A stretch of 55,831 bases of DNA from a virus. Where the stretch lies: IMG/VR virus record IMGVR_UViG_3300030419_007944, positions 1 to 55,831 of that record. One strand, given 5' to 3'. A program made the translations under genes and the position numbers. This document shows positions 1 through 55,831 of the stretch, one piece after another (within the stretch, counting starts at the first letter, position 1; each line of letters opens with the position of its first letter). The notes below the pieces were generated by a model. It was not told the DNA's origin. It did no database searches and saw only the letters and a list, made by a program, of their open reading frames with translations.

Positions 1-2136
1 GGTTGGGGATCTATCATTCTCACCCAAACTTCTCTTGGGAAAAACAACTTCTGCCTCTAGAGTGCACGCAGCGCCGGAAGCAAAAGTAGCAGAAACTCCA
101 GGTATGTATGACAAAGAATTGCTATCATCAGAATCATAGTATTGATAGGCCGTCGCACTATAGGCGCTTGCAGGCGAGTTCGATGCTGTAAGTCTGGTCT
201 CTAAATCATCAAAATCAATATATCTTTTTCTTATTGATGTGTGAACATGATTATCTTTTAATTCGTATACGTCGTCTCTACTGTAAACATTTAATTTTAC
301 TAGCTCTTCGTCGACACCAAAACAACGCAAAAAATTACGAAGAGATGTAAAAGTACCTTTAGATTTTTGAATAAAAGATAAGTTATTGTAGATATTTTGG
401 TAAATAATTCTCTTTACTTCATAAAGCTTCTTTTCGAATAATAGTTTTTCATCGCGCTCCAGGTACTGTGCTAAAATAGATGCTTGTTCGAACAATTCTG
501 GAGCGTCATATCCCTTGCTTGTTAAAAGCCTATCCGCAAACGGCAGAGGCTTTTCATAATCATCATCATAAGGATAGTTTATATCTTTTAGCCTGGGGAG
601 CTTCTCAATCTGAAGGAAAAAGTCATCAAAAAAGCTGGCCATTACTTGGGTTAAGTACTTAAGGTGTTTAGACTTCTTCTCATCTTCTTCTACTATCCAA
701 GATGGCAATGATTTATAGATTGAAGAAATATTTTCAAAATCATGCATTGACCCAGTTGCCCTCTTACTCTCATAAAGAGATGACACACTAGGGTGGTACG
801 AATAGACGATTGGATCCTGAAATTCTTTCTGTGCTGCATTGGAAAGGACGATTGCTGAGCCTGTCGATCTGGATCTGGAAGTGTTATAATTTACAAAATT
901 ACCATTCGAAATCCTTCCGGAGTAATCTAACACAGTTGAATCTGTTGCCGATACTTCTGTTATCCCCTCGTTAAATTTGTAATATACGCCTAAATCAACA
1001 TAATTTGTCACTTCATCATGCTTGTCATTATCGGTATTTGTTCCTCCACCAACTTGATCTAGATAAAATCGTCCAATCTGTTGGCTGTTGCGAACAGTCT
1101 TCCAGTATCTAAATTCATCAAATGATGATGATAGTACATTGCCCCAGCCGACGTCGGCATATTTACCAGTCGCCGAAGACGATACAAAGTGGGCGCGTGC
1201 GCCTAGAGCGCCGACCATCGCACCATCGAACGCATTAACTGTATCGCTACTGGTTTGCTTCGACTTGTGTATGCCATCAACATATAAATTAGAGACGCTT
1301 TTGCTTCCTAGCGTCTCGAAGGTTACAGCGTAGTGACGCCACTCACTATCAGCGATATTCGCCAAGCCTGTGTCGTGAGTAATTGCTATAGAAGTGGAGC
1401 CAGAATCAACTTGTACATATATGTTTCCGTCGCGACTACCTTTAGAATATATTTCGAAATTTGAATATGTAGCAGCCGTAGATCCAGAGACCGCAGAATT
1501 GAAAAGATACTCTTTTCTATCAGCTCCTGTAGACACCCACCCCTCTTTTTTAAGCCAGAATTCAACAGTTATGCCTTTTCCGGGATCAAATTCTAAATTA
1601 TTAGTTCTCTGGCTAGCAGTATGATAAATATTGGCCTTAGAGATGCCATCTTTTGAGGGGCCAGCGCCGAAATCGCTTTTATAATCTCCATCTGGGTCGG
1701 CGTTGGGGCCACCTTTTATAAAAATATACTCCGGAGCTGACGAACTTAATATACTATTCGAAACAGTGGCTGAGTGTGAGGAGGAGCCGCTGTTAAAAGA
1801 AACAAAACCATTTGTTCTAGGATATTCATTTTCAAATATGAATAAATCTAAGTAGCTGCTTTCGTTTTCCCACTCAATTTTCTCTGCTTGTGAGCCGTCG
1901 TAAGGATAGGTTTGATAGATTCTTTTTATGGAATCTTCATAATATAATTCTGCCAAGCCGAAGCGGGCGAAATTAGATGCGGTTGTGAAATCTACATCTG
2001 GGCGAAATCGGCGGCGTCTCTTTGAATAGGCATTGATATATCTAGAAGATTCTACATCCTCTCTTAAATCATCCTTGGTCTTGTTCCTTATGTGTTTTAA
2101 AGAATGACCTTTTTCAAAAAAATCCTTAATGCTCAT
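1..2136 (-). CDS. LamG-domain virion structural protein, C-terminus cut off by window edge
   Basis: An open frame of 712 codons runs from an ATG at 2136 to the left edge without a stop, so the C-terminus is missing. Residues about 150-350 have the pattern of a concanavalin/LamG (laminin G-like) domain: a GITVEFWLKK strand, EWRHYAVTFE, an NLYVDG strand and FDEFRYWKTVR near the end. Such domains bind glycans and are common in tail and fibre proteins of marine myoviruses. The gene follows the DNRLRE-type protein by 22 bases and closes the baseplate block as far as visible. A GGGATG stretch upstream can serve as ribosome binding site. The role in adsorption is inferred from the domain and the neighbours. 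The exact virion position is unknown. Confidence 0.75.
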   Translation of the reverse strand, partial: MSIKDFFEKGHSLKHIRNKTKDDLREDVESSRYINAYSKRRRRFRPDVDFTTASNFARFGLAELYYEDSIKRIYQTYPYDGSQAEKIEWENESSYLDLFIFENEYPRTNGFVSFNSGSSSHSATVSNSILSSSAPEYIFIKGGPNADPDGDYKSDFGAGPSKDGISKANIYHTASQRTNNLEFDPGKGITVEFWLKKEGWVSTGADRKEYLFNSAVSGSTAATYSNFEIYSKGSRDGNIYVQVDSGSTSIAITHDTGLANIADSEWRHYAVTFETLGSKSVSNLYVDGIHKSKQTSSDTVNAFDGAMVGALGARAHFVSSSATGKYADVGWGNVLSSSFDEFRYWKTVRNSQQIGRFYLDQVGGGTNTDNDKHDEVTNYVDLGVYYKFNEGITEVSATDSTVLDYSGRISNGNFVNYNTSRSRSTGSAIVLSNAAQKEFQDPIVYSYHPSVSSLYESKRATGSMHDFENISSIYKSLPSWIVEEDEKKSKHLKYLTQVMASFFDDFFLQIEKLPRLKDINYPYDDDYEKPLPFADRLLTSKGYDAPELFEQASILAQYLERDEKLLFEKKLYEVKRIIYQNIYNNLSFIQKSKGTFTSLRNFLRCFGVDEELVKLNVYSRDDVYELKDNHVHTSIRKRYIDFDDLETRLTASNSPASAYSATAYQYYDSDDSNSLSYIPGVSATFASGAACTLEAEVVFPKRSLGENDRSPT

Positions 2137-2158
2137 GAATCATCCCAACTGTATATAA

Positions 2159-3676
2159 TTAATTACTTTCAACTCTAAATTTAAACAGTTCTTCTTGCTC
2201 GCGCCATCCATCTGAGCCGTGATACAATAACTTAATTGCATACATATAGCCAGCTTCTAGAGTCGACATGTCTAAATCAAAATAGCTACCAGAATTATCG
2301 TATGATAGGTAAGTATGATACTTTGCACTAGAAGTTGAATTATTGATAACAGTAGAGTTATCAACAACACGAATAATTTCAAAAGAAGCGCTAGGGATTG
2401 TGGTTTTTTCTATCTCCTTGGAGGCTACAGTATAAAGAGTTGGAGAGAAATTTCTAGGCCTTGTAAATACTCTAAACCTTGCCGTCTCTTGATTGCTATA
2501 GCTCGATTTAAGGTTTGTTACTTTTGTTACATATTGATTAAAATCGTCAGATAACAGTACGGAAGAAGAATTAAAGTTTTTAACAGATATTGACCCTGTC
2601 TTGTATTCTCCACCAACGCTACCGGACCATATATCATGAAGAACAGAAGCAGTCGTGTTTAGATACAACTGCGCTTTATAGACGCCGGTACTCACCTTAG
2701 ATGCAGAAGCCGAAGCTAACACCGCGCCGGCCGGGGCATCTGATACGCTCCCGTATAATTTAACTTTAATTGTCTCAGTGTGAGGTATATCCTTGAGTGA
2801 GCCGCGAATATAATTATAAAGATAAAGATTGTTTAAGTTCTCATTTGCTGGCGCCATGCTTGAGCTAGAATAGAAGTTGCCGCGGTCGTCCATTGTTCTA
2901 GAGTCCCAGCGCGCTTCAATAGTTGGCCTTTTAAAGAAAAATTCACTTGTCCTAGAAAAAAATCTTTTTGTATAAAAACTAGTCTTTTGACCGACAGTGT
3001 TGTGTAGTAGAGAGCCGCTATCAGCACCGGAAGAGTTTGACACATAAGCTTCCTGGCTGGAAGTTAGAAAAATGCCAAACCCATTGTTGTCTTGATTCCC
3101 CGCTAGCCATTCTTCTATCGCATCTGTCACATCAACAAGCAGGTCTTCATCGCCCCCAGAAAAAGAAGCTGTATAGTTAGGCATGCTAGATCCAGAAGTG
3201 TAAGAAGAAGAGTGAAAGTCTCCACCAACTTTAACCCAAGCTGTTGATTTTTCTCTGTTAATCCAGTTCGATCCTTCTATATAGTCCTTGGTTTTATCTT
3301 TGTAGCCCTCCATGTCCAAGCCATAGCCTTCCTGCCAAGATTGTGACACGGCTAAGACATTTAATGTATAGTCTCTTGGTAACTGTTCTGTGTGTCTGGC
3401 GTTGAACATCCTCAAATAGAAACTAACACTTCCAGAGCCTGGTATTGTTCCAGCTTCACGATCAGATTTTATACTATCCGAGCCTGTAACTTGAAATTTT
3501 ATAAGTGTTCGAGACAGCTCGGCAGATGATGTAGTGTCGCCATGGCCATAAATAGAAAAAACCTCTAGAATATCTGCAGCGCCCATGTTAGAGCCGGTAC
3601 CACGAGTAGATAAATCTACAGTAAAGGCGTTTGTTATAGTATTATCTTGTGTGGCAAAATATTTTTTAATTCCCAT
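2159..3676 (-). CDS. DNRLRE-type virion structural protein
   Basis: This 505-residue protein contains a DNRLRE-like beta-sandwich. The clearest segment is around residues 180-205, where DVTDAIEEWLAG is followed by NNGFGIFL, the usual 'domain x W, small residue, N-G-F' signature. The sequence is rich in Ser, Thr, Asn and Tyr, as expected for an extracellular beta structure, and has no signal peptide. Its start codon shares a base with the stop of the gp6-like gene (3676), which suggests translational coupling. DNRLRE domains occur in surface and polysaccharide-associated proteins and in tail proteins of environmental phages. I infer a baseplate-attached or fibre-connecting component. A T4 counterpart is not recognisable from sequence alone. 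Confidence 0.65.
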   Translation of the reverse strand: MGIKKYFATQDNTITNAFTVDLSTRGTGSNMGAADILEVFSIYGHGDTTSSAELSRTLIKFQVTGSDSIKSDREAGTIPGSGSVSFYLRMFNARHTEQLPRDYTLNVLAVSQSWQEGYGLDMEGYKDKTKDYIEGSNWINREKSTAWVKVGGDFHSSSYTSGSSMPNYTASFSGGDEDLLVDVTDAIEEWLAGNQDNNGFGIFLTSSQEAYVSNSSGADSGSLLHNTVGQKTSFYTKRFFSRTSEFFFKRPTIEARWDSRTMDDRGNFYSSSSMAPANENLNNLYLYNYIRGSLKDIPHTETIKVKLYGSVSDAPAGAVLASASASKVSTGVYKAQLYLNTTASVLHDIWSGSVGGEYKTGSISVKNFNSSSVLLSDDFNQYVTKVTNLKSSYSNQETARFRVFTRPRNFSPTLYTVASKEIEKTTIPSASFEIIRVVDNSTVINNSTSSAKYHTYLSYDNSGSYFDLDMSTLEAGYMYAIKLLYHGSDGWREQEELFKFRVESN

Positions 3677-5472
3677 TATCTAATGGTTCCCTTTATATCC
3701 GAATTAGAATATTTTAGCTCATAAATTACATTTTCAGGAGCATACAATATTCTCCCATCAGCAGAAATATATTCCGAAAGATTCAAGACTTCATCAGAAT
3801 ACAGCCCGCCATTAACATTTTCTATCTTGACGTTGGTGACGTCGACGACTTCTTCCAAATTGTTTAATTTATCATATATGTTAGTTATATAGACGGGCTG
3901 GCCGATGTCTAGTTTTTGAGCAAATATCTTCTGCACTTCGTCAATAGCGGCATTTAAGGCTTCTAGCTTGTCCTGGTCGTAATTCACAACTGCGCTAAAG
4001 CTAATCTCTATATTTACAATGCGCGCGTCTAAAATATCGATAGTATCATTTATCATCTTATAGTTGTTAAGCCATGCCTTCAAGTTGTTTTTCAACATTG
4101 TACTGCTAGTAGATAAATTTCCACGAGCATCCTGTGACAAGACATATAAATTTAAATTTCTTTTAAACGAATCATGATCTCTCACAAGTTTTGCTCTTTT
4201 AATCTTTCCAAATTTAGCTGGCATTCTGTAAATCAACGCCTCATAGTCGGATGCTGTCACTGCGCGACTTTGCGTTGCAAATACATCATTTATCCTCTGT
4301 TTAAGCTCTGGAACTGTCGGCAAGCTCACGTCTCCCGTGATCGGCTCTTCGTTTGTTACTTCTAGGCTATTCTTTGTATAGTCAATCTTCGATGCATCAG
4401 TTGCCGCCCCCTTGAAGACAAACAGAGGCTGCCCTATCTGGTTTAGCGCTGCTGTCGCGACATTGACATTATCGACGTTAGTGGTGCGATATACAACACG
4501 CAAAGATGTATTCGCTGGCGCAACGCCAAACTTATCATTTTCTAATAGTTTTGATGGATCAAAAGTCAAAGAATTTTCATAATCTTTACCATGCATCTTC
4601 AAAACAACATTAGAAGGATGTGTAGTGTTGTCTGTCTTTAGAGAGGACTCAGAGCCATATCCGAATTTAATAAATATTTGCCCATTTCTATTAAACGTTG
4701 TGAATCTTCTTGGTGCCGAGGTTGTTACTAAAATATTAGGAACTTGATCTCTGGTATCTGGGTCTTTATTTACTACTGTTCTGAAAATTGTATCTTGTGA
4801 TAAATAATCTACTTCATAATATTCGTGGCCATCGTCGTCCGTCACGGAGACAATTTCAGTAATATTATTGTCTGTAATGGGTACGGTTAAAAATCTTTGA
4901 AAATCTCCAACAGATACACTTTGTTCTTTTGTTTCTCCGGAGATAACCCTGCCGTGTGCCTTAACTGCAAAAGAAGTTGGCGAGCCATCATCAGGATCCG
5001 CTGTAGCAACAACAATCTCATTGTCTTTATTGGCGAAATCTATATCTTCTATCAAAGAAAATACCTGTCCTGATGTAGACGAGAACCGACTACCATGGGC
5101 GAGAACTGGCAGATAGTCAGTATCAGGGCCTGTGCCATTGGCGTCCGATTTCACTAAGATATACAAAGTCACCAGTCCAAAAGAATTTGCTTTCAGAGGC
5201 TGCTTGTATCCAGCCTGCTCGCCCAGTCTTACTATGTTGTCATATTCTGCAGCTGTGTCCAAAAAGGATTCGTTTGCTTGATAATCTAGATAAAAAGATA
5301 GCACATCTCCAACATATGACACAGTATCCAGCATCAAAGAGCCGAAACTAGCTTCAGAAAAATCCTTAAAGACATCTGGATAATAGCGCTTTGTATAATT
5401 AACCAAGCCTTCCTTGATCGAGCTAAAATCTCTATCAGTATATCTTATAAGTTTTTTATCTTTTTTTGCCAT
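3676..5472 (-). CDS. Baseplate wedge protein, gp6-like (Baseplate J family)
   Basis: The protein has 598 residues, close to T4 gp6 (about 660). The N-terminus has the family look: YTDRDFSSIKEGL, then DFSEASFGSLMLDTVSYVGDVLSFYLDYQANESFL, a helical region typical of gp6-like wedge proteins. The C-terminal half (from about 385) carries the Baseplate J pattern of TVPELKQRINDVFATQSRAVT followed by YEALIYRMP. Gp6 proteins form the ring holding the baseplate wedges together around the hub. The gene lies directly after the gp25-like gene, with two bases between stop and start, and the 25-6 order is the same as in T4. Family assignment is firm. Assembly details are inferred from T4. Confidence 0.88.
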   Translation of the reverse strand: MAKKDKKLIRYTDRDFSSIKEGLVNYTKRYYPDVFKDFSEASFGSLMLDTVSYVGDVLSFYLDYQANESFLDTAAEYDNIVRLGEQAGYKQPLKANSFGLVTLYILVKSDANGTGPDTDYLPVLAHGSRFSSTSGQVFSLIEDIDFANKDNEIVVATADPDDGSPTSFAVKAHGRVISGETKEQSVSVGDFQRFLTVPITDNNITEIVSVTDDDGHEYYEVDYLSQDTIFRTVVNKDPDTRDQVPNILVTTSAPRRFTTFNRNGQIFIKFGYGSESSLKTDNTTHPSNVVLKMHGKDYENSLTFDPSKLLENDKFGVAPANTSLRVVYRTTNVDNVNVATAALNQIGQPLFVFKGAATDASKIDYTKNSLEVTNEEPITGDVSLPTVPELKQRINDVFATQSRAVTASDYEALIYRMPAKFGKIKRAKLVRDHDSFKRNLNLYVLSQDARGNLSTSSTMLKNNLKAWLNNYKMINDTIDILDARIVNIEISFSAVVNYDQDKLEALNAAIDEVQKIFAQKLDIGQPVYITNIYDKLNNLEEVVDVTNVKIENVNGGLYSDEVLNLSEYISADGRILYAPENVIYELKYSNSDIKGTIR

Positions 5473-5474
5473 TA

Positions 5475-5870
5475 TTATGTAATGTCCTCAGCGTATAATG
5501 TTAAATCTGCTTCTAAATTTAAGCTTGCAACTTCGTATCGTATCTCAATAGACAAAATTTGAGAATCCAAAGCTTCATCCGGCTGCAATCCAGAGTCGAA
5601 ATGCATGCTCTTTATTCTAACAAAGGGCATATATCTATCGATCTGTTTTTTTATTCTCTGCTTTATCTTAGGAATTACATTAACCTTGGGTTCAAATAAG
5701 AAATGCTTGAGGCCTACGCCAAAGTCTGCATTCATAACGCGTTCGCCAGGTGAAGTTAATAATAGATTTTTAAAATTTTGGTGAACCTCTTCCTTATAGT
5801 TCTGTACTAGAGAATAAAGTCCATTTTTTTCATCCCGACTTAGAGGCAGTGTTGGGCCTATACCGTTCAT
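5475..5870 (-). CDS. Baseplate wedge protein, gp25-like (GPW/gp25 family)
   Basis: At 131 residues it matches T4 gp25 (132). It shows the family core: NGLYSLVQNYKEEVHQNFKNLLLTSPGERVMNADFGVGLKHFLFEP, where the PGER, DFG and LFEP elements are diagnostic, followed by an alternating beta C-terminus. Gp25 proteins join the wedge core next to the sheath and are among the most conserved parts of contractile tails; the T6SS TssE is a relative. Start is ATG at 5870 with an AGGGA site upstream. It sits between the giant structural gene and the gp6-like gene. This is the firmest evidence in the window that the phage has a contractile tail. Confidence 0.9.
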   Translation of the reverse strand: MNGIGPTLPLSRDEKNGLYSLVQNYKEEVHQNFKNLLLTSPGERVMNADFGVGLKHFLFEPKVNVIPKIKQRIKKQIDRYMPFVRIKSMHFDSGLQPDEALDSQILSIEIRYEVASLNLEADLTLYAEDIT

Positions 5871-5885
5871 TGTTCGTCCCTCTTA

Positions 5886-8800
5886 TCATAATTCGTCTTC
5901 ACAATTTGGATTATCCTCATCGGCGCCGGTATCCATGGCGTCATCCTGTTGTTCTTCATATACACCTATAAGTAGTAACGCAATATAAATCATACCAGGA
6001 ATGGTACTAGGTGGTCCGACGCCTGTAATGAAGAGAGGATTAACAGGTGGCATGCCGCCGCCGAAGGGCATCCATGTAGGTAGCATGCCAGCCCAAAGGC
6101 CAGGGATCATGTAGGGCGATCCGAGAGTATTTTTAATCTTTCTTTTTGTATTTTTAATCTTTCTCTTCATGACAACAATTGTGTCTTGCAATTCTTGTTT
6201 AGTATTCTCTAGATCTTCGTCCAGTTTCAGATAATCTTTTTTCATCTGTTCTAAGGCTTCAACGTCCTCTTTTATGCTATCTATAGTAGTCTTTAGCTCT
6301 GTCACATCAATATCGCCTAGAATTTCACTTGAAGGAAAATTATAACAAGGCGCATCGCCTTCAGCATCAGCACATTCAGGATGAATTATTATCTCCCAAT
6401 CTTTTACGGCGCTGCCGACAATATTTACTGTCGCTATGCCAGGCTGCTGCTTTGCAGGATCTGGCTTAAGTTCTCCGGGAAGATTATCTATGGCCATCTG
6501 TATTGGAATGGCGCCGGCGCTGAGCTGCATCTCTATTTGTCTCTTGGCGTTCTCCACCTTCATAATTGTATTATTTATCGTCTGCTCGCTCAAAGCTACA
6601 GACTGTTCTAGAGCTGCAATAACAGACTCAGATATCGCAGTCGCTATATCGACAACCAGCTTAGCAATCATAACAGCCGGATCTGTAATTTCAACAAATC
6701 CTTTCAAAATATGCAGAGGAGTCATAATAAGAATTCTTAAAATCTGCTTCCTTAGATTGGGGACGTTCGTGTCGACGCCCATGTCTCCTGCTATAGCAAG
6801 CTCCTCCAAGGTTTGTTTTATAGGATCAGGAACAAATTTATAATCAGACGACTCTAGCAAGGATTTTAAAGTAAGCAAGAGAGAATATTTTGTCTCATCA
6901 AGTATATCAGTTGGCTCAGGAATGAACTTAGATAAGCCATCGCCGGCATATAGGAAAGCCAAAGTCATATACCTTCTCATAGGAAATAAATTTTCAAAAA
7001 GAAGTCTAAATTCAGGAGTCGCTTTAAGATTTTCTAGTTGTACCTTGGCTAAGTTTTTATAATAAAATTGGTCTGCAGAGTTAACATAGCTTTGAACAAT
7101 TTTAGGATTGCTAAGCAGCCACTCATGAACTTTTTCTGCAGACGCATCTACAGGCGGGACATTATCTATACGAGGTCCTGCGCCGCCGGTATATCCTCCA
7201 AGATCGTGGGCCCCAGGAAGTCGACCCAGCTCGTTTAATGAATAATTCTTGCCGTCGACATTAAAGCTTCTAGCCAAAGGTATGCCTTGTTCATCAAGAA
7301 AACTCAAGGTGTGTTCTGTCTCGATGATTGGTATATGTATCTCTCTTAATACGCTCTTGCCGGAGAAGTTGTCGTGTGATTCCTTTGTCGTATTTAAGTA
7401 TGGAGCTTGGTTTACAAATGTCTTTCCCCTCTTTATCGCGTCCAAAGACAGCCAGCTATGAAGAGTAGGCCAGAAATTAAATCCATCATCCTGTACATCT
7501 GCGATCGGGCGGGAAGTTATATAGCTCATCCTTAAACCAAATCTAATTTCTTTAAAAAATGGATACAGCCCATGTTCTAAAAATATTAATTTTTTATCAG
7601 GATCGGAATAAATATCTTTCAAAAATACATGTCGATAATAATGATTCCAAACTGAAAATGGCACATAGTCATAAACATGCGCATTATAAAAATTATTGCC
7701 ACTGCGCCACTCTGCATGTATTGGATCGGGCCCGAGTACTGAATCGACGGTGAACTCATGTTGCAAGACAGGATCGTCGCAGGGTTCGCCGTCGGGGCCG
7801 ACCTGCTGATAGACTTTAACGTCCAGCTTTTCACGATCAACAGAAGTTGAGTCGACAATATAAACGTAGGGCTGTATTATGATATTTCCCAATTTTTCAT
7901 TTAATGAATTGCGGATTGTACCATCAAGAAAATTTTCCTTAGAAGATGGTAGAAAATGCCCAAGATATTTTTCTTGAAAAACTCTGTCTTGTTTAGCCAA
8001 TTCACGGGGAGAACCCCAAGAGTCCGGGCGATTATCTATTATTTCATCTCGCAAGGTTTTATTTGGCGTATCCCATGAGAAAGGCTGTCGATCATGGTGT
8101 AAAAGAAGCTCCTTGAAGTTATTCCATCCGACATGCTCCATTGCCTCAGAAGCTTCTTCAACATCTTCGGCAGTGGGGGATCCAACAATAAAAGGATCGA
8201 ATCCGTCAGTGCTAGAATAATCATCATATCGTGTTGCAGAAAAATCTTTGCCGGCTTTTTGCGACCAATGAGGTGCGGCAGACCACGGCCTAGGATGGTA
8301 ATTCAAAGGAAGTGAGTACATATAGTTTTTTTGATTGTTCTTGGAGTTCATTCCAAACAAGTCCGAAGGATTTTCATATACCTCCGACCAGGTGCTGTCA
8401 GAATCAAGTCTCATGGACTGCAAATAAGGATCGCCGTGGGCGTGAACTGCATCTTCTAAGTTTGAATCGCCGATTGTATAATAGCCACCGCGTTTGCCAG
8501 AGCCATAGTTCATTGTATAGATATTTTGGTTAAAGTGCACATCTACAACATAATCATAGCCGCCAAGATAGGGGTCCCAGCCAGTTTTAAGAGAAGTCTT
8601 CCAAGAATCCTCATCAGCTTGGGCTTCGGCTAATCTTTTCTCATTTTTCTTTAAAAAATCTGGATCGGATGTCCGGACAATGTTAAGCTGTAGGTCGGTA
8701 GATAGAGGACTACTATTTGAGAAAATACCTTTTATAACACTAGCTATATTCTCACCTTCTTTACTGATGAGGTATTCTAATCCGCTAGTTTTAGTTCTAA

Positions 8801-11800
8801 GCAGGAAAGACTCATAGTCTGTTATGCCCTCTTCCTTCCTGATAATATCATTAACATATTCAGCTAGAAGTCCTATTTCTGGTATATCTTCCCTTATATT
8901 TCTAATAATAATGCCAGCAATGGCACTATCTTTAAAAACCTCAGAGACATCTATGCTGTCCCAGGAAATAAGGCTAGCCAAGCACATCTCTAAACAATAA
9001 ACTTTAACAAGGAGCATAATAACTCCTTCAATCAAAGATTTCTTTACAGCGTTTTCTTCTTGAGCGACGTCCTCATAGACGTCGCGACAAACGGACTTTT
9101 TATAAAATTTAATTATCTTAGGCTTGACTTCTTTTAAATTAAAAAAGTCTGTCTCGACATTTTCGAGATCTTTTCTGGGGACTACCCCTAATTCGTCAAA
9201 AACTTGTCGACACCTAGGATCGACTTTGCTTTTATTGAGAGGGTTTCTCAAAATCTTCTTCCATAATTTTTTCATAAACTTTCTCTCGTGAAGGCGAGAC
9301 TGGGAAAGTTTAGATAACATCTGATTAGAATAGGCATATTGCAGCGCACTATAGCCGTATCTTGATAAGATAAATTCTAATCTTTTATCGAATACTTCGG
9401 GTGGAGAAGAGTTATATTTTTCAGCAAACTTTCTATATTTATGAGTAAGCAATTTGCCAAATATTTGAGCTTTGAAGTTGCTCTTTACGAGATTGTAGGC
9501 GTTTCCGGGCAGAGTGTCAAGACGTAGATAATCTGTCCCTGCAACGTCCTGGTGGACACTTACTAGATCTCCAAATACATCTGAAATACTTTGCCAATTA
9601 TCAAGTATCTCATCAGTGCTGCTCATTCCTATTTCCTTAAGGAGATCTTGAATATCATCATCTAATTTTTTGGCATGAAGATAATTATAAAGAGGCCTAT
9701 CAAGCGTAGAAGCGCCATCTCGAATGGGATCCGGCGGGAGTGAGCCAACCTCTCCTTGTGCAGATGAGTAACTAGTCTGCTTTAACTTAGACTTGATCAG
9801 CGTGTATGTATCATATATATCTGATTCTTGCCATTCGCGATGGCCATCGAAGTCTGAAAGCATGTTTTGATAAACAAGTTTATGGTCTTGCTGAAGCCAT
9901 TGTAATTGATCGGTGATTGAAATTATATCACTATCAACCGTGTCCATTCCATTGGTGAACAATTCCAGCATTTGGTCCCTTTGTTGAGACGCATTAATTC
10001 CCGCTACCTCTTTTGGCTGTATTTCGGTAAACGGCAAATCATACATAATAACATTAGGATTAAAATTTGCTTTATCCTCTAGTAAAAGCTGATCTTCATA
10101 CGCGTTAGCCACGCCAGGAGAATATCCAAATGATGGAGGATATATTTCAGGCATCTGTAGTGAATCATAAAGTTCCGGATTTACTTTTTTATTCTCCATG
10201 CTGAAATGGCTAGTTAGTTCATCAGCATCTTTATTTAAGATATTATTGGGATCTCTAAAGCCTTCCTCGAACATAACCATAATAGGGCATATACCTGTTG
10301 TATTATAGAAAACAGTCGCGCTGGAGTGGGCGGCACCATCTAGGACGTGGCGAATGCCGTCTTCTGTTGATGCAGGGTCTGTGTCGACCAAGTGTAGCCT
10401 GTTGATTCCTAATCCAAAAATAACTCCTTTTATGGCTGAAAAATTGCTAAACTCTGGAAACATTTTCTCAATCCGCGACTTCTCCAAGCCAGTCGCCTCA
10501 GCGACGGTCAGCTCCATGAATCGTTCAACCAATGTTGTATCTTCTGAAAGGGACTGTGTTGAGCGCACCTGAAGCAGGCGGTCTGCTGCGGCCTTAACAC
10601 CGCGCCAGGAGTCCAAATGCTCCGGGGTGCCAGAACCTCTTTCTAGTGTCTTTGTTTCCTCATCTATAAACGCCCCAAGATACATCTGACACATTGGCAA
10701 CCAATATAGCGGATTTTGGTGAATATCTATTAGTTTTGTATCGAGAGGATAAACTTTATGAAGCCAAGCCTCCTGCATGCCATAGTGATTTTTATTTTTT
10801 GCCTGAATCGCTCCGGAGTCGTCTTTAAAGCTTGTTTCGCCAGACTTGTTTCTCCAGGGTGACACAGGCAGATATTCATACATCTTGCTGTCATTCGAAT
10901 AACCTAATTTCCGATCAAGCCTAAAAACAATATCAGGAGTGTACACAAATGCATCAAGTCCGTAGCGGTCGTCGCCGGTGCCGAACATCGGCTTTATAAT
11001 TTCTCCAAATTGTTTTACTAAAAACGCGCTAACTTCTTCTGTATCAACCTGCGCATCATCGGGAAGCTGCTCGTCTTCTTGTAGGCCATAGCCGCCTTCG
11101 GCGGCAGGAGTTTGCAAATAAAGATCTTTAAGCAAGCCTGCTGCTTTCTTAATATCAGACGGCACTTTCTGCTTCTTGTGATTTGCATCGTAGAGATTGT
11201 AAACACTTTCAATTGTCAGAGGCTTGATGGTGGAAAAATAACGGCCGGCGTTCTTGGTGGAGCTTTGGGATGCGGCATGCTCAAAACGAACATCAAGCTG
11301 ATCCGAAGCAAAACCAGGCATATTCGCGCTTTCAGAAGCGGCATGATTATCATCAGGATCGTTGCGGTCGTATCCATAATGAAAATATTTTCCATATGTA
11401 AGATTATATGTCTCATTAAGGGGAGTTTTAAAGTGTTGGCTAGTAGGACCTGCGTTGCCACAAACATACGCCACGCACTGCTTAATATAAGGATCACTGA
11501 CTGCATCGGTGAACATCTTGTGAGCTTCTCGCATCTCTTCAGGATCTGAGACTGTTAATAAGGCTCGGGGCGGCATAGAGAAGAATCTTAGACTTCTTAA
11601 ATCCTCCATCAAAGATCCCTTTGCGAAAGTTAGTATATTATCAGTCACCCTCTCTACAGAATCCTGAATTGCTTCTGGTAATTGAAAAAACCCTTGAGGG
11701 CCACAAGGCTCGGGAAGCACACCATCAAGCACATTTCCTCCACCGGCATCCGAATTGAATAGCAGACTGGCCATGTCTTTTACGGTATTTTCCAGATCTT

Positions 11801-14800
11801 CTATTTCTTTCTTTATCTGCGCGTCACATTCCTCTTCGGTCAGACCTTGCGACATCAACTCCTTGCAGCGAATATCATATTCATAATCCGGAAGATTGCA
11901 ATCTCCTAGATCAATAGGGTCTACGCCCTGTATAACATTGCAAATATCCAAATTAGGCAAAGCCTCGCCCATCTGCAGAAAGACAGTTGCGACGTCATCC
12001 ACAGATTCAAAAACAGAAGATAGCTCTGGATATGCAGAAAAATGTGCAAAAACGTCTTTCAAAGTTTTCTCAGTCGCGTCCCCTTGCAAAAGCGCACAAA
12101 GTTGACCTGGCGAAAGTTTGTCAAACAAGTCGTTGGTTGGGTTTAAAAATTCTTCTATTGGCAAGCCTGTGTCTCGCATTGCCGCGGCCAATGTCGGAAT
12201 AGGGACAGTTTCCGGAGTTATAGATCGACCAGATGGTCCGATGTCGTCCTCTTCGAAACACTTTTGTAAAGCGTCCTTGATTATAACACTAAGAATCTGA
12301 CCAAGCATTAAACCAATCATATTCAGGGTAGCATGTAGCAACAGCCGCCCATAATTTCCTATTAATTTATCAGTTGTAAGCTGATCCGCGAACTTCATTG
12401 TTGGAATAAGAGTTCTTGGATTTAGAATTCTCTTTAAATTATCCCAGTAGTTTGTACTCCAGTCACCCAAATCCATCTTGCCAACGCCTCGCATCAATTG
12501 AAGCAAAGGCCCTACTAGCGCTTCGCAGATCTGCCCTAGATCTAAGCCAGCATCTATTAACTTTCTATAGAATTCTTCAGCAGCTTTTCTTCTAGAACTT
12601 TTCTCCTCTTCCGTCTCGGAATTTGGTAGTTCTCGATCCACATTAATAGAACTTGCAAGACGAGATTCGTCAGAAATCCCTGCCTGGCCAGGGGACTGAA
12701 GATAATATTCATATTGAGATTCGACTGGCTCTAGCATGCCTTGTATAATCAAATTTGCATTGATTTCGCCGTCTGAATAGCCCGCATCTTTTATTCTTTG
12801 TTTATGATCCTCAATGGACAATTCATCAAAATTTGATGATGTCTTTAGTTGAATATCTACCCCCTGTCGTTCAATCTGTAAAATAGCTTCCACAATTGAC
12901 GAATCATATTTTTCACTAATAGCTAGTGCGGTAGCTGTCGGCGCATCTTTAAACAGTGGATTTAATTTATTACCAGAAACAACATAAGAAAGATCTTCCT
13001 CTTTTAAGATCGATCCATCTGAATACTTGTCAATAATTGCATTTGATTCTTCATCCAGCAAAAACGATGGGTCACCCAGCATAGGAGCCAGGTGTGGGAA
13101 AATATCAAGAATATCCTTTCTAATCTGGCTAACGCCTCGCAACTCAATGAGTTTTATTATCGCCTCTTCGCACAAAGCGGCTGCTGTCAGCTTTACGCCG
13201 AGCTTGTGTTGTAGGCATGCCATAAGCAGCGCCATAAGGCTAGCCGGATCGAGCCCATGGAGCACAGAACCGTAAAATATTTTAAATGCCCCGGAAGAAC
13301 CGGCATTCTTTGAAGCAACCTCAAGTTGATCTGATTTTTGTTGTAGAGCTTTTTTAGTTGATTCTGGATCTGTTGCTGGCGTTGGTTTACCCCATTCTTC
13401 ATAAAAAGCTTCCTTGCATTTGGGGTTGTTGGCCAAGATGTCATATAGCTTCTTTTGCTCACCTGAAATAACAGACCCTGTGAATCTTAGTTGTTCAAGA
13501 ATTTCTTTGCAATCTATCTTCTCTTCATCAAACCTGCGGTCGCGAGATGTATATATTTTCAACGGTGGAACCGTATAGCTCTGTAAGAAATCAAGCCACT
13601 TATCTTTTGCATCCTCTTTTGGGATGCTCTTGCCAAAAACATCTACTATATTTTTGTACATCATCAAGTAATGAAGTGTCCTAGATCCTTGGATGCCTTC
13701 GAATTTTGATCTAAACCAATTCAAAGCCTGTGTAGCCTCGAAGCCGGAACGCTTAAGCTGCTCAGGATCTATATAGGGGTCGAGATGCTGCAGATCGAAT
13801 AGTGTTTTTTCGACGGATCCAAGATCTGACCCGGGTGAAGGGGTGAGCATATCCGGAGAATATAAGATGTATGATATTGTCTGTCGCACATCTCCGCCAT
13901 CCTTGTTATTGTCTTTCAAGCCAATTTGTATCAAGTGATCTGGTGTGCTATCGACATGTGTACCTTGGGAAACATACCGCAAGGCTAAAGACTCCTTATC
14001 GGTTGCAACAGGAAAAGCTTGTCGAGCAAGAAAATCGTCTAATAAAGTTGGGAATTTCTTTAAATTTTCAATCTGCTGTTGGGGGTCCCAATCAATGTCA
14101 TTAGGATTCTTTATCACTCCGCCAGTTTGTTTATGAGCGTCATGTCTTGTTTTTATATCTTCAAAAATTTTCACCAAAGAATCAACAGCAGGGCGGACTT
14201 CTTTAAGTCGCATAGAAAAAGCGTAATTACGTCCAGTTGAAAATTCTGATTCTTCAGAAAAATTTCTTCCGTATAATTTCTTCGAATCGGGGAATGCGTC
14301 GATATAACTTACAGGTATCGCAAAAAGAACCTTTTGATTGTTAGGATTAGGGCCTGCTGTAGCAAGATTTGTCTCGACAGGAATAAAGTACTCCTCTTTA
14401 AGAGACTTATATAAAGTACCATCGCCTTTCGGTGTATCTAGACTTTTATTAAGATACTTCAATAAATCATCGAATGCTTTATCTCTGATTTGTACAATCG
14501 TTTCATTCTTTGCCTCGCCCTTAGTCTGTTCAAGTTTCTCCTTGTAAGAGTCAGACCCAATATCTATATTAGGCTCGGCAACTTCCAACTCTTCTTGAAG
14601 TTGTGCGGTATCCTTTCTGGCGCCGTCGCCAACTATAAAATAAAAATATCCTTCCGAATAGCGCAAAGTTGGCTTAGATTGAAGATTCTTTGCTTCATAT
14701 TTTGTACCTTCATTGGTCTTGGCAAAATTAAAATAAGCCATACGGACATCGAGCGGATCAAGCCCTTTCCATTTTAAATTCGAATCAGAAATTAAACTTG

Positions 14801-15974
14801 TTCCATCTGGCAGCTCTATAAAGGGATTTTCAAGCTCTGGTTCGCCTACACCATGTTTTTTATAGTTCACCCTCTTTGAGACGAGCGGATCAGCTAGCTG
14901 GGCGCCGACAAGACGACGTACGTATTGAGATTTAGTGTATAGAGGCCGAGTAAATTTATTTGTAATTTGACTTAATTTACTTCTTGTGATTTTCTTTTGA
15001 TTAGGCTCTCCGAATAAAGGTATAGGGTCTATATCTGTATCAGATATTTCGCCTTCGTCCACTAAAAAGCCAACCCAAATTCCAGTCTCTGAGTGTACCA
15101 CTTCTGTGACATGAATTCTGGTACCTATGGGAAATTCAACCCCATCACTTTCATAATTATTGTCGCCTTCTTTAGGCCTCACAAAATTACCACTACTGTC
15201 AATCAAATAAAAGTCAGGATCATCCCAGCCAACTTCAGTCACTGTTTCATTTTGTGGATCGCCCTTTGAAGGCGAAGTCCTTACGGGCACATAAGGACGA
15301 TTCCTCCGGCCGCCGGACTTGCCAGGAGCAAGATTTAAGCCAATATAGTGATTGGATGTAGCTGCCGAATTAAAGGCCATGCTGCTTTCAAGATCTGCAT
15401 CATCTTGTATTGTCTCTGGGCCTAGGAGATTAGTAAAAGGTGGTGGCTTTATTTCTCTTCTTGTCGTTATGCCGCCATATTTTGTTTCATCTAGAAAATC
15501 AATAGCCGCAGTAATAGCATTGTTATAAATGCCGACAAATTCCAACACATCGTCGGCATCTCCCAGCGCAAACAAGCTCTTAAGGTAGTATTCGTCCCTA
15601 TAAAGTAGCTTGTTTGCCAGCGCAATCTTTAAATCTTCAACATATGTAGCAACTTTTGGAGCTAAAATTTTCTTAAAGAAATCAACATCATCTTTATTTG
15701 GGTCGCACGTAGGGCAGAGAGGGCCCTCGGCAAATCCGAGAAAGCCGTCGCTGGTGTCTTCAAGAAACTGTTGTGAGTTTTGTGCAATAAAATTTAATTT
15801 ATCAAGCAAAGACTGTGCTTGGACAAGGTCATCCTGAGCTATTAGGCCAGAGCCATCAGGGGGAGACCATGCAAGATCAACAGTGGGCGCACCAGTGAAC
15901 CAGCCAGATCGCGTCTCTTCTAGCGCTAGTTCAACAAATGTTTCCCATTTTTGCTTTTCGTTTTCGTAAGACAT
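5886..15974 (-). CDS. Giant virion structural protein of 3,362 residues
   Basis: A single uninterrupted frame of over 10 kb encodes 3,362 residues. It lies between the spike-like gene (18 bases upstream) and gp25-like, so a baseplate or tail role is inferred. I recognise no enzyme motif. Composition is mixed globular, with many Tyr, Trp, Asp and Pro residues, which argues against a coiled-coil tape measure. Visible parts: an SH3-like stretch about residues 285-310 (GTRIHVTEVVHSETG); a hydrophobic helix about 1180-1205 (LNMIGLMLGQILSVII); another about 2270-2300 (GVIMLLVKVYCLEM); an Ala/Gln-rich amphipathic stretch near 3125-3175; a coiled coil near 3230-3295 ending in the repeat KIKNTKRKIKNT; a Gly/Pro-rich hydrophobic tail with PGMIYIALLLIGVY; and an acidic end. 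Gene reality is certain; function is not. Confidence 0.8.
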   Translation of the reverse strand: MSYENEKQKWETFVELALEETRSGWFTGAPTVDLAWSPPDGSGLIAQDDLVQAQSLLDKLNFIAQNSQQFLEDTSDGFLGFAEGPLCPTCDPNKDDVDFFKKILAPKVATYVEDLKIALANKLLYRDEYYLKSLFALGDADDVLEFVGIYNNAITAAIDFLDETKYGGITTRREIKPPPFTNLLGPETIQDDADLESSMAFNSAATSNHYIGLNLAPGKSGGRRNRPYVPVRTSPSKGDPQNETVTEVGWDDPDFYLIDSSGNFVRPKEGDNNYESDGVEFPIGTRIHVTEVVHSETGIWVGFLVDEGEISDTDIDPIPLFGEPNQKKITRSKLSQITNKFTRPLYTKSQYVRRLVGAQLADPLVSKRVNYKKHGVGEPELENPFIELPDGTSLISDSNLKWKGLDPLDVRMAYFNFAKTNEGTKYEAKNLQSKPTLRYSEGYFYFIVGDGARKDTAQLQEELEVAEPNIDIGSDSYKEKLEQTKGEAKNETIVQIRDKAFDDLLKYLNKSLDTPKGDGTLYKSLKEEYFIPVETNLATAGPNPNNQKVLFAIPVSYIDAFPDSKKLYGRNFSEESEFSTGRNYAFSMRLKEVRPAVDSLVKIFEDIKTRHDAHKQTGGVIKNPNDIDWDPQQQIENLKKFPTLLDDFLARQAFPVATDKESLALRYVSQGTHVDSTPDHLIQIGLKDNNKDGGDVRQTISYILYSPDMLTPSPGSDLGSVEKTLFDLQHLDPYIDPEQLKRSGFEATQALNWFRSKFEGIQGSRTLHYLMMYKNIVDVFGKSIPKEDAKDKWLDFLQSYTVPPLKIYTSRDRRFDEEKIDCKEILEQLRFTGSVISGEQKKLYDILANNPKCKEAFYEEWGKPTPATDPESTKKALQQKSDQLEVASKNAGSSGAFKIFYGSVLHGLDPASLMALLMACLQHKLGVKLTAAALCEEAIIKLIELRGVSQIRKDILDIFPHLAPMLGDPSFLLDEESNAIIDKYSDGSILKEEDLSYVVSGNKLNPLFKDAPTATALAISEKYDSSIVEAILQIERQGVDIQLKTSSNFDELSIEDHKQRIKDAGYSDGEINANLIIQGMLEPVESQYEYYLQSPGQAGISDESRLASSINVDRELPNSETEEEKSSRRKAAEEFYRKLIDAGLDLGQICEALVGPLLQLMRGVGKMDLGDWSTNYWDNLKRILNPRTLIPTMKFADQLTTDKLIGNYGRLLLHATLNMIGLMLGQILSVIIKDALQKCFEEDDIGPSGRSITPETVPIPTLAAAMRDTGLPIEEFLNPTNDLFDKLSPGQLCALLQGDATEKTLKDVFAHFSAYPELSSVFESVDDVATVFLQMGEALPNLDICNVIQGVDPIDLGDCNLPDYEYDIRCKELMSQGLTEEECDAQIKKEIEDLENTVKDMASLLFNSDAGGGNVLDGVLPEPCGPQGFFQLPEAIQDSVERVTDNILTFAKGSLMEDLRSLRFFSMPPRALLTVSDPEEMREAHKMFTDAVSDPYIKQCVAYVCGNAGPTSQHFKTPLNETYNLTYGKYFHYGYDRNDPDDNHAASESANMPGFASDQLDVRFEHAASQSSTKNAGRYFSTIKPLTIESVYNLYDANHKKQKVPSDIKKAAGLLKDLYLQTPAAEGGYGLQEDEQLPDDAQVDTEEVSAFLVKQFGEIIKPMFGTGDDRYGLDAFVYTPDIVFRLDRKLGYSNDSKMYEYLPVSPWRNKSGETSFKDDSGAIQAKNKNHYGMQEAWLHKVYPLDTKLIDIHQNPLYWLPMCQMYLGAFIDEETKTLERGSGTPEHLDSWRGVKAAADRLLQVRSTQSLSEDTTLVERFMELTVAEATGLEKSRIEKMFPEFSNFSAIKGVIFGLGINRLHLVDTDPASTEDGIRHVLDGAAHSSATVFYNTTGICPIMVMFEEGFRDPNNILNKDADELTSHFSMENKKVNPELYDSLQMPEIYPPSFGYSPGVANAYEDQLLLEDKANFNPNVIMYDLPFTEIQPKEVAGINASQQRDQMLELFTNGMDTVDSDIISITDQLQWLQQDHKLVYQNMLSDFDGHREWQESDIYDTYTLIKSKLKQTSYSSAQGEVGSLPPDPIRDGASTLDRPLYNYLHAKKLDDDIQDLLKEIGMSSTDEILDNWQSISDVFGDLVSVHQDVAGTDYLRLDTLPGNAYNLVKSNFKAQIFGKLLTHKYRKFAEKYNSSPPEVFDKRLEFILSRYGYSALQYAYSNQMLSKLSQSRLHERKFMKKLWKKILRNPLNKSKVDPRCRQVFDELGVVPRKDLENVETDFFNLKEVKPKIIKFYKKSVCRDVYEDVAQEENAVKKSLIEGVIMLLVKVYCLEMCLASLISWDSIDVSEVFKDSAIAGIIIRNIREDIPEIGLLAEYVNDIIRKEEGITDYESFLLRTKTSGLEYLISKEGENIASVIKGIFSNSSPLSTDLQLNIVRTSDPDFLKKNEKRLAEAQADEDSWKTSLKTGWDPYLGGYDYVVDVHFNQNIYTMNYGSGKRGGYYTIGDSNLEDAVHAHGDPYLQSMRLDSDSTWSEVYENPSDLFGMNSKNNQKNYMYSLPLNYHPRPWSAAPHWSQKAGKDFSATRYDDYSSTDGFDPFIVGSPTAEDVEEASEAMEHVGWNNFKELLLHHDRQPFSWDTPNKTLRDEIIDNRPDSWGSPRELAKQDRVFQEKYLGHFLPSSKENFLDGTIRNSLNEKLGNIIIQPYVYIVDSTSVDREKLDVKVYQQVGPDGEPCDDPVLQHEFTVDSVLGPDPIHAEWRSGNNFYNAHVYDYVPFSVWNHYYRHVFLKDIYSDPDKKLIFLEHGLYPFFKEIRFGLRMSYITSRPIADVQDDGFNFWPTLHSWLSLDAIKRGKTFVNQAPYLNTTKESHDNFSGKSVLREIHIPIIETEHTLSFLDEQGIPLARSFNVDGKNYSLNELGRLPGAHDLGGYTGGAGPRIDNVPPVDASAEKVHEWLLSNPKIVQSYVNSADQFYYKNLAKVQLENLKATPEFRLLFENLFPMRRYMTLAFLYAGDGLSKFIPEPTDILDETKYSLLLTLKSLLESSDYKFVPDPIKQTLEELAIAGDMGVDTNVPNLRKQILRILIMTPLHILKGFVEITDPAVMIAKLVVDIATAISESVIAALEQSVALSEQTINNTIMKVENAKRQIEMQLSAGAIPIQMAIDNLPGELKPDPAKQQPGIATVNIVGSAVKDWEIIIHPECADAEGDAPCYNFPSSEILGDIDVTELKTTIDSIKEDVEALEQMKKDYLKLDEDLENTKQELQDTIVVMKRKIKNTKRKIKNTLGSPYMIPGLWAGMLPTWMPFGGGMPPVNPLFITGVGPPSTIPGMIYIALLLIGVYEEQQDDAMDTGADEDNPNCEDEL

Positions 15975-15992
15975 CTTTACCTATATTATCAA

Positions 15993-17339
15993 TTAGTTTC
16001 CTTTATTGAATCTGCTGTTAATATATGTTGAGCCAAGTTCCATTAAATAATTTTTCTTAAAATTTGTTAAATTTGTGATTTGCTTAAGAACAGAAAAATC
16101 TGTTTTTGTTGTTGTCTCTATATTACACAAAAGATCGCTTATCATCGTCTCTCCTGACGGAAGAGTCGGATGAGCAAAGAACGTTGTAATATGCTTGTGA
16201 TTCGCAACAGCATTATTGAACTTTCTCTGATACTTTGTCCAAGCATGAAAATATTGTGCTAAATCTTCTATATAATCGACAATTTTAAATAATGCTTCAG
16301 ATAGATTGTCCCCCAATACTAGCGGCTGGAGACCGTCTTCGTCATTGTTGGCCATCAAATGAATTCCGGAAAATTGACGTACAGTGCCGCCTTGCGAATT
16401 CTTTCGATCCGTATTCGTTACCAGTTTTAAACTTTCTCGGCCGACCAGCCTTACGTTGTCGGCTTTAATCGCGATACCAGATTTTGCATCAGTTCTGAAG
16501 TAGCTTTCCTCGGCGCCGATAGAGAAATTTCTGTCAATATCTGTTTTTTGAGAAATAATAATCCTAGCTGCATCCAGGGCAAAATTAGGATTAGTATATG
16601 ACTTTTTTCCAGTTGCGTCGACCTGTTGCGGATTGTGGCCGCCTGCGCCAGCTACAAGGTCGATCGAGTCACATTGTGTGTGCCCCTTGCCTCCATAGCC
16701 AGTATGGAAGTGATTTACTCTGTCGTTTCCTAAGACTATAAAACAATTATTATCAGGTCCGCGTATCTCTAGTTCGCTAGGTACGCTAACACGATTTATA
16801 CGAGGCTGGATTTTCTTTTCTCCAAAAACACCCAATATGCCTTTATGCGCGCGCTCTTCCAAAGGCGCTTTTTCTATCTTTTTTCTAATATCAGGAGGTA
16901 GCCCTTGGAGATCGCGCGCCTTCTTAAGAAGGGCCTCAAGCTCTATAGGAGGCATAGCCATTAAATCTTCTAAAGACACTCCAGGGATATCTGGCGCTTT
17001 TCCAGCTTTATCAGCCTGAAGCTCTGCCACGCTTTGAGACGCCGTGCCTCCGGGGGCAGCCGGGTCAACTTCGGTGGGCTGGGGTGATGATGCTGGAGGC
17101 CCGGCGCCGACTGGAGATTTGGCTTGCGATGGGGGCACTCCGTCAAATTCCAGACCTTCGTCAATTTTTTGTAAAAAATAACTGTCTGCTTCAGCTTGGT
17201 CTGTAAAAGACTTCTTTTCTACCAGAGAGCCATTCTCATCAAATACTTCAAAATGATAGTTTGTCTGTAGTCCGTCTTTCGTTGAGTTATTTACCTGATA
17301 TGTTTTAACCTGTCCGCCGGCTGCGATATCAAAGTCCAT
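15993..17339 (-). CDS. Baseplate central spike-like protein (gp5 C-terminal type)
   Basis: The protein has 448 residues. Residues about 1-75 form a small domain, 90-150 a Pro/Ala-rich linker. From about 175 on there are short repeated beta strands of the kind seen in phage spike beta-helices: ELEIRGPDNNCFIVLG, DSIDLVAGAGG, FSIGAEESYFRTDAKSGIAIKADNVRLVG, RESLKLVTN and SGIHLMANN. The C-terminus (about 345-448) is helical. In T4 the spike beta-helix is the C-terminal part of gp5. Here the upstream 1,315-residue protein may carry the hub part, so the two genes together could replace gp5. This reading rests on pattern and position, not on a close match; a PAAR-tipped membrane-piercing role is possible. 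Confidence 0.5.
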   Translation of the reverse strand: MDFDIAAGGQVKTYQVNNSTKDGLQTNYHFEVFDENGSLVEKKSFTDQAEADSYFLQKIDEGLEFDGVPPSQAKSPVGAGPPASSPQPTEVDPAAPGGTASQSVAELQADKAGKAPDIPGVSLEDLMAMPPIELEALLKKARDLQGLPPDIRKKIEKAPLEERAHKGILGVFGEKKIQPRINRVSVPSELEIRGPDNNCFIVLGNDRVNHFHTGYGGKGHTQCDSIDLVAGAGGHNPQQVDATGKKSYTNPNFALDAARIIISQKTDIDRNFSIGAEESYFRTDAKSGIAIKADNVRLVGRESLKLVTNTDRKNSQGGTVRQFSGIHLMANNDEDGLQPLVLGDNLSEALFKIVDYIEDLAQYFHAWTKYQRKFNNAVANHKHITTFFAHPTLPSGETMISDLLCNIETTTKTDFSVLKQITNLTNFKKNYLMELGSTYINSRFNKGN

Positions 17340-17348
17340 TTCGTTTCC

Positions 17349-20300
17349 TTATTGTCCGTATTCAGCTGCCACTTCTTCTATATCGTCCCACTTTATAAGA
17401 CGACCTCCTAGTGATTCTCCGCTCCAAAAATGAAAATGCATATGATCGTCAATATTTGCATCAGACCAAGAAACTGCGTTCACTCGCGCAACGACGTCTT
17501 TTATGCCATATATAGCATCTATTCTTCTTTGCTCGGCGGGACTCCATATATTTCCACCTCGCCATCTTCGCTTCATGAAAAACGAGTTACCCCACTTCAT
17601 GCCAGATAATTCACAAAATGTTAACATCCAAAGTGTGGGGTTGGCGCCTACTGGAACAATCGTCGAACCATCGGCAAATTCCATAACATCTTCGTAGCTA
17701 TCTTCTGTCTTTCTATATCCATCAGTATCAAAAAGATCATCCCATTCTTCTGCCTGGCGCAGACGCCGGCCGAAGCCAAAAAAATCTTCATATACATTAT
17801 CGCTGGTGGTTCCAAAATCAAAACCTACAGTAGGATTATACCATGGCCCATCCCAGTATTTTCTTCCGCGCCAGACTCCAAGACGTTCAAGTTCTTCGCG
17901 GTGTTTATCAATATCGGGAGACCACATACCAGTCCATGCACTGAAGAAGGGATCGCCGGCAGAGTAGCCATTTATGAATGGATCAACCGATAAAGCAAGG
18001 CCTAGAGAATATAGCGACAGGCCAGATTTATAGGCAGTCACGCCGCCTCGGCCGGCGGCACCTTTTATACCCTCCATAATTCGAAAAGGCACATAATTTG
18101 ATTGAGCGCATGCGGCTGACCATGCTTTTTCTAGAATCGGCGCAAGGCAATTCCAAACAGGAGGAGATCGCAAATTAACAACTGTGTTGTCCGGGCCTCG
18201 GGCTTTATATCTAAAAGTGCCTGTTTTGTAGCCTATGCCAGCATTTAAAATTCCGGTCTTGTTTTTCGATGCATTGCTAGATGTCAACATTTCGCTTTTC
18301 TTAGGAAAAAATGGTATTAATTTAGCTAAATCAGAATAATTTTCAGGTACTGGAATTTTGGATTTGCAGTTTATTATTCCTAGAGACTCAGACATATCTG
18401 TCGACAGCAAAGATGGATCTGGGTATCCTCCCGCATTTAACGATCTTAGACTAAAAGGATTAACAACACACTCAGGGTCTCGCCCAGATGGTTTGGCGGT
18501 TTTTAACTCTTCCTTCAAGACAGATATGGTTTTTTGTAGAGCAGATTTAATGCCTATAGAGCGTGCGACGTCTCCTAGATGGCCGTGACTTTCAGCGTTT
18601 CCTGCAATGCCAATACTTATTTGTAACTTTTCTAAAGTATTAAAATGATAAACCCCAAAAGCTTGATTATAATTCTTCCAAAGCTCTTCATGATTAAAGT
18701 CTTCTATTGTCTGCTCTGTTGCGGTAAGTGCTTCTTCAAATCCCTTGAGGGCGGCCTCTACCAGTTCTTTGTCTGAGCCGACATTGTTTATCACATCTTG
18801 ATGGGCTGACAGTGTTGACAATTCATAGTATCGCTTGCGTGCATTTAGATACTTTTTATATCTAGCCTCCAGCGGGCTCCCGGAGTGAAAAACCAATTTT
18901 TCCTTATCATTACAATATACTGCATAAGGCCTCTCATTATTAATCTCCAGGGTGCAAAGATTGTCGCCACCATGGCCAAAGAAGGTGCCAGTGGGGTTTC
19001 CCTGGGCGGCAAAATCATATAAAAACTCTTCAAACGATGAAATCACAGCATTCAAAAGGATCAATTCTTTACTATATATTGCTTTCGCAGCATTCCCCCT
19101 CTTCGCGGCAAGAGCTTGGGCATGATTCGGCATTGTGCCGGCTCCTGGCTGTTCTCCTGCTCTCGAAATAGATTTTTGTGGAAGAGTAATGTCTTTGAGG
19201 AAGGTGTTCTTCATAGACATGACATATCCAGCCGGGGGCCAGGGGCTTGTATTTGTAACAAATAAATTCACACTATTCCTTGACAAGCTTGCACCATCTA
19301 CAAGGGCAGAAAATTTCTGTTCTCCGGGGGCGCCAGAGGCCTTATACGTTTGAGAAAACTTTTCACCCAAGCCAATTTTATTAAAAAATTTCTTTGCTCC
19401 GGGATTTACGCTAGTAAAAGGAGTTACATAATTAAACTCAATCGTCTGAGTGAGGTCCTCTGTTTTAAATAGGAGATAATCCTCATAAATTGTATAAGAT
19501 GGAATGGAGGGAAATAGATGATAGCTATCATTGTCCATTCCCGAATCAATAAAATCTACACGATTAATATCAACATTTCTAACACCAGTTTCTGCCCGAG
19601 AGTGAGAAGGGCTATTAGAAATTCTCTGCACCATGGAGGCGAAGTTCACGCCGCCTAGGCCATCGGCCAATATAGAGATATATGAAATTTTATCTCGTAC
19701 ATTTCCTAAATGTTCGTTTAAAACACCCACCACTTCTTCGTGAAAAAGTCCAAAATTACCGCCAGTAAAAGATCCATCAAAAGTTGAAAATTCTCTCTCT
19801 CTGAGACGTGTCACGCTTAAAACAGATTCATTAAGAAAAGTCTCTGTGGGAGTGAATCCGGGATCTTCGAAAAGATCGGTGCCTCCTAGGCCCTCCTTAT
19901 ATCCAACGCTGATAGGTATATCATCTAAATATTGTCTAATGACAGATAATAATTTTTCGTTCTGTATACCTTCAGGATGGACTCTCACAAGATTAATGTC
20001 AGGAGGAGAATGAGATATTCCAGCGCCAATATTTGCCCCAGTTAAGAGCCCGCTTAGGCGATTGGCGCCGCCATCGTGAGCCATAGTGCCAAAACCTCTT
20101 GAATACATCATCTCGGGAATAACCAGAACAAAATTTCTCCCTTCTTTAATCAAATCTTTTATACCTGGGCCTAGAATATCACGAAAGTCGTTTGGCTCAG
20201 GGGTAGTTGCGGCGTCGCGTGCTTGAGCTGTAGTGGTGTTTGGCCCATTCACCCACGCATGTCCGAAGCCGCCTACATCATGAAAATAATATTTTATTTC

Positions 20301-21296
20301 AATTGGAGCAGAGAGATCCAAAAATTTTGATGCATAAATAATAGTCTCGCGCCCTAAAGATAACGGCCTATCTAATAAATCCAAATATCCATTATTTTTT
20401 AAGTGGCCGGCCCATATAAAAGCATTATTAGGGCCCGGAGCGCGTCCTGGAATTTTATGTACAGGGCTTGGTGCCGATAAGTTAAGTGCTGCATCGAAGT
20501 GCTCTTTTGTTTGTGCAGTACCGTTTCCATAAAAGCCAGTCTTTATCTTACCCTTAACTTTTCTAATTGGCAAATCAGATTTAATGTCAGAAACAGTGCT
20601 ACCAACAAAAAGACCAGGGCCGGGGCCCTCGTCGATTCGAGGCTGCTTACATTCTGGCGGCTTGAACTTATCCAAGGCAGACTTTTTGACCTCCTCAAGA
20701 TGTGGAATTGGCGTATCTTCTATTACTCCAACTATGATACCTGACGGCTTCCCAGAGGCACCAGTTGGCCGAGGATTAAATTCAATCTGTATTATTGAGT
20801 TGACGGAAATCTTTTGCGCCTCTGTGGACGGAAGACCAACAGCCTCATATTGGCCATGCAGGCCTATGGTAAATTCATCATCAGAATCAAGATTTTCCAA
20901 GCCACCAACATGTGCAACAAGGGCATCATCAATTCCTCGCACATGCGCCAAAACTCTAACAGGCGGATCGTGCCTAAGAGATGAGGAAGATCTTTCTTCT
21001 ATATCTTCTTGTCCTGAAAGTCTCATGGATTTTGACAAGTTACCACCTGTTGAGGCATCATTATAAGCCGAGGGGCCGGTCAGGACCTTTAACACAATGG
21101 CCAGATGACGACCAGAATATGGATTGGTCGAGCGACTCGCGGCATCGTAATGTTCATTTAATTTGCGACGCAGTAGTTTAGATGTTCTCACCTGTCGATC
21201 GCGTCGCTCCTCGACAAGAGGACCGTACTGTGGATTTACCTCGTCAGCATCGTAATTACCGACCCACTTCCAAATAGGTGAAAATTTCTTCGACAC
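17349..21296 (-). CDS. Hub-like baseplate protein with hydrolase-like and M15 peptidase-like domains
   Basis: The 1,315-residue protein appears to have three parts. Residues about 100-215 look like an OB-fold (VRVLAHVRGID, IGLHGQYEAVGLP, IIQIEFNP, IIVGVIED), as at the N-terminus of T4 gp5. Residues about 325-600 resemble an alpha/beta hydrolase: APIEIKYYFHDVGG, FVLVIPE and ISILADGLGG correspond to SPINIILYFHG, TVLVVPN and ISLIAHSAGG of the hydrolase at 52185-52871, but the nucleophile Ser is missing. Residues about 1085-1310 resemble an M15 D-Ala-D-Ala carboxypeptidase (SLYSLGLALSVDP, later HMHFHFW), yet the usual zinc-binding His and Asp of SxHxxGxAxD are Tyr and Ser. Start is GTG at 21296 behind GAGGAAC. 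A structural hub built from inactive enzyme folds is inferred. Confidence 0.55.
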   Translation of the reverse strand: MSKKFSPIWKWVGNYDADEVNPQYGPLVEERRDRQVRTSKLLRRKLNEHYDAASRSTNPYSGRHLAIVLKVLTGPSAYNDASTGGNLSKSMRLSGQEDIEERSSSSLRHDPPVRVLAHVRGIDDALVAHVGGLENLDSDDEFTIGLHGQYEAVGLPSTEAQKISVNSIIQIEFNPRPTGASGKPSGIIVGVIEDTPIPHLEEVKKSALDKFKPPECKQPRIDEGPGPGLFVGSTVSDIKSDLPIRKVKGKIKTGFYGNGTAQTKEHFDAALNLSAPSPVHKIPGRAPGPNNAFIWAGHLKNNGYLDLLDRPLSLGRETIIYASKFLDLSAPIEIKYYFHDVGGFGHAWVNGPNTTTAQARDAATTPEPNDFRDILGPGIKDLIKEGRNFVLVIPEMMYSRGFGTMAHDGGANRLSGLLTGANIGAGISHSPPDINLVRVHPEGIQNEKLLSVIRQYLDDIPISVGYKEGLGGTDLFEDPGFTPTETFLNESVLSVTRLREREFSTFDGSFTGGNFGLFHEEVVGVLNEHLGNVRDKISYISILADGLGGVNFASMVQRISNSPSHSRAETGVRNVDINRVDFIDSGMDNDSYHLFPSIPSYTIYEDYLLFKTEDLTQTIEFNYVTPFTSVNPGAKKFFNKIGLGEKFSQTYKASGAPGEQKFSALVDGASLSRNSVNLFVTNTSPWPPAGYVMSMKNTFLKDITLPQKSISRAGEQPGAGTMPNHAQALAAKRGNAAKAIYSKELILLNAVISSFEEFLYDFAAQGNPTGTFFGHGGDNLCTLEINNERPYAVYCNDKEKLVFHSGSPLEARYKKYLNARKRYYELSTLSAHQDVINNVGSDKELVEAALKGFEEALTATEQTIEDFNHEELWKNYNQAFGVYHFNTLEKLQISIGIAGNAESHGHLGDVARSIGIKSALQKTISVLKEELKTAKPSGRDPECVVNPFSLRSLNAGGYPDPSLLSTDMSESLGIINCKSKIPVPENYSDLAKLIPFFPKKSEMLTSSNASKNKTGILNAGIGYKTGTFRYKARGPDNTVVNLRSPPVWNCLAPILEKAWSAACAQSNYVPFRIMEGIKGAAGRGGVTAYKSGLSLYSLGLALSVDPFINGYSAGDPFFSAWTGMWSPDIDKHREELERLGVWRGRKYWDGPWYNPTVGFDFGTTSDNVYEDFFGFGRRLRQAEEWDDLFDTDGYRKTEDSYEDVMEFADGSTIVPVGANPTLWMLTFCELSGMKWGNSFFMKRRWRGGNIWSPAEQRRIDAIYGIKDVVARVNAVSWSDANIDDHMHFHFWSGESLGGRLIKWDDIEEVAAEYGQ

Positions 21297-21309
21297 ATTT
21301 AGTTCCTCT

Positions 21310-21606
21310 TCATTCTTCTTTTATCAAATCATAGATTTGAGTTTTATCTATTGAAGATAAATTACCAGGCGCGGTTTCCTTTTTAGTTATCAAAGAAGCT
21401 AGTTTAACCAACTGCTCGTTCGAACGCTGCAAGGTTTCTAAATATTTTGCGGCGACGGGGCCTGTATACTGGTGTTTTGTTTCATCGGTTTTTAAAATCT
21501 TCATCAATTCTACAAGAAGAGTTGAGGCTAGAGCCCGGTCTTTCCTCACATTGTCAATAGCCTCTTCGATGAAGGATTCTGAATTTATATGTTTCCCTTT
21601 TCCCAT
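21310..21606 (-). CDS. Small conserved-looking phage protein, unknown function
   Basis: A 98-residue, mostly helical, charged protein with no signal peptide or membrane segment. It contains two helical segments, roughly 8-42 (SFIEEAIDNVRKDRALASTL) and 48-75 (GPVAAKYLETLQRSNEQLVKLASL), and a short C-terminal tail. The start overlaps the end of the gp55-like gene by 22 bases, and it precedes the baseplate block by 13 bases. The helical, Lys/Glu-rich make-up would suit a small DNA- or protein-binding accessory factor, but I do not recognise the family. Gene reality is supported by the tight fit between two real genes. Confidence 0.6.
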   Translation of the reverse strand: MGKGKHINSESFIEEAIDNVRKDRALASTLLVELMKILKTDETKHQYTGPVAAKYLETLQRSNEQLVKLASLITKKETAPGNLSSIDKTQIYDLIKEE

Positions 21607-22298
21607 TCTGCTTTAAAGTCCCTATATCTTTTTCGTATGCGATTAAGGTTGTTTACAATCTGCTTTGTGTTTAAGCCCGTTATCTCGCGCATATACAAGT
21701 AAATAGCTTTTTTATTAAAAATCTCTATCTCATCAATACTATTAAAAAGGATCTTGATCGCATCAATAACTTTTTTTTCGTTGTCTTTTAATTTTAATTT
21801 CTCCCAGCCATCTATTTCCCTAAAAAGATGTTGCCAGAACTCAAAGTTTTCACGATGCGACTCATATAGGTTCTGGACGACTAGATCAGAATTCTCAGTC
21901 TCATTTTTCAGATCTTCATATTGTATATCTCTTTTAAGCTTTTTAGAGTTCTGCTTAACCTTGTGTATAAACCAATTTTTTGTTATAACACTAAAATAAG
22001 AGAATGCCTTAGATTTTCTTTCAACATCATATTTGTCAAGAATAGTCATAAGCCAAATCTTGCAATCATCTTTCAAATATTCAATATTTGGTAAATTATT
22101 AAATTTGTATGTGTAGACAATTTTATCTACCATTTCATTAAACGCAGGGCCAATGAATTGCATATATAGTTCTGTTCGCTCGCTCTTGCTTTCAGTTAGA
22201 GCATAACGAATTATTGCTTCTTCATGAACTTTTGTAAAATAATTATTTTTTCTACGGGGTCGTCGGCGTCGCTTCAGCGTCTTCTTCGGTTCCGTCAT
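21585..22298 (-). CDS. Late-transcription sigma factor, gp55-like
   Basis: A basic 237-residue protein resembling T4 gp55 (185 residues), the sigma-like factor that directs host RNA polymerase to late promoters. After an Arg/Lys-rich N-terminus it has FTKVHEEAIIRYAL, then LYMQFIGPAFNEMVDKIVYTYKF, and the hallmark region KAFSYFSVITKNWFIHKVKQ near residues 115-135, equivalent to the sigma region 2 helices of gp55. The C-terminus (KQIVNNLNRIRKRYRDFK) is basic. The frame is open to 22310, but the ATG at 22298 has AGGA at good spacing, so I place the start there. A TATAAATA box at 46893-46900 fits the known promoter preference of this family. The gene overlaps the next one upstream by 47 bases. 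Confidence 0.78.
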   Translation of the reverse strand: MTEPKKTLKRRRRPRRKNNYFTKVHEEAIIRYALTESKSERTELYMQFIGPAFNEMVDKIVYTYKFNNLPNIEYLKDDCKIWLMTILDKYDVERKSKAFSYFSVITKNWFIHKVKQNSKKLKRDIQYEDLKNETENSDLVVQNLYESHRENFEFWQHLFREIDGWEKLKLKDNEKKVIDAIKILFNSIDEIEIFNKKAIYLYMREITGLNTKQIVNNLNRIRKRYRDFKAEWEKGNI

Positions 22299-22647
22299 CA
22301 TCTTCCTCATCTATTACTTCTACTTCGTAATGCTCATCTTGAAAATCAATTATTCTATTAACCATCGTTTTAGAATGATCAATCAAATTTTGTAAATTTT
22401 CGTCACCATAAAACATATCCAAAGAATGAATTTGTTCCAAATGTTCCGCAAAAGATTCAAACTCTCCCAAAAGATTATCTATATCATCTCCTGTTTCTTC
22501 AATTCGCTTGATACTCTTTAAAGAAAACCACACTAAAACAATATTAATAACCACACTAACATATAGTAAAAACGGAAGAACGCCAACTACAGCCATTAGC
22601 AAGACAGCGTTCAACAAAACAGATAGTGCTATAATATACCTACTCAT
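22252..22647 (-). CDS. Small membrane protein with acidic tail
   Basis: The 131-residue protein begins with two hydrophobic helices, about residues 4-21 (IIALSVLLNAVLLMAVVG) and 25-43 (PFLLYVSVVINIVLVWFSL), followed by a helical cytoplasmic-type segment and a strongly acidic C-terminus (VIDEEDDDGTEEDAEATP). Both termini are probably on the same side of the inner membrane. It overlaps the sigma gene downstream by 47 bases and the zinc-ribbon gene upstream by 8. I do not recognise a family. Membrane anchoring of something acting on DNA or transcription is only a guess from the neighbours. Confidence 0.65.
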   Translation of the reverse strand: MSRYIIALSVLLNAVLLMAVVGVLPFLLYVSVVINIVLVWFSLKSIKRIEETGDDIDNLLGEFESFAEHLEQIHSLDMFYGDENLQNLIDHSKTMVNRIIDFQDEHYEVEVIDEEDDDGTEEDAEATPTTP

Positions 22648-22909
22648 CGGGGGTCCATTCTAATCCTTCTAGAGATTTTTTTTCTAACTCTAACTCTTCT
22701 CTGAAATTTTCTATAGATTTCTTTACAACATCTCCTACCTTGGTAGGACGAGAAAAACTATCTTCCCTTTTTGTAGAAAAATGCGATGGAAGCTTTTTCA
22801 AAGATTTTTTCGATTGACACACTTCGCAGTCTTCCCTAGTCTCAGACATCGAATGATATAAGGAAATTTCTGCTTCGCATTCAAAACATTTATATATATA
22901 TCTTGGCAT
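22640..22909 (-). CDS. FmdB-type zinc-ribbon protein
   Basis: An 89-residue protein with an N-terminal zinc ribbon: MPRYIYKCFEC, then CEVC about 22 residues later, giving two CxxC knuckles (Cys at about 7, 10, 28 and 31). The following KKLPSHFS segment is typical of the FmdB 'putative regulatory protein' family. The C-terminal half is charged and helical. The frame could start at TTG 22912, but ATG at 22909 overlaps the upstream stop as TGATG, a normal coupled start, so I chose it. Small FmdB-like proteins are frequent in T4-like phages beside transcription genes. A role in transcription control is plausible but not shown. Confidence 0.7.
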   Translation of the reverse strand: MPRYIYKCFECEAEISLYHSMSETREDCEVCQSKKSLKKLPSHFSTKREDSFSRPTKVGDVVKKSIENFREELELEKKSLEGLEWTPDE

Positions 22910-23112
22910 CAATCAAGCGAACCCGGCGGGAAGTCCTCGTCCTCATCTTCATTCATCTTAATGATGGGAGGATTCATCACAAAAAGCTGGCTATCCTCGT
23001 TTACTTTAAAATTAAAGCCTTTCAGTGTTGGAACAATATCACTTTGCTCCATCAAGGACTTTTGTAGAGCCATCATGATGGCCCCCAACGCTTCATCAGA
23101 TAATTTTAACAT
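22909..23112 (-). CDS. Small acidic protein, unknown function
   Basis: A 67-residue protein with an N-terminal helix (LSDEALGAIMMALQKSLMEQ), a short beta-like middle (LKGFNFKVNEDSQLFVMNPP) and a strongly acidic tail (NEDEDEDFPPGS). It overlaps the SDR gene upstream by 7 bases and is coupled to the zinc-ribbon gene by TGATG. I do not recognise it. The overlap pattern and the absence of competing frames support a real gene. Confidence 0.55.
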   Translation of the reverse strand: MLKLSDEALGAIMMALQKSLMEQSDIVPTLKGFNFKVNEDSQLFVMNPPIIKMNEDEDEDFPPGSLD

Positions 23113-23972
23113 TCTGTACTCCTTTTTAAATGTTGTATATAATCTGCTAATTTATTTTTAGCTTTCCAATTCAACTCTAAACTACATCTATTGCTTATTA
23201 CTATCGGATCTTTTCTATTGCCTTTTTGTTCTGGTAAATAAACTATATCATCAGAAAACATTTTAGCAACTTCCTCTATGGAATATAAAGAAGCTTCGTC
23301 GCACAGACAATAGCCATCTCCCTGGCCGTGAAGTCCGATCTTGATCAAGCCCGAGACTGCATCTTCAACATGAGTAAAGTATCTTTTCTGTGTTCCGGGG
23401 CTGACCACAGTAATCGGCTGACCCTTCTTAAACTGTTCTTTAAATATTCCAACAACAGTCGCGTATTTTCCATCAGATATTTGCCCAGGGCCATAGATGT
23501 TATAAAAATACGCAATTGCATATTCTAGCCCATACCAGTCGGCATAATTTTTTGTTAGCTCCACAATTTTCGACTTAGCCCATGAATAAGGTGTTAGGTT
23601 CTCATCTTGCCCGGAATTGCCAAAAATGCTACTAGAGCCCGCATAGACAAACTTAACATTATGCTTTAAACAAAACTGCAACACGCGAAAAGTACCATCA
23701 AGATTAAAGCGCCATATCTTCTCTATATCTTCGAAACTAGTCGAAATTCTAGAATACTCTCCCAGGTGATATACAACATCCGGCTTAAAATGTATTATAT
23801 CCTCTATATTATTCGTATTTCCAGCAAAATATTGTACACCGGGCACCATTCTATCGGATAGCCCAGTAAAATAATTATCCAAACAATAGATCTCATTTTG
23901 ACTGTCTTCAGCCAACTTGCGAATTAAATTTGAACCTATAAAGCCAGTTCCGCCAGTAACGAGTATCTTCAC
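23106..23972 (-). CDS. NAD-dependent nucleotide-sugar epimerase/dehydratase (extended SDR)
   Basis: The 288-residue protein is a clear extended short-chain dehydrogenase. GGTGFIG at residues 7-13 is the NAD-binding loop, and the catalytic Tyr129/Lys133 pair lies in PYSWAK after the SSSIFG strand. NIYGPGQ and RYFTHVEDAV are standard for the UDP-glucose 4-epimerase and dTDP-glucose dehydratase group. It is about 30 residues shorter than GalE. The gene is the last of the long sugar block in transcription order, next to the cupin gene; the stop of the cupin and this ATG share a base. It probably epimerises or otherwise modifies a nucleotide sugar. The substrate cannot be told from the sequence. 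Confidence 0.82.
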   Translation of the reverse strand: MKILVTGGTGFIGSNLIRKLAEDSQNEIYCLDNYFTGLSDRMVPGVQYFAGNTNNIEDIIHFKPDVVYHLGEYSRISTSFEDIEKIWRFNLDGTFRVLQFCLKHNVKFVYAGSSSIFGNSGQDENLTPYSWAKSKIVELTKNYADWYGLEYAIAYFYNIYGPGQISDGKYATVVGIFKEQFKKGQPITVVSPGTQKRYFTHVEDAVSGLIKIGLHGQGDGYCLCDEASLYSIEEVAKMFSDDIVYLPEQKGNRKDPIVISNRCSLELNWKAKNKLADYIQHLKRSTEC

Positions 23973-24331
23973 TAATCTCCCTTCACTATTCGGTAACTAT
24001 CTTCATCAAAATGCTGTGTGGAGAACTCAAACAATTCTGTATCTTCCAGGGCGATCATCTGATGCCTTAGCCCACGATAAACATGAAAATTGTCTCCGGG
24101 GCCTAATTCAACAGAGGACGCTTCTTCGAGATCGTCTTGCTCAGAAAACTTCACTATGATCTTTCCAGACTGCACATAAAACACTTCATCCTTAAGTTTA
24201 TGAAAGTGCCACGAACACCTCTTGCCCTTAACAAAATAAAGCAATTTTCCGCAGTATTCCTCGCAGTTAACTATCCACTTCTCAAATCCCCAACCTTTGG
24301 GCACAAAATTAATCGGTAAAGAATTCTTCAC
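23972..24331 (-). CDS. Cupin-fold sugar-phosphate isomerase-like protein
   Basis: A 119-residue single cupin. The opening PKGWGFEKWIVN matches the KPWGxE motif of mannose-6-phosphate isomerase-type cupins, and WHFHKLKDEVFYVQSGKIIVKF is the metal-binding motif (His pair plus Glu). A second cupin motif, GPGDNFHVYRGLRHQM, follows. Start is GTG at 24331 with AAGGGA eight bases upstream; the frame overlaps the HAD gene by 23 bases. Members often occur in capsule and LPS gene clusters, beside sugar nucleotidyltransferases, as here. Isomerase activity is possible; binding of a sugar substrate is the safer statement. Confidence 0.7.
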   Translation of the reverse strand: MKNSLPINFVPKGWGFEKWIVNCEEYCGKLLYFVKGKRCSWHFHKLKDEVFYVQSGKIIVKFSEQDDLEEASSVELGPGDNFHVYRGLRHQMIALEDTELFEFSTQHFDEDSYRIVKGD

Positions 24332-24641
24332 AATTTATTCCCTTGTCATCTATATAAAAATCTGCGGCCGGCTTTCCTAAAAATAAGTGATGATATTTCG
24401 CACCCCAGCTAGATAACTGCTTTGAAGTTAGTTCATAAAATTGTTGATTGGCGTACGCAGCGTTATTATCATTTCTGCCCATGCCGCGAGCCGTCATATA
24501 AATAATCTTATGCCCTTCTTCATATAATTTATTAACCTTCTCTATTCTATTAAGAAATGGTACTGCATCTTCATAACTTTGACCTTCTAATTCGCAAAGT
24601 TTAGCGCAAATTGTTCCATCTATATCAAACACATATGTCAT
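24309..24641 (-). CDS. HAD-family phosphatase of the capsule-biosynthesis type (EcbF/BcbF-like)
   Basis: A 110-residue HAD phosphatase. FDIDGTIC at residues 5-12 gives the two catalytic Asp residues, IIYMTARG is motif II (Thr), and GKPAADFYIDDK holds motif III and IV (Lys, Asp-Asp). The layout DGTIC...GHKIIYMTARG...WGAKYHHLFLGKPAAD is typical of small phosphatases of capsular polysaccharide clusters. The frame extends further upstream, but ATG 24641 has GGAG nearby and is the natural first residue of the fold. It overlaps the nucleotidyltransferase gene by 17 bases. It could act as the heptose-bisphosphate phosphatase between the two HldE-like steps (GmhB role); this is inferred only from position. 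Confidence 0.78.
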   Translation of the reverse strand: MTYVFDIDGTICAKLCELEGQSYEDAVPFLNRIEKVNKLYEEGHKIIYMTARGMGRNDNNAAYANQQFYELTSKQLSSWGAKYHHLFLGKPAADFYIDDKGINCEEFFTD

Positions 24642-25026
24642 TCTTTTCACTCTCCAATATTCTAGTGGTTGAAAAACCATCAATATAATTAAAAATTTTT
24701 ACTTCCGCCAGATTATTTCCAACCACTTCTTCTATTTTGTAATCTCCACCTTTGACAATTATATCAGGCTTTATTTGTTTTATTAACGAATAAGGAGTTT
24801 TTTCATTAAAAACGATAACTTCGTCAACATATCTACACGATTCCAGCATAAACTTTCTTTCTCTTTGAGAAAAAAATGGTCGAGCTGGACCTTTGTTTTC
24901 TGAGACGCTTCCATCACTATTCAGGCCCACAACAACATGCCCCAAGCTTTTACAATATTGCAGAAGCTTCATGTGGCCAGGATGAAGAATATCAAAGCAG
25001 CCATTTGTAAAGACTTTCTTAAACAA
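24625..25026 (-). CDS. Sugar-phosphate nucleotidyltransferase, HldE C-terminal-like
   Basis: A 133-residue cytidylyltransferase-like protein equal to the second domain of HldE/RfaE. NGCFDILHPGH at residues 8-18 is the nucleotide-binding HxGH region, followed by VGLNSDGSV, RPFFSQRERKFML, PDIIVKGGDY and the C-terminal GFSTTRI. In LPS heptose synthesis this domain joins ADP to heptose 1-phosphate. Here it is a separate gene directly after the kinase gene, with an 8-base overlap. The start appears to be TTG at 25026, preceded by GGGGTGA. Other substrates such as glycerol-phosphate or ethanolamine-phosphate are handled by relatives, but the DGSV and GFSTT elements favour the heptose type. Confidence 0.82.
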   Translation of the reverse strand: MFKKVFTNGCFDILHPGHMKLLQYCKSLGHVVVGLNSDGSVSENKGPARPFFSQRERKFMLESCRYVDEVIVFNEKTPYSLIKQIKPDIIVKGGDYKIEEVVGNNLAEVKIFNYIDGFSTTRILESEKNDICV

Positions 25027-25756
25027 CGCTCACCCCACGAGATTGCACAACCCTAGTAGCACACTCATTTGCGAAACGTATAGATTCAGAAATATCTTTA
25101 GTTTGCATAAATTTTGTCACTAATCCAGCAAGAAATGTGTCGCCGGCGCCGGAGACGTCCTTGATCTCCACCCTTGGCACAGGATACAGAATTCCATTAT
25201 GTTTTGCACCATCTTGCCCATATGTAATGATGAATTTCTTTTTTATATCGTCATTCAGAAGATGTTCAGTCTTGTTGTATTCCAATGAGTTAATTTTTAT
25301 ATATGAAATATCAGAACACCAGGCTGGATCTAGCATCTTTTTTGTATCTAGAAAAACCAAATCATTTTCAGAAGAAATATATTTTATATCCTCTTCGGTT
25401 ACATATCCTTTATTATAATCAGATATCACAACAGCATCATAGTTTTTAAAATTTATTTTTGATAACTTGCATCTTTTTATTTTGTTGTCATTCTCATCAA
25501 GCCTCATAAACATATGATTTGTTCTGTGGTCGATAAATCTAGTTTTTCGCACACTACGCCAATTAGGATTGGTGAAGATCTCAGCCTTAATGGCGCCGAT
25601 AGAATTAATATTGTTTTTCACATTCATTGCCATGCCATCATTTTCAACAACATTTATTGGATTAAATACCGGAACAGGTGCCTCTGGACAGAGGCGCTCA
25701 CAAACACCATAATTAAAAACATCTCTACAGCTCTCGCCTACAACTAAAACTTTCAT
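25019..25756 (-). CDS. PfkB-family sugar kinase, HldE N-terminal-like
   Basis: A 245-residue ribokinase-fold protein related to the heptose 7-phosphate kinase domain of HldE. CPEAPVPVF at 23-31 matches the heptose kinase signature, KTRFIDHRTNHMFMRLD follows, and DVSGAGDTFLAGL at 200-212 is the PfkB anion-hole motif with the catalytic Asp206. The usual kinase domain is around 310-320 residues, so this is a compact form with shortened loops, though the key motifs remain. Start ATG 25756 follows an AAAGGGATAAG site. With the next gene it forms a split HldE. Together they would convert heptose 7-phosphate to NDP-heptose if a bisphosphate phosphatase acts between them. Confidence 0.82.
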   Translation of the reverse strand: MKVLVVGESCRDVFNYGVCERLCPEAPVPVFNPINVVENDGMAMNVKNNINSIGAIKAEIFTNPNWRSVRKTRFIDHRTNHMFMRLDENDNKIKRCKLSKINFKNYDAVVISDYNKGYVTEEDIKYISSENDLVFLDTKKMLDPAWCSDISYIKINSLEYNKTEHLLNDDIKKKFIITYGQDGAKHNGILYPVPRVEIKDVSGAGDTFLAGLVTKFMQTKDISESIRFANECATRVVQSRGVSVV

Positions 25757-25757
25757 C

Positions 25758-26918
25758 TTATCCCTTTACGATACTACAAATAGTATCAATATTCTCCACC
25801 GTTAATTCAGGATAATTCGGCAAAAAGAAGCCACAAGAATGTATTTTATCACTAATATGATCGTGAAATTTACCATATTTGTTATACCAGAAGGGATGGC
25901 GACCAAGATTGCCGGCGCTAAAAATTCTTGTCTCTACACCTGCTTCGACCAGCCTCTCGACAATCTCCCTTCTATGGTCGTTATTCTCTGCCAAGGCACC
26001 GAAAGAAATAGAGACAGGCTTATTCTCTCCCCAGTTCTGAAATTCTACAGTATCTCGAAGACGCTCTGCGTAGGCAACATGGTTCTCAAATCGACGTTGA
26101 GCGACAACTGGCGCCTTTGCTATTTGTCTTATGCCCAAAAACGCCTGCAGGTCTGTTGACCTTAGATTAAACCCAGGCATAAAAAATGTAAAGGGCTTAT
26201 GAAAATCATCTATTTGATACTCTTCCACGAGCTTTGTATAGCTTTGCTCAGCCAAATCCTTCCCCCAGCCATGGCTGCGCAACATTAGCAAGGCATCAAA
26301 TAGCTCCTTGTCGTCTGTATTGACCATCCCGCCCTCGATAGTAGAAAGCTGATGGCCAAAATAAAAAGAAAACGAAGACATGTCCCCAACTGTACCAATT
26401 TTATCTCCATTAGAATATTCAGCGCCCAGAGCAGCGCAAGCATCTTCTAGTAAGCAAAATCCATACTTTTTCTTTAGCTCTAGCAATCTTTCTCTGTAAT
26501 GCGGGACGCCAAGAACTTGGACAAAAATAACAGCATCTGGCCTTTCTTTTTCGCACAGCTGCTCTAGCTGATCCAGATCCATGCCAAATGTATCCGGGTC
26601 GGCGCCGACCATAAACGGCTCAAGACCAAATTGAATCGCTGGTGCAATGGTAGTAACCCACCCAACGGAGGGTACAGCAATCTTTTTGTTTTCTATACGA
26701 CCAGCTGCGATCGCTGCGTAGATCATAAGCAAATTTGCAGAAGAACCAGAATTATTGAAAACAGCATGCTTTGTGCCAATATAGTTTGCCCACTGTTCTT
26801 CGACTTGCCATGTTAACTCGCCTTTCGTAAGCCTCGGATAGCTACGGAGCCAGTCGCAGAGGGCGTCCACATCTTCATTATTAATCGTTTCTTTTGCTAA
26901 CGGGTAATTTATATTCAC
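25758..26918 (-). CDS. PLP-dependent sugar 3-dehydratase, ColD-like (His in place of Lys)
   Basis: A member of the DegT/DnrJ/EryC1 aminotransferase fold. NNSGSSANLL binds PLP phosphate, LLEDACAALG holds the PLP-ring Asp, and the Schiff-base Lys position is His189 in FYFGHQLSTIEGG. His at this place marks the 3-dehydratases ColD (GDP-4-keto-6-deoxymannose 3-dehydratase, His188) and E1 (RfbH). The open frame goes to 26993, but GTG at 26918 has a perfect GGAGG five bases upstream and gives 386 residues, nearly the length of ColD (388). There are no Cys ligands of an E1-type iron-sulphur cluster, so ColD is the better match. The product would be a 4-keto-3,6-dideoxy sugar. The start lies 38 bases inside the RmlC-like gene. 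Confidence 0.82.
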   Translation of the reverse strand: MNINYPLAKETINNEDVDALCDWLRSYPRLTKGELTWQVEEQWANYIGTKHAVFNNSGSSANLLMIYAAIAAGRIENKKIAVPSVGWVTTIAPAIQFGLEPFMVGADPDTFGMDLDQLEQLCEKERPDAVIFVQVLGVPHYRERLLELKKKYGFCLLEDACAALGAEYSNGDKIGTVGDMSSFSFYFGHQLSTIEGGMVNTDDKELFDALLMLRSHGWGKDLAEQSYTKLVEEYQIDDFHKPFTFFMPGFNLRSTDLQAFLGIRQIAKAPVVAQRRFENHVAYAERLRDTVEFQNWGENKPVSISFGALAENNDHRREIVERLVEAGVETRIFSAGNLGRHPFWYNKYGKFHDHISDKIHSCGFFLPNYPELTVENIDTICSIVKG

Positions 26919-27462
26919 TTTTTCCTCCGAATAAATTAATTTGTTTAAATGAGCTTCCATTTCTGTCTCTCTTAGAAAGGATAGGCTTATCAATAGGCCA
27001 GTCTATTTTGAGATCGGGGTCATCCCAAGCTACAGTTGCCTGCTTTTCAGGTCCGTGGTATTTTTCTGACCATTTATACCAAAAAATGCATTTTTCCGAC
27101 AAACATAAATGACCATTTAAACACCCCGGGGGAACTAGTACTAGTGTACCACTATTTTCAGAAATTTTAAACGTTTCAGTCAAACCATATGTTTTTGAAT
27201 GGCGTCGGGCGTCAGCAACGACCAGTAGCATCTCCCCGTGCAAACACGATATAAGCTTCCAAGTATTGTCATCTCCATGCAGGCCTCGCAAGACATTCCG
27301 TCTAGAAATTGAAATCTTATCCTCCACAAAAGATGGTAGCCAGTCCACATTTCGAAAAATCGTCCAGATCTCTCCCCTTTCGTCCGAAAAAGTATCTAAA
27401 GAAATTTTATATACATCTTCTATTTTAGAATTTTCGATGTGTTTATAGAAATCAAAATCCAT
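26881..27462 (-). CDS. dTDP-4-dehydrorhamnose 3,5-epimerase-like protein (RmlC family)
   Basis: A 193-residue RmlC-like cupin. DTFSDERGEIWTIF, then SRRNVLRGLHGDD (the catalytic His region), VVADARRHSKTYG, LVLVPPGCLNGHLCL and the C-terminal VAWDDPDLKIDWP are all in family order. It starts at ATG 27462 in a TGATG overlap with the gene upstream (a TTG one codon earlier is less likely), with GAGG at good spacing. RmlC-type enzymes epimerise C3 and/or C5 of 4-keto-6-deoxy nucleotide sugars, so it suits the neighbouring ColD-like enzyme. Whether it epimerises one or both carbons cannot be told. Confidence 0.82.
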   Translation of the reverse strand: MDFDFYKHIENSKIEDVYKISLDTFSDERGEIWTIFRNVDWLPSFVEDKISISRRNVLRGLHGDDNTWKLISCLHGEMLLVVADARRHSKTYGLTETFKISENSGTLVLVPPGCLNGHLCLSEKCIFWYKWSEKYHGPEKQATVAWDDPDLKIDWPIDKPILSKRDRNGSSFKQINLFGGKSEYKLPVSKRND

Positions 27463-28409
27463 CAAACCTCAACAAATTCAAACTCGTCGCGACTTCTAGG
27501 GAAATTTTTATTTTTATAATTCTTGGCATCATCTAAAGTTTCCTGAACATTTATATGAAGAGTCTTGCCAAGTCTTGATACATCTCTCTGGGGTAGGTAC
27601 TTATTTCTATATTGTTCATAAACAAAAGATTTACTTTTTTGAAAAATAGACCTTCCATCTTTTATTGCTAAGCCAATTTCCAAAGAGACACGTGACCCGC
27701 CGCCTTGCTTGAGTGTCCTGTGTACGCAAGCATGATCAAAAATATTTATAGCTCCAAAGTGAGCAAAATCTAAAAATTTTAAAGATTTAAAAAATGATTT
27801 TTTATACGCATCATCATAGTCTGTCAATGAACTAAAAAAGTCTGGTGAAGGATCAACCGGTTCGCACAATTCAACTGTAGTGGTGGGATCACCGCCAACT
27901 GGAATAGACAGTATAGAATCACCTAACTGGGAAGCCCACGCATCTGAATGATATTTCTCTGTAGCTAGCAGGCGGCTTCTCATCACTTCCTCACTTCTCC
28001 CAGAGACAATCCTAGGGGTGATGCATTGTGCATGAGAAATATAATTTATCAGCCCAGTGTCAATCAAAATATCGGTTACTATAGCCTGCAACTTGTTGTA
28101 TTCTTTTAAGTTTTCTCTTTTTGGATAAAAAACCCCATTTGGGCTTATATTAGGAAGAGCGAAGATTTCTTGCTCATAGACATTCAAAAAATCAAAGTCG
28201 CACTCATCAAATCGCCAATCAGCTAGAAAAATCTTCTTTCCATAAAAAGAAAGTAATGTCTTGTGTATGTATTCTACAAAAGCTCTTTGCAGTTGGCTAA
28301 GCAGCCTATCGTCAATATTGATATTAAAAAATATTCCACGATCATTAAAGACATTGCAATTTTCTCTTATTAGATTATAGATCTGCTGCCGCTCTTCAAT
28401 AATACCCAT
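27462..28409 (-). CDS. Probable Fe(II)/2-oxoglutarate-dependent oxygenase
   Basis: The 315-residue protein has the spacing of a double-stranded beta-helix oxygenase: KYHSDAW at about 164-170 gives a His-x-Asp metal pair, and FDHACVHRTLKQGGGSRVSLEIGL about 70 residues later gives a distal His and an Arg-x-Ser for 2-oxoglutarate. GDSILSIPVGGDPTTTVEL between them looks like core strands. It begins at ATG 28409 behind a GAGG site. It sits between the RmlC-like enzyme and a glycosyltransferase, so a sugar or lipid precursor may be hydroxylated. The family assignment rests on these motifs only; overall similarity is not obvious to me. Confidence 0.5.
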   Translation of the reverse strand: MGIIEERQQIYNLIRENCNVFNDRGIFFNINIDDRLLSQLQRAFVEYIHKTLLSFYGKKIFLADWRFDECDFDFLNVYEQEIFALPNISPNGVFYPKRENLKEYNKLQAIVTDILIDTGLINYISHAQCITPRIVSGRSEEVMRSRLLATEKYHSDAWASQLGDSILSIPVGGDPTTTVELCEPVDPSPDFFSSLTDYDDAYKKSFFKSLKFLDFAHFGAINIFDHACVHRTLKQGGGSRVSLEIGLAIKDGRSIFQKSKSFVYEQYRNKYLPQRDVSRLGKTLHINVQETLDDAKNYKNKNFPRSRDEFEFVEV

Positions 28410-28415
28410 CTTGCC

Positions 28416-29363
28416 TCATGGTATGAACTTACATTTCATTTTATCATAATCCAGCTCTTCTTTGGAGAGAAAAAAATATTTATTTATCATACTTTTCAAT
28501 TCTTCAGGAAAAAGAGGAAAGCCATCAGGGCCATAGGCATCTGGATTATGATTCATAATGTCGTTACACTCCTCATATCCCATGCCCACCCTTCGCGCTT
28601 CGGGATCATTAATAAAATCATTCGCGTCGCGGCCACACAATAAATTATTCCACGGATTTCTATGAACGGATGACCAATGAGGCTTACAATTAGACGCACC
28701 ATCGACGCCCTTGAGATGTCTTATTTGTATATCTTTCATTATCACCCACCTCTGATTGACAGCAGCTGCAAGAAAATTAAATGTCGACTCAGAACAATAT
28801 GCAGCAAATACGTCTGGTTCAATTTTATTATTGTAGGCTTTATAAATCTCATTGCTAAAAAGATGTACATGCTGATTTATTGACTTTCCAATTGGTATAA
28901 TATAATCTTCATCTTTTATCTGCACATCTGAAGTTTGATATTTAAATTTTGGATCAAGCACTTGAAGTGCCTCGTCGGTATCACATTGCAAGGCAATGAT
29001 TCCGTTAGGCCCAGATTTGTAGGTCTCGTAGAGTCTTGATAGAATATCTCTTTGATCATCAAAAGTACAGCCAGAGTCGACATAAACATATGTCTCGGCA
29101 TCTCCAAAATGACTGGTAAAGTCTTGCAATGCTTTATTGAAAGTTATATTGACAGTATGAGGCTCAGAATGAAAAGAATAAGATATCTCGTTTCTAAAGG
29201 TTTTATATATTTCCTGCAAGCATTCAGCGCTATTTAGACACGACGACAAAACCACTCGATAATCATCAAAATCTTGATTTAAAAAGCTTTTAATACACTC
29301 TATATACCAAGCTGTATTGTCTCTCTTTATTCCACATGTGTTATACACTACTACAGATTTCAT
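28416..29363 (-). CDS. GT2-like glycosyltransferase
   Basis: The 315-residue protein has a GT-A fold look: VVVYNTCGIKRDNTAWYIECIKSFLNQDFDDYRVVLSSC, NITFNKAL, and YVYVDSGCTFD, where VDSG stands at the metal-binding DxD position. HLKG later in the protein resembles the metal-binding His of GT2 enzymes. It lies between the oxygenase-like gene and the SPASM-type radical SAM gene, with GGAG and AT-rich spacing before its ATG. Donor and acceptor sugars are unknown. Confidence 0.6.
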   Translation of the reverse strand: MKSVVVYNTCGIKRDNTAWYIECIKSFLNQDFDDYRVVLSSCLNSAECLQEIYKTFRNEISYSFHSEPHTVNITFNKALQDFTSHFGDAETYVYVDSGCTFDDQRDILSRLYETYKSGPNGIIALQCDTDEALQVLDPKFKYQTSDVQIKDEDYIIPIGKSINQHVHLFSNEIYKAYNNKIEPDVFAAYCSESTFNFLAAAVNQRWVIMKDIQIRHLKGVDGASNCKPHWSSVHRNPWNNLLCGRDANDFINDPEARRVGMGYEECNDIMNHNPDAYGPDGFPLFPEELKSMINKYFFLSKEELDYDKMKCKFIP

Positions 29364-30563
29364 TTATATAAACTCCGGATGTTTGATTTTTGACTTAATC
29401 TTTTCTTGTTTTTCTATAAGATCTTTTTTATTGATCTTATCAAAATTTTGATGAAGCTCCCACATCATCTTATTGCTTTCATGCGGCTTGCAAAGTTCGG
29501 TACAATTCTTGAAACATTCTACTTTATCAATATTATACATTACTTCTTGGCGTTTTTTTATATCATTCCAAATATTTTTAAAAGATCTCTCTCGCAAATT
29601 ACCATAACTATATTGTTTATAGCCTCGATGGTTGGTGCACACATAAACATGAGAGTCGGCGCCGACACAAGGCTGTAATTGAGAGCCTAGGCATCTTTTA
29701 TAATTTCTACCATACAAAGATGGATCTTGTTCTAAATCTGTCAATTTATAGCCATTTATCTGAAATTTGCTTCCTAAGATTTCTTTGGCCTCGTCGAGTA
29801 GGGGCTCCACTTTCTCATTCCAAAAATCAATTTCTCTCTGCACTCCAGACTCGCGCTCGCGGTTGACCACCTCGGGCTTAAATTGGCAATAATCTAAATC
29901 AAAATCTTTAAAAAACTTTGCAAAATCAACAATCTCTTCGTATGTGTCGGGAGTGATGACGAACCCTACACCTATATTTATCTTTTTTCCTTTTCTATTG
30001 TTAACATCGATCAGCTTTTTTAAATTTGTAACCATCTTATCCCAATTATGAGATTTCTTGACTCTTCTAACGCTATTATATGTTGCTTTAGTGCCAGCAT
30101 CAATAGAGAATCTTACCCAAGTCATATTGTCTACCAAAGCGTCGAACATATCCCACTTATCTAGCAAAGTACCATTTGTAAACATACCCATCTTAATTGA
30201 GTGTGAGCCAAGAAATTCTATCGCCTCTTTAAGATGAGGATTGATAGTTGGCTCACCGCCGCCGGTCCAATTTACCGCGCGGACGTCCATGTCGACAAAG
30301 TCTTGGCAAATTCCCATTAAAATCTCTCGCGGCATCACAGAGCGATCAAAGGTCTCCAAAGCTTTTGATTCCGGAAGGTGTATGTAGGAAGAAATACAAA
30401 AATAGCATCCATGATTGCATGCATTGCTTGGGTCAACTTCAACCAAGACAGGGTTGGCATTGCCAGTTTCGAAAAATTCTATAGCGCGATCCACGTTTGC
30501 AATTATCTTCGCTTGTGGATTGAATATAGACGTTCCTTTGTTTAAGATATCATTAATTTTCAT
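29364..30563 (-). CDS. Radical SAM enzyme with SPASM-like C-terminal cluster domain
   Basis: A 399-residue protein with the radical SAM signature CNHGCYFC (Cys49, 53, 56), followed by NWTGGGEPTINPHL (the GGE SAM-binding motif), MGMFTNGTLL and VRFSIDAGT. The C-terminal part has CLGSQLQPCVGADSHVYVCTNHRGY and later CFKNCTELC, a cysteine pattern like SPASM or twitch domains that hold extra iron-sulphur clusters. SPASM proteins modify peptides or, in surface-polysaccharide clusters, sugars and lipids. The gene's ATG lies 11 bases inside the end of the exostosin-like gene. The context points to a sugar or glycan modification. A peptide substrate is not visible nearby. Confidence 0.8.
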   Translation of the reverse strand: MKINDILNKGTSIFNPQAKIIANVDRAIEFFETGNANPVLVEVDPSNACNHGCYFCISSYIHLPESKALETFDRSVMPREILMGICQDFVDMDVRAVNWTGGGEPTINPHLKEAIEFLGSHSIKMGMFTNGTLLDKWDMFDALVDNMTWVRFSIDAGTKATYNSVRRVKKSHNWDKMVTNLKKLIDVNNRKGKKINIGVGFVITPDTYEEIVDFAKFFKDFDLDYCQFKPEVVNRERESGVQREIDFWNEKVEPLLDEAKEILGSKFQINGYKLTDLEQDPSLYGRNYKRCLGSQLQPCVGADSHVYVCTNHRGYKQYSYGNLRERSFKNIWNDIKKRQEVMYNIDKVECFKNCTELCKPHESNKMMWELHQNFDKINKKDLIEKQEKIKSKIKHPEFI

Positions 30564-31476
30564 TTTTGTCTTCTAGCCATTTTAAGAAATAAGCGGTTGG
30601 ATCCTTGAAGTATTCTCTAACTACATTATCAAAATATTGTTTTGCGGCGTTGGCGCGCCTCTCTATCTCGTCGCGAGGGAGAGTATAAATATATTCAAGC
30701 TGTTGCTTTATTTTTTGTGGTGTCAAATCATTTCCACAAATTCTGAATATAAAGCTAGTATCATAATGATCCTCGCCGACAAGAAAATAATCTTCATCTG
30801 ATATTAAAATTGGAACTCGATTATAATAGCATGTCTCTAAAAGGCGTACACTGTCTATGCCAGAGCCGCGGGGGCACAGCGATAAAGAATTTGAAAGCAT
30901 AGTGTCTATAAAATCTTGCTGTACTTCTGATCCTACTTCCGATGGGCCTGACCAGCTTCTATTAATATGGATATCTTTTTTAAAATCGGAATGGTGCACC
31001 GCGTGCAGCATCATGGCGCGAATTCTATGATTCAGAAATCCCCGGAAGCCAAAGCTTCTTTTATCTGGGAGAGTGTATTCTTCATTTCTGTTGTTAATAA
31101 TCTCAAGCAAAAGATAAGAGAAGGTCGGCCTAGTGAATAAATATTCTATATTTGAATATCTCTTAAGGGGTCCCATGGTGGTTATAATCGACCCATGAAG
31201 CCACGATGGTATGGGCATTCCTCCTTCGCCCTCGATATCGCAAATATGTTTCTTCTCGTTGCCCTTAAAGAAAGAAAAGTCTGACGGTTTGAAATTTCGA
31301 AATTTATCATTTGGAATTTGACCCATATAAAAATAATCAGCTTCGGACGCCGGCGCTAGCTCAAAGTGCTCGTTTAGGCCTTTTTTGCTCATTGGCACAG
31401 TATTAAAGTATATAGCAACATCATCGTGTACATGTTTTAAGGCTTGTGGATAAACATATAATTTTAATCTTTTCAT
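30553..31476 (-). CDS. Exostosin-family glycosyltransferase (GT47-like)
   Basis: A 307-residue protein whose C-terminal half carries the exostosin hallmark: SLSLCPRGSGIDSVRLLETCYYNRVPILISDEDYFL, followed by PRDEIERRANAAKQYF. The N-terminus begins LKLYVYPQALKHVHDD, as in the family. The open frame reaches 31557, but ATG 31476 forms a four-base ATGA overlap with the upstream stop and is the natural start. Exostosins transfer sugars in heparan-type and plant cell-wall synthesis and occur sporadically in bacterial and viral polysaccharide clusters. It is probably one step of surface glycan assembly. Confidence 0.75.
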   Translation of the reverse strand: MKRLKLYVYPQALKHVHDDVAIYFNTVPMSKKGLNEHFELAPASEADYFYMGQIPNDKFRNFKPSDFSFFKGNEKKHICDIEGEGGMPIPSWLHGSIITTMGPLKRYSNIEYLFTRPTFSYLLLEIINNRNEEYTLPDKRSFGFRGFLNHRIRAMMLHAVHHSDFKKDIHINRSWSGPSEVGSEVQQDFIDTMLSNSLSLCPRGSGIDSVRLLETCYYNRVPILISDEDYFLVGEDHYDTSFIFRICGNDLTPQKIKQQLEYIYTLPRDEIERRANAAKQYFDNVVREYFKDPTAYFLKWLEDKNEN

Positions 31477-32477
31477 TTTAACGTCTTGGTCGTGGAGGGC
31501 ATGGGAGCAGGTGTGCATATCGGACAGGGTGTCCAGTTTGCGGCCGTGCAATCGCATGTTGAGCGCTCGGGGACGGGCACTTCAAAAGAGGATATTTTGT
31601 TCTTAAGTTTGGGTTTTTTCAGTCGACTGGAAGATTTCGGGGACGTTTTTTTCTTAGACTTGGGGTCTTCCAACGGCATTACCAGACGCTTGTTAAGCCA
31701 AGTGGGCGCTTCATGTGGGCGAGGAAAGGCCACCTCTGGCCGGCCCGGGTTGTCAATTATCTCTTTGAGTTCGCAATAGGAAATATCATATCCCAAGTCG
31801 CTTTTTGCTGTCGCCGCAGAGAGGAGAGAGCAATATATAGCTCGGTCATATGGATCATTTGAAGTATCGCTTGATTGTTTATTATGGATGTGTATGAAAT
31901 CTTCTGTACTTTCACTTATTTTGTCATATCCTTTTACATAAAATAAATAAAAAGATAGATAATGATCAATAAATCTTGACTTAAACAAGGAAGGATAAAT
32001 AACACCAGACAGTTCCCCATCTACAAGGCTTCGGCTTAATATAGGAAATCTAGCGCATGGAGGCCTTGTAGTATTATCAAAATTCATAGGTAAGTTATAC
32101 AAATCAACAACAGAGGCGCCGTGGTGTGGCTTGACAAGGGTGATATGATCTTCTTGGCGGCGGTAATCATGTAGAATTTTTTGAAAATTCTCCTTAAAGC
32201 TCGTAAGGAATGTCATATCATCAGTGATCGGCTGGACAAATGTGCCAGATGATCTCTTGTACATCTCATTAAACCCCTTGACACTCCCCTCCCTTGCCTC
32301 TTCTTTTAGCCAAGTTACTCCGTCTGCTTCAGGGCTTAAAGGTGAATATACGAAAATCTCGTAGCTGATCGGGCCCCAATTAATGGCCTGTATAGAATTA
32401 ATAGTTTTATGACAAAATTTTGAATTTTCTCGCTTGTCATTCATTGTAGAAAGCAAGAAGGAAATATCAACACCCAT
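31473..32477 (-). CDS. GT2-like glycosyltransferase with basic/Pro-rich tail
   Basis: The 334-residue protein begins GVDISFLLSTMNDKRENSKFC, followed by YEIFVYSP and GSVKGFNEMYKRSSGTFVQPITDDMTFL, the order expected for a GT-A enzyme with TDD at the metal site. Later SGVIYPSLFKSRFID suits an acceptor region. From about residue 265 the tail is Lys/Ser/Pro-rich and ends in a cluster of Cys (CDCTAANWTPCPICTPAP). The frame is open to 32555, but ATG 32477 lies just after the TPP enzyme's stop with GGAGTGAGG upstream. Assignment to GT2 is moderately sure. Confidence 0.55.
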   Translation of the reverse strand: MGVDISFLLSTMNDKRENSKFCHKTINSIQAINWGPISYEIFVYSPLSPEADGVTWLKEEAREGSVKGFNEMYKRSSGTFVQPITDDMTFLTSFKENFQKILHDYRRQEDHITLVKPHHGASVVDLYNLPMNFDNTTRPPCARFPILSRSLVDGELSGVIYPSLFKSRFIDHYLSFYLFYVKGYDKISESTEDFIHIHNKQSSDTSNDPYDRAIYCSLLSAATAKSDLGYDISYCELKEIIDNPGRPEVAFPRPHEAPTWLNKRLVMPLEDPKSKKKTSPKSSSRLKKPKLKNKISSFEVPVPERSTCDCTAANWTPCPICTPAPMPSTTKTLK

Positions 32478-32481
32478 ATCC

Positions 32482-34350
32482 TCACTCCATTGATGAGCCT
32501 TCTTTATCAAAGATGCTGGGCATCGGTGGGTTCTTTGAAATCTCCATTGGCTCAACTATCATATTTTCGTAAAATTCTTCTCTTGGGAGATAGGGGTACA
32601 TATCCTCCACCGGAGTTGACCAGCCAACAATTTTTGGCTCATATGTGTGATATTCATGGCAATTCACATCGCAAATCAAAGGCCCGTCAAACTCTAAGAA
32701 CTCTCTTATCTTAGTCCTCACCTGTTCATAACTGTCGGCGCCTGTGATAGTCATTGTCGGTACATTGTATGCATCTGCAATAGCTACAAAATCTGGAGGA
32801 GAATAGCCTTTGGGGCCGCAGGCTTCGCTTCGGCCTTGAAAATTTACCTCTTGAAAGGCCTTGGTAATGCCATAAATATGGTTATTTAGAATAATAGTCT
32901 TTAGTTTGATATTATAATTTAATAAAGTTTGCAGCTCCTGAATGTTCATATTGAATCCTCCGTCGCCTATCACACAAACAACATTCTGATCTTCATTGGC
33001 TGCGAACCATCCACCAAGGGCGCCGGCAAAAGAAAAGCCCATGGGCGAGTTGCCATTATTTGTGTAATATCGTTGCCCCGTCTTGGTCTCGAAGGCATGG
33101 TTGAGCACAACGATATTCCCCCCACAATCTCCCACAAGAATATCATTAGATTTCATCTCTTCGGATAAAATTCTAGTAAAGGCATAGGGATGAAGATCGC
33201 CGTTTTCTTCAAACATTTCAGTTGTCACTGGATCGTACTTTTCTTTCCACTCTGTCACTTTGCTCATCCAATTGGAAAAATCAGGAAAATAATTCGAATC
33301 ATATGAGTTAACATAATCTAAGCGATCGATAAGTCTTTCTATAAAAAGCCTTGCATCTGAATGTATGCATTCATCAAAAGGAAGCTGTTGCCATTTTTTA
33401 ACTAAATTAGCCGCATCAATATCAACCATGTATTTTTTAGCCTCGCGGGCAAAAGTAGATGGTTCACCGCCCGTAATTCTTCCGGAAATACGACTACCAA
33501 TAGCTAATATAAGATCTGAATTCTGTATACCAAAGTTCCGGCCTGCGCCGCCATAAGTTCCAATGCGACCACCATAGTATTCATAGTCTGAACAAATAAT
33601 ATCTAGCGCGTTCCAAGTAGGGAAGCAAGGTATTTTTAACTTTCTTCCCAGCTCTAACATCGCCTCATCAGCATCAGATAGCTTAACCCCTGCGCCCACC
33701 ATTAAGCAAGGCCTTTTTGAATTTTTTAAATCAACTAAAAATTGATCAATCTGAGAATCGATTCTCTCAAGATTGAAAGCTAGCTTGCTTTGTTCTGCAT
33801 CGAAAGAGCGAAGATTGTCAACTTCTACTTCAGTCTTTGCCACGTCAATAGGCAAATCTAATAGTACCGGGCCAGGTCGGCCAGATGTCGCGATATGTAT
33901 GGCCTTTTCTAGCTCAAAGCGAATATCTTCTGGATTTTCAACTAACTTTGCATATTTTGTTATCGGCTCGACAATTCCAACGATATCCGTTTCTTGAAAG
34001 CCTATCTGTCTTACTGATTCATCCGGTCTCATATATTGAGTTTTGATTTGCCCAGTAATGAATACACACGGAACAGAATCATAAAAACAATTTCCTATAG
34101 GGGTCACGAAGTTCATTCCTCCGGGGCCACTAGTCGCAATAGCTACGCCAAATTTTCCAGATACCTTGGCGTATCCTTCAGCTGCAAAGCCGCCGGCTTG
34201 TTCATGCATTACAGCAACATATCTAGTTTTATCATTTCTAGTAAATGCATCGATGAGATGACCATTCGCTGCACCATATACAACAAATACTTCCTTTATT
34301 CCCTCGTCCGCGATATGATCGATTACAAAATCGGCGACCTTCTTTTTCAT
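32482..34350 (-). CDS. Thiamine diphosphate-dependent acetolactate synthase-like enzyme
   Basis: A full-length 622-residue TPP enzyme. HEQAGGFAAEGYA gives the catalytic Glu50, ATSGPGGMNFVTPI and GRPGPVLLDLPID are standard, and IGDGGFNMNIQELQTLLNYNIKLKTIILNN is the GDG-N...NN thiamine-binding motif. It resembles acetolactate synthase large subunits, but no small regulatory subunit is present. Placed next to a ColD-like 3-dehydratase, an attractive alternative is a YerE-like role, adding a two-carbon branch to a 4-keto-3,6-dideoxy sugar. A true acetolactate role feeding PanB via ketoisovalerate is the other reading, though the intermediate enzymes are absent. The gene precedes, by 62 bases, the PanB gene in coordinates (PanB is transcribed first). 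Confidence 0.85.
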   Translation of the reverse strand: MKKKVADFVIDHIADEGIKEVFVVYGAANGHLIDAFTRNDKTRYVAVMHEQAGGFAAEGYAKVSGKFGVAIATSGPGGMNFVTPIGNCFYDSVPCVFITGQIKTQYMRPDESVRQIGFQETDIVGIVEPITKYAKLVENPEDIRFELEKAIHIATSGRPGPVLLDLPIDVAKTEVEVDNLRSFDAEQSKLAFNLERIDSQIDQFLVDLKNSKRPCLMVGAGVKLSDADEAMLELGRKLKIPCFPTWNALDIICSDYEYYGGRIGTYGGAGRNFGIQNSDLILAIGSRISGRITGGEPSTFAREAKKYMVDIDAANLVKKWQQLPFDECIHSDARLFIERLIDRLDYVNSYDSNYFPDFSNWMSKVTEWKEKYDPVTTEMFEENGDLHPYAFTRILSEEMKSNDILVGDCGGNIVVLNHAFETKTGQRYYTNNGNSPMGFSFAGALGGWFAANEDQNVVCVIGDGGFNMNIQELQTLLNYNIKLKTIILNNHIYGITKAFQEVNFQGRSEACGPKGYSPPDFVAIADAYNVPTMTITGADSYEQVRTKIREFLEFDGPLICDVNCHEYHTYEPKIVGWSTPVEDMYPYLPREEFYENMIVEPMEISKNPPMPSIFDKEGSSME

Positions 34351-34412
34351 TATTTTATCCTATTGTACACTATGCATAGAAAAAAGTTCTTTCTTGAATT
34401 CTTCTAGTTCAT

Positions 34413-35378
34413 CTATTTTTTTTTTGCATCGGAATCTGAAGAGCGATTCTTAATAGTTACAGTCTCTGGTGTAGCACTATGATTGGTGGGAAATCCTTGA
34501 TCTGTCTCATAAATGACCTCGTCGTGTTTCCAGTTTCCACCGCCTAACAGCTTTTCTAGCTCCTCTTCTTTGATAGCATAGAAGTTTTCTTCGGCTGGAA
34601 ATTCGCCAGATCTCACTTCTTCCGCATATCTTGTCAGAGCAGCTTGCATAATCTGGCCGGCCTCACAATATCTCTTTACAAACTTAGACTTAAACTCCCA
34701 GAACAAGCCCATCAAATCATGAAAAATAACTAACTGACCATCGACTTTATCTCCAGCGCCGATGCCATAAACTGGAATTGATAGTTCATTGGAAATGATC
34801 TCAGCAGACTCTCTCGGCATACCCTCTAGAAGCAAGAATGTACATCCGGCCTCTTGTAAGTCGAGTGCTTGTTGAAGAATGATCTCAGCCTGCTTAGCTG
34901 TCTTGCCTTGAACCCTATACCCCCCTAGCTTTGCTCTAGTGTGTGGCGTAAGGCCCAGATGGCTCATAACCATAATGCCTGAATCGGCGATGGCTTTTAT
35001 TCTCTCTGTCATTGCTCCTTCGACCTTTACACAATCCATGCCAGCCCGGACAAACCTACCGGCATTCGCGACTGCCTCTTCGTTAGAGACTTGATAAGAC
35101 ATGTAAGGCATGTCGCCAATAAGGAACGACTTTTTGGCGCCCTTCGCGACTGCCTCACAATGTCTTATCATATCATCCATAGTTACGGGAATTGTTGTTT
35201 TATATCCCAGAGTCGTCATGCCCAGAGAATCTCCAACAAGGATACAGTCTACGCCGGCTCCATCAGCAATTCGTGCTTGTGGATAGTCATATGCTGTAGT
35301 CAACACAGTCTTTGTATTTTCTCTTTTTTGTCTTCTTAGTTTAAGAATCGTTACTTTATTTATATCGTTTGCTGGCAT
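34413..35378 (-). CDS. panB: Ketopantoate hydroxymethyltransferase (PanB)
   Basis: The first 255 or so residues match PanB closely: VLTTAYDYPQARIADGAGVDCILVGDSLGM, TLGYKTTIPVTMDDM, the FLIGDMPYMSYQ strand, CVKVEGA, MSHLGLTPH, KLGGYRVQGKT, GIGAGDKVDGQLVIFHDLMGL and YAEEVRSGEFPAEENFY. These include the metal-binding Asp and catalytic Glu regions. PanB moves a hydroxymethyl group from methylene-tetrahydrofolate to 2-ketoisovalerate, the first committed step of pantothenate and CoA synthesis. The protein has 321 residues, about 55 longer than usual, with a polar C-terminal tail. Start ATG 35378 has TAGGAG upstream. A phage PanB inside a sugar block is unusual; a different carbonyl substrate cannot be excluded. 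Confidence 0.88.
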   Translation of the reverse strand: MPANDINKVTILKLRRQKRENTKTVLTTAYDYPQARIADGAGVDCILVGDSLGMTTLGYKTTIPVTMDDMIRHCEAVAKGAKKSFLIGDMPYMSYQVSNEEAVANAGRFVRAGMDCVKVEGAMTERIKAIADSGIMVMSHLGLTPHTRAKLGGYRVQGKTAKQAEIILQQALDLQEAGCTFLLLEGMPRESAEIISNELSIPVYGIGAGDKVDGQLVIFHDLMGLFWEFKSKFVKRYCEAGQIMQAALTRYAEEVRSGEFPAEENFYAIKEEELEKLLGGGNWKHDEVIYETDQGFPTNHSATPETVTIKNRSSDSDAKKK

Positions 35379-35381
35379 TTT

Positions 35382-36899
35382 TTAATCTCCTAAAATGCGT
35401 CTTTTGAGTTTGATTGTAGCAGTATCGACAACGTTTTGTTTAGCCTTTTCTCCAAATTTTCTTTCAAGTAAGTTCAAATATTCTGGATTAGTGTGGTACT
35501 TTGTCCACGCGTCATCTCTAAACTTGAGTATTTCCGCTGCCGTTAAATTGTCTGTAGACAAATTCTGTGTATAATATGAATGCTGGCTATATCCTGAATA
35601 TCGGTCTGGTAAGACCAGGCCAGCTTTCTTTGCCTGAATGTGCAATGGACTTCCGGGATATGCCATTGCACAATAGAAATTTGCCATCTCTGTATTAGCT
35701 TCAAGCGCAAAATCTAATGTAAATTGAAGTGACTCGGCTGTGTCCATTGGCAAGCCAAAAATATAATTTGCAGCAACGTTGATTCCTGCTGCGCGCATAT
35801 CATTGATTATATCAATAATTTTTACTTCTTTAAAGTTGTCTTTGTGCACTTCTTTGCGCAAAGTTTGATTTGGATTCTCGATACCCAAACCCAGCCAGTT
35901 GACGCCTGCTTCTTTGAGGATATCTAGATATTCTGGCTTGCACGTATCAATTCTAGAATACGCCCATATGTTGAAATCATAACCTCTTTCAATAATCAGC
36001 TTGCATATCTCTTCAAAGTGCCTCGGATTTAAAACAAAAAGCTCGTCTGCTATCTTTACATTTTTCACTCCCATTTTCGCAATTTCATCAAATTGTTGAA
36101 TTATGAATTCTGGTGGCCACCATCGCCACATATTGCTACTATCACTAGCTATTCCGGGAGAGGAATCAGTTCTGTTGATAATATTTATCATACAGAAAGA
36201 ACAACGATAAGGACAGCCCAAGCTCGTGTATATAGAGGCAAAAGGCTCTTTCTCAGAATTATTCGACCAAGAGTGCCAGCCGGCTGTTCTATATTTCTTT
36301 ATATCTGGCAGGAGATCCCACGCCATTCCGGGGAGATCATGAACCAAAAGCGCCCTGGGGACAATAGGTCGTGGTTTATTTAAAATTATTCCTTCTTGCG
36401 CTTTGAAGCCTAGACCATCGACCTTTTTAAGTTCGCTGTCTTCATCAAACCGGTTAAGTTTAAGAAGACTGCTTATAGTATATACGCCCTCGTTCTGGCA
36501 AATCATATCTATTGAGGGCTCTTCTAAAACCTCTCTAGGCAAGGCAGCGACGTGCCCACCAACAAATAATATTTTTGTATTTGGACTTAACTTTTTGACT
36601 TCGTCTGCAGTGGCGACGGCGCCTTCCATGTTTTGTGAAGATGCACTAGGCTGCTGACCGTATACGACAAAACATACAATTCTTGCTTTTGCATCAACTA
36701 TTTCAGAGGCAGCTGATAGATAGTCTAGTCTTTCTGCTTCGCAGTCCAAGATTCTCGCCCCAAAGCCTCGAATGCGACAATGATTTGCCAACATGGCAGC
36801 CCAAATAGGAGGCTCAATAGCTGAATGCTTAGTGCTTAATCCCTGGTATATTGCCTTGGAGGCATTAGGGTGAACAAATAATATATCTAACTGTCTCAC
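35382..36899 (-). CDS. B12-binding-type radical SAM enzyme
   Basis: A 505-residue protein with two domains. The N-terminus (about 1-160) is a cobalamin-binding-type Rossmann domain: LDILFVHP, ILDCEAERL, ARIVCFVVYGQQ and ILFVGGHVAALP. The radical SAM domain begins with SLGCPYRCSFC (Cys229, 233, 236), followed by VKNVKIADELFVLN, WLGLGIENPN and NYIFGLPMDT. The C-terminus has the usual extra helical part. Such enzymes mostly methylate unreactive carbons or do ring rearrangements. The frame extends to a TTG at 36911, but GTG at 36899 has GAGG six bases upstream and begins in the usual place, so I chose it. In this setting C-methylation of a sugar or lipid is a plausible role. The DxHxxG motif of cobalamin binding is not obvious, so actual B12 binding is uncertain. 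Confidence 0.78.
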   Translation of the reverse strand: MRQLDILFVHPNASKAIYQGLSTKHSAIEPPIWAAMLANHCRIRGFGARILDCEAERLDYLSAASEIVDAKARIVCFVVYGQQPSASSQNMEGAVATADEVKKLSPNTKILFVGGHVAALPREVLEEPSIDMICQNEGVYTISSLLKLNRFDEDSELKKVDGLGFKAQEGIILNKPRPIVPRALLVHDLPGMAWDLLPDIKKYRTAGWHSWSNNSEKEPFASIYTSLGCPYRCSFCMINIINRTDSSPGIASDSSNMWRWWPPEFIIQQFDEIAKMGVKNVKIADELFVLNPRHFEEICKLIIERGYDFNIWAYSRIDTCKPEYLDILKEAGVNWLGLGIENPNQTLRKEVHKDNFKEVKIIDIINDMRAAGINVAANYIFGLPMDTAESLQFTLDFALEANTEMANFYCAMAYPGSPLHIQAKKAGLVLPDRYSGYSQHSYYTQNLSTDNLTAAEILKFRDDAWTKYHTNPEYLNLLERKFGEKAKQNVVDTATIKLKRRILGD

Positions 36900-36907
36900 A
36901 ATGCACC

Positions 36908-37834
36908 TCAATAATTAGCGTACCAAGGGCTCTCTATGATAGAATACGCCTTGACAAGCTGTATTATACCATCATCCAAATCAAAATTACAATTAAATCC
37001 TTTGTTGTAGAATTTTTCACTGCTAACAATATAATCTCTAGTATCTGGGTCGCTAGTAAATTCGGCCTTTATTATCTCTAGAGGCATGTGTTCTGAAATC
37101 TTTTGTGCTAGCTGAAGTTTGTTCATATTAATAGCATCATTGCCGACATTATATGTCTCGTTTTTGCACTCGTCCCAGTTATCAATAACATGCTTGTACG
37201 CTCGGCAAACATCTTGTATATGAACGTAATTTCTCATAAACTCACATTCATATAGCACAATCACTCTTTCGCGAAGAGCTTTAAGGACAAAATTATTTAC
37301 TAATAGATCGCTCCTCATTCTAGAGCTGGGACCAAAGACCGTAGCCAATCTAAATGTTACGTGATTTTCTACATTTTTATAAGCTTTTTCTGCATCTACC
37401 TTAGTAACTCCATAGAGTGTCAGGGGGTTTAGAGGAGACTCCTCGGTGCACACGCCGTCACTCTTTGATCCATATCCTGAATTTGTGCAAGGATAGATGA
37501 CCATTTGATCATTAGATTTATTATCGGCTATCCACTTGTTAACATCAAAATTAATCTCTTTTGCATCTCGTGGGTTATCGCGACATAGCGGAAAGCCAAC
37601 TAGAGCAGCCAAAGGTATAATCACATCAGCTTTTTTAACGTGTTTTGCCAATAGGCTTATATCTCTTACATCTCCGTTCACAAAACTAAAATTCGAATTA
37701 TTTGTATATCTCAATAAAGATGATGGATCATACATAAGATTGTCATATGCAACGACATCATGGCCATCATCTAGTAAATGTTGCACAAGCTCGGATCCAA
37801 TATAGCCTGCACCACCGGTAATTAAAACATTCAT
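36908..37834 (-). CDS. NAD-dependent nucleotide-sugar epimerase/reductase (extended SDR)
   Basis: A 308-residue extended SDR. GGAGYIG at 7-13 binds NAD(P), FVNGDVRD is the second nucleotide strand, and the catalytic Tyr141/Lys145 are in LYGVTK. FGPSSRMR and RNYVHIQDV follow the family order. It starts in a TAATG overlap with the DUF962 gene's stop, behind a GGAGG site. In a pathway with a ColD-like dehydratase it could reduce or epimerise the 4-keto intermediate, as ColC or YerF do, but that is inference; sequence alone does not tell epimerase from reductase. Confidence 0.82.
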   Translation of the reverse strand: MNVLITGGAGYIGSELVQHLLDDGHDVVAYDNLMYDPSSLLRYTNNSNFSFVNGDVRDISLLAKHVKKADVIIPLAALVGFPLCRDNPRDAKEINFDVNKWIADNKSNDQMVIYPCTNSGYGSKSDGVCTEESPLNPLTLYGVTKVDAEKAYKNVENHVTFRLATVFGPSSRMRSDLLVNNFVLKALRERVIVLYECEFMRNYVHIQDVCRAYKHVIDNWDECKNETYNVGNDAINMNKLQLAQKISEHMPLEIIKAEFTSDPDTRDYIVSSEKFYNKGFNCNFDLDDGIIQLVKAYSIIESPWYANY

Positions 37835-38124
37835 TATCTTTCAATCCTCCCTAAAATCCAATCTCTAAGCATTAACCAATCACATGCTTTAGCCCACAGT
37901 GGATTGGAGAACGCGGCCGGAGTGTTTTTTTCAAAGAAAAAATGCCCAGACCATGCAAATGGATACACCACAAAAGGCACTGCCAGCAATAAAAGCCATG
38001 TCTTAGACAATATCGCATAAAGCAATACTAACAAGGTAGTAGCCTGTCCTAAGACATGAAGTCTGCGACACATTTTATTTTGATGTAGCGCTAGATAGTG
38101 TTGATAGTATTGTTGAAAATTCAT
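37834..38124 (-). CDS. DUF962/Mpo1-like small membrane protein
   Basis: A 96-residue protein of the DUF962 (YGL010w/Mpo1-like) family. It begins NFQQYYQHYLALHQNKMCRRLHVLGQ, has hydrophobic segments at about 30-45 and 46-60 (LLVLLYAILSKTWLLLLAVPFVVYPFAW), then the diagnostic SGHFFFEKNTPAAFSNPLWAKACDWLM. The conserved His residues are present. Yeast Mpo1 is a membrane Fe(II) dioxygenase of fatty-acid alpha-oxidation. ATG 38124 overlaps the upstream stop as TGATG with GGAGGTGAG before it; a longer frame to 38142 is less likely. In the surface-glycan block a lipid-carrier role is conceivable. Confidence 0.8.
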   Translation of the reverse strand: MNFQQYYQHYLALHQNKMCRRLHVLGQATTLLVLLYAILSKTWLLLLAVPFVVYPFAWSGHFFFEKNTPAAFSNPLWAKACDWLMLRDWILGRIER

Positions 38125-38522
38125 CACCAACTCACCTCCCAATCTTCAAATTCAGCCGCTAAACAATCGATTTTATAATCTTTTCGGCCGCCATTTAATT
38201 CTTGAATTTTATTTTTAGCTGTATTTCTAATTCCATTTATTCCATGTGTAAGCTCAAGATTATTACCATCTTTAATGCCTTTTCGATAGTTTGATTCATT
38301 ATGCCAAATATGTAAGTTCATTTGAGACAAGACCACAATAGCTCTTATGGTTTCAGCATCAATTGTATCACACGAGTCTAAAATCAACTGGATATCGTGA
38401 ACAATGTGTTCTATTTCTTCTGCATATGCCTTCTTGTGTTCCGGAATAAACACCTCTTTTAGTTGCACAATTGATAGACGATCTATTAGCTCAGATAAAG
38501 TTGGTAAATATTTTCTTTCCAT
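38124..38522 (-). CDS. Small conserved protein, weakly DUF4254-like
   Basis: The 132-residue protein is helical and polar. It opens with PTLSELIDRLSIVQLKEVFIPEH, then QMNLHIWHNESNYRKG and GINGIRNTAKNKIQELNGG. The N-x-x-x-W-x-x-E...R spacing resembles DUF4254, a family that sits in LPS and glycosyltransferase clusters. Neighbours on both sides belong to the sugar block, with a TGATG coupling to DUF962. I would call it a likely sugar-cluster accessory protein, not more. Confidence 0.55.
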   Translation of the reverse strand: MERKYLPTLSELIDRLSIVQLKEVFIPEHKKAYAEEIEHIVHDIQLILDSCDTIDAETIRAIVVLSQMNLHIWHNESNYRKGIKDGNNLELTHGINGIRNTAKNKIQELNGGRKDYKIDCLAAEFEDWEVSW

Positions 38523-38523
38523 T

Positions 38524-40155
38524 TTATACCCTGTTTACGAATTGAGAAAAATATGGTTTAAATTTGTTAAAATTTTCTCCAAATAAATGATGATATCTAA
38601 AAAATATCTTCGCCTCTTCGACGCGCTGCTCAGGATTGAAGTTTTGTTGAGAACGCCCACCCAGCAAGTAGAGGCCTACGGTCTTGTTTACCTTCTTGAA
38701 TCTAGAGCCGGTGTTGACAGCCCTTAGCCACATCTCCCAATCATCTGCGTAGTTGCAGTTCTCTTCATCGAACAAGCCGCAGATTTCGTGAATATCTGCC
38801 CTCCATAGTGGCATTGGGCCAGGAAGGCACTTTACCATATTTTCTTTTGAAAATTGTAGTGTTGAATGTTCAAATAGTGTGCCATCAGATGTATTTTCAT
38901 CAAACGTCTCATTATCAATTTTTGTTTGCAAGACATCTCCATAAACCAAGTCAATCCCAACACTGGTGCTGATTTCTTTATATAATTCTTCTAGACAATC
39001 ATTTTTTCTTCGATCGTCAATAAAGCCAAAAGTCAGATACTCACCAGCAGATTCCTTAATGCCTATATTGATGCAGTCAGTAGGAGGAAGCTTTTCTTCC
39101 AGACGAATGTATTTAATATTATTAAACTTTTTTATATATTTTTCAATAATTTGCTTCTCTTTTCCAGGAGATGCAGCATCGACGAAGATCAATTCACACA
39201 TATCGAAAATAGTCTGACTGGTTATATCTTTCAAAAATCCTTCGAGGTGTTTTTCACCCTGATGAAAAGTGCTTAAAATGCTTATCTCTATACTCTTATT
39301 GGAAGATGGTTGATTGATTAAGCCGACAACTATATCTGCTATCTCCTTCCTCTTCTCAGCAAGATAGTCAATTAACTGCTCGCCTTTCATATGAAACCAA
39401 TCTTCAAAAGAGGCGCCTACAAGATTATTTGTAAGAACTGACATTCCCATCATTCTTGCTTCAACGACAACCCTTGAGAGAGTCTCCGTAGTCTTTGGGA
39501 AAAATATAAATTTTTTATTTGATCCTAGTTTTCTTAAAAAATCTTCATACTTGTCTCCGGAGACCAGATCATACGAAATTCCTTTGATCTCACAATATTT
39601 TATTGCGTCTGCTGTGTTTTTGTGGCCAATAGAAGACTGTAAAATAGAACAAGAATCCTTCTTCTCTAGCTTGCTAAGCTCCCTCAGCAGTTCCAAGGAC
39701 TCCAAAGACCATAGGTTCCCTGAGACGTTGATTATATTTCGTAAGTCTAGATTCTTTTCCATTATCTCTTTATGAAAGGATGATTGGACCAAAATCTTTT
39801 GTGCGTTTTTATAAAAAGAAAAATTTCTTAATTGTGACTGGGGCGCCCTATATTCATCATAATCTGCCGGATTTCTTGTAAATATATATTTGTGATCGTG
39901 TTCATAAATTATATATCTTCCATTCTTTATAAGCCATCTTTTTGCGCCCTGTGATAAATTACAAAAATTTGAAACTATGAAAAAACATTTTTGATTATCA
40001 GATAAAATCTTCTGTGTGATTGCGTGAGATCGCATTTTAGATATTTCAAACCCCGATTTTTCTAAAATCTTTAAGAGTTCGTTATCGTTTAATTCGCCGC
40101 CACCCAACACATCATCAACAAAAAAATCAGATATGTAGAATACTTTTTTACTCAT
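38524..40155 (-). CDS. Two-domain glycosyltransferase (GT4-like plus GT2)
   Basis: A 543-residue fusion. Residues 1-280 look like a reduced GT-B enzyme: YISDFFVDDVLGGGE, YIIYEHDHKYIFTRNPADY, ILVQSSFHKEIM and FIFFPKTTETLSRVVVEARMMGMSVLTNN, the last with the E-x7-E-like region of GT4. Residues from about 290 form a GT2 domain: ISILSTFHQGEKHLEGFLKDITSQT, ELIFVDAASPG, GEYLTFGFIDDRR (metal-binding DD) and MPLWRADIHEICGLFDEENCNYADDWEMWLRA. The gene is tightly placed, overlapping the next upstream gene by 8 bases. Two domains suggest two consecutive transfers in one glycan. Confidence 0.75.
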   Translation of the reverse strand: MSKKVFYISDFFVDDVLGGGELNDNELLKILEKSGFEISKMRSHAITQKILSDNQKCFFIVSNFCNLSQGAKRWLIKNGRYIIYEHDHKYIFTRNPADYDEYRAPQSQLRNFSFYKNAQKILVQSSFHKEIMEKNLDLRNIINVSGNLWSLESLELLRELSKLEKKDSCSILQSSIGHKNTADAIKYCEIKGISYDLVSGDKYEDFLRKLGSNKKFIFFPKTTETLSRVVVEARMMGMSVLTNNLVGASFEDWFHMKGEQLIDYLAEKRKEIADIVVGLINQPSSNKSIEISILSTFHQGEKHLEGFLKDITSQTIFDMCELIFVDAASPGKEKQIIEKYIKKFNNIKYIRLEEKLPPTDCINIGIKESAGEYLTFGFIDDRRKNDCLEELYKEISTSVGIDLVYGDVLQTKIDNETFDENTSDGTLFEHSTLQFSKENMVKCLPGPMPLWRADIHEICGLFDEENCNYADDWEMWLRAVNTGSRFKKVNKTVGLYLLGGRSQQNFNPEQRVEEAKIFFRYHHLFGENFNKFKPYFSQFVNRV

Positions 40156-41410
40156 ATTCTTTTACAATATTCTCTATTTCTTCTAGCCAGGTTTCATTCA
40201 TGCTCTCATCAAAAATTGCATCAGTCATAATCTTATTTTGCTTCTCTTCAGCAAAATTTTCAAGTATCCATTTCTGATGTTGAGTGGCGCGCTTTTTGAA
40301 ACGACCATAGTCTTTGTTAATATCAGACATACACATCTTCAAAGATCCCATTTCCGGAAAGGCCCATTTAGATTCTTTCTGTATAATGGTATCCCATACA
40401 GCCGCCTCTTCCACTTGTTGCAAGGTAAAACTAACCTTGGAGAACATGGGCTTAGATTTCTTCTTCCCTTTTACTGTCTTCTGTTGATATAGAAAATCAA
40501 CGTGCCCGCTCCAATCCGGAGCGATCACAGGCAAGCCATAGCATGCCGCTTCAAAAATAGGAAGTCCAAATCCCTCACCATGAGTAGAAGTCACATAAGC
40601 CTTTATTTTTGGATGATTGTATAAGGCAGACATCTCGGCATCTGTTAAAAATCCATGCAATAGGTAAATTTTACACTTATAATCGCCGAATCTCTCCGTT
40701 TCCTGCCTCAATCTTGCCAACGTGTGCATTCTGTCGATCTTTGAGTTTTTAGCCATATTTAGCTTCAAAACCAGCCCGACGTCTTCGTCGTCTTTGAATT
40801 CAGAAATAAAAGCCTCCAATAGTTGAGAGGCGTTCTTTCTTGGACTTAACTGCACAACGGAAAGAAAATTAAAGTTTGTCTTTAAATCTAATTCAATATC
40901 TGCTGGCTCAAAAACTCTGGCTGGGTAATGTACAACTTCAATCGGAATATTTTCTGGTACTCTAAATTCTATATTTTCTCCAGTCTGACTAACAGCTTCA
41001 TAAACCGTGCCGGCATAAGTCTTTTTTGAGTGTTCCGAAATAGTAATTATCTTATCAACTACATTTGATTTTTCGATCCACTGAGGAGAGACTCGATCTG
41101 TCTCAATACCAGCGGTTATCCCAATATTTACAGGCGCAATTCTTTCCCATTCATTTGGTATTGTAACTTGCAAGGATATATCAAATTGTCCGCCGGAGCG
41201 GACATACTCGATAGTTTTCTGTAATTGTTCATCGATCCAACGACGCTCTTCATCATCAGACCAAAGCCAGCTTGTGTTGCCCCAGTTGATCGCCTGAAGA
41301 TGTATATCAAATAAATCTTCGCGAGTGCGAAGGGCACGGAGGACAGTTCGAGTATGGTGGCCGTAACCAGACTGAGTGAGTAACGGGCCCTTCAGCAGTA
41401 CCTTTTTCAT
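40148..41410 (-). CDS. GT4-family glycosyltransferase
   Basis: A 420-residue GT-B enzyme. The N-terminus has LLTQSGYGHHTRTVLRAL, the usual glycine-rich acceptor loop. The C-terminal domain has FLSVVQLSPRKNASQLLEAF, IYLLHGFLTDAEMSALYNH, and the donor-binding STHGEGFGLPIFEAACYGLPVIAPDWSG, with the E-F-G-L-P-x-x-E motif. It is followed by the fusion transferase with an 8-base overlap, and preceded by another GT4 gene one base away. Two GT4 genes in a row imply consecutive sugars on the same glycan. Confidence 0.85.
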   Translation of the reverse strand: MKKVLLKGPLLTQSGYGHHTRTVLRALRTREDLFDIHLQAINWGNTSWLWSDDEERRWIDEQLQKTIEYVRSGGQFDISLQVTIPNEWERIAPVNIGITAGIETDRVSPQWIEKSNVVDKIITISEHSKKTYAGTVYEAVSQTGENIEFRVPENIPIEVVHYPARVFEPADIELDLKTNFNFLSVVQLSPRKNASQLLEAFISEFKDDEDVGLVLKLNMAKNSKIDRMHTLARLRQETERFGDYKCKIYLLHGFLTDAEMSALYNHPKIKAYVTSTHGEGFGLPIFEAACYGLPVIAPDWSGHVDFLYQQKTVKGKKKSKPMFSKVSFTLQQVEEAAVWDTIIQKESKWAFPEMGSLKMCMSDINKDYGRFKKRATQHQKWILENFAEEKQNKIMTDAIFDESMNETWLEEIENIVKEYE

Positions 41411-41411
41411 T

Positions 41412-42662
41412 TTAAACCTCTAGTAGTTCCCAGGTCTTGTACCCCTTTCGAGTTTCCCAAGATCCCTTTTGTTCATGTATATCTCTCAAGAGATGAGCCC
41501 ATTTGTTGCAGTATGTTTCAAAACTATAATTTTTTACAACGTGCTCACGTCCCTTGAGACCTAGTTCTCTACGCTGTTCTGCAGTGAATTCGTACATCTT
41601 CATAAGAGCATTCAAGAAATCCTCTTTGCCAATACGATCTTCAAAAATGTATGGAATATCCTGGGAGCCGATTATAGTTTTTGAATTTGGCTCAATTCCG
41701 ACTCCAAACCATTCTTCTCCATCAGTCACCTGTTCTTGAAGACCGCCGGTCATGGTTACCACAATCGGGGTTGCGCATGATAAAGACTCAAGTGTGGCCA
41801 ATCCAAATCCTTCTGCGTCAGAAATATTTACCGTAACGTCCACAGCATTGTATATTGCTGCGAGTTGTCTTGGGTCGACTTTGTTGGTAGAAAATCTTAC
41901 TTCTCCGTTTGTCAATCCTAAGTTGCCAATTATTGATGTTAGGTTTGGCCCATTAGGGTCGTGTGGATCTGTATGCATTATCATCTGTGCATTGTCGTGC
42001 CCGACCCTGTCCAAGAATTCTTTAAACCAAAAGATTAATGTACCGGACTGTTTACGGCGCGCATTTCTGTTGTTCCAAAAAATAGTAAATTTCTCATCCA
42101 TATTGAGATTTTTTCTAAGCTCAGGCAGTTCTTCAGTTTCGATAGGCTTAAAAATCTCTGAATCAACAGCATGCGGAAAATAGCACGTATCAACATCAGG
42201 AGCTACATTTTTAACAATGTCGTGTGTAACTTTTGATATACATGCAATATGGTCAGTAGATTCATACCAAATTCTATTAAAATCTGGATAGGGAAGGTTA
42301 TCCCATACATGATAATACACCATAGGCATTAAAGAGCGAATTTCATCTTCGATCTCCCAAAGCCACGGAAAAAAGCGTGGATCTGTCATGAACCACAGTA
42401 TATCTGGTCTCTCAGTGCGAATCAAAGATCTAACTGACTCTTGAGTGCCGTAACCATCGACCGGATAAATCGTTAAATCATCTCCGAATTCTTCGAATCT
42501 TTGTGGCGAATAATCTGTATGTTTCACAGCACCGCCAAAACATATGAAGCTATAATCTCCTGTATTCAGAAGACTCTTTACCATGTATCCAGTCTGTGTA
42601 CCCACTCCAGATGGTGAGAAAGGATGGTCTGCCAAGACAAAAACCTTGATCTTTTTTTTCAT
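41412..42662 (-). CDS. GT4-family glycosyltransferase
   Basis: A 416-residue GT-B enzyme with HPFSPSGVGTQTGYMVKSLL at the N-terminus, then IACISKVTHDIV and YFPHAVDSEIFKP, and a C-terminal domain with FTIFWNNRNARRKQSGTLI and ISDAEGFGLATLESLSCATPIVVTMTGG. The EGFGLATLE element is the donor motif. It is first in transcription order of the sugar block, adjoining the Cas4-like nuclease by a four-base ATGA overlap. Substrates are unknown. Confidence 0.85.
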   Translation of the reverse strand: MKKKIKVFVLADHPFSPSGVGTQTGYMVKSLLNTGDYSFICFGGAVKHTDYSPQRFEEFGDDLTIYPVDGYGTQESVRSLIRTERPDILWFMTDPRFFPWLWEIEDEIRSLMPMVYYHVWDNLPYPDFNRIWYESTDHIACISKVTHDIVKNVAPDVDTCYFPHAVDSEIFKPIETEELPELRKNLNMDEKFTIFWNNRNARRKQSGTLIFWFKEFLDRVGHDNAQMIMHTDPHDPNGPNLTSIIGNLGLTNGEVRFSTNKVDPRQLAAIYNAVDVTVNISDAEGFGLATLESLSCATPIVVTMTGGLQEQVTDGEEWFGVGIEPNSKTIIGSQDIPYIFEDRIGKEDFLNALMKMYEFTAEQRRELGLKGREHVVKNYSFETYCNKWAHLLRDIHEQKGSWETRKGYKTWELLEV

Positions 42663-43444
42663 AGTCTACAATGCTCCGTATTTAAAAACTCACATGGGCC
42701 AAAGCGCCCATGGCAAGAAAGTCTATTTTTAATATACTTCTTATTCTGAATATTATAGATCGCCTTGTCTAATAAGTTAAGAGCATTTTGTGTTTTTTTC
42801 TGACCAGAGGTCACCCTAAATATTTCGACATGATTGCTTTTTGCAGTACGCTTCAGGAGAGCAAAATAAGTTTCAATATCTTTTGGGTCTATGTTATGCT
42901 TTTTAGCAAAAAAATTCTTATAAAAAGTTAATTGATAGGTGATCATTCTATCGGATTTTTTCTTAGAATCCCAGCCCCATGAACATGTTTTCCAATCAAT
43001 GATGTGATACTTCCCATCGTTAGTCTTTAATACTAAATCTATAAATCCTTTATATTTTACATCGTTCTCATCTAAAGCTTCGTAAAGTTGTTCCTCGGCA
43101 GAGACTACTTCAAAATTTTTAAAAAATTTCTTTACAGCAGGCAGCACGTGCTGTATCAAAGATACCCCCTGCTTTCTCATATCTTTGATAAGGTCGCCTT
43201 TAAGCTCCATGCCCGTCTGTTCTAGTTCTTTCAGTTCGTTTAAAAATTGAATATTAAAATACTCTTTTGCATCGAAATCTTTATCAGAAGTTAGAAGATT
43301 CTCGCACACATCATGCATAGCTTTCCCGAAGGCCGTATGCTCGTTTCCTAGAAATTTTTTAATTTCATCAATGTACATCAACTTATGTTTGTATGCACAC
43401 TCATTCCAGATTTTCAACTCTGAAAAAGATATATGTTTCCTCAT
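42659..43444 (-). CDS. PD-(D/E)XK nuclease, Cas4/RecB type
   Basis: A 261-residue nuclease. FSELKIWNECAYKHKLMYID at the N-terminus matches the first motif, HTAFGKAMHDVCE the His motif, GFIDLVLKTNDGKYHIIDWKT the D...DxK active site (motifs II and III), and MITYQLTFYKNFF the following QxxxY helix. Cys16 and three C-terminal Cys in CHGRFGPCEFLNTEHC could bind an iron-sulphur cluster as in Cas4 and AddB. Such nucleases belong to phage DNA recombination or repair. It overlaps its upstream neighbour by four bases (ATGA). No cas genes are near. Confidence 0.82.
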   Translation of the reverse strand: MRKHISFSELKIWNECAYKHKLMYIDEIKKFLGNEHTAFGKAMHDVCENLLTSDKDFDAKEYFNIQFLNELKELEQTGMELKGDLIKDMRKQGVSLIQHVLPAVKKFFKNFEVVSAEEQLYEALDENDVKYKGFIDLVLKTNDGKYHIIDWKTCSWGWDSKKKSDRMITYQLTFYKNFFAKKHNIDPKDIETYFALLKRTAKSNHVEIFRVTSGQKKTQNALNLLDKAIYNIQNKKYIKNRLSCHGRFGPCEFLNTEHCRL

Positions 43445-43755
43445 TTAACCCTCGTCGTGCTTTTCTTCGAACGAGTGCGAGCTTTCTTTGCCACCGGTGC
43501 AGGTGATTTCGATATCAAGGAAAAAGTCCATGTTACGCAGCATCGATTCAGGTATTCGTTATCAACGCTAGCTGTAGGAGTTAGGCACTCTCCTAAAATA
43601 AGATCTTCTGGACATTCAAACTGCTCCTTTAAAATCCTATTGGCTGCTGAGAAGCCGATTCTCACATGATCATTCGACATTCTGTGTCGAAATTCTGCTG
43701 TAATCGTCATCAGTAATTGGTTGTTTTCTCTATCTATGACAAATTCAGTATTCAT
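43441..43755 (-). CDS. Small protein of unknown function
   Basis: The 104-residue protein has a beta-rich front part (NTEFVIDRENNQLLMTITAEFRHR, VRIGFSAANRIL), three Cys around 50-75 and a basic C-terminus (AKKARTRSKKSTTRVK) suited to nucleic-acid contact. The chosen ATG at 43755 lies after GGAG inside the end of the metallopeptidase gene; the frame is open to 43776. It is coupled to the nuclease gene through ATGA, so a nucleic-acid role is likely but unproven. Confidence 0.55.
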   Translation of the reverse strand: MNTEFVIDRENNQLLMTITAEFRHRMSNDHVRIGFSAANRILKEQFECPEDLILGECLTPTASVDNEYLNRCCVTWTFSLISKSPAPVAKKARTRSKKSTTRVK

Positions 43756-44440
43756 TATTCTCCAACTCTTGCTCAAATAAAAAGATTAATTTATTATATA
43801 TATAAGGACATATTTCTCTTAATAAAGAGCTATCTCCTAAATAATATTCTTCGAATCCAGCTGCAAAGTATTCTCTCAATGAAATAGTAGAATAAGGGTT
43901 CAAGAAAATATTCACCGTCATTAATCTTAGAGAATCATAGCCTATTTCTTCGAAAGTAAGATTATCAAATTCTTTGTCGTACTTGGTGTTTAAGAAATCG
44001 ATATTCTCAGTATGGTACCCGTGTTCTTTTAAAATATTTTCTAGTGCTTTCCTTTTTAATAAAAATTCACGCTCAATAGCACCGTCAGCATAAATTGAAT
44101 CACCGTGATTTTTTTCTATTGCATGTGCTATCTCGTGAACAACATCATCTAAAAAGTCTTCCTCGCTATCCTGCACATTAGAAGCATAAATAGCGCCATC
44201 CATATATGCGGCATTGACATTCTTTTCTTTTAAAAAATCAAAATCTCCCACATATACAATCTCAATAAGATTTAAAAAATGATCTGGAATTTTTCGTACA
44301 ACATCATTAAAAACTCTAGAAATATCTATACTATTTGTCAATTCATCCTTTACAACGACATCGATATTTCCAAAATGATATTGCGAAAGAGTTCTATTCC
44401 GCTGTTTCATGTAGTCTATTATCTTGTTCTTGTTTATCAT
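43745..44440 (-). CDS. HExxH zinc metallopeptidase-like protein
   Basis: A 231-residue protein with VVHEIAHAIEKNHG, giving a zinc-binding HEIAH at 102-106, and a downstream REYFAAGFEEYYL segment with a Glu that could be the third ligand, about 90 residues later. The layout resembles the ATLF (anthrax lethal factor)-type peptidase group in general terms. No signal peptide is seen, so it would act in the cytoplasm or in the virion. ATG 44440 follows GAGGAG; the frame is open to 44473. Substrate unknown. Confidence 0.65.
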   Translation of the reverse strand: MINKNKIIDYMKQRNRTLSQYHFGNIDVVVKDELTNSIDISRVFNDVVRKIPDHFLNLIEIVYVGDFDFLKEKNVNAAYMDGAIYASNVQDSEEDFLDDVVHEIAHAIEKNHGDSIYADGAIEREFLLKRKALENILKEHGYHTENIDFLNTKYDKEFDNLTFEEIGYDSLRLMTVNIFLNPYSTISLREYFAAGFEEYYLGDSSLLREICPYIYNKLIFLFEQELENNEY

Positions 44441-44705
44441 GAGACTCCTCGATGGAACGACCTGTATCGACATCTGTTAGAGCCTGCTGATATCCTCGAA
44501 CCCAGTTCTCTTCAGCAATTGCCAACAAGAATTCTGGAAACTCATCAGCTAAGACTTCTACTATCATTTCCACTGTCACATTATTATCTTCTGGTCTTTT
44601 TCTGTCGCCCACATACTCTATCAAGAGATTTTTTAACGGGCCCTCTTTTCTAACAACTTCTTTAAGATTCTTTTCTAGAAATTCTTTCTCGCTTATATGT
44701 TCCAT
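44394..44705 (-). CDS. Small acidic protein of unknown function
   Basis: The 103-residue protein is acidic and helical: EKEFLEKNLKEVVRKEGPLKNLLIEYVGDR, VTVEMIVEVLADEFPEFLLAIAEENWVRGYQQALTD. I do not recognise a family. The frame allows a TTG at 44711, but ATG 44705 has AGGAG six bases upstream. It overlaps the metallopeptidase gene by 47 bases and begins nine bases after the lipoprotein gene ends. The helical pattern is well kept, so I treat it as a real gene. Confidence 0.6.
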   Translation of the reverse strand: MEHISEKEFLEKNLKEVVRKEGPLKNLLIEYVGDRKRPEDNNVTVEMIVEVLADEFPEFLLAIAEENWVRGYQQALTDVDTGRSIEESHDKQEQDNRLHETAE

Positions 44706-44714
44706 ACTCAACTC

Positions 44715-45542
44715 CTATTCAAAAGGAAGGTTAGGTACTTCGTTGTAAAGTACCATATTAATTTTATTTTCGATCAAAGCAGACCAGTAGCCTTCTTCAA
44801 CAAGGCGAATGCCCATATCTTTTGTGGTTACTAAAATAGAAAACGGCCATGCATGATTTGGTGCATATGGCAGAAATTCTCTTTTTGGATCGGCATAAAA
44901 AGAATATGGTATGGCTTGTCCCGCTTCTGTTTCTGCCATGTGTTTCCAGCTTTCCATAAAATATAAATCCGCTGCAAAGCCGGCTGAATTAGTATCTCCA
45001 TGCGTTGTATCAAACGGAACATCTCCAGGAATATTAGCGTTTCCAAGAGTATAGATTATTTCTAGGCCATCTGGTGCATATTCTTCATATATGCTGACCA
45101 AGGCTGCAGCTTCCATCAGGCACGGACCACACCAGCCGGCACTAGAAACGATTACTAAGGCCTTCACCTTCTCTGATTTATAAAAATCTCCCAACTCAAT
45201 CCACTCATCCTTCCATGGCTCATAAAACGTCATGTTTGGGACAATATGAAATTTATTCAGTGAATAAGGTCCGGGTGGATAGGAGAGAACTTCTTCAAGT
45301 GTCTCTGAGTCTTGCAGGTCGACGGCGATGACAACATCTAAAAAATTTGAATCTGGCTTACTATCTTCAGCGGGCTCTGCGGCGTCAATAGTTGAATCTG
45401 GATTATCAATATCCGAGAAGTTAACATCGGCTTGAATATCTTCCACTACATTGGAATCTCTTAGAGCTACATTTATATCGCACGCTGTCAAGGACAGCAC
45501 GACAGCGCCAAAAAAAGTAGCATAAGTTTTAAAAATTTTCAT
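44715..45542 (-). CDS. Thioredoxin-like lipoprotein (TlpA/AhpC-type)
   Basis: A 275-residue protein with a lipoprotein signal: a basic start, a hydrophobic segment, and lipobox LTAC with Cys21. An Asp/Ser-rich spacer (about 22-85) follows. Residues 125 onward form a thioredoxin-like domain with SSAGWCGPC (Cys138, Cys141) and a later IPYSFYADPKREFLPYAPNHAWPFSILV with the cis-Pro region. The long acidic spacer and the YPPGPYSLN linker resemble lipoproteins of deltaproteobacterial-type bacteria, which hints at the origin or the host (inference from memory of composition, not a search). It would sit on the membrane surface and reduce or exchange disulphides. Signs of acquisition from a bacterium are possible. 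No obvious partner is nearby. Confidence 0.75.
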   Translation of the reverse strand: MKIFKTYATFFGAVVLSLTACDINVALRDSNVVEDIQADVNFSDIDNPDSTIDAAEPAEDSKPDSNFLDVVIAVDLQDSETLEEVLSYPPGPYSLNKFHIVPNMTFYEPWKDEWIELGDFYKSEKVKALVIVSSAGWCGPCLMEAAALVSIYEEYAPDGLEIIYTLGNANIPGDVPFDTTHGDTNSAGFAADLYFMESWKHMAETEAGQAIPYSFYADPKREFLPYAPNHAWPFSILVTTKDMGIRLVEEGYWSALIENKINMVLYNEVPNLPFE

Positions 45543-45554
45543 ATCATTCTCTTG

Positions 45555-46862
45555 TTAAAGTATTTTCGAGGCTAATGTCGCGACTTTTGATCTTTCACCT
45601 TTCACTAAAGTAACGTGGCCGGCTAGTTGATGTGGCTTAAATTTTTCCACAGCATAAGAAAGACCATTCGAGGTAGCATCTAGATATACACTATCTATTT
45701 GCTCGACATCGCCAGTTAAGACTATTTTGGTATTTTCTCCCACTCTTGTTATTATAGTCTTAAGTTCGTGTGTTGTTAAATTTTGTGCTTCATCAATGAT
45801 GATGTAGGCATTAGAAATAGAGCGACCTCGAATATAAGTCAAAGCTTCCAGTTCGATTGTCCTGTCATCAAAAAAATGACTCATATTTTCTCTTTTTCCA
45901 TTTAAAAGAAAATCAAGATTATCCTGAATGGGCATAAGCCATGGTTTCATCTTTTCTTCCATAGTTCCTGGCAGGAAGCCAATATCTTTTCCTAATGGCT
46001 GCACTGGCCGGGAAACTACTAATTTTTTATATATATTTTTTTCTATTACTTGTTCTAAACCAACAGCTAAGGCCAAGAGCGTCTTGCCGCAGCCGGCTTT
46101 TCCTATTAAAGTAACTATAGGCACCGACGGATCTAACAGTAAGTCCAATCCAAACATTTGTTCTTTATTTCTAGGCTTTAAGCTCCAAATACCATTCTTG
46201 TATTCATTAACCTTTCTAAGCCTAGAATCGTAATCTATAAATCTTGCTAATGCTGTTTTTTTATCATTAGCATTTGAAACTAGCATAACCATTTGATTTG
46301 GAAAAATATTTATCTCGTCCTCCTCCAGGAAAACTTCTTCTCCTGCATAAAAATGATCAATGACTTGATCATCTACCAGATGTTTGGTAAAGCCAGTATA
46401 TAATTCACTTGTATCTGAAATTATCTTATTAGGAACATAATCCTCAGTTGGTATGCCAAGAGAATCGCACTTTACCCTCATGTTGATATCGCGTGTAACA
46501 ACAATTACCTTACGACGCGCATGACGATTTTTTTCTGTTATAGCAGTGCCAATAATTTCGTTGTCCGCGCTGTCCAGGCCAAAATCGGGAGGGACAGATT
46601 TTGCATCGTATCCTCTTGCCGATAGCAATCCTAGGCCCTTACCTAGGCGAACACCCTTATGTAAGTTACCTTTACTTCTCAGACCATCAAGGATCCGAAT
46701 AGTTGATCTCGCATTGAGGCCAACACCGTCTTGTCTTTTCTTATGCTTATCTATTTCATCTAATACTTTTAAAGGTATAACAATGTCGTTATTCTTAAAT
46801 TCAAATATAGAATGTGCATTTGTTAAAAAAACGTTGGTATCAAGAACGTAGGTTTTTTTCAT
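45555..46862 (-). CDS. phoH: PhoH-family ATPase with N-terminal PIN domain
   Basis: The 435-residue protein joins a PIN nuclease-like domain (residues about 1-145; YVLDTNVFL, Asp8, VIVVTRDINMRVKC) to a PhoH ATPase domain. The Walker A motif GKAGCGKT is at 254-261, Walker B IIIDEAQN at about 354-361, and TGDVEQID the sensor region. PhoH/PIN proteins (YlaK/PhoL-type) bind RNA and are common in marine phages, sometimes expressed under phosphate limitation; their phage role is unclear. A TATAAATA box lies 31 bases before the ATG with AAGG close to it. The gene starts divergently from the trypsin-like gene, 42 bases away. Confidence 0.88.
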   Translation of the reverse strand: MKKTYVLDTNVFLTNAHSIFEFKNNDIVIPLKVLDEIDKHKKRQDGVGLNARSTIRILDGLRSKGNLHKGVRLGKGLGLLSARGYDAKSVPPDFGLDSADNEIIGTAITEKNRHARRKVIVVTRDINMRVKCDSLGIPTEDYVPNKIISDTSELYTGFTKHLVDDQVIDHFYAGEEVFLEEDEINIFPNQMVMLVSNANDKKTALARFIDYDSRLRKVNEYKNGIWSLKPRNKEQMFGLDLLLDPSVPIVTLIGKAGCGKTLLALAVGLEQVIEKNIYKKLVVSRPVQPLGKDIGFLPGTMEEKMKPWLMPIQDNLDFLLNGKRENMSHFFDDRTIELEALTYIRGRSISNAYIIIDEAQNLTTHELKTIITRVGENTKIVLTGDVEQIDSVYLDATSNGLSYAVEKFKPHQLAGHVTLVKGERSKVATLASKIL

Positions 46863-46892
46863 GTCTTTTGCCTTGTAATGTAAATAGTTTTC

Positions 46893-46900
46893 TATTTATA
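46893..46900 (-). promoter_or_regulatory. T4-type late promoter TATAAATA before the PhoH gene
   Basis: The minus strand reads TATAAATA here, an exact match to the T4 late promoter -10 box, which needs no -35 element and is read by the gp55 sigma factor. It is 31 bases upstream of the PhoH ATG. A gp55-like gene is present at 21585-22298. It lies in the short divergent region with the trypsin-like gene. The site is AT-rich, so chance is possible, though an 8-base match is uncommon outside coding sequence here. Confidence 0.6.
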
Positions 46901-46904
46901 TTAG

Positions 46905-47759
46905 ATGTTATCAAAATCAAAACATTTTTTTATCTTTGTTTTTCTTTCTATGATGTTTCCCATAGTATCATCTTGTGCAGGAAATATTCAGAGCACTAAG
47001 GCAAAAAAATTTAAGTGGCCTCTTCAGTCATTTGTAAAAATTGAAAATCTAATATACAAAATGAAATGTACGCCAGATGATGTCGAAGATCTAAATTCAG
47101 AATGTTATGCGCCTAGAGGGGGATCCACAGGCTCTGGAGCTGTAGTTGGGAGAACAAAAACAGGATCTTATGTAATAACCGCTGGCCATATATGTGAGCG
47201 CGGCGGAGAAAAAATTGAATCAATAGAATCGATTGTTATTCCGGACAATACCAATAAACAAAAACATATAACAAGAAATTTCTTTTTTGTCTATGACTGG
47301 GATTATTTTAAATATTCTGCGGAGGTTCTCGACATTGATAATGAAGAAGATCTTTGCCTATTACACGTATGGGGCCTCTTTGCAAAGCCCCTCTATTTAA
47401 GCAAAAAGCGTCCTAAAAGAGGAGATAAAGTGTATTCAATGGCTGCTCCTGGTGGAATCTTTCAAAAAAATACCGCGCCATTGTTCGAAGGCTTATTTAG
47501 CGGTATGTATAATCATTACGAATTTGATAAAAAAGCAATGTATACAATGCCAGTACTAGGTGGCATGTCAGGTGCGGCTATAATGAACGAAAAAGGCGCA
47601 TTAGTAGGCGTTATTTCAGCCGGATATATAAGGTTTCATCACATTATGCTAGGCACTAGATACAGCCCAACAATAAGATTTATTCTTCGCAATGTCAAAA
47701 GAGACATGAAAATCAGAGGAAGAGAAGCCAAAGACAGCAAGGCTGTAAGATTTAAGTAA
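46905..47759 (+). CDS. Trypsin-like serine protease lipoprotein
   Basis: This is the only protein gene on the plus strand. The 284-residue protein starts with a lipoprotein-type signal: basic start, FFIFVFLSMMFPIVSSC, with Cys24 as the likely lipidation site. The protease domain has TAGHIC (His95), NEEDLCLLHV (Asp149) and GGMSGAAIM (Ser222), so the catalytic triad is complete and an active enzyme is expected. The C-terminus is basic (KRDMKIRGREAKD). Start is ATG 46905; the ribosome binding site is weak. It converges with the SpoU gene, both stops lying in a small hairpin. Orientation and lipidation suggest a separately acquired module, maybe an envelope or superinfection-related protein. Confidence 0.8.
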   Translation: MLSKSKHFFIFVFLSMMFPIVSSCAGNIQSTKAKKFKWPLQSFVKIENLIYKMKCTPDDVEDLNSECYAPRGGSTGSGAVVGRTKTGSYVITAGHICERGGEKIESIESIVIPDNTNKQKHITRNFFFVYDWDYFKYSAEVLDIDNEEDLCLLHVWGLFAKPLYLSKKRPKRGDKVYSMAAPGGIFQKNTAPLFEGLFSGMYNHYEFDKKAMYTMPVLGGMSGAAIMNEKGALVGVISAGYIRFHHIMLGTRYSPTIRFILRNVKRDMKIRGREAKDSKAVRFK

Positions 47760-47767
47760 TTTTGGAA

Positions 47768-48304
47768 TTACAATGCTTCATTTAATTTTCTCATAAAATC
47801 GTACATAGCAATACCAGAAGATGTTCCGACATTCATGCTGCGTACTGAGCCGTACTGAGTTATCGATACAACATGATCTGCTAGCGAAAGCATTTCATCT
47901 GTAAGCCCAGTCCCTTCTTCACCAAAGATCATGAGAGGATTATCTGGCCAAACAAAACTCTCTAGAGGAACCGACCCCTCTACATTGTCCAGGCAAACGA
48001 ATGTAAAACTAGATTTAAGAGAAACAAGCCTCCCAGGATCGTTGATGTGAGCAAGATCAACATAATGGTGAGTTCCGACAGCACCGCGCCGGTCATATTT
48101 CTTCTTACCGTAATAAAAAACTTTTTCAGCGTTGAAAGCATTTGCATTCCTTATCATAGTGCCAATATTAAAATCGCCTTGCCAGTGTTCCATAAGAACA
48201 GAAAAAGGATTGCTAGTGGCTCTAAGAGTTTGTTTAATTTCATCTATTGATGAATTTTTAAACTCATCAGTTACATTATATGTCCATGAGCGCCATCTGT
48301 TAAT
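47768..48304 (-). CDS. SpoU/TrmH-family RNA 2'-O-methyltransferase, apparently with an ATT start
   Basis: The C-terminal two thirds show the SpoU knot: GDFNIGTMIRNANAFN (motif 1), PLMIFGEEGTGL (motif 2) and VRSMNVGTSSGIAMYDFM (motif 3). The first ATG is at 48193, but the same frame continues upstream for 37 more codons (including IDEIKQTLRATSNPFSVL) without ATG, GTG or TTG. At 48304 an ATT follows AAGGAG by six bases, so I place the start there, giving 178 residues. ATT starts are very rare (infC is the known case). The gene starts 22 bases past the tRNA-Lys 3' end. A ribose methylation target on tRNA or rRNA is the family role. Confidence 0.75.
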   Translation of the reverse strand: MNRWRSWTYNVTDEFKNSSIDEIKQTLRATSNPFSVLMEHWQGDFNIGTMIRNANAFNAEKVFYYGKKKYDRRGAVGTHHYVDLAHINDPGRLVSLKSSFTFVCLDNVEGSVPLESFVWPDNPLMIFGEEGTGLTDEMLSLADHVVSITQYGSVRSMNVGTSSGIAMYDFMRKLNEAL

Positions 48305-48325
48305 GTCTTTCTCCTTATTGGAAAT

Positions 48326-48401
48326 TGGTGCCCCCTGTAGGGTTCGAACCTACGACCTACGGATTAAAAGTCCGGTGCTCTGCCAACTGAGCTAAGGAGG
48401 C
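48326..48401 (-). tRNA. tRNA-Lys (anticodon TTT)
   Basis: The minus strand reads a complete 76-base tRNA: acceptor GCCTCCT pairs with AGGGGGC (one G-T pair), D arm TAGCTCAGTTGGCAGAGC, anticodon arm CCGGACTTTTAATCCGT with loop CTTTTAA and anticodon TTT, T arm GTAGGTTCGAACCCTAC, and an encoded CCA end. The 5' base directly follows the TAA stop of the thermonuclease gene. It is co-directional with the SpoU gene and probably lies in the same transcript. Confidence 0.93.
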
Positions 48402-48725
48402 TTAGTATACTATTGCGTGACCTTCAGATAGCAATAGCTGGTTGATGTTTTCTTTATCTAAAAATATTTCTGCTAGCAAGCGACCGTATTTTCCTTTTCT
48501 ATCTTTATGAGTCTTAACTACGATATTTTTATTAAGAATTTTTTTTCTTAAAAAATCTCTTGAAGCTAAACCCTGAGTTCGAGAGGTGCCTCTAACTTCT
48601 GGAGCATTAATTCCTAACAACCTAAGTCGTTGTTTTCTAAGAAGTACTCCAAAGCCTAAGTCTATGTCGACAGTCACCGTGTCGCCGTCGTAAACTTTAG
48701 TTACATAAGCACTGTATGTGTACAT
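48402..48725 (-). CDS. Thermonuclease-like protein (SNase family)
   Basis: A 107-residue SNase-fold protein. VYDGDTVTVDIDLG carries the metal-binding Asp pair, RLRLLGINAPEVRG has the catalytic Arg and Glu region, and KTHKDRKGKYGRLLAEIFL the second catalytic Arg. The protein is short compared with the mature staphylococcal enzyme (about 149 residues) but keeps all active-site motifs. It starts in a TAATG overlap with the gene upstream, and its stop abuts the tRNA-Lys. Phage SNase-like proteins may act in host DNA breakdown; no signal peptide is seen. Confidence 0.82.
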   Translation of the reverse strand: MYTYSAYVTKVYDGDTVTVDIDLGFGVLLRKQRLRLLGINAPEVRGTSRTQGLASRDFLRKKILNKNIVVKTHKDRKGKYGRLLAEIFLDKENINQLLLSEGHAIVY

Positions 48726-48949
48726 TATAGCTTAACTAAGTTTTTTCGACACCAGTGAAGAGTCTTGGTCTGCAACACGCCGGTGCGAACGTTTTTTACC
48801 CGAGCTACTTCTGCTTCTTCGTCAATTTCTAGTAAAATAACTTTTTCAGTAGTACGAGATTTCTTAACATATACTTCGTCTAGCGACAGCTGGATGTTCT
48901 TATATTTATTATATTCATTCAGATAAATTTGCTTACTTTTTCTTTGCAT
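48725..48949 (-). CDS. Small basic protein of unknown function
   Basis: A 74-residue protein rich in Lys and Glu, with a beta-like middle (TEKVILLEIDEEAEVARVKNVRTGVLQTKTLHW) that looks like a small SH3- or OB-type barrel. I do not recognise the family. The frame opens with a GTG at 48955, but ATG 48949 is better spaced behind GAGAGAG. It lies 18 bases past the 3' end of the tRNA-like element and is coupled to the SNase gene. Confidence 0.55.
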   Translation of the reverse strand: MQRKSKQIYLNEYNKYKNIQLSLDEVYVKKSRTTEKVILLEIDEEAEVARVKNVRTGVLQTKTLHWCRKNLVKL

Positions 48950-48967
48950 AACCACTCTCTCAATAAC

Positions 48968-49047
48968 TGGTGGGACAAGTGGGGCTCGAACCCACGTGTG
49001 ACCAACTACTCTTTCTACGCTTTATAAGAGCGAGGAGATACTGTCCC
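48968..49047 (-). tRNA. tRNA-like element with unusual D/anticodon region (anticodon TAT candidate)
   Basis: The minus strand has a proper acceptor: GGGACAG pairs with TTGTCCC, a T arm GTGGGTTCGAGCCCCAC and an encoded CCA. The middle is unusual. The only candidate anticodon arm is CGCT-CTTATAA-AGCG, a loop identical to that of tRNA-Ile(TAT), but it starts just seven bases after the acceptor, leaving no room for a D arm, and 21 bases follow it before the T arm. Total length is 80. It may be a decayed or D-armless tRNA, or a structured RNA using tRNA ends. No conventional D arm can be drawn. Confidence 0.45.
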
Positions 49048-49079
49048 ATGGTTATACCGTAGGAACATGTATCATGTTG

Positions 49080-49253
49080 TCAATCTAATAAAAGCTTAAG
49101 TTGCTTCTCTTCTTTTCTCTCATCTAGCTCCATTTCTTCGCGAAGCTCTTCATGCTGAAGGCTGGCTAAATGAGGATATTTCGCGAATAATTCAGGGAGA
49201 CTTAACTTTTCTCTTATTTGAATTTTTCTTATCTCTTGAGCTATTTTTCCCAT
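49080..49253 (-). CDS. Small helical protein of unknown function
   Basis: A 57-residue charged helical protein (IAQEIRKIQIREKLSLPELFAKYPHLASL followed by an acidic, Gln/Glu-rich end). The start at ATG 49253 is supported by a perfect GGAGG nearby; a longer frame exists to 49295. It overlaps the secreted-protein gene by 62 bases. I do not recognise it. Confidence 0.55.
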   Translation of the reverse strand: MGKIAQEIRKIQIREKLSLPELFAKYPHLASLQHEELREEMELDERKEEKQLKLLLD

Positions 49254-49536
49254 TTTCTTCCTCCGCAGCCTTGAGATCTCTCTTGATCTTGTCATACCTA
49301 GCGACTCTTAGTTTAAAATTTTCAAAAAATTTGTAACACTCTGGTCCGGGGTCTTGACCTTGCTGTCTATAATGTTTGGCGCACATTTCTGCATTAACTG
49401 CGTTAGTCACTGCTTCAGATCCGTCTTCGAATCCTAATATATATGCCCTATCGGAAGAAACAGACTGACTATTTGTTGGCGTCGATGCTGGGATCGTAGC
49501 CATAGCTAATACTAAAATATATTTGGATATTGTCAT
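49192..49536 (-). CDS. Small secreted protein of unknown function
   Basis: A 114-residue protein with a signal peptide-like start (ISKYILVLAMATIPASTPT), probably cleaved around residue 17-24. The rest has Cys52 and Cys67 that may form a disulphide, AYILGFEDGSEAVTNAVNAEMCAKHYRQQG, and a Lys/Asn-rich C-terminus. It is coupled to the coiled-coil gene by ATGA. It is probably a periplasmic protein. Function unknown. Confidence 0.55.
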   Translation of the reverse strand: MTISKYILVLAMATIPASTPTNSQSVSSDRAYILGFEDGSEAVTNAVNAEMCAKHYRQQGQDPGPECYKFFENFKLRVARYDKIKRDLKAAEEENGKNSSRDKKNSNKRKVKSP

Positions 49537-49715
49537 TTTTTACCTCTAATCAAGTTTGGTAATTGTCTTTCGAACTTATCTAGATCATCCTCTACAGCTT
49601 TTTTAAAGTTTGCTAAATCTCTCTGAATCAAAAATACCTCATCAGATAATTTATTGATTTCATTTTGAATATTCTCAATCTTAATATGCTCTGAATCTTC
49701 TTCTTTTACACTCAT
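49533..49715 (-). CDS. Small coiled-coil protein
   Basis: A 60-residue protein with a regular heptad pattern (IKIENIQNEINKLSDEVFLIQRDLANFKKAVEDDL). It has no membrane segment. ATG 49715 is preceded by AGGAA and by the AT-rich region 49716-49789, which may hold a promoter. It begins the operon of small genes that includes the secreted protein and the tRNA-like element. Unknown function. Confidence 0.5.
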   Translation of the reverse strand: MSVKEEDSEHIKIENIQNEINKLSDEVFLIQRDLANFKKAVEDDLDKFERQLPNLIRGKK

Positions 49716-49789
49716 AAAATTAGTTCCTATAATATGCTCATACCAAACAAGCTCTCTTATATAATAAACTCTTTTATATATAAGTTAAG
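49716..49789 (-). promoter_or_regulatory. AT-rich intergenic region with possible late promoters
   Basis: On the minus strand this gap contains TATATAAA and TATATAAG, each one mismatch from the T4 late box, and AGGAA before the 49715 start. It also has an 8-base inverted repeat, CTTATATA/TATATAAG with a 13-base loop, but this is AT-only and has no GC stem or T run, so a terminator is not supported. The region separates the 791-residue gene's stop from the small-gene operon. Confidence 0.35.
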
Positions 49790-52165
49790 TTATTTAATTA
49801 ATATTTTTATTTTTGATCTTTGAAAACTCTCATTTAGACCCGGGCTTCTTCTCAGCGCTGGATTATCCGGACTCATGCCCCAATACTCAGGCTTAAGTAC
49901 GTACTGTCCATCAACTTTAATAGCTCTGTCACCATGAATTATTATATTTTTAAATTTTTCTGGATATTCATCAGCGCTGCTCAAGCCAAGATCATGGCGA
50001 GGAACAAGCACGTCTTCTCTTGTCGTACGTAAATATCGGTCCACATGTTCAGCTTTTGGCGGTTGCCGGGCCTTATCGGCAGCTAGTTGTTGTCTTACTA
50101 TAGGATGATCCCATAAATGAGCCTGTTTGGGATCTTTAATATATTCTAAAAATAATGGATCTTTCATGAGCCAATTTAACGCGCGGTCTGCTCCGGAGCC
50201 TCCGGTTTGTGTAGGTGGTAATATACCAAAGAATTCGCCCGTGGCCCGTCCAGCAATTCGAGATGCTAGTTTTGGGTTTTCGCTAGCAATAATATCCCAG
50301 ATCCCCAAGAAAAAATCCCAAAAGTCCCCGACGACCGGGATTACTCCGATGCCATATTCAACGGTTATCAGTGCGTATTCTTTTAGTGCCTCTGCGTCAA
50401 ACGGGTCTTTGCCTTCATTTCTCCGTCGCCCTTGTGCTTTAGCTAATTGCGCCCAGAGCAGGAGCGCCGCCGCCAGGCCGCTGATGGCAACCATTTTGCG
50501 CACCGACCTTAATGAATCCGCTAGAGTAGTTTGCTTGAAGTCAGGATCCAGCGGTGAAGCTTTCGTCTTTTTTCGCTTGTCTGGCGCATCATCATCGTCT
50601 AAAGGCTTGTCAGGATTCCGCGGATGTTTATCTCGACGATCAACTACTTCTTCATAGCCTTCTAGGTGGAATTTTATTTTCTCCTCAATTTGTAACAAAT
50701 CGTCTACTGTATAAAATTGCCTGTCTCTCGGAAGAGGATCATCAAGTTCAGCTCTGCCCGGGTTCCACGTTTCCCCGTGACGACCCGGCCGATCATCCCA
50801 AATTTCCAGCTCTCCTTGTGAGAGCAAAGCAATCTCGCCATCGTTGAGTGGTCGCGTCCTTCCGGGATTCGATTGATCGGGAACTCTGATATCTCTAAAT
50901 GTCTTTTCTCTACCTTGTGTTTCCTGTACCTCTCGAAGTTTATTTTCATGATCTTGTCGGAGTTCCTCTAGTTCCTCTGCCTCTTCGACGTCTCCTCGAC
51001 GTTTCATTAGATCTACTACATCGCCAATTGAATTTCCTCTTTTCCCTTCTCCTATTTTTAATTCTACACCAGACAAGCCAAACCGTCCCGGAGCAGGCTT
51101 TTCTTGAAAAAACACGGACATGGGATTTTCGGTTGGTCCGAATGGGCCGCGAAGATTTTTAAGCTTATATGCTTGAGTTTTCCACTCCTCCTTAGACTGA
51201 AATCCCAGTCGAAGCCACTTAGGGCGCGTGTCAAGTTTAGCCTTGGCCTTCGGCCACAGACCATACTCGTGGCCTAAGCCCCCCATGAAGGCCGGCCTGT
51301 AGACCCATTTATTCTTAACCCAATTAAAGATTTTTTTACGCCAAAATTTTGCTCTGGTACCAGCTTTTTTTCTAAGTTCTGCTTGCTCTTTCGCGTCCTG
51401 CTCAGCCGCGGCTATGGCCAGTTCTCCCTCTATGTCCATAAGATCACCGTGCGCGCCACGCACGAGATCAAGCGCTGAATCTTTCCACGCCTTGGTGATT
51501 TCTAGCTGCTTGCGAATATGTACTAGCAATTGCTTTCTCTGCTCCGGAGTCATCGCTCTTGAAGTATCCGTCCGGACCAAGCTGTCAACTTTTTTAGCAT
51601 CTACCATGCCAGAAGAAAGTTGTCTCGGTTGTCTCCTGCGTCGTCCTTGCCGCTTCTGTTTAGGTCCTGAATCAACAGGGTCCGCTTCGGGATCCCTGAG
51701 CATATCAGAAGAATATTCTTCTATAGAAAGTAGTGTGCCAGAATTTTGATCTATCTTGAACTCAATTGCTCTTTGTGTTACCTTGTCTAAGAGCACAGGG
51801 TTGTTCTGAGAGAGATAAAGATCAACTTCACCAGATCTGATCATTGGCGTCATTGGAGTCACATCCGGAAATTGTTGAGCAACATCTGGAGTTGGAGGAG
51901 GCATGGGCCCACCTGAGATAGTTCTAGGGAGATTCCTGCCTGGCTCTGGGGAAACCCTCACCCTTCTTTGTTCTCCGCCTTGATATGTCCCCTCGCCGGC
52001 ATCTCTCTGCGCTGCTCTTGCCTCTACGCCGGCCTGATACCAATTGGCCATGGCGTGCACCACTTCAACAACCTCACCAGACGGAGAGGCGACAAAGATA
52101 CGCTCACTAGCCTCAGCAATAATAGACTTTTCAAATCTTCTCCAAGATTTTAAAATTTCTTTCAT
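49790..52165 (-). CDS. Large leader-bearing protein, probable internal virion protein
   Basis: The 791-residue protein starts MKEILKSWRRFEKSIIAEA, a leader like those of the three proteins transcribed before it, with an IAE-A sequence resembling the T4 prohead protease site. After it come a Pro/Arg/Gly-rich region, long charged helices (about 200-300 and 370-410), and near the C-terminus hydrophobic segments: MVAISGLAAALLLWAQLAKA (about 565-585) and YGIGVIPVVGDFWDFFLGIWDIIA (about 612-636). The IPVVGDFWDFF stretch is of a type seen in membrane-associated or toxin-delivery proteins. There is no signal peptide. I infer a packaged, possibly injected protein that inserts into a membrane; the enzymatic role, if any, is unknown. 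Confidence 0.6.
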   Translation of the reverse strand: MKEILKSWRRFEKSIIAEASERIFVASPSGEVVEVVHAMANWYQAGVEARAAQRDAGEGTYQGGEQRRVRVSPEPGRNLPRTISGGPMPPPTPDVAQQFPDVTPMTPMIRSGEVDLYLSQNNPVLLDKVTQRAIEFKIDQNSGTLLSIEEYSSDMLRDPEADPVDSGPKQKRQGRRRRQPRQLSSGMVDAKKVDSLVRTDTSRAMTPEQRKQLLVHIRKQLEITKAWKDSALDLVRGAHGDLMDIEGELAIAAAEQDAKEQAELRKKAGTRAKFWRKKIFNWVKNKWVYRPAFMGGLGHEYGLWPKAKAKLDTRPKWLRLGFQSKEEWKTQAYKLKNLRGPFGPTENPMSVFFQEKPAPGRFGLSGVELKIGEGKRGNSIGDVVDLMKRRGDVEEAEELEELRQDHENKLREVQETQGREKTFRDIRVPDQSNPGRTRPLNDGEIALLSQGELEIWDDRPGRHGETWNPGRAELDDPLPRDRQFYTVDDLLQIEEKIKFHLEGYEEVVDRRDKHPRNPDKPLDDDDAPDKRKKTKASPLDPDFKQTTLADSLRSVRKMVAISGLAAALLLWAQLAKAQGRRRNEGKDPFDAEALKEYALITVEYGIGVIPVVGDFWDFFLGIWDIIASENPKLASRIAGRATGEFFGILPPTQTGGSGADRALNWLMKDPLFLEYIKDPKQAHLWDHPIVRQQLAADKARQPPKAEHVDRYLRTTREDVLVPRHDLGLSSADEYPEKFKNIIIHGDRAIKVDGQYVLKPEYWGMSPDNPALRRSPGLNESFQRSKIKILIK

Positions 52166-52184
52166 ATTTTACAACACCCTTTAA

Positions 52185-52871
52185 TTAATTAGTCTGTTGC
52201 GCCTCTTTATCGCCCCATTCTGGAGGGACTTCTAAATCTTTATGCTTGATGCCTTTTTGCGCAGACCTTTGCTTGACACATGGAGGAAGACTCTTTGCCC
52301 GGGCATGAGTGGTCGTCCCCTCGATCCAGGTAATATCTACTCTGTCGCACAGTCCTAGTTTTTCCATTTTTTTGACAGCGCGCTTAACTATTCCAGGGCT
52401 GTAGGTAGCATCCAAATATGTCACGTGAACTTTGCTTAGCAAACCATCATCCAAGGACAGTATAAAATTGCTCATGGGCTTGCCTCCAGCACTGTGAGCG
52501 ATCAAACTTATTTTTCCAAACTGTACAGCGCCTCCGAGCGTATCGGATACATATCTTAAAAAATCACTAGGTAGATAATTGCCTTTTTTCTGAGGATCTG
52601 CCCCTAAATTGGGAACTACCAAGACAGTATTTGGCTCTTTTGGAACCCTGGAAGTTAGTTTGTCCAGCCTAGCGCTGTGATCGAAAACTTTCACTCTATA
52701 TTTGCCATGAAAATACAATATTATATTAATTGGACTTTCTACATCTAGATCGCCAGGGATGCTTAATGCAAAGGGCCTTTCTTTTCCCTGCTCGCCAAAG
52801 GCTGCAGATAGGGAGGATCTACTGTCTTTTTGTTCCTGAAAAGTTCGCCAATTTTCAAATAGTTTTCGCAC
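52185..52871 (-). CDS. Alpha/beta-hydrolase (serine esterase-like) with LFENWR leader
   Basis: A 228-residue protein. After the leader MRKLFENWRTFQEQ comes a hydrolase core: PINIILYFHGKYRV (oxyanion strand), NTVLVVPNLG, ISLIAHSAGG (nucleophile Ser), VTYLDATYS (acid Asp) and a late TTTHARAKS (His). So the triad appears complete, unlike the related domain in the 1,315-residue baseplate protein, where the nucleophile is lost. Start is GTG 52871; GGAGG lies ten bases upstream. It may cleave host lipids, cell-wall esters or a polysaccharide acyl group, and may be carried in the virion. Confidence 0.68.
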   Translation of the reverse strand: MRKLFENWRTFQEQKDSRSSLSAAFGEQGKERPFALSIPGDLDVESPINIILYFHGKYRVKVFDHSARLDKLTSRVPKEPNTVLVVPNLGADPQKKGNYLPSDFLRYVSDTLGGAVQFGKISLIAHSAGGKPMSNFILSLDDGLLSKVHVTYLDATYSPGIVKRAVKKMEKLGLCDRVDITWIEGTTTHARAKSLPPCVKQRSAQKGIKHKDLEVPPEWGDKEAQQTN

Positions 52872-52874
52872 CTC

Positions 52875-52985
52875 TCAGCCGCCTCCATAGGTCTTCCACA
52901 GTTCAACAACCTCTTCGTACTCTTTTATACATTTGCACTCCTTAAGCGCCTCATCGAGTGGTTTGTGTTTTTTTTGTTGTCTCAT
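52875..52985 (-). CDS. Tiny ORF of 36 residues
   Basis: A short frame that opens with ATG 52985 in a four-base ATGA overlap with the upstream stop and ends four bases before the hydrolase start. It encodes a Lys/Glu-rich helical peptide (MRQQKKHKPLDEALKECKC, then KEYEEVVELWKTYGGG). The coupling at both ends supports translation. Function unknown. Confidence 0.5.
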   Translation of the reverse strand: MRQQKKHKPLDEALKECKCIKEYEEVVELWKTYGGG

Positions 52986-53476
52986 AACAGTTCTTTGGTT
53001 AATAATATATAGTTTTCCTCCACCATATCGTCGCCATCTATAACCTGTACTTCATAGCCCATTTCTTGCAAGACTTTATATTCAGAAGAAGATGTCCATC
53101 TTTCGCGAATCATCTCCATGAGCTTTTGAGTATAAGCGCCTATTAATTGAGCTTTTATTTGTAATCCTCCAGATTCGTTAAGAACCGGTGATTTATAAAT
53201 TTTTCTTACTTGAATTTCCAAAACTTTTTCTATACTTTCTTGTATCTTCTGGCTATCTGGTCCTTTTTTTTCTCCTGACTTAACCTCGTAAGTTAGACAT
53301 TCACAGATAGTCTTCCCTTCTTTTGTTTTCGCAAAATCTAGTTTAATTTCCTTGGCTACACATTGCTTGTTTTTATTCCAAACACAATCAGTGCATAGAC
53401 AGTCACACGCAACTTTAGGCTGATCATTGTCTTCTTCTCGCAAATATTTTTGCCAATTTTCAAATAAATTTTTCAT
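52982..53476 (-). CDS. Cys-rich protein with LFENWR leader
   Basis: A 164-residue protein that begins MKNLFENWQKYLREEDN, followed by a Cys cluster, ACDCLCTDCVWNKNKQC (Cys24, 26, 29, 38), and another Cys at about 59, likely to bind metal or form disulphides. The C-terminal half is mixed helical and beta (QIKAQLIGAYTQKLMEMIRERW, YEVQVIDGDDMVEENYILL). It is coupled to the 36-residue ORF by ATGA. The leader points to packaging in the capsid. Confidence 0.6.
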   Translation of the reverse strand: MKNLFENWQKYLREEDNDQPKVACDCLCTDCVWNKNKQCVAKEIKLDFAKTKEGKTICECLTYEVKSGEKKGPDSQKIQESIEKVLEIQVRKIYKSPVLNESGGLQIKAQLIGAYTQKLMEMIRERWTSSSEYKVLQEMGYEVQVIDGDDMVEENYILLTKELL

Positions 53477-53640
53477 TTTTGTTTGACCAGTCTTGTCAAT
53501 CTTTTGACTTGCTTTTGTAGTTGGACAACTTCTTTTTCAAGATTATCAATTCTAGTTTGAGTTGTGTAATAAAATCCACTAGCAGCAACTGCAAAAGTGA
53601 TAATTGTTATTAGTGATTTTAAATCTAGATTAAATTTCAT
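53473..53640 (-). CDS. Small membrane-anchored coiled-coil protein
   Basis: A 55-residue protein: short polar start, a hydrophobic segment at about 9-24 (SLITIITFAVAASGFYY), and a heptad coiled coil (TRIDNLEKEVVQLQKQVKRLTRLV). The start at 53640 and the TGA at 53473 overlap the next gene's ATG, indicating coupling. Such single-pass coiled-coil proteins are common in T4-like phages near lysis or membrane genes. Role unknown. Confidence 0.6.
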   Translation of the reverse strand: MKFNLDLKSLITIITFAVAASGFYYTTQTRIDNLEKEVVQLQKQVKRLTRLVKQK

Positions 53641-53642
53641 AT

Positions 53643-53819
53643 TTAAAAAAAGTGTCGGCCATTATAGGTTCGACACGGCCCAAAATGTCCTGAAGCTTTT
53701 ATACAGAAAAAGACTGAATCTCCTCTCTTTGTTTTTCCCTGACACGCTGTTGAGCGAATTACTTCTGGAAAACCAAAAAGTCTTTTAAGCAAATTACGTA
53801 TGTTTGTCAAAATTTTCAT
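53643..53819 (-). CDS. Small Cys-containing protein, CxxG-HFGPC motif
   Basis: The 58-residue protein has MKILTNIRNLLKRLFGFPEV and three Cys in ACQGKTKRGDSVFFCIKASGHFGPC, resembling the C-terminal CHGRFGPC of the Cas4-like nuclease. ATG 53819 overlaps the upstream stop by four bases (ATGA); a longer frame exists to 53831. Possibly a small metal-binding protein. Confidence 0.5.
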   Translation of the reverse strand: MKILTNIRNLLKRLFGFPEVIRSTACQGKTKRGDSVFFCIKASGHFGPCRTYNGRHFF

Positions 53820-54358
53820 ACACCAGCCCACTCTTTAAGATCGCTCAACAGAGCGGCTGATCTTTCTTTAGAGGCAACATTGAAGCGAGGCGCCTTATTA
53901 GCATATTTTCCATGCCACCAAACATAATCTCCAGCTTCTACCACCATCTCTTCAAAATCGTCCACTATAGTTCGAATTTCATCCTCGTCGATCAAAGCTT
54001 TCTCTCCTGCAGCATATATCCCGGATCCGATCGATGTTGTCCACCAGTCCAAACTATTTGCGAGTTTTTGAGGGTCAGCAGCTGGGTCTTCTATTATAGC
54101 TATATAACTGTGCACATCTTGTACTACCTCTTTTAGATCCCCAACGATTGGTGATCCTGTCATTTCAGCTAAATGCAAACCATGAACACCGTTGTCCAGA
54201 AAAGCATTAAAAATCTTTTGTTCGTCAGATGTTTCCTGTTCTTGCGGTTCAAGCTCACCTTTATCGATAATAGCTAATTCTTTCTCGTCGTCGATCCCGT
54301 CGTTGTCTGTGTCAACTTCGATTAAATATTTTCTCCAGTTTTCGAATAGTTTTTGCAT
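53816..54358 (-). CDS. Leader-bearing protein with Ca2+-binding-type repeat
   Basis: The 180-residue protein starts MQKLFENWRKYLIEV, the LFENWR leader, followed at once by DTDNDGIDDEKE, a calcium-binding loop of the EF-hand/thrombospondin type 3 kind. The rest is helical (IFNAFLDNGVHGLHLAEM, LKEVVQDVHSYIAIIED, DEIRTIVDDFEEMVVEAGDYVWWHGKYANK). ATG 54358 is chosen because the leader starts there; the frame is open to 54403, inside the end of the LamG gene. LIE followed by V fits a prohead protease site. Probably packaged in the virion. Confidence 0.6.
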   Translation of the reverse strand: MQKLFENWRKYLIEVDTDNDGIDDEKELAIIDKGELEPQEQETSDEQKIFNAFLDNGVHGLHLAEMTGSPIVGDLKEVVQDVHSYIAIIEDPAADPQKLANSLDWWTTSIGSGIYAAGEKALIDEDEIRTIVDDFEEMVVEAGDYVWWHGKYANKAPRFNVASKERSAALLSDLKEWAGV

Positions 54359-54372
54359 ATTATTAAATAGTT

Positions 54373-55665
54373 TTAAGAATTTGAAAAAGGGCTTGAGTCC
54401 CAAGTTGGATAAGCTGTTGTACCTCCGGAAATGGCGCCAAAAGTTGCGTGATTGCCATTTCCTGAGTAATCAGTGATGGTGGTTCCACTACCTTCATTAA
54501 ATTTCCAATACCCCACAAGGCCACTTTGTTTTCTAAGGTCAAACTTTCTTCGTGTTCGTGGTATCTGTGGACCGTTACTATCATACACAGTTGCAACCCA
54601 GTCAGCATCTTTTGCGGTATTGAAAATAGCTACTTCACTAAGAGCGCAAGCCCAGCCATTGTTCCAGTTATCTTCATTATTCCTTGCCCCAAAATACATA
54701 CCACCAGTTGAGCCACCTGTAGCGCTCCAATTGATAGTGTCTGTGCTCCGGAGCACGCCGTTTACATATATTTTACGATCCGCACCAGAAGATGTATCTG
54801 AGCGATCGTCATATGTTACTACAAAATGATACCAAGTACCGTCTGTTTTTAGATTCCAGTGGGCGCCCTCGCGAGTCAACAATGACTCTTCTAATGGGAC
54901 GTCCAACTCTGTTCCGGAGCCATCTCCATCCCTCCATTCTTTTATTCCTTGGCTTTTACCAATACCGAAGTATGATTGACGTTTTCTAAGTATACCAAAC
55001 ACAAATCGTTGATTATTATTATGTCTTCTACCAAAGGCATACATACTATTTCCTACTTCAGCAGGTCTAACCCAATAAGAAACGGTAAATCCTAAATTGA
55101 GATCATAATCATCAGGATTAAAGTTAGTTGTTGCATAACTTTGCGATGCGCCGCTGGTGTTTCCACTAAACGTTAAGACATCATTTGGAGTTCTTCCCCT
55201 TGCGCGCGGACTGTGGCGTCGTTTTGCTATCAGGTTATCATTCTTGAATTCCGCCATAGCATGTTCGAAATCTAGATCAGCCAATTTTTGATTGAGAGGG
55301 TTGGATATCCAGGCATTCCAATCAAGTACCTGAAGTGAGGGTTCACGATTTTGAATTATAATTCTTATTTCTTCAAGCTTTTTCTTTTCTCGTTTTTGAC
55401 GATCTAGTTGAGCTAATAAAGTATCAAGCTGTTCATTCCATTTGTCTTCAGCTAATTTTTCTTTTGCTTGGATATTCTTCTGGCGAAGACGTTCAGCTTC
55501 CTGCTGTTCTAGAAGAAGCTTCTTGCGTGTTGCAATCTCTTCTTGTCTGCGGGCTTCTTCTTCTAATATAGCAATTCGCTCAGCTTCTTTCTTAGCTTCT
55601 AGTTCAGCCTCGCGCCGGCGCTTTGCTTCTAACTGTCTTTGTCGCCGCTTAATGTACTCTAGCAT
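54373..55665 (-). CDS. Coiled-coil LamG-domain protein
   Basis: A 430-residue protein. The N-terminus (1-110) is a highly charged helical coiled coil (EAKRRREAELEAKKEAERIAILEEEARRQEE). Residues about 160-425 form a LamG/concanavalin domain: DYDLNLGFTVSYWVRP, WYHFVVTYDDRSD, KIYVNGVLR, GMYFGARNNEDNWNNGWACALSEVAIF and GLVGYWKFNEGSGTTITDYSG, the usual pattern. It starts at ATG 55665 with GGGATATAG upstream. The second LamG protein of the window, it probably belongs to a virion appendage or decoration that binds glycans. It follows the tmRNA. Confidence 0.75.
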   Translation of the reverse strand: MLEYIKRRQRQLEAKRRREAELEAKKEAERIAILEEEARRQEEIATRKKLLLEQQEAERLRQKNIQAKEKLAEDKWNEQLDTLLAQLDRQKREKKKLEEIRIIIQNREPSLQVLDWNAWISNPLNQKLADLDFEHAMAEFKNDNLIAKRRHSPRARGRTPNDVLTFSGNTSGASQSYATTNFNPDDYDLNLGFTVSYWVRPAEVGNSMYAFGRRHNNNQRFVFGILRKRQSYFGIGKSQGIKEWRDGDGSGTELDVPLEESLLTREGAHWNLKTDGTWYHFVVTYDDRSDTSSGADRKIYVNGVLRSTDTINWSATGGSTGGMYFGARNNEDNWNNGWACALSEVAIFNTAKDADWVATVYDSNGPQIPRTRRKFDLRKQSGLVGYWKFNEGSGTTITDYSGNGNHATFGAISGGTTAYPTWDSSPFSNS

Positions 55666-55686
55666 CTATATCCCTTGTTTGATAAA

Positions 55687-55831
55687 TGGTGGAGGTGCCG
55701 GGAATCGAACCCGGGTCCTAAATATATCCATTATAACGTCATTCACAAGGTTGTTCAGTTATAAGAACTCTGACAAACACCCACCGAGCGCACCACCAAG
55801 TTTGTCCTATGGGCCTAACTTGGAAAAACCA
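55687..55831 (-). ncRNA. ssrA: tmRNA, 3' part (5' part beyond right edge)
   Basis: The minus strand ends in GGACCCGGGTTCGATT, then CCCGGCACCTCCACCA: a tmRNA-type GGAC before a 5-bp T arm (CCGGG/CCCGG), a 7-base acceptor strand CACCTCC and encoded CCA. No matching tRNA body lies upstream. There is instead a classic pseudoknot in order CCAAG (55819-55823), GACAAA (55801-55806), CTTGG (55796-55800), TTTGTC (55772-55777), and a 7-bp hairpin TTATAAC/GTTATAA (55731-55737 with 55758-55764). The 5' half, with the tag reading frame, should lie just right of the window. tmRNA frees stalled ribosomes. Confidence 0.8.

Follow-up and report, generated by a model that had tools for sequence, protein, structure and literature searches.

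A putative phage tail-hub peptidase that was probably deactivated more than once and retained as a structural or wall-binding module

Tail-associated wall hydrolases of phages are usually assumed to be retained for cutting. In T4, gp5 is the tail lysozyme of the hub and spike and is cleaved between its lysozyme and its beta-helix (PMC3004832). In the contractile phage phiCD508 no tail wall hydrolase was found, and the tail tip has no evident ability to degrade the wall (PMC11948020). The LytM domain of PrgK, encoded by the conjugative plasmid pCF10, and DipM have both lost their zinc motifs and are described as degenerate and possibly regulatory (PMC11323569). Domains of this type indicate that peptidoglycan-peptidase folds can persist non-catalytically in envelope-crossing machines.

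Here we describe a 1315-aa protein encoded in IMG/VR virus record IMGVR_UViG_3300030419_007944, the 55,831 bases of which were analysed as a whole and are referred to below as the window. In inferred place and order this protein resembles T4 gp5, with a putative OB-like domain, a wall-hydrolase domain and a putative beta-helical spike. It differs from gp5 in that the spike-like part is a separate gene, an M15-type peptidase domain takes the place of the lysozyme, an alpha/beta-hydrolase domain and a helical linker are added, and the enzyme site appears to be lost in the window; the likeness is one of position, and sequence homology to gp5 is no part of it. Whereas enzymatic domains are absent from the phiCD508 tail tip, the window retains the domain with its metal site lost. 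As in PrgK and DipM, a peptidoglycan-peptidase fold without zinc motifs seems to have been kept in an envelope-crossing machine, but those are LytM-family domains in the setting of a secretion system, whereas the present one is of the M15 type and would belong to a phage tail. We consider it probable (roughly 0.6) that a tail-hub peptidase was deactivated more than once in this family and retained as a structural or wall-binding module.

The open reading frame occupies exactly positions 17349 to 21296 on the minus strand, running from a GTG start at 21296 down to 17349. A sequence-only reading of this gene, which gave no strand, had called its product baseplate hub-like, and the gene order agrees with such a setting. 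Upstream lie a conserved 98-aa ORF (21310..21606) and the gene for a gp55-like late sigma factor that matches PHROG 234 (21585..22310), the latter indicating a bacterial host. Downstream follow a 448-aa protein that is the putative separate spike (15993..17339), a conserved 3362-aa protein of the same cluster (5886..15974), and gp25-like (5475..5870) and gp6-like (3676..5472) baseplate wedge proteins; all of these genes are likewise on the minus strand, and the two wedge genes place the hub gene in a baseplate neighbourhood. Flanked by the spike-like gene and gp25, the 3362-aa protein is syntenic in relatives long enough to show it and had no Pfam match above cut-off. Elsewhere in the genome of this tailed phage, a long block on the minus strand (23106-43444) holds sugar- and surface-related matches: nucleotide-sugar epimerases, a phosphoheptose-isomerase-type protein, an aminotransferase, radical SAM proteins and glycosyltransferases.

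Scans of uncultured viral contigs recovered 22 distinct homologues of the hub-like protein, nearly all of them whole-length, at 30-40% identity; family counts given below are out of 23, that is, these homologues plus the window protein. A further scan, this time with the C-terminal domain as query, recovered those viruses again and one additional partial locus, which indicates that the homologue set is near saturation in that collection. Used as the sole query, the window protein had no useful match in Pfam, PHROGs, PDB sequences or cultured phages. Searches of cultured phages by tblastn with the hub, a relative's M15 domain or the 448-aa protein found no match, and no hub homologue was found in bacterial and archaeal genome contigs. 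The family is known here from uncultured-virus records alone.

Wherever flanking sequence was present in these records, the arrangement was conserved, with the sigma factor followed by the 98-aa ORF, the hub, the 448-aa protein and the giant protein. Homologous sigma factor, gp25 and gp6 genes occur in the same order in Flavobacterium phage immuto, Microcystis phage Mel-JY01 and the 484-kb record LR756508. In immuto and Mel-JY01 a spike-type single-chain protein appears to be located between those genes, with a separate gene annotated as a chitinase in the same interval of Mel-JY01. The order shared with these two phages provides positional support for a hub or spike role; in profile comparison, sequence similarity between the family and their spike-type proteins was weak. 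At the N-terminus, residues ~60-192 (20721..21119) are predicted with modest confidence to form five strands, suggestive of an OB-like fold, and gave no profile match to the relatives' spike-type proteins. The beta-helical spike would be expected in the separate 448-aa protein, where profile similarity is also weak. Together, the synteny and the weakly predicted OB-like fold suggest that the 1315-aa protein is a tail hub.

The first of the two enzyme-like domains has an alpha/beta-hydrolase fold according to an AlphaFold2 model of residues 1-720, in which the core at residues ~250-700 (19197..20549) reached block pLDDT values mostly of 80-95. Its top Foldseek matches in the PDB were mostly alpha/beta-hydrolase enzymes or esterases (best match: glucuronoyl esterase 6gry, E 8.5e-4) with modest TM-scores, as the sequence-only reading of a hydrolase-like core would predict. 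No Pfam match above cut-off was found for this domain, and a PDB profile search with the hydrolase alignment gave no meaningful match. The ADGLGG previously noted is present at residues 544-549 (19650..19667), and in the model its G546 (codon GGC) lies between strand 537-545 and helix 547-556, which is the place of the nucleophile. The family therefore resembles esterases such as 6gry and feruloyl esterase 1gkk in predicted fold and in the strand-elbow-helix arrangement at this position, but it differs from them in carrying Gly (20 members), Asn (2) or Ser (1) as the nucleophile-elbow residue, at ~10% identity. The window protein has neither a Ser, Cys or Asp nucleophile at the elbow nor the catalytic His; H679, conserved in 18 members, is Phe in the window. 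With the classical triad missing in nearly the whole family, the hydrolase domain looks dead. Residues H339, G343-G345, R387, N388, E395, S399 and G401 are invariant in 23/23 members and lie at the expected active-site face, which points to strong constraint there and fits a ligand pocket, an interface or unusual chemistry. Most probably this domain serves a structural or ligand-binding role. It is followed by a linker region modelled as mainly helical (residues ~716-985; 18342..19151).

The ADGLGG had originally been compared with AHSAGG in another gene of the window (52185-52871, minus strand). That gene does encode a 228-aa hydrolase-like protein with AHSAGG and with a plausible later Asp and His (in LDATYS and TTTHARA), and the only homology we found for it in the records tested was to its N-terminal peptide. 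An origin of the hydrolase domain by duplication of this gene was considered and dropped, as the two share 22 aligned columns only. A near-identical start peptide, KLFENWRxY/F, occurs on otherwise different proteins that begin at 52871 and 54358 of the window (minus strand), at 1501 and 2064 of contig L094 and at 1498 of contig L095; a similar peptide, MKEILKSWRRFEKS, opens the 791-aa product of the gene at 49790-52165. These peptides resemble the capsid-targeting peptides found at the N-termini of internal proteins of T4.

The second enzyme-like domain, residues ~1035-1315 (17352..18194), is of the Peptidase_M15_4 (PF13539) type, examples of which are phage endolysins of the T5 and Ply500 type. 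With matches accepted at E up to 5, PF13539 matched 13 of the 23 C-terminal domains (best E 4e-5), most of them below the curated cut-off; the hub of L017 exceeded it (27.1 vs 25 bits, over positions 4-64 of 70). The window protein itself had no PF13539 match and belongs to the group through full-length homology. In most family members SxHxxGxAxD is followed by a C-terminal DxxHF, the order seen in Peptidase_M15_4; the family differs from PF13539 in that the domain is fused into a tail hub and has an insert between the motifs, and in that the window and seven others are without the first two zinc ligands. In the AlphaFold2 model the C-terminal half has the expected order of elements, and Foldseek searches against the PDB and BFVD yielded nothing beyond weak matches, most of them helical. 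A PDB profile search with the M15 alignment had no meaningful match. Structure prediction, which had been suggested as a check on both domains, therefore recovered the hydrolase fold but yielded no usable PDB or viral match for the C-terminal half, so it is on sequence that we take this domain to be a relative of the M15_4 peptidases, as first proposed.

In the window the first M15 motif reads SLYSLGLALSVD (residues 1094-1105; 17982..18017), with the zinc-ligand His and Asp replaced by Y1096 (TAT) and S1103 (TCG), in line with the replacement of two zinc ligands noted earlier. The TCG codon is at least two base changes away from either Asp codon, so S1103 is not a single-base error. Residue K1078 (AAA; 18063..18065) stands where 13/14 motif-bearing homologues have Arg. 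The third motif is kept, with D1284 and H1287 in DDHMHFHF (DDHMHF being residues 1283-1288; 17433..17450), and the catalytic-Asp position is still present. Across the 23-member alignment, the His and Asp of SxHxxGxAxD are kept in 15 members, 14 of which also have the third His; one site is partial, and eight, including that of the window, are lost. When four alignment positions (both motif ligands, the putative catalytic residue and the third ligand) are read as a string, the 14 motif-bearing members are HDDH or HDSH, and the lost states are YSDH (window), DNKH (L036 and L004), GTAH (L012), SNNY (L015 and L006), ANNY (L038) and FTKQ (L039). The hub of L048 (7992-11675) reads HDNQ, a partial loss of another kind in which the first two ligands are kept and the third His is changed to Gln.

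H1096 and D1103 are found in 14/14 motif-bearing and 0/8 lost members, groups that are defined by these very residues. Outside that definition, R1078 was the next most associated of 331 columns (13/14 vs 0/8; Fisher 3e-5, with no phylogeny correction), so the pattern exceeds what chance would give. Even among the motif-bearing members a complete metal site does not prove activity, since L018 and L008 keep the metal ligands and are without the presumed catalytic Asp. We infer that both M15-type zinc binding and activity have been lost from the window domain. The proposal of two dead enzyme domains thus appears sound for the hydrolase, which lacks its Ser nucleophile nearly family-wide, but not for the family's M15 domain, which has intact ligands in 14/23 and seems to have been deactivated in some lineages only, yet kept.

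We considered other explanations for the nature of this protein and its domains. It could be some other tail or virion protein that happens to be encoded within the baseplate cluster, as the missing hub sequence match and the modest prediction of the OB-like part would allow, but we find this unlikely given that in all relatives it occupies a fixed place, with the late sigma gene on one side and the spike-like and wedge genes on the other, and that the gene order matches in two cultured phages. It is somewhat harder to credit that the hydrolase domain is active through the non-classical active-site-face residues H339, E395, S399 and D545. An invariant face of this kind would be unusual for a purely structural part, but a ligand pocket or protein interface would be equally well conserved, Gly occupies the elbow in 20/23 members, the spacing of Asp 545 is unsuited to an Asp nucleophile, and the window has Phe in place of the His that 18 members share at 679. 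Improbable too, and slightly more so, is an M15 domain that remains enzymatic in the window because D1284, H1287, D1105 and Y1096 form a shifted or different metal site. Alternative ligands near the site had been named as a point to check, and D1284 and H1287 are kept and D1105 is invariant in every family member; however, the lost members share no common replacement (Y, D, G, S, A or F at 1096; S, N or T at 1103), Arg 1078 changes as well, and some of them are also without the third His. We retain the reading of a hub peptidase that has been deactivated and kept.

How often this deactivation occurred depends on the tree that is used. A tree of the remainder of the protein (the body) requires four changes for the lost state and rejects a single clade containing every lost member (p-AU 0.008). 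The best tree of the M15 domain, built without the catalytic columns, also needs four changes, but it does not reject a single lost clade (p-AU 0.22), and in it the window joins the lost clade L036/L004/L012 (support 97/96), a grouping that the body tree rejects (p-AU 0.028, for a group picked after seeing the domain tree). This conflict is what would be expected if the site had been lost on one or two occasions, after which recombination moved the inactive C-terminal domain between hub lineages, with fewer losses than the body tree implies. That scenario is a real but doubtful contender, as the domain tree itself needs four changes and the window's position on the body tree is not rejected by the domain data (p-AU 0.09). 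No more than two losses are forced when only branches with good support are counted, and we dropped a figure of exactly four independent losses because the domain tree permits fewer. The change in the M15 site was probably lineage-specific and repeated, with two to four losses, or fewer together with exchange of the C-terminal domain. As the motif is shared with peptidases of the wider family, we take the motif-bearing state as ancestral and the change as running from active to inactive; the tree by itself gives no direction. Loss in several ways might also be expected if the lost M15 domains were decaying remnants without a role, but every lost member has an intact frame. Moreover, M15-domain divergence, expressed relative to that of the hydrolase domain, was 1.03 in lost pairs and 1.02 in motif-bearing pairs (from amino-acid identities of non-independent pairs, not dN/dS), and this absence of a rise in lost-site domains argues against decay. 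The closest lost pair, L015/L006, is 72% identical in the M15 domain vs 63% in the hydrolase domain, and L038/L039 is the one lost pair in which the M15 domain is clearly the less alike (33% vs 42%). We regard decay as very improbable.

Based on these data, we propose that the 1315-aa protein is the tail hub or spike adapter of a large contractile-tailed phage. Its ancestor would have carried a C-terminal M15_4 (LAS-type) zinc peptidase domain beside a separately encoded spike protein, as the counterpart of the T4 gp5 lysozyme between OB-fold and beta-helix. In most relatives, where the metal site is intact, this domain would cleave the peptides of peptidoglycan during entry of the tail tip into the envelope. 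In the lineage of the window and in others, replacement of the first two zinc ligands and the accompanying Arg would have abolished M15-type zinc binding. The inactive domain would have persisted in full and under constraint, presumably because the architecture of the hub requires its fold or because it may still grip the wall, and the preceding hydrolase domain would contribute structure or ligand binding. No match to a second M15_4, an M23 or an SLT domain, which could represent a compensating wall hydrolase, was found in any of the 23 records, some of which may be fragments.

Retention of a peptidase fold without catalysis is already known from PrgK and DipM, and by analogy the present hub family would be a variant of this. 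For annotation, the family carries a warning: from the fold alone such a protein would be called a peptidase or an esterase, and neither name should be taken to mean activity. Sister lineages that differ in having or lacking the metal site and are otherwise syntenic provide a natural experiment that separates the presence of the domain from catalysis in entry. We tentatively suggest, at a little under even odds, that a hub wall peptidase was switched off independently several times under normal constraint because it has a second essential, catalysis-free role, such as spike docking or wall gripping, and that the pseudo-esterase domain may be an older case of the same conversion.
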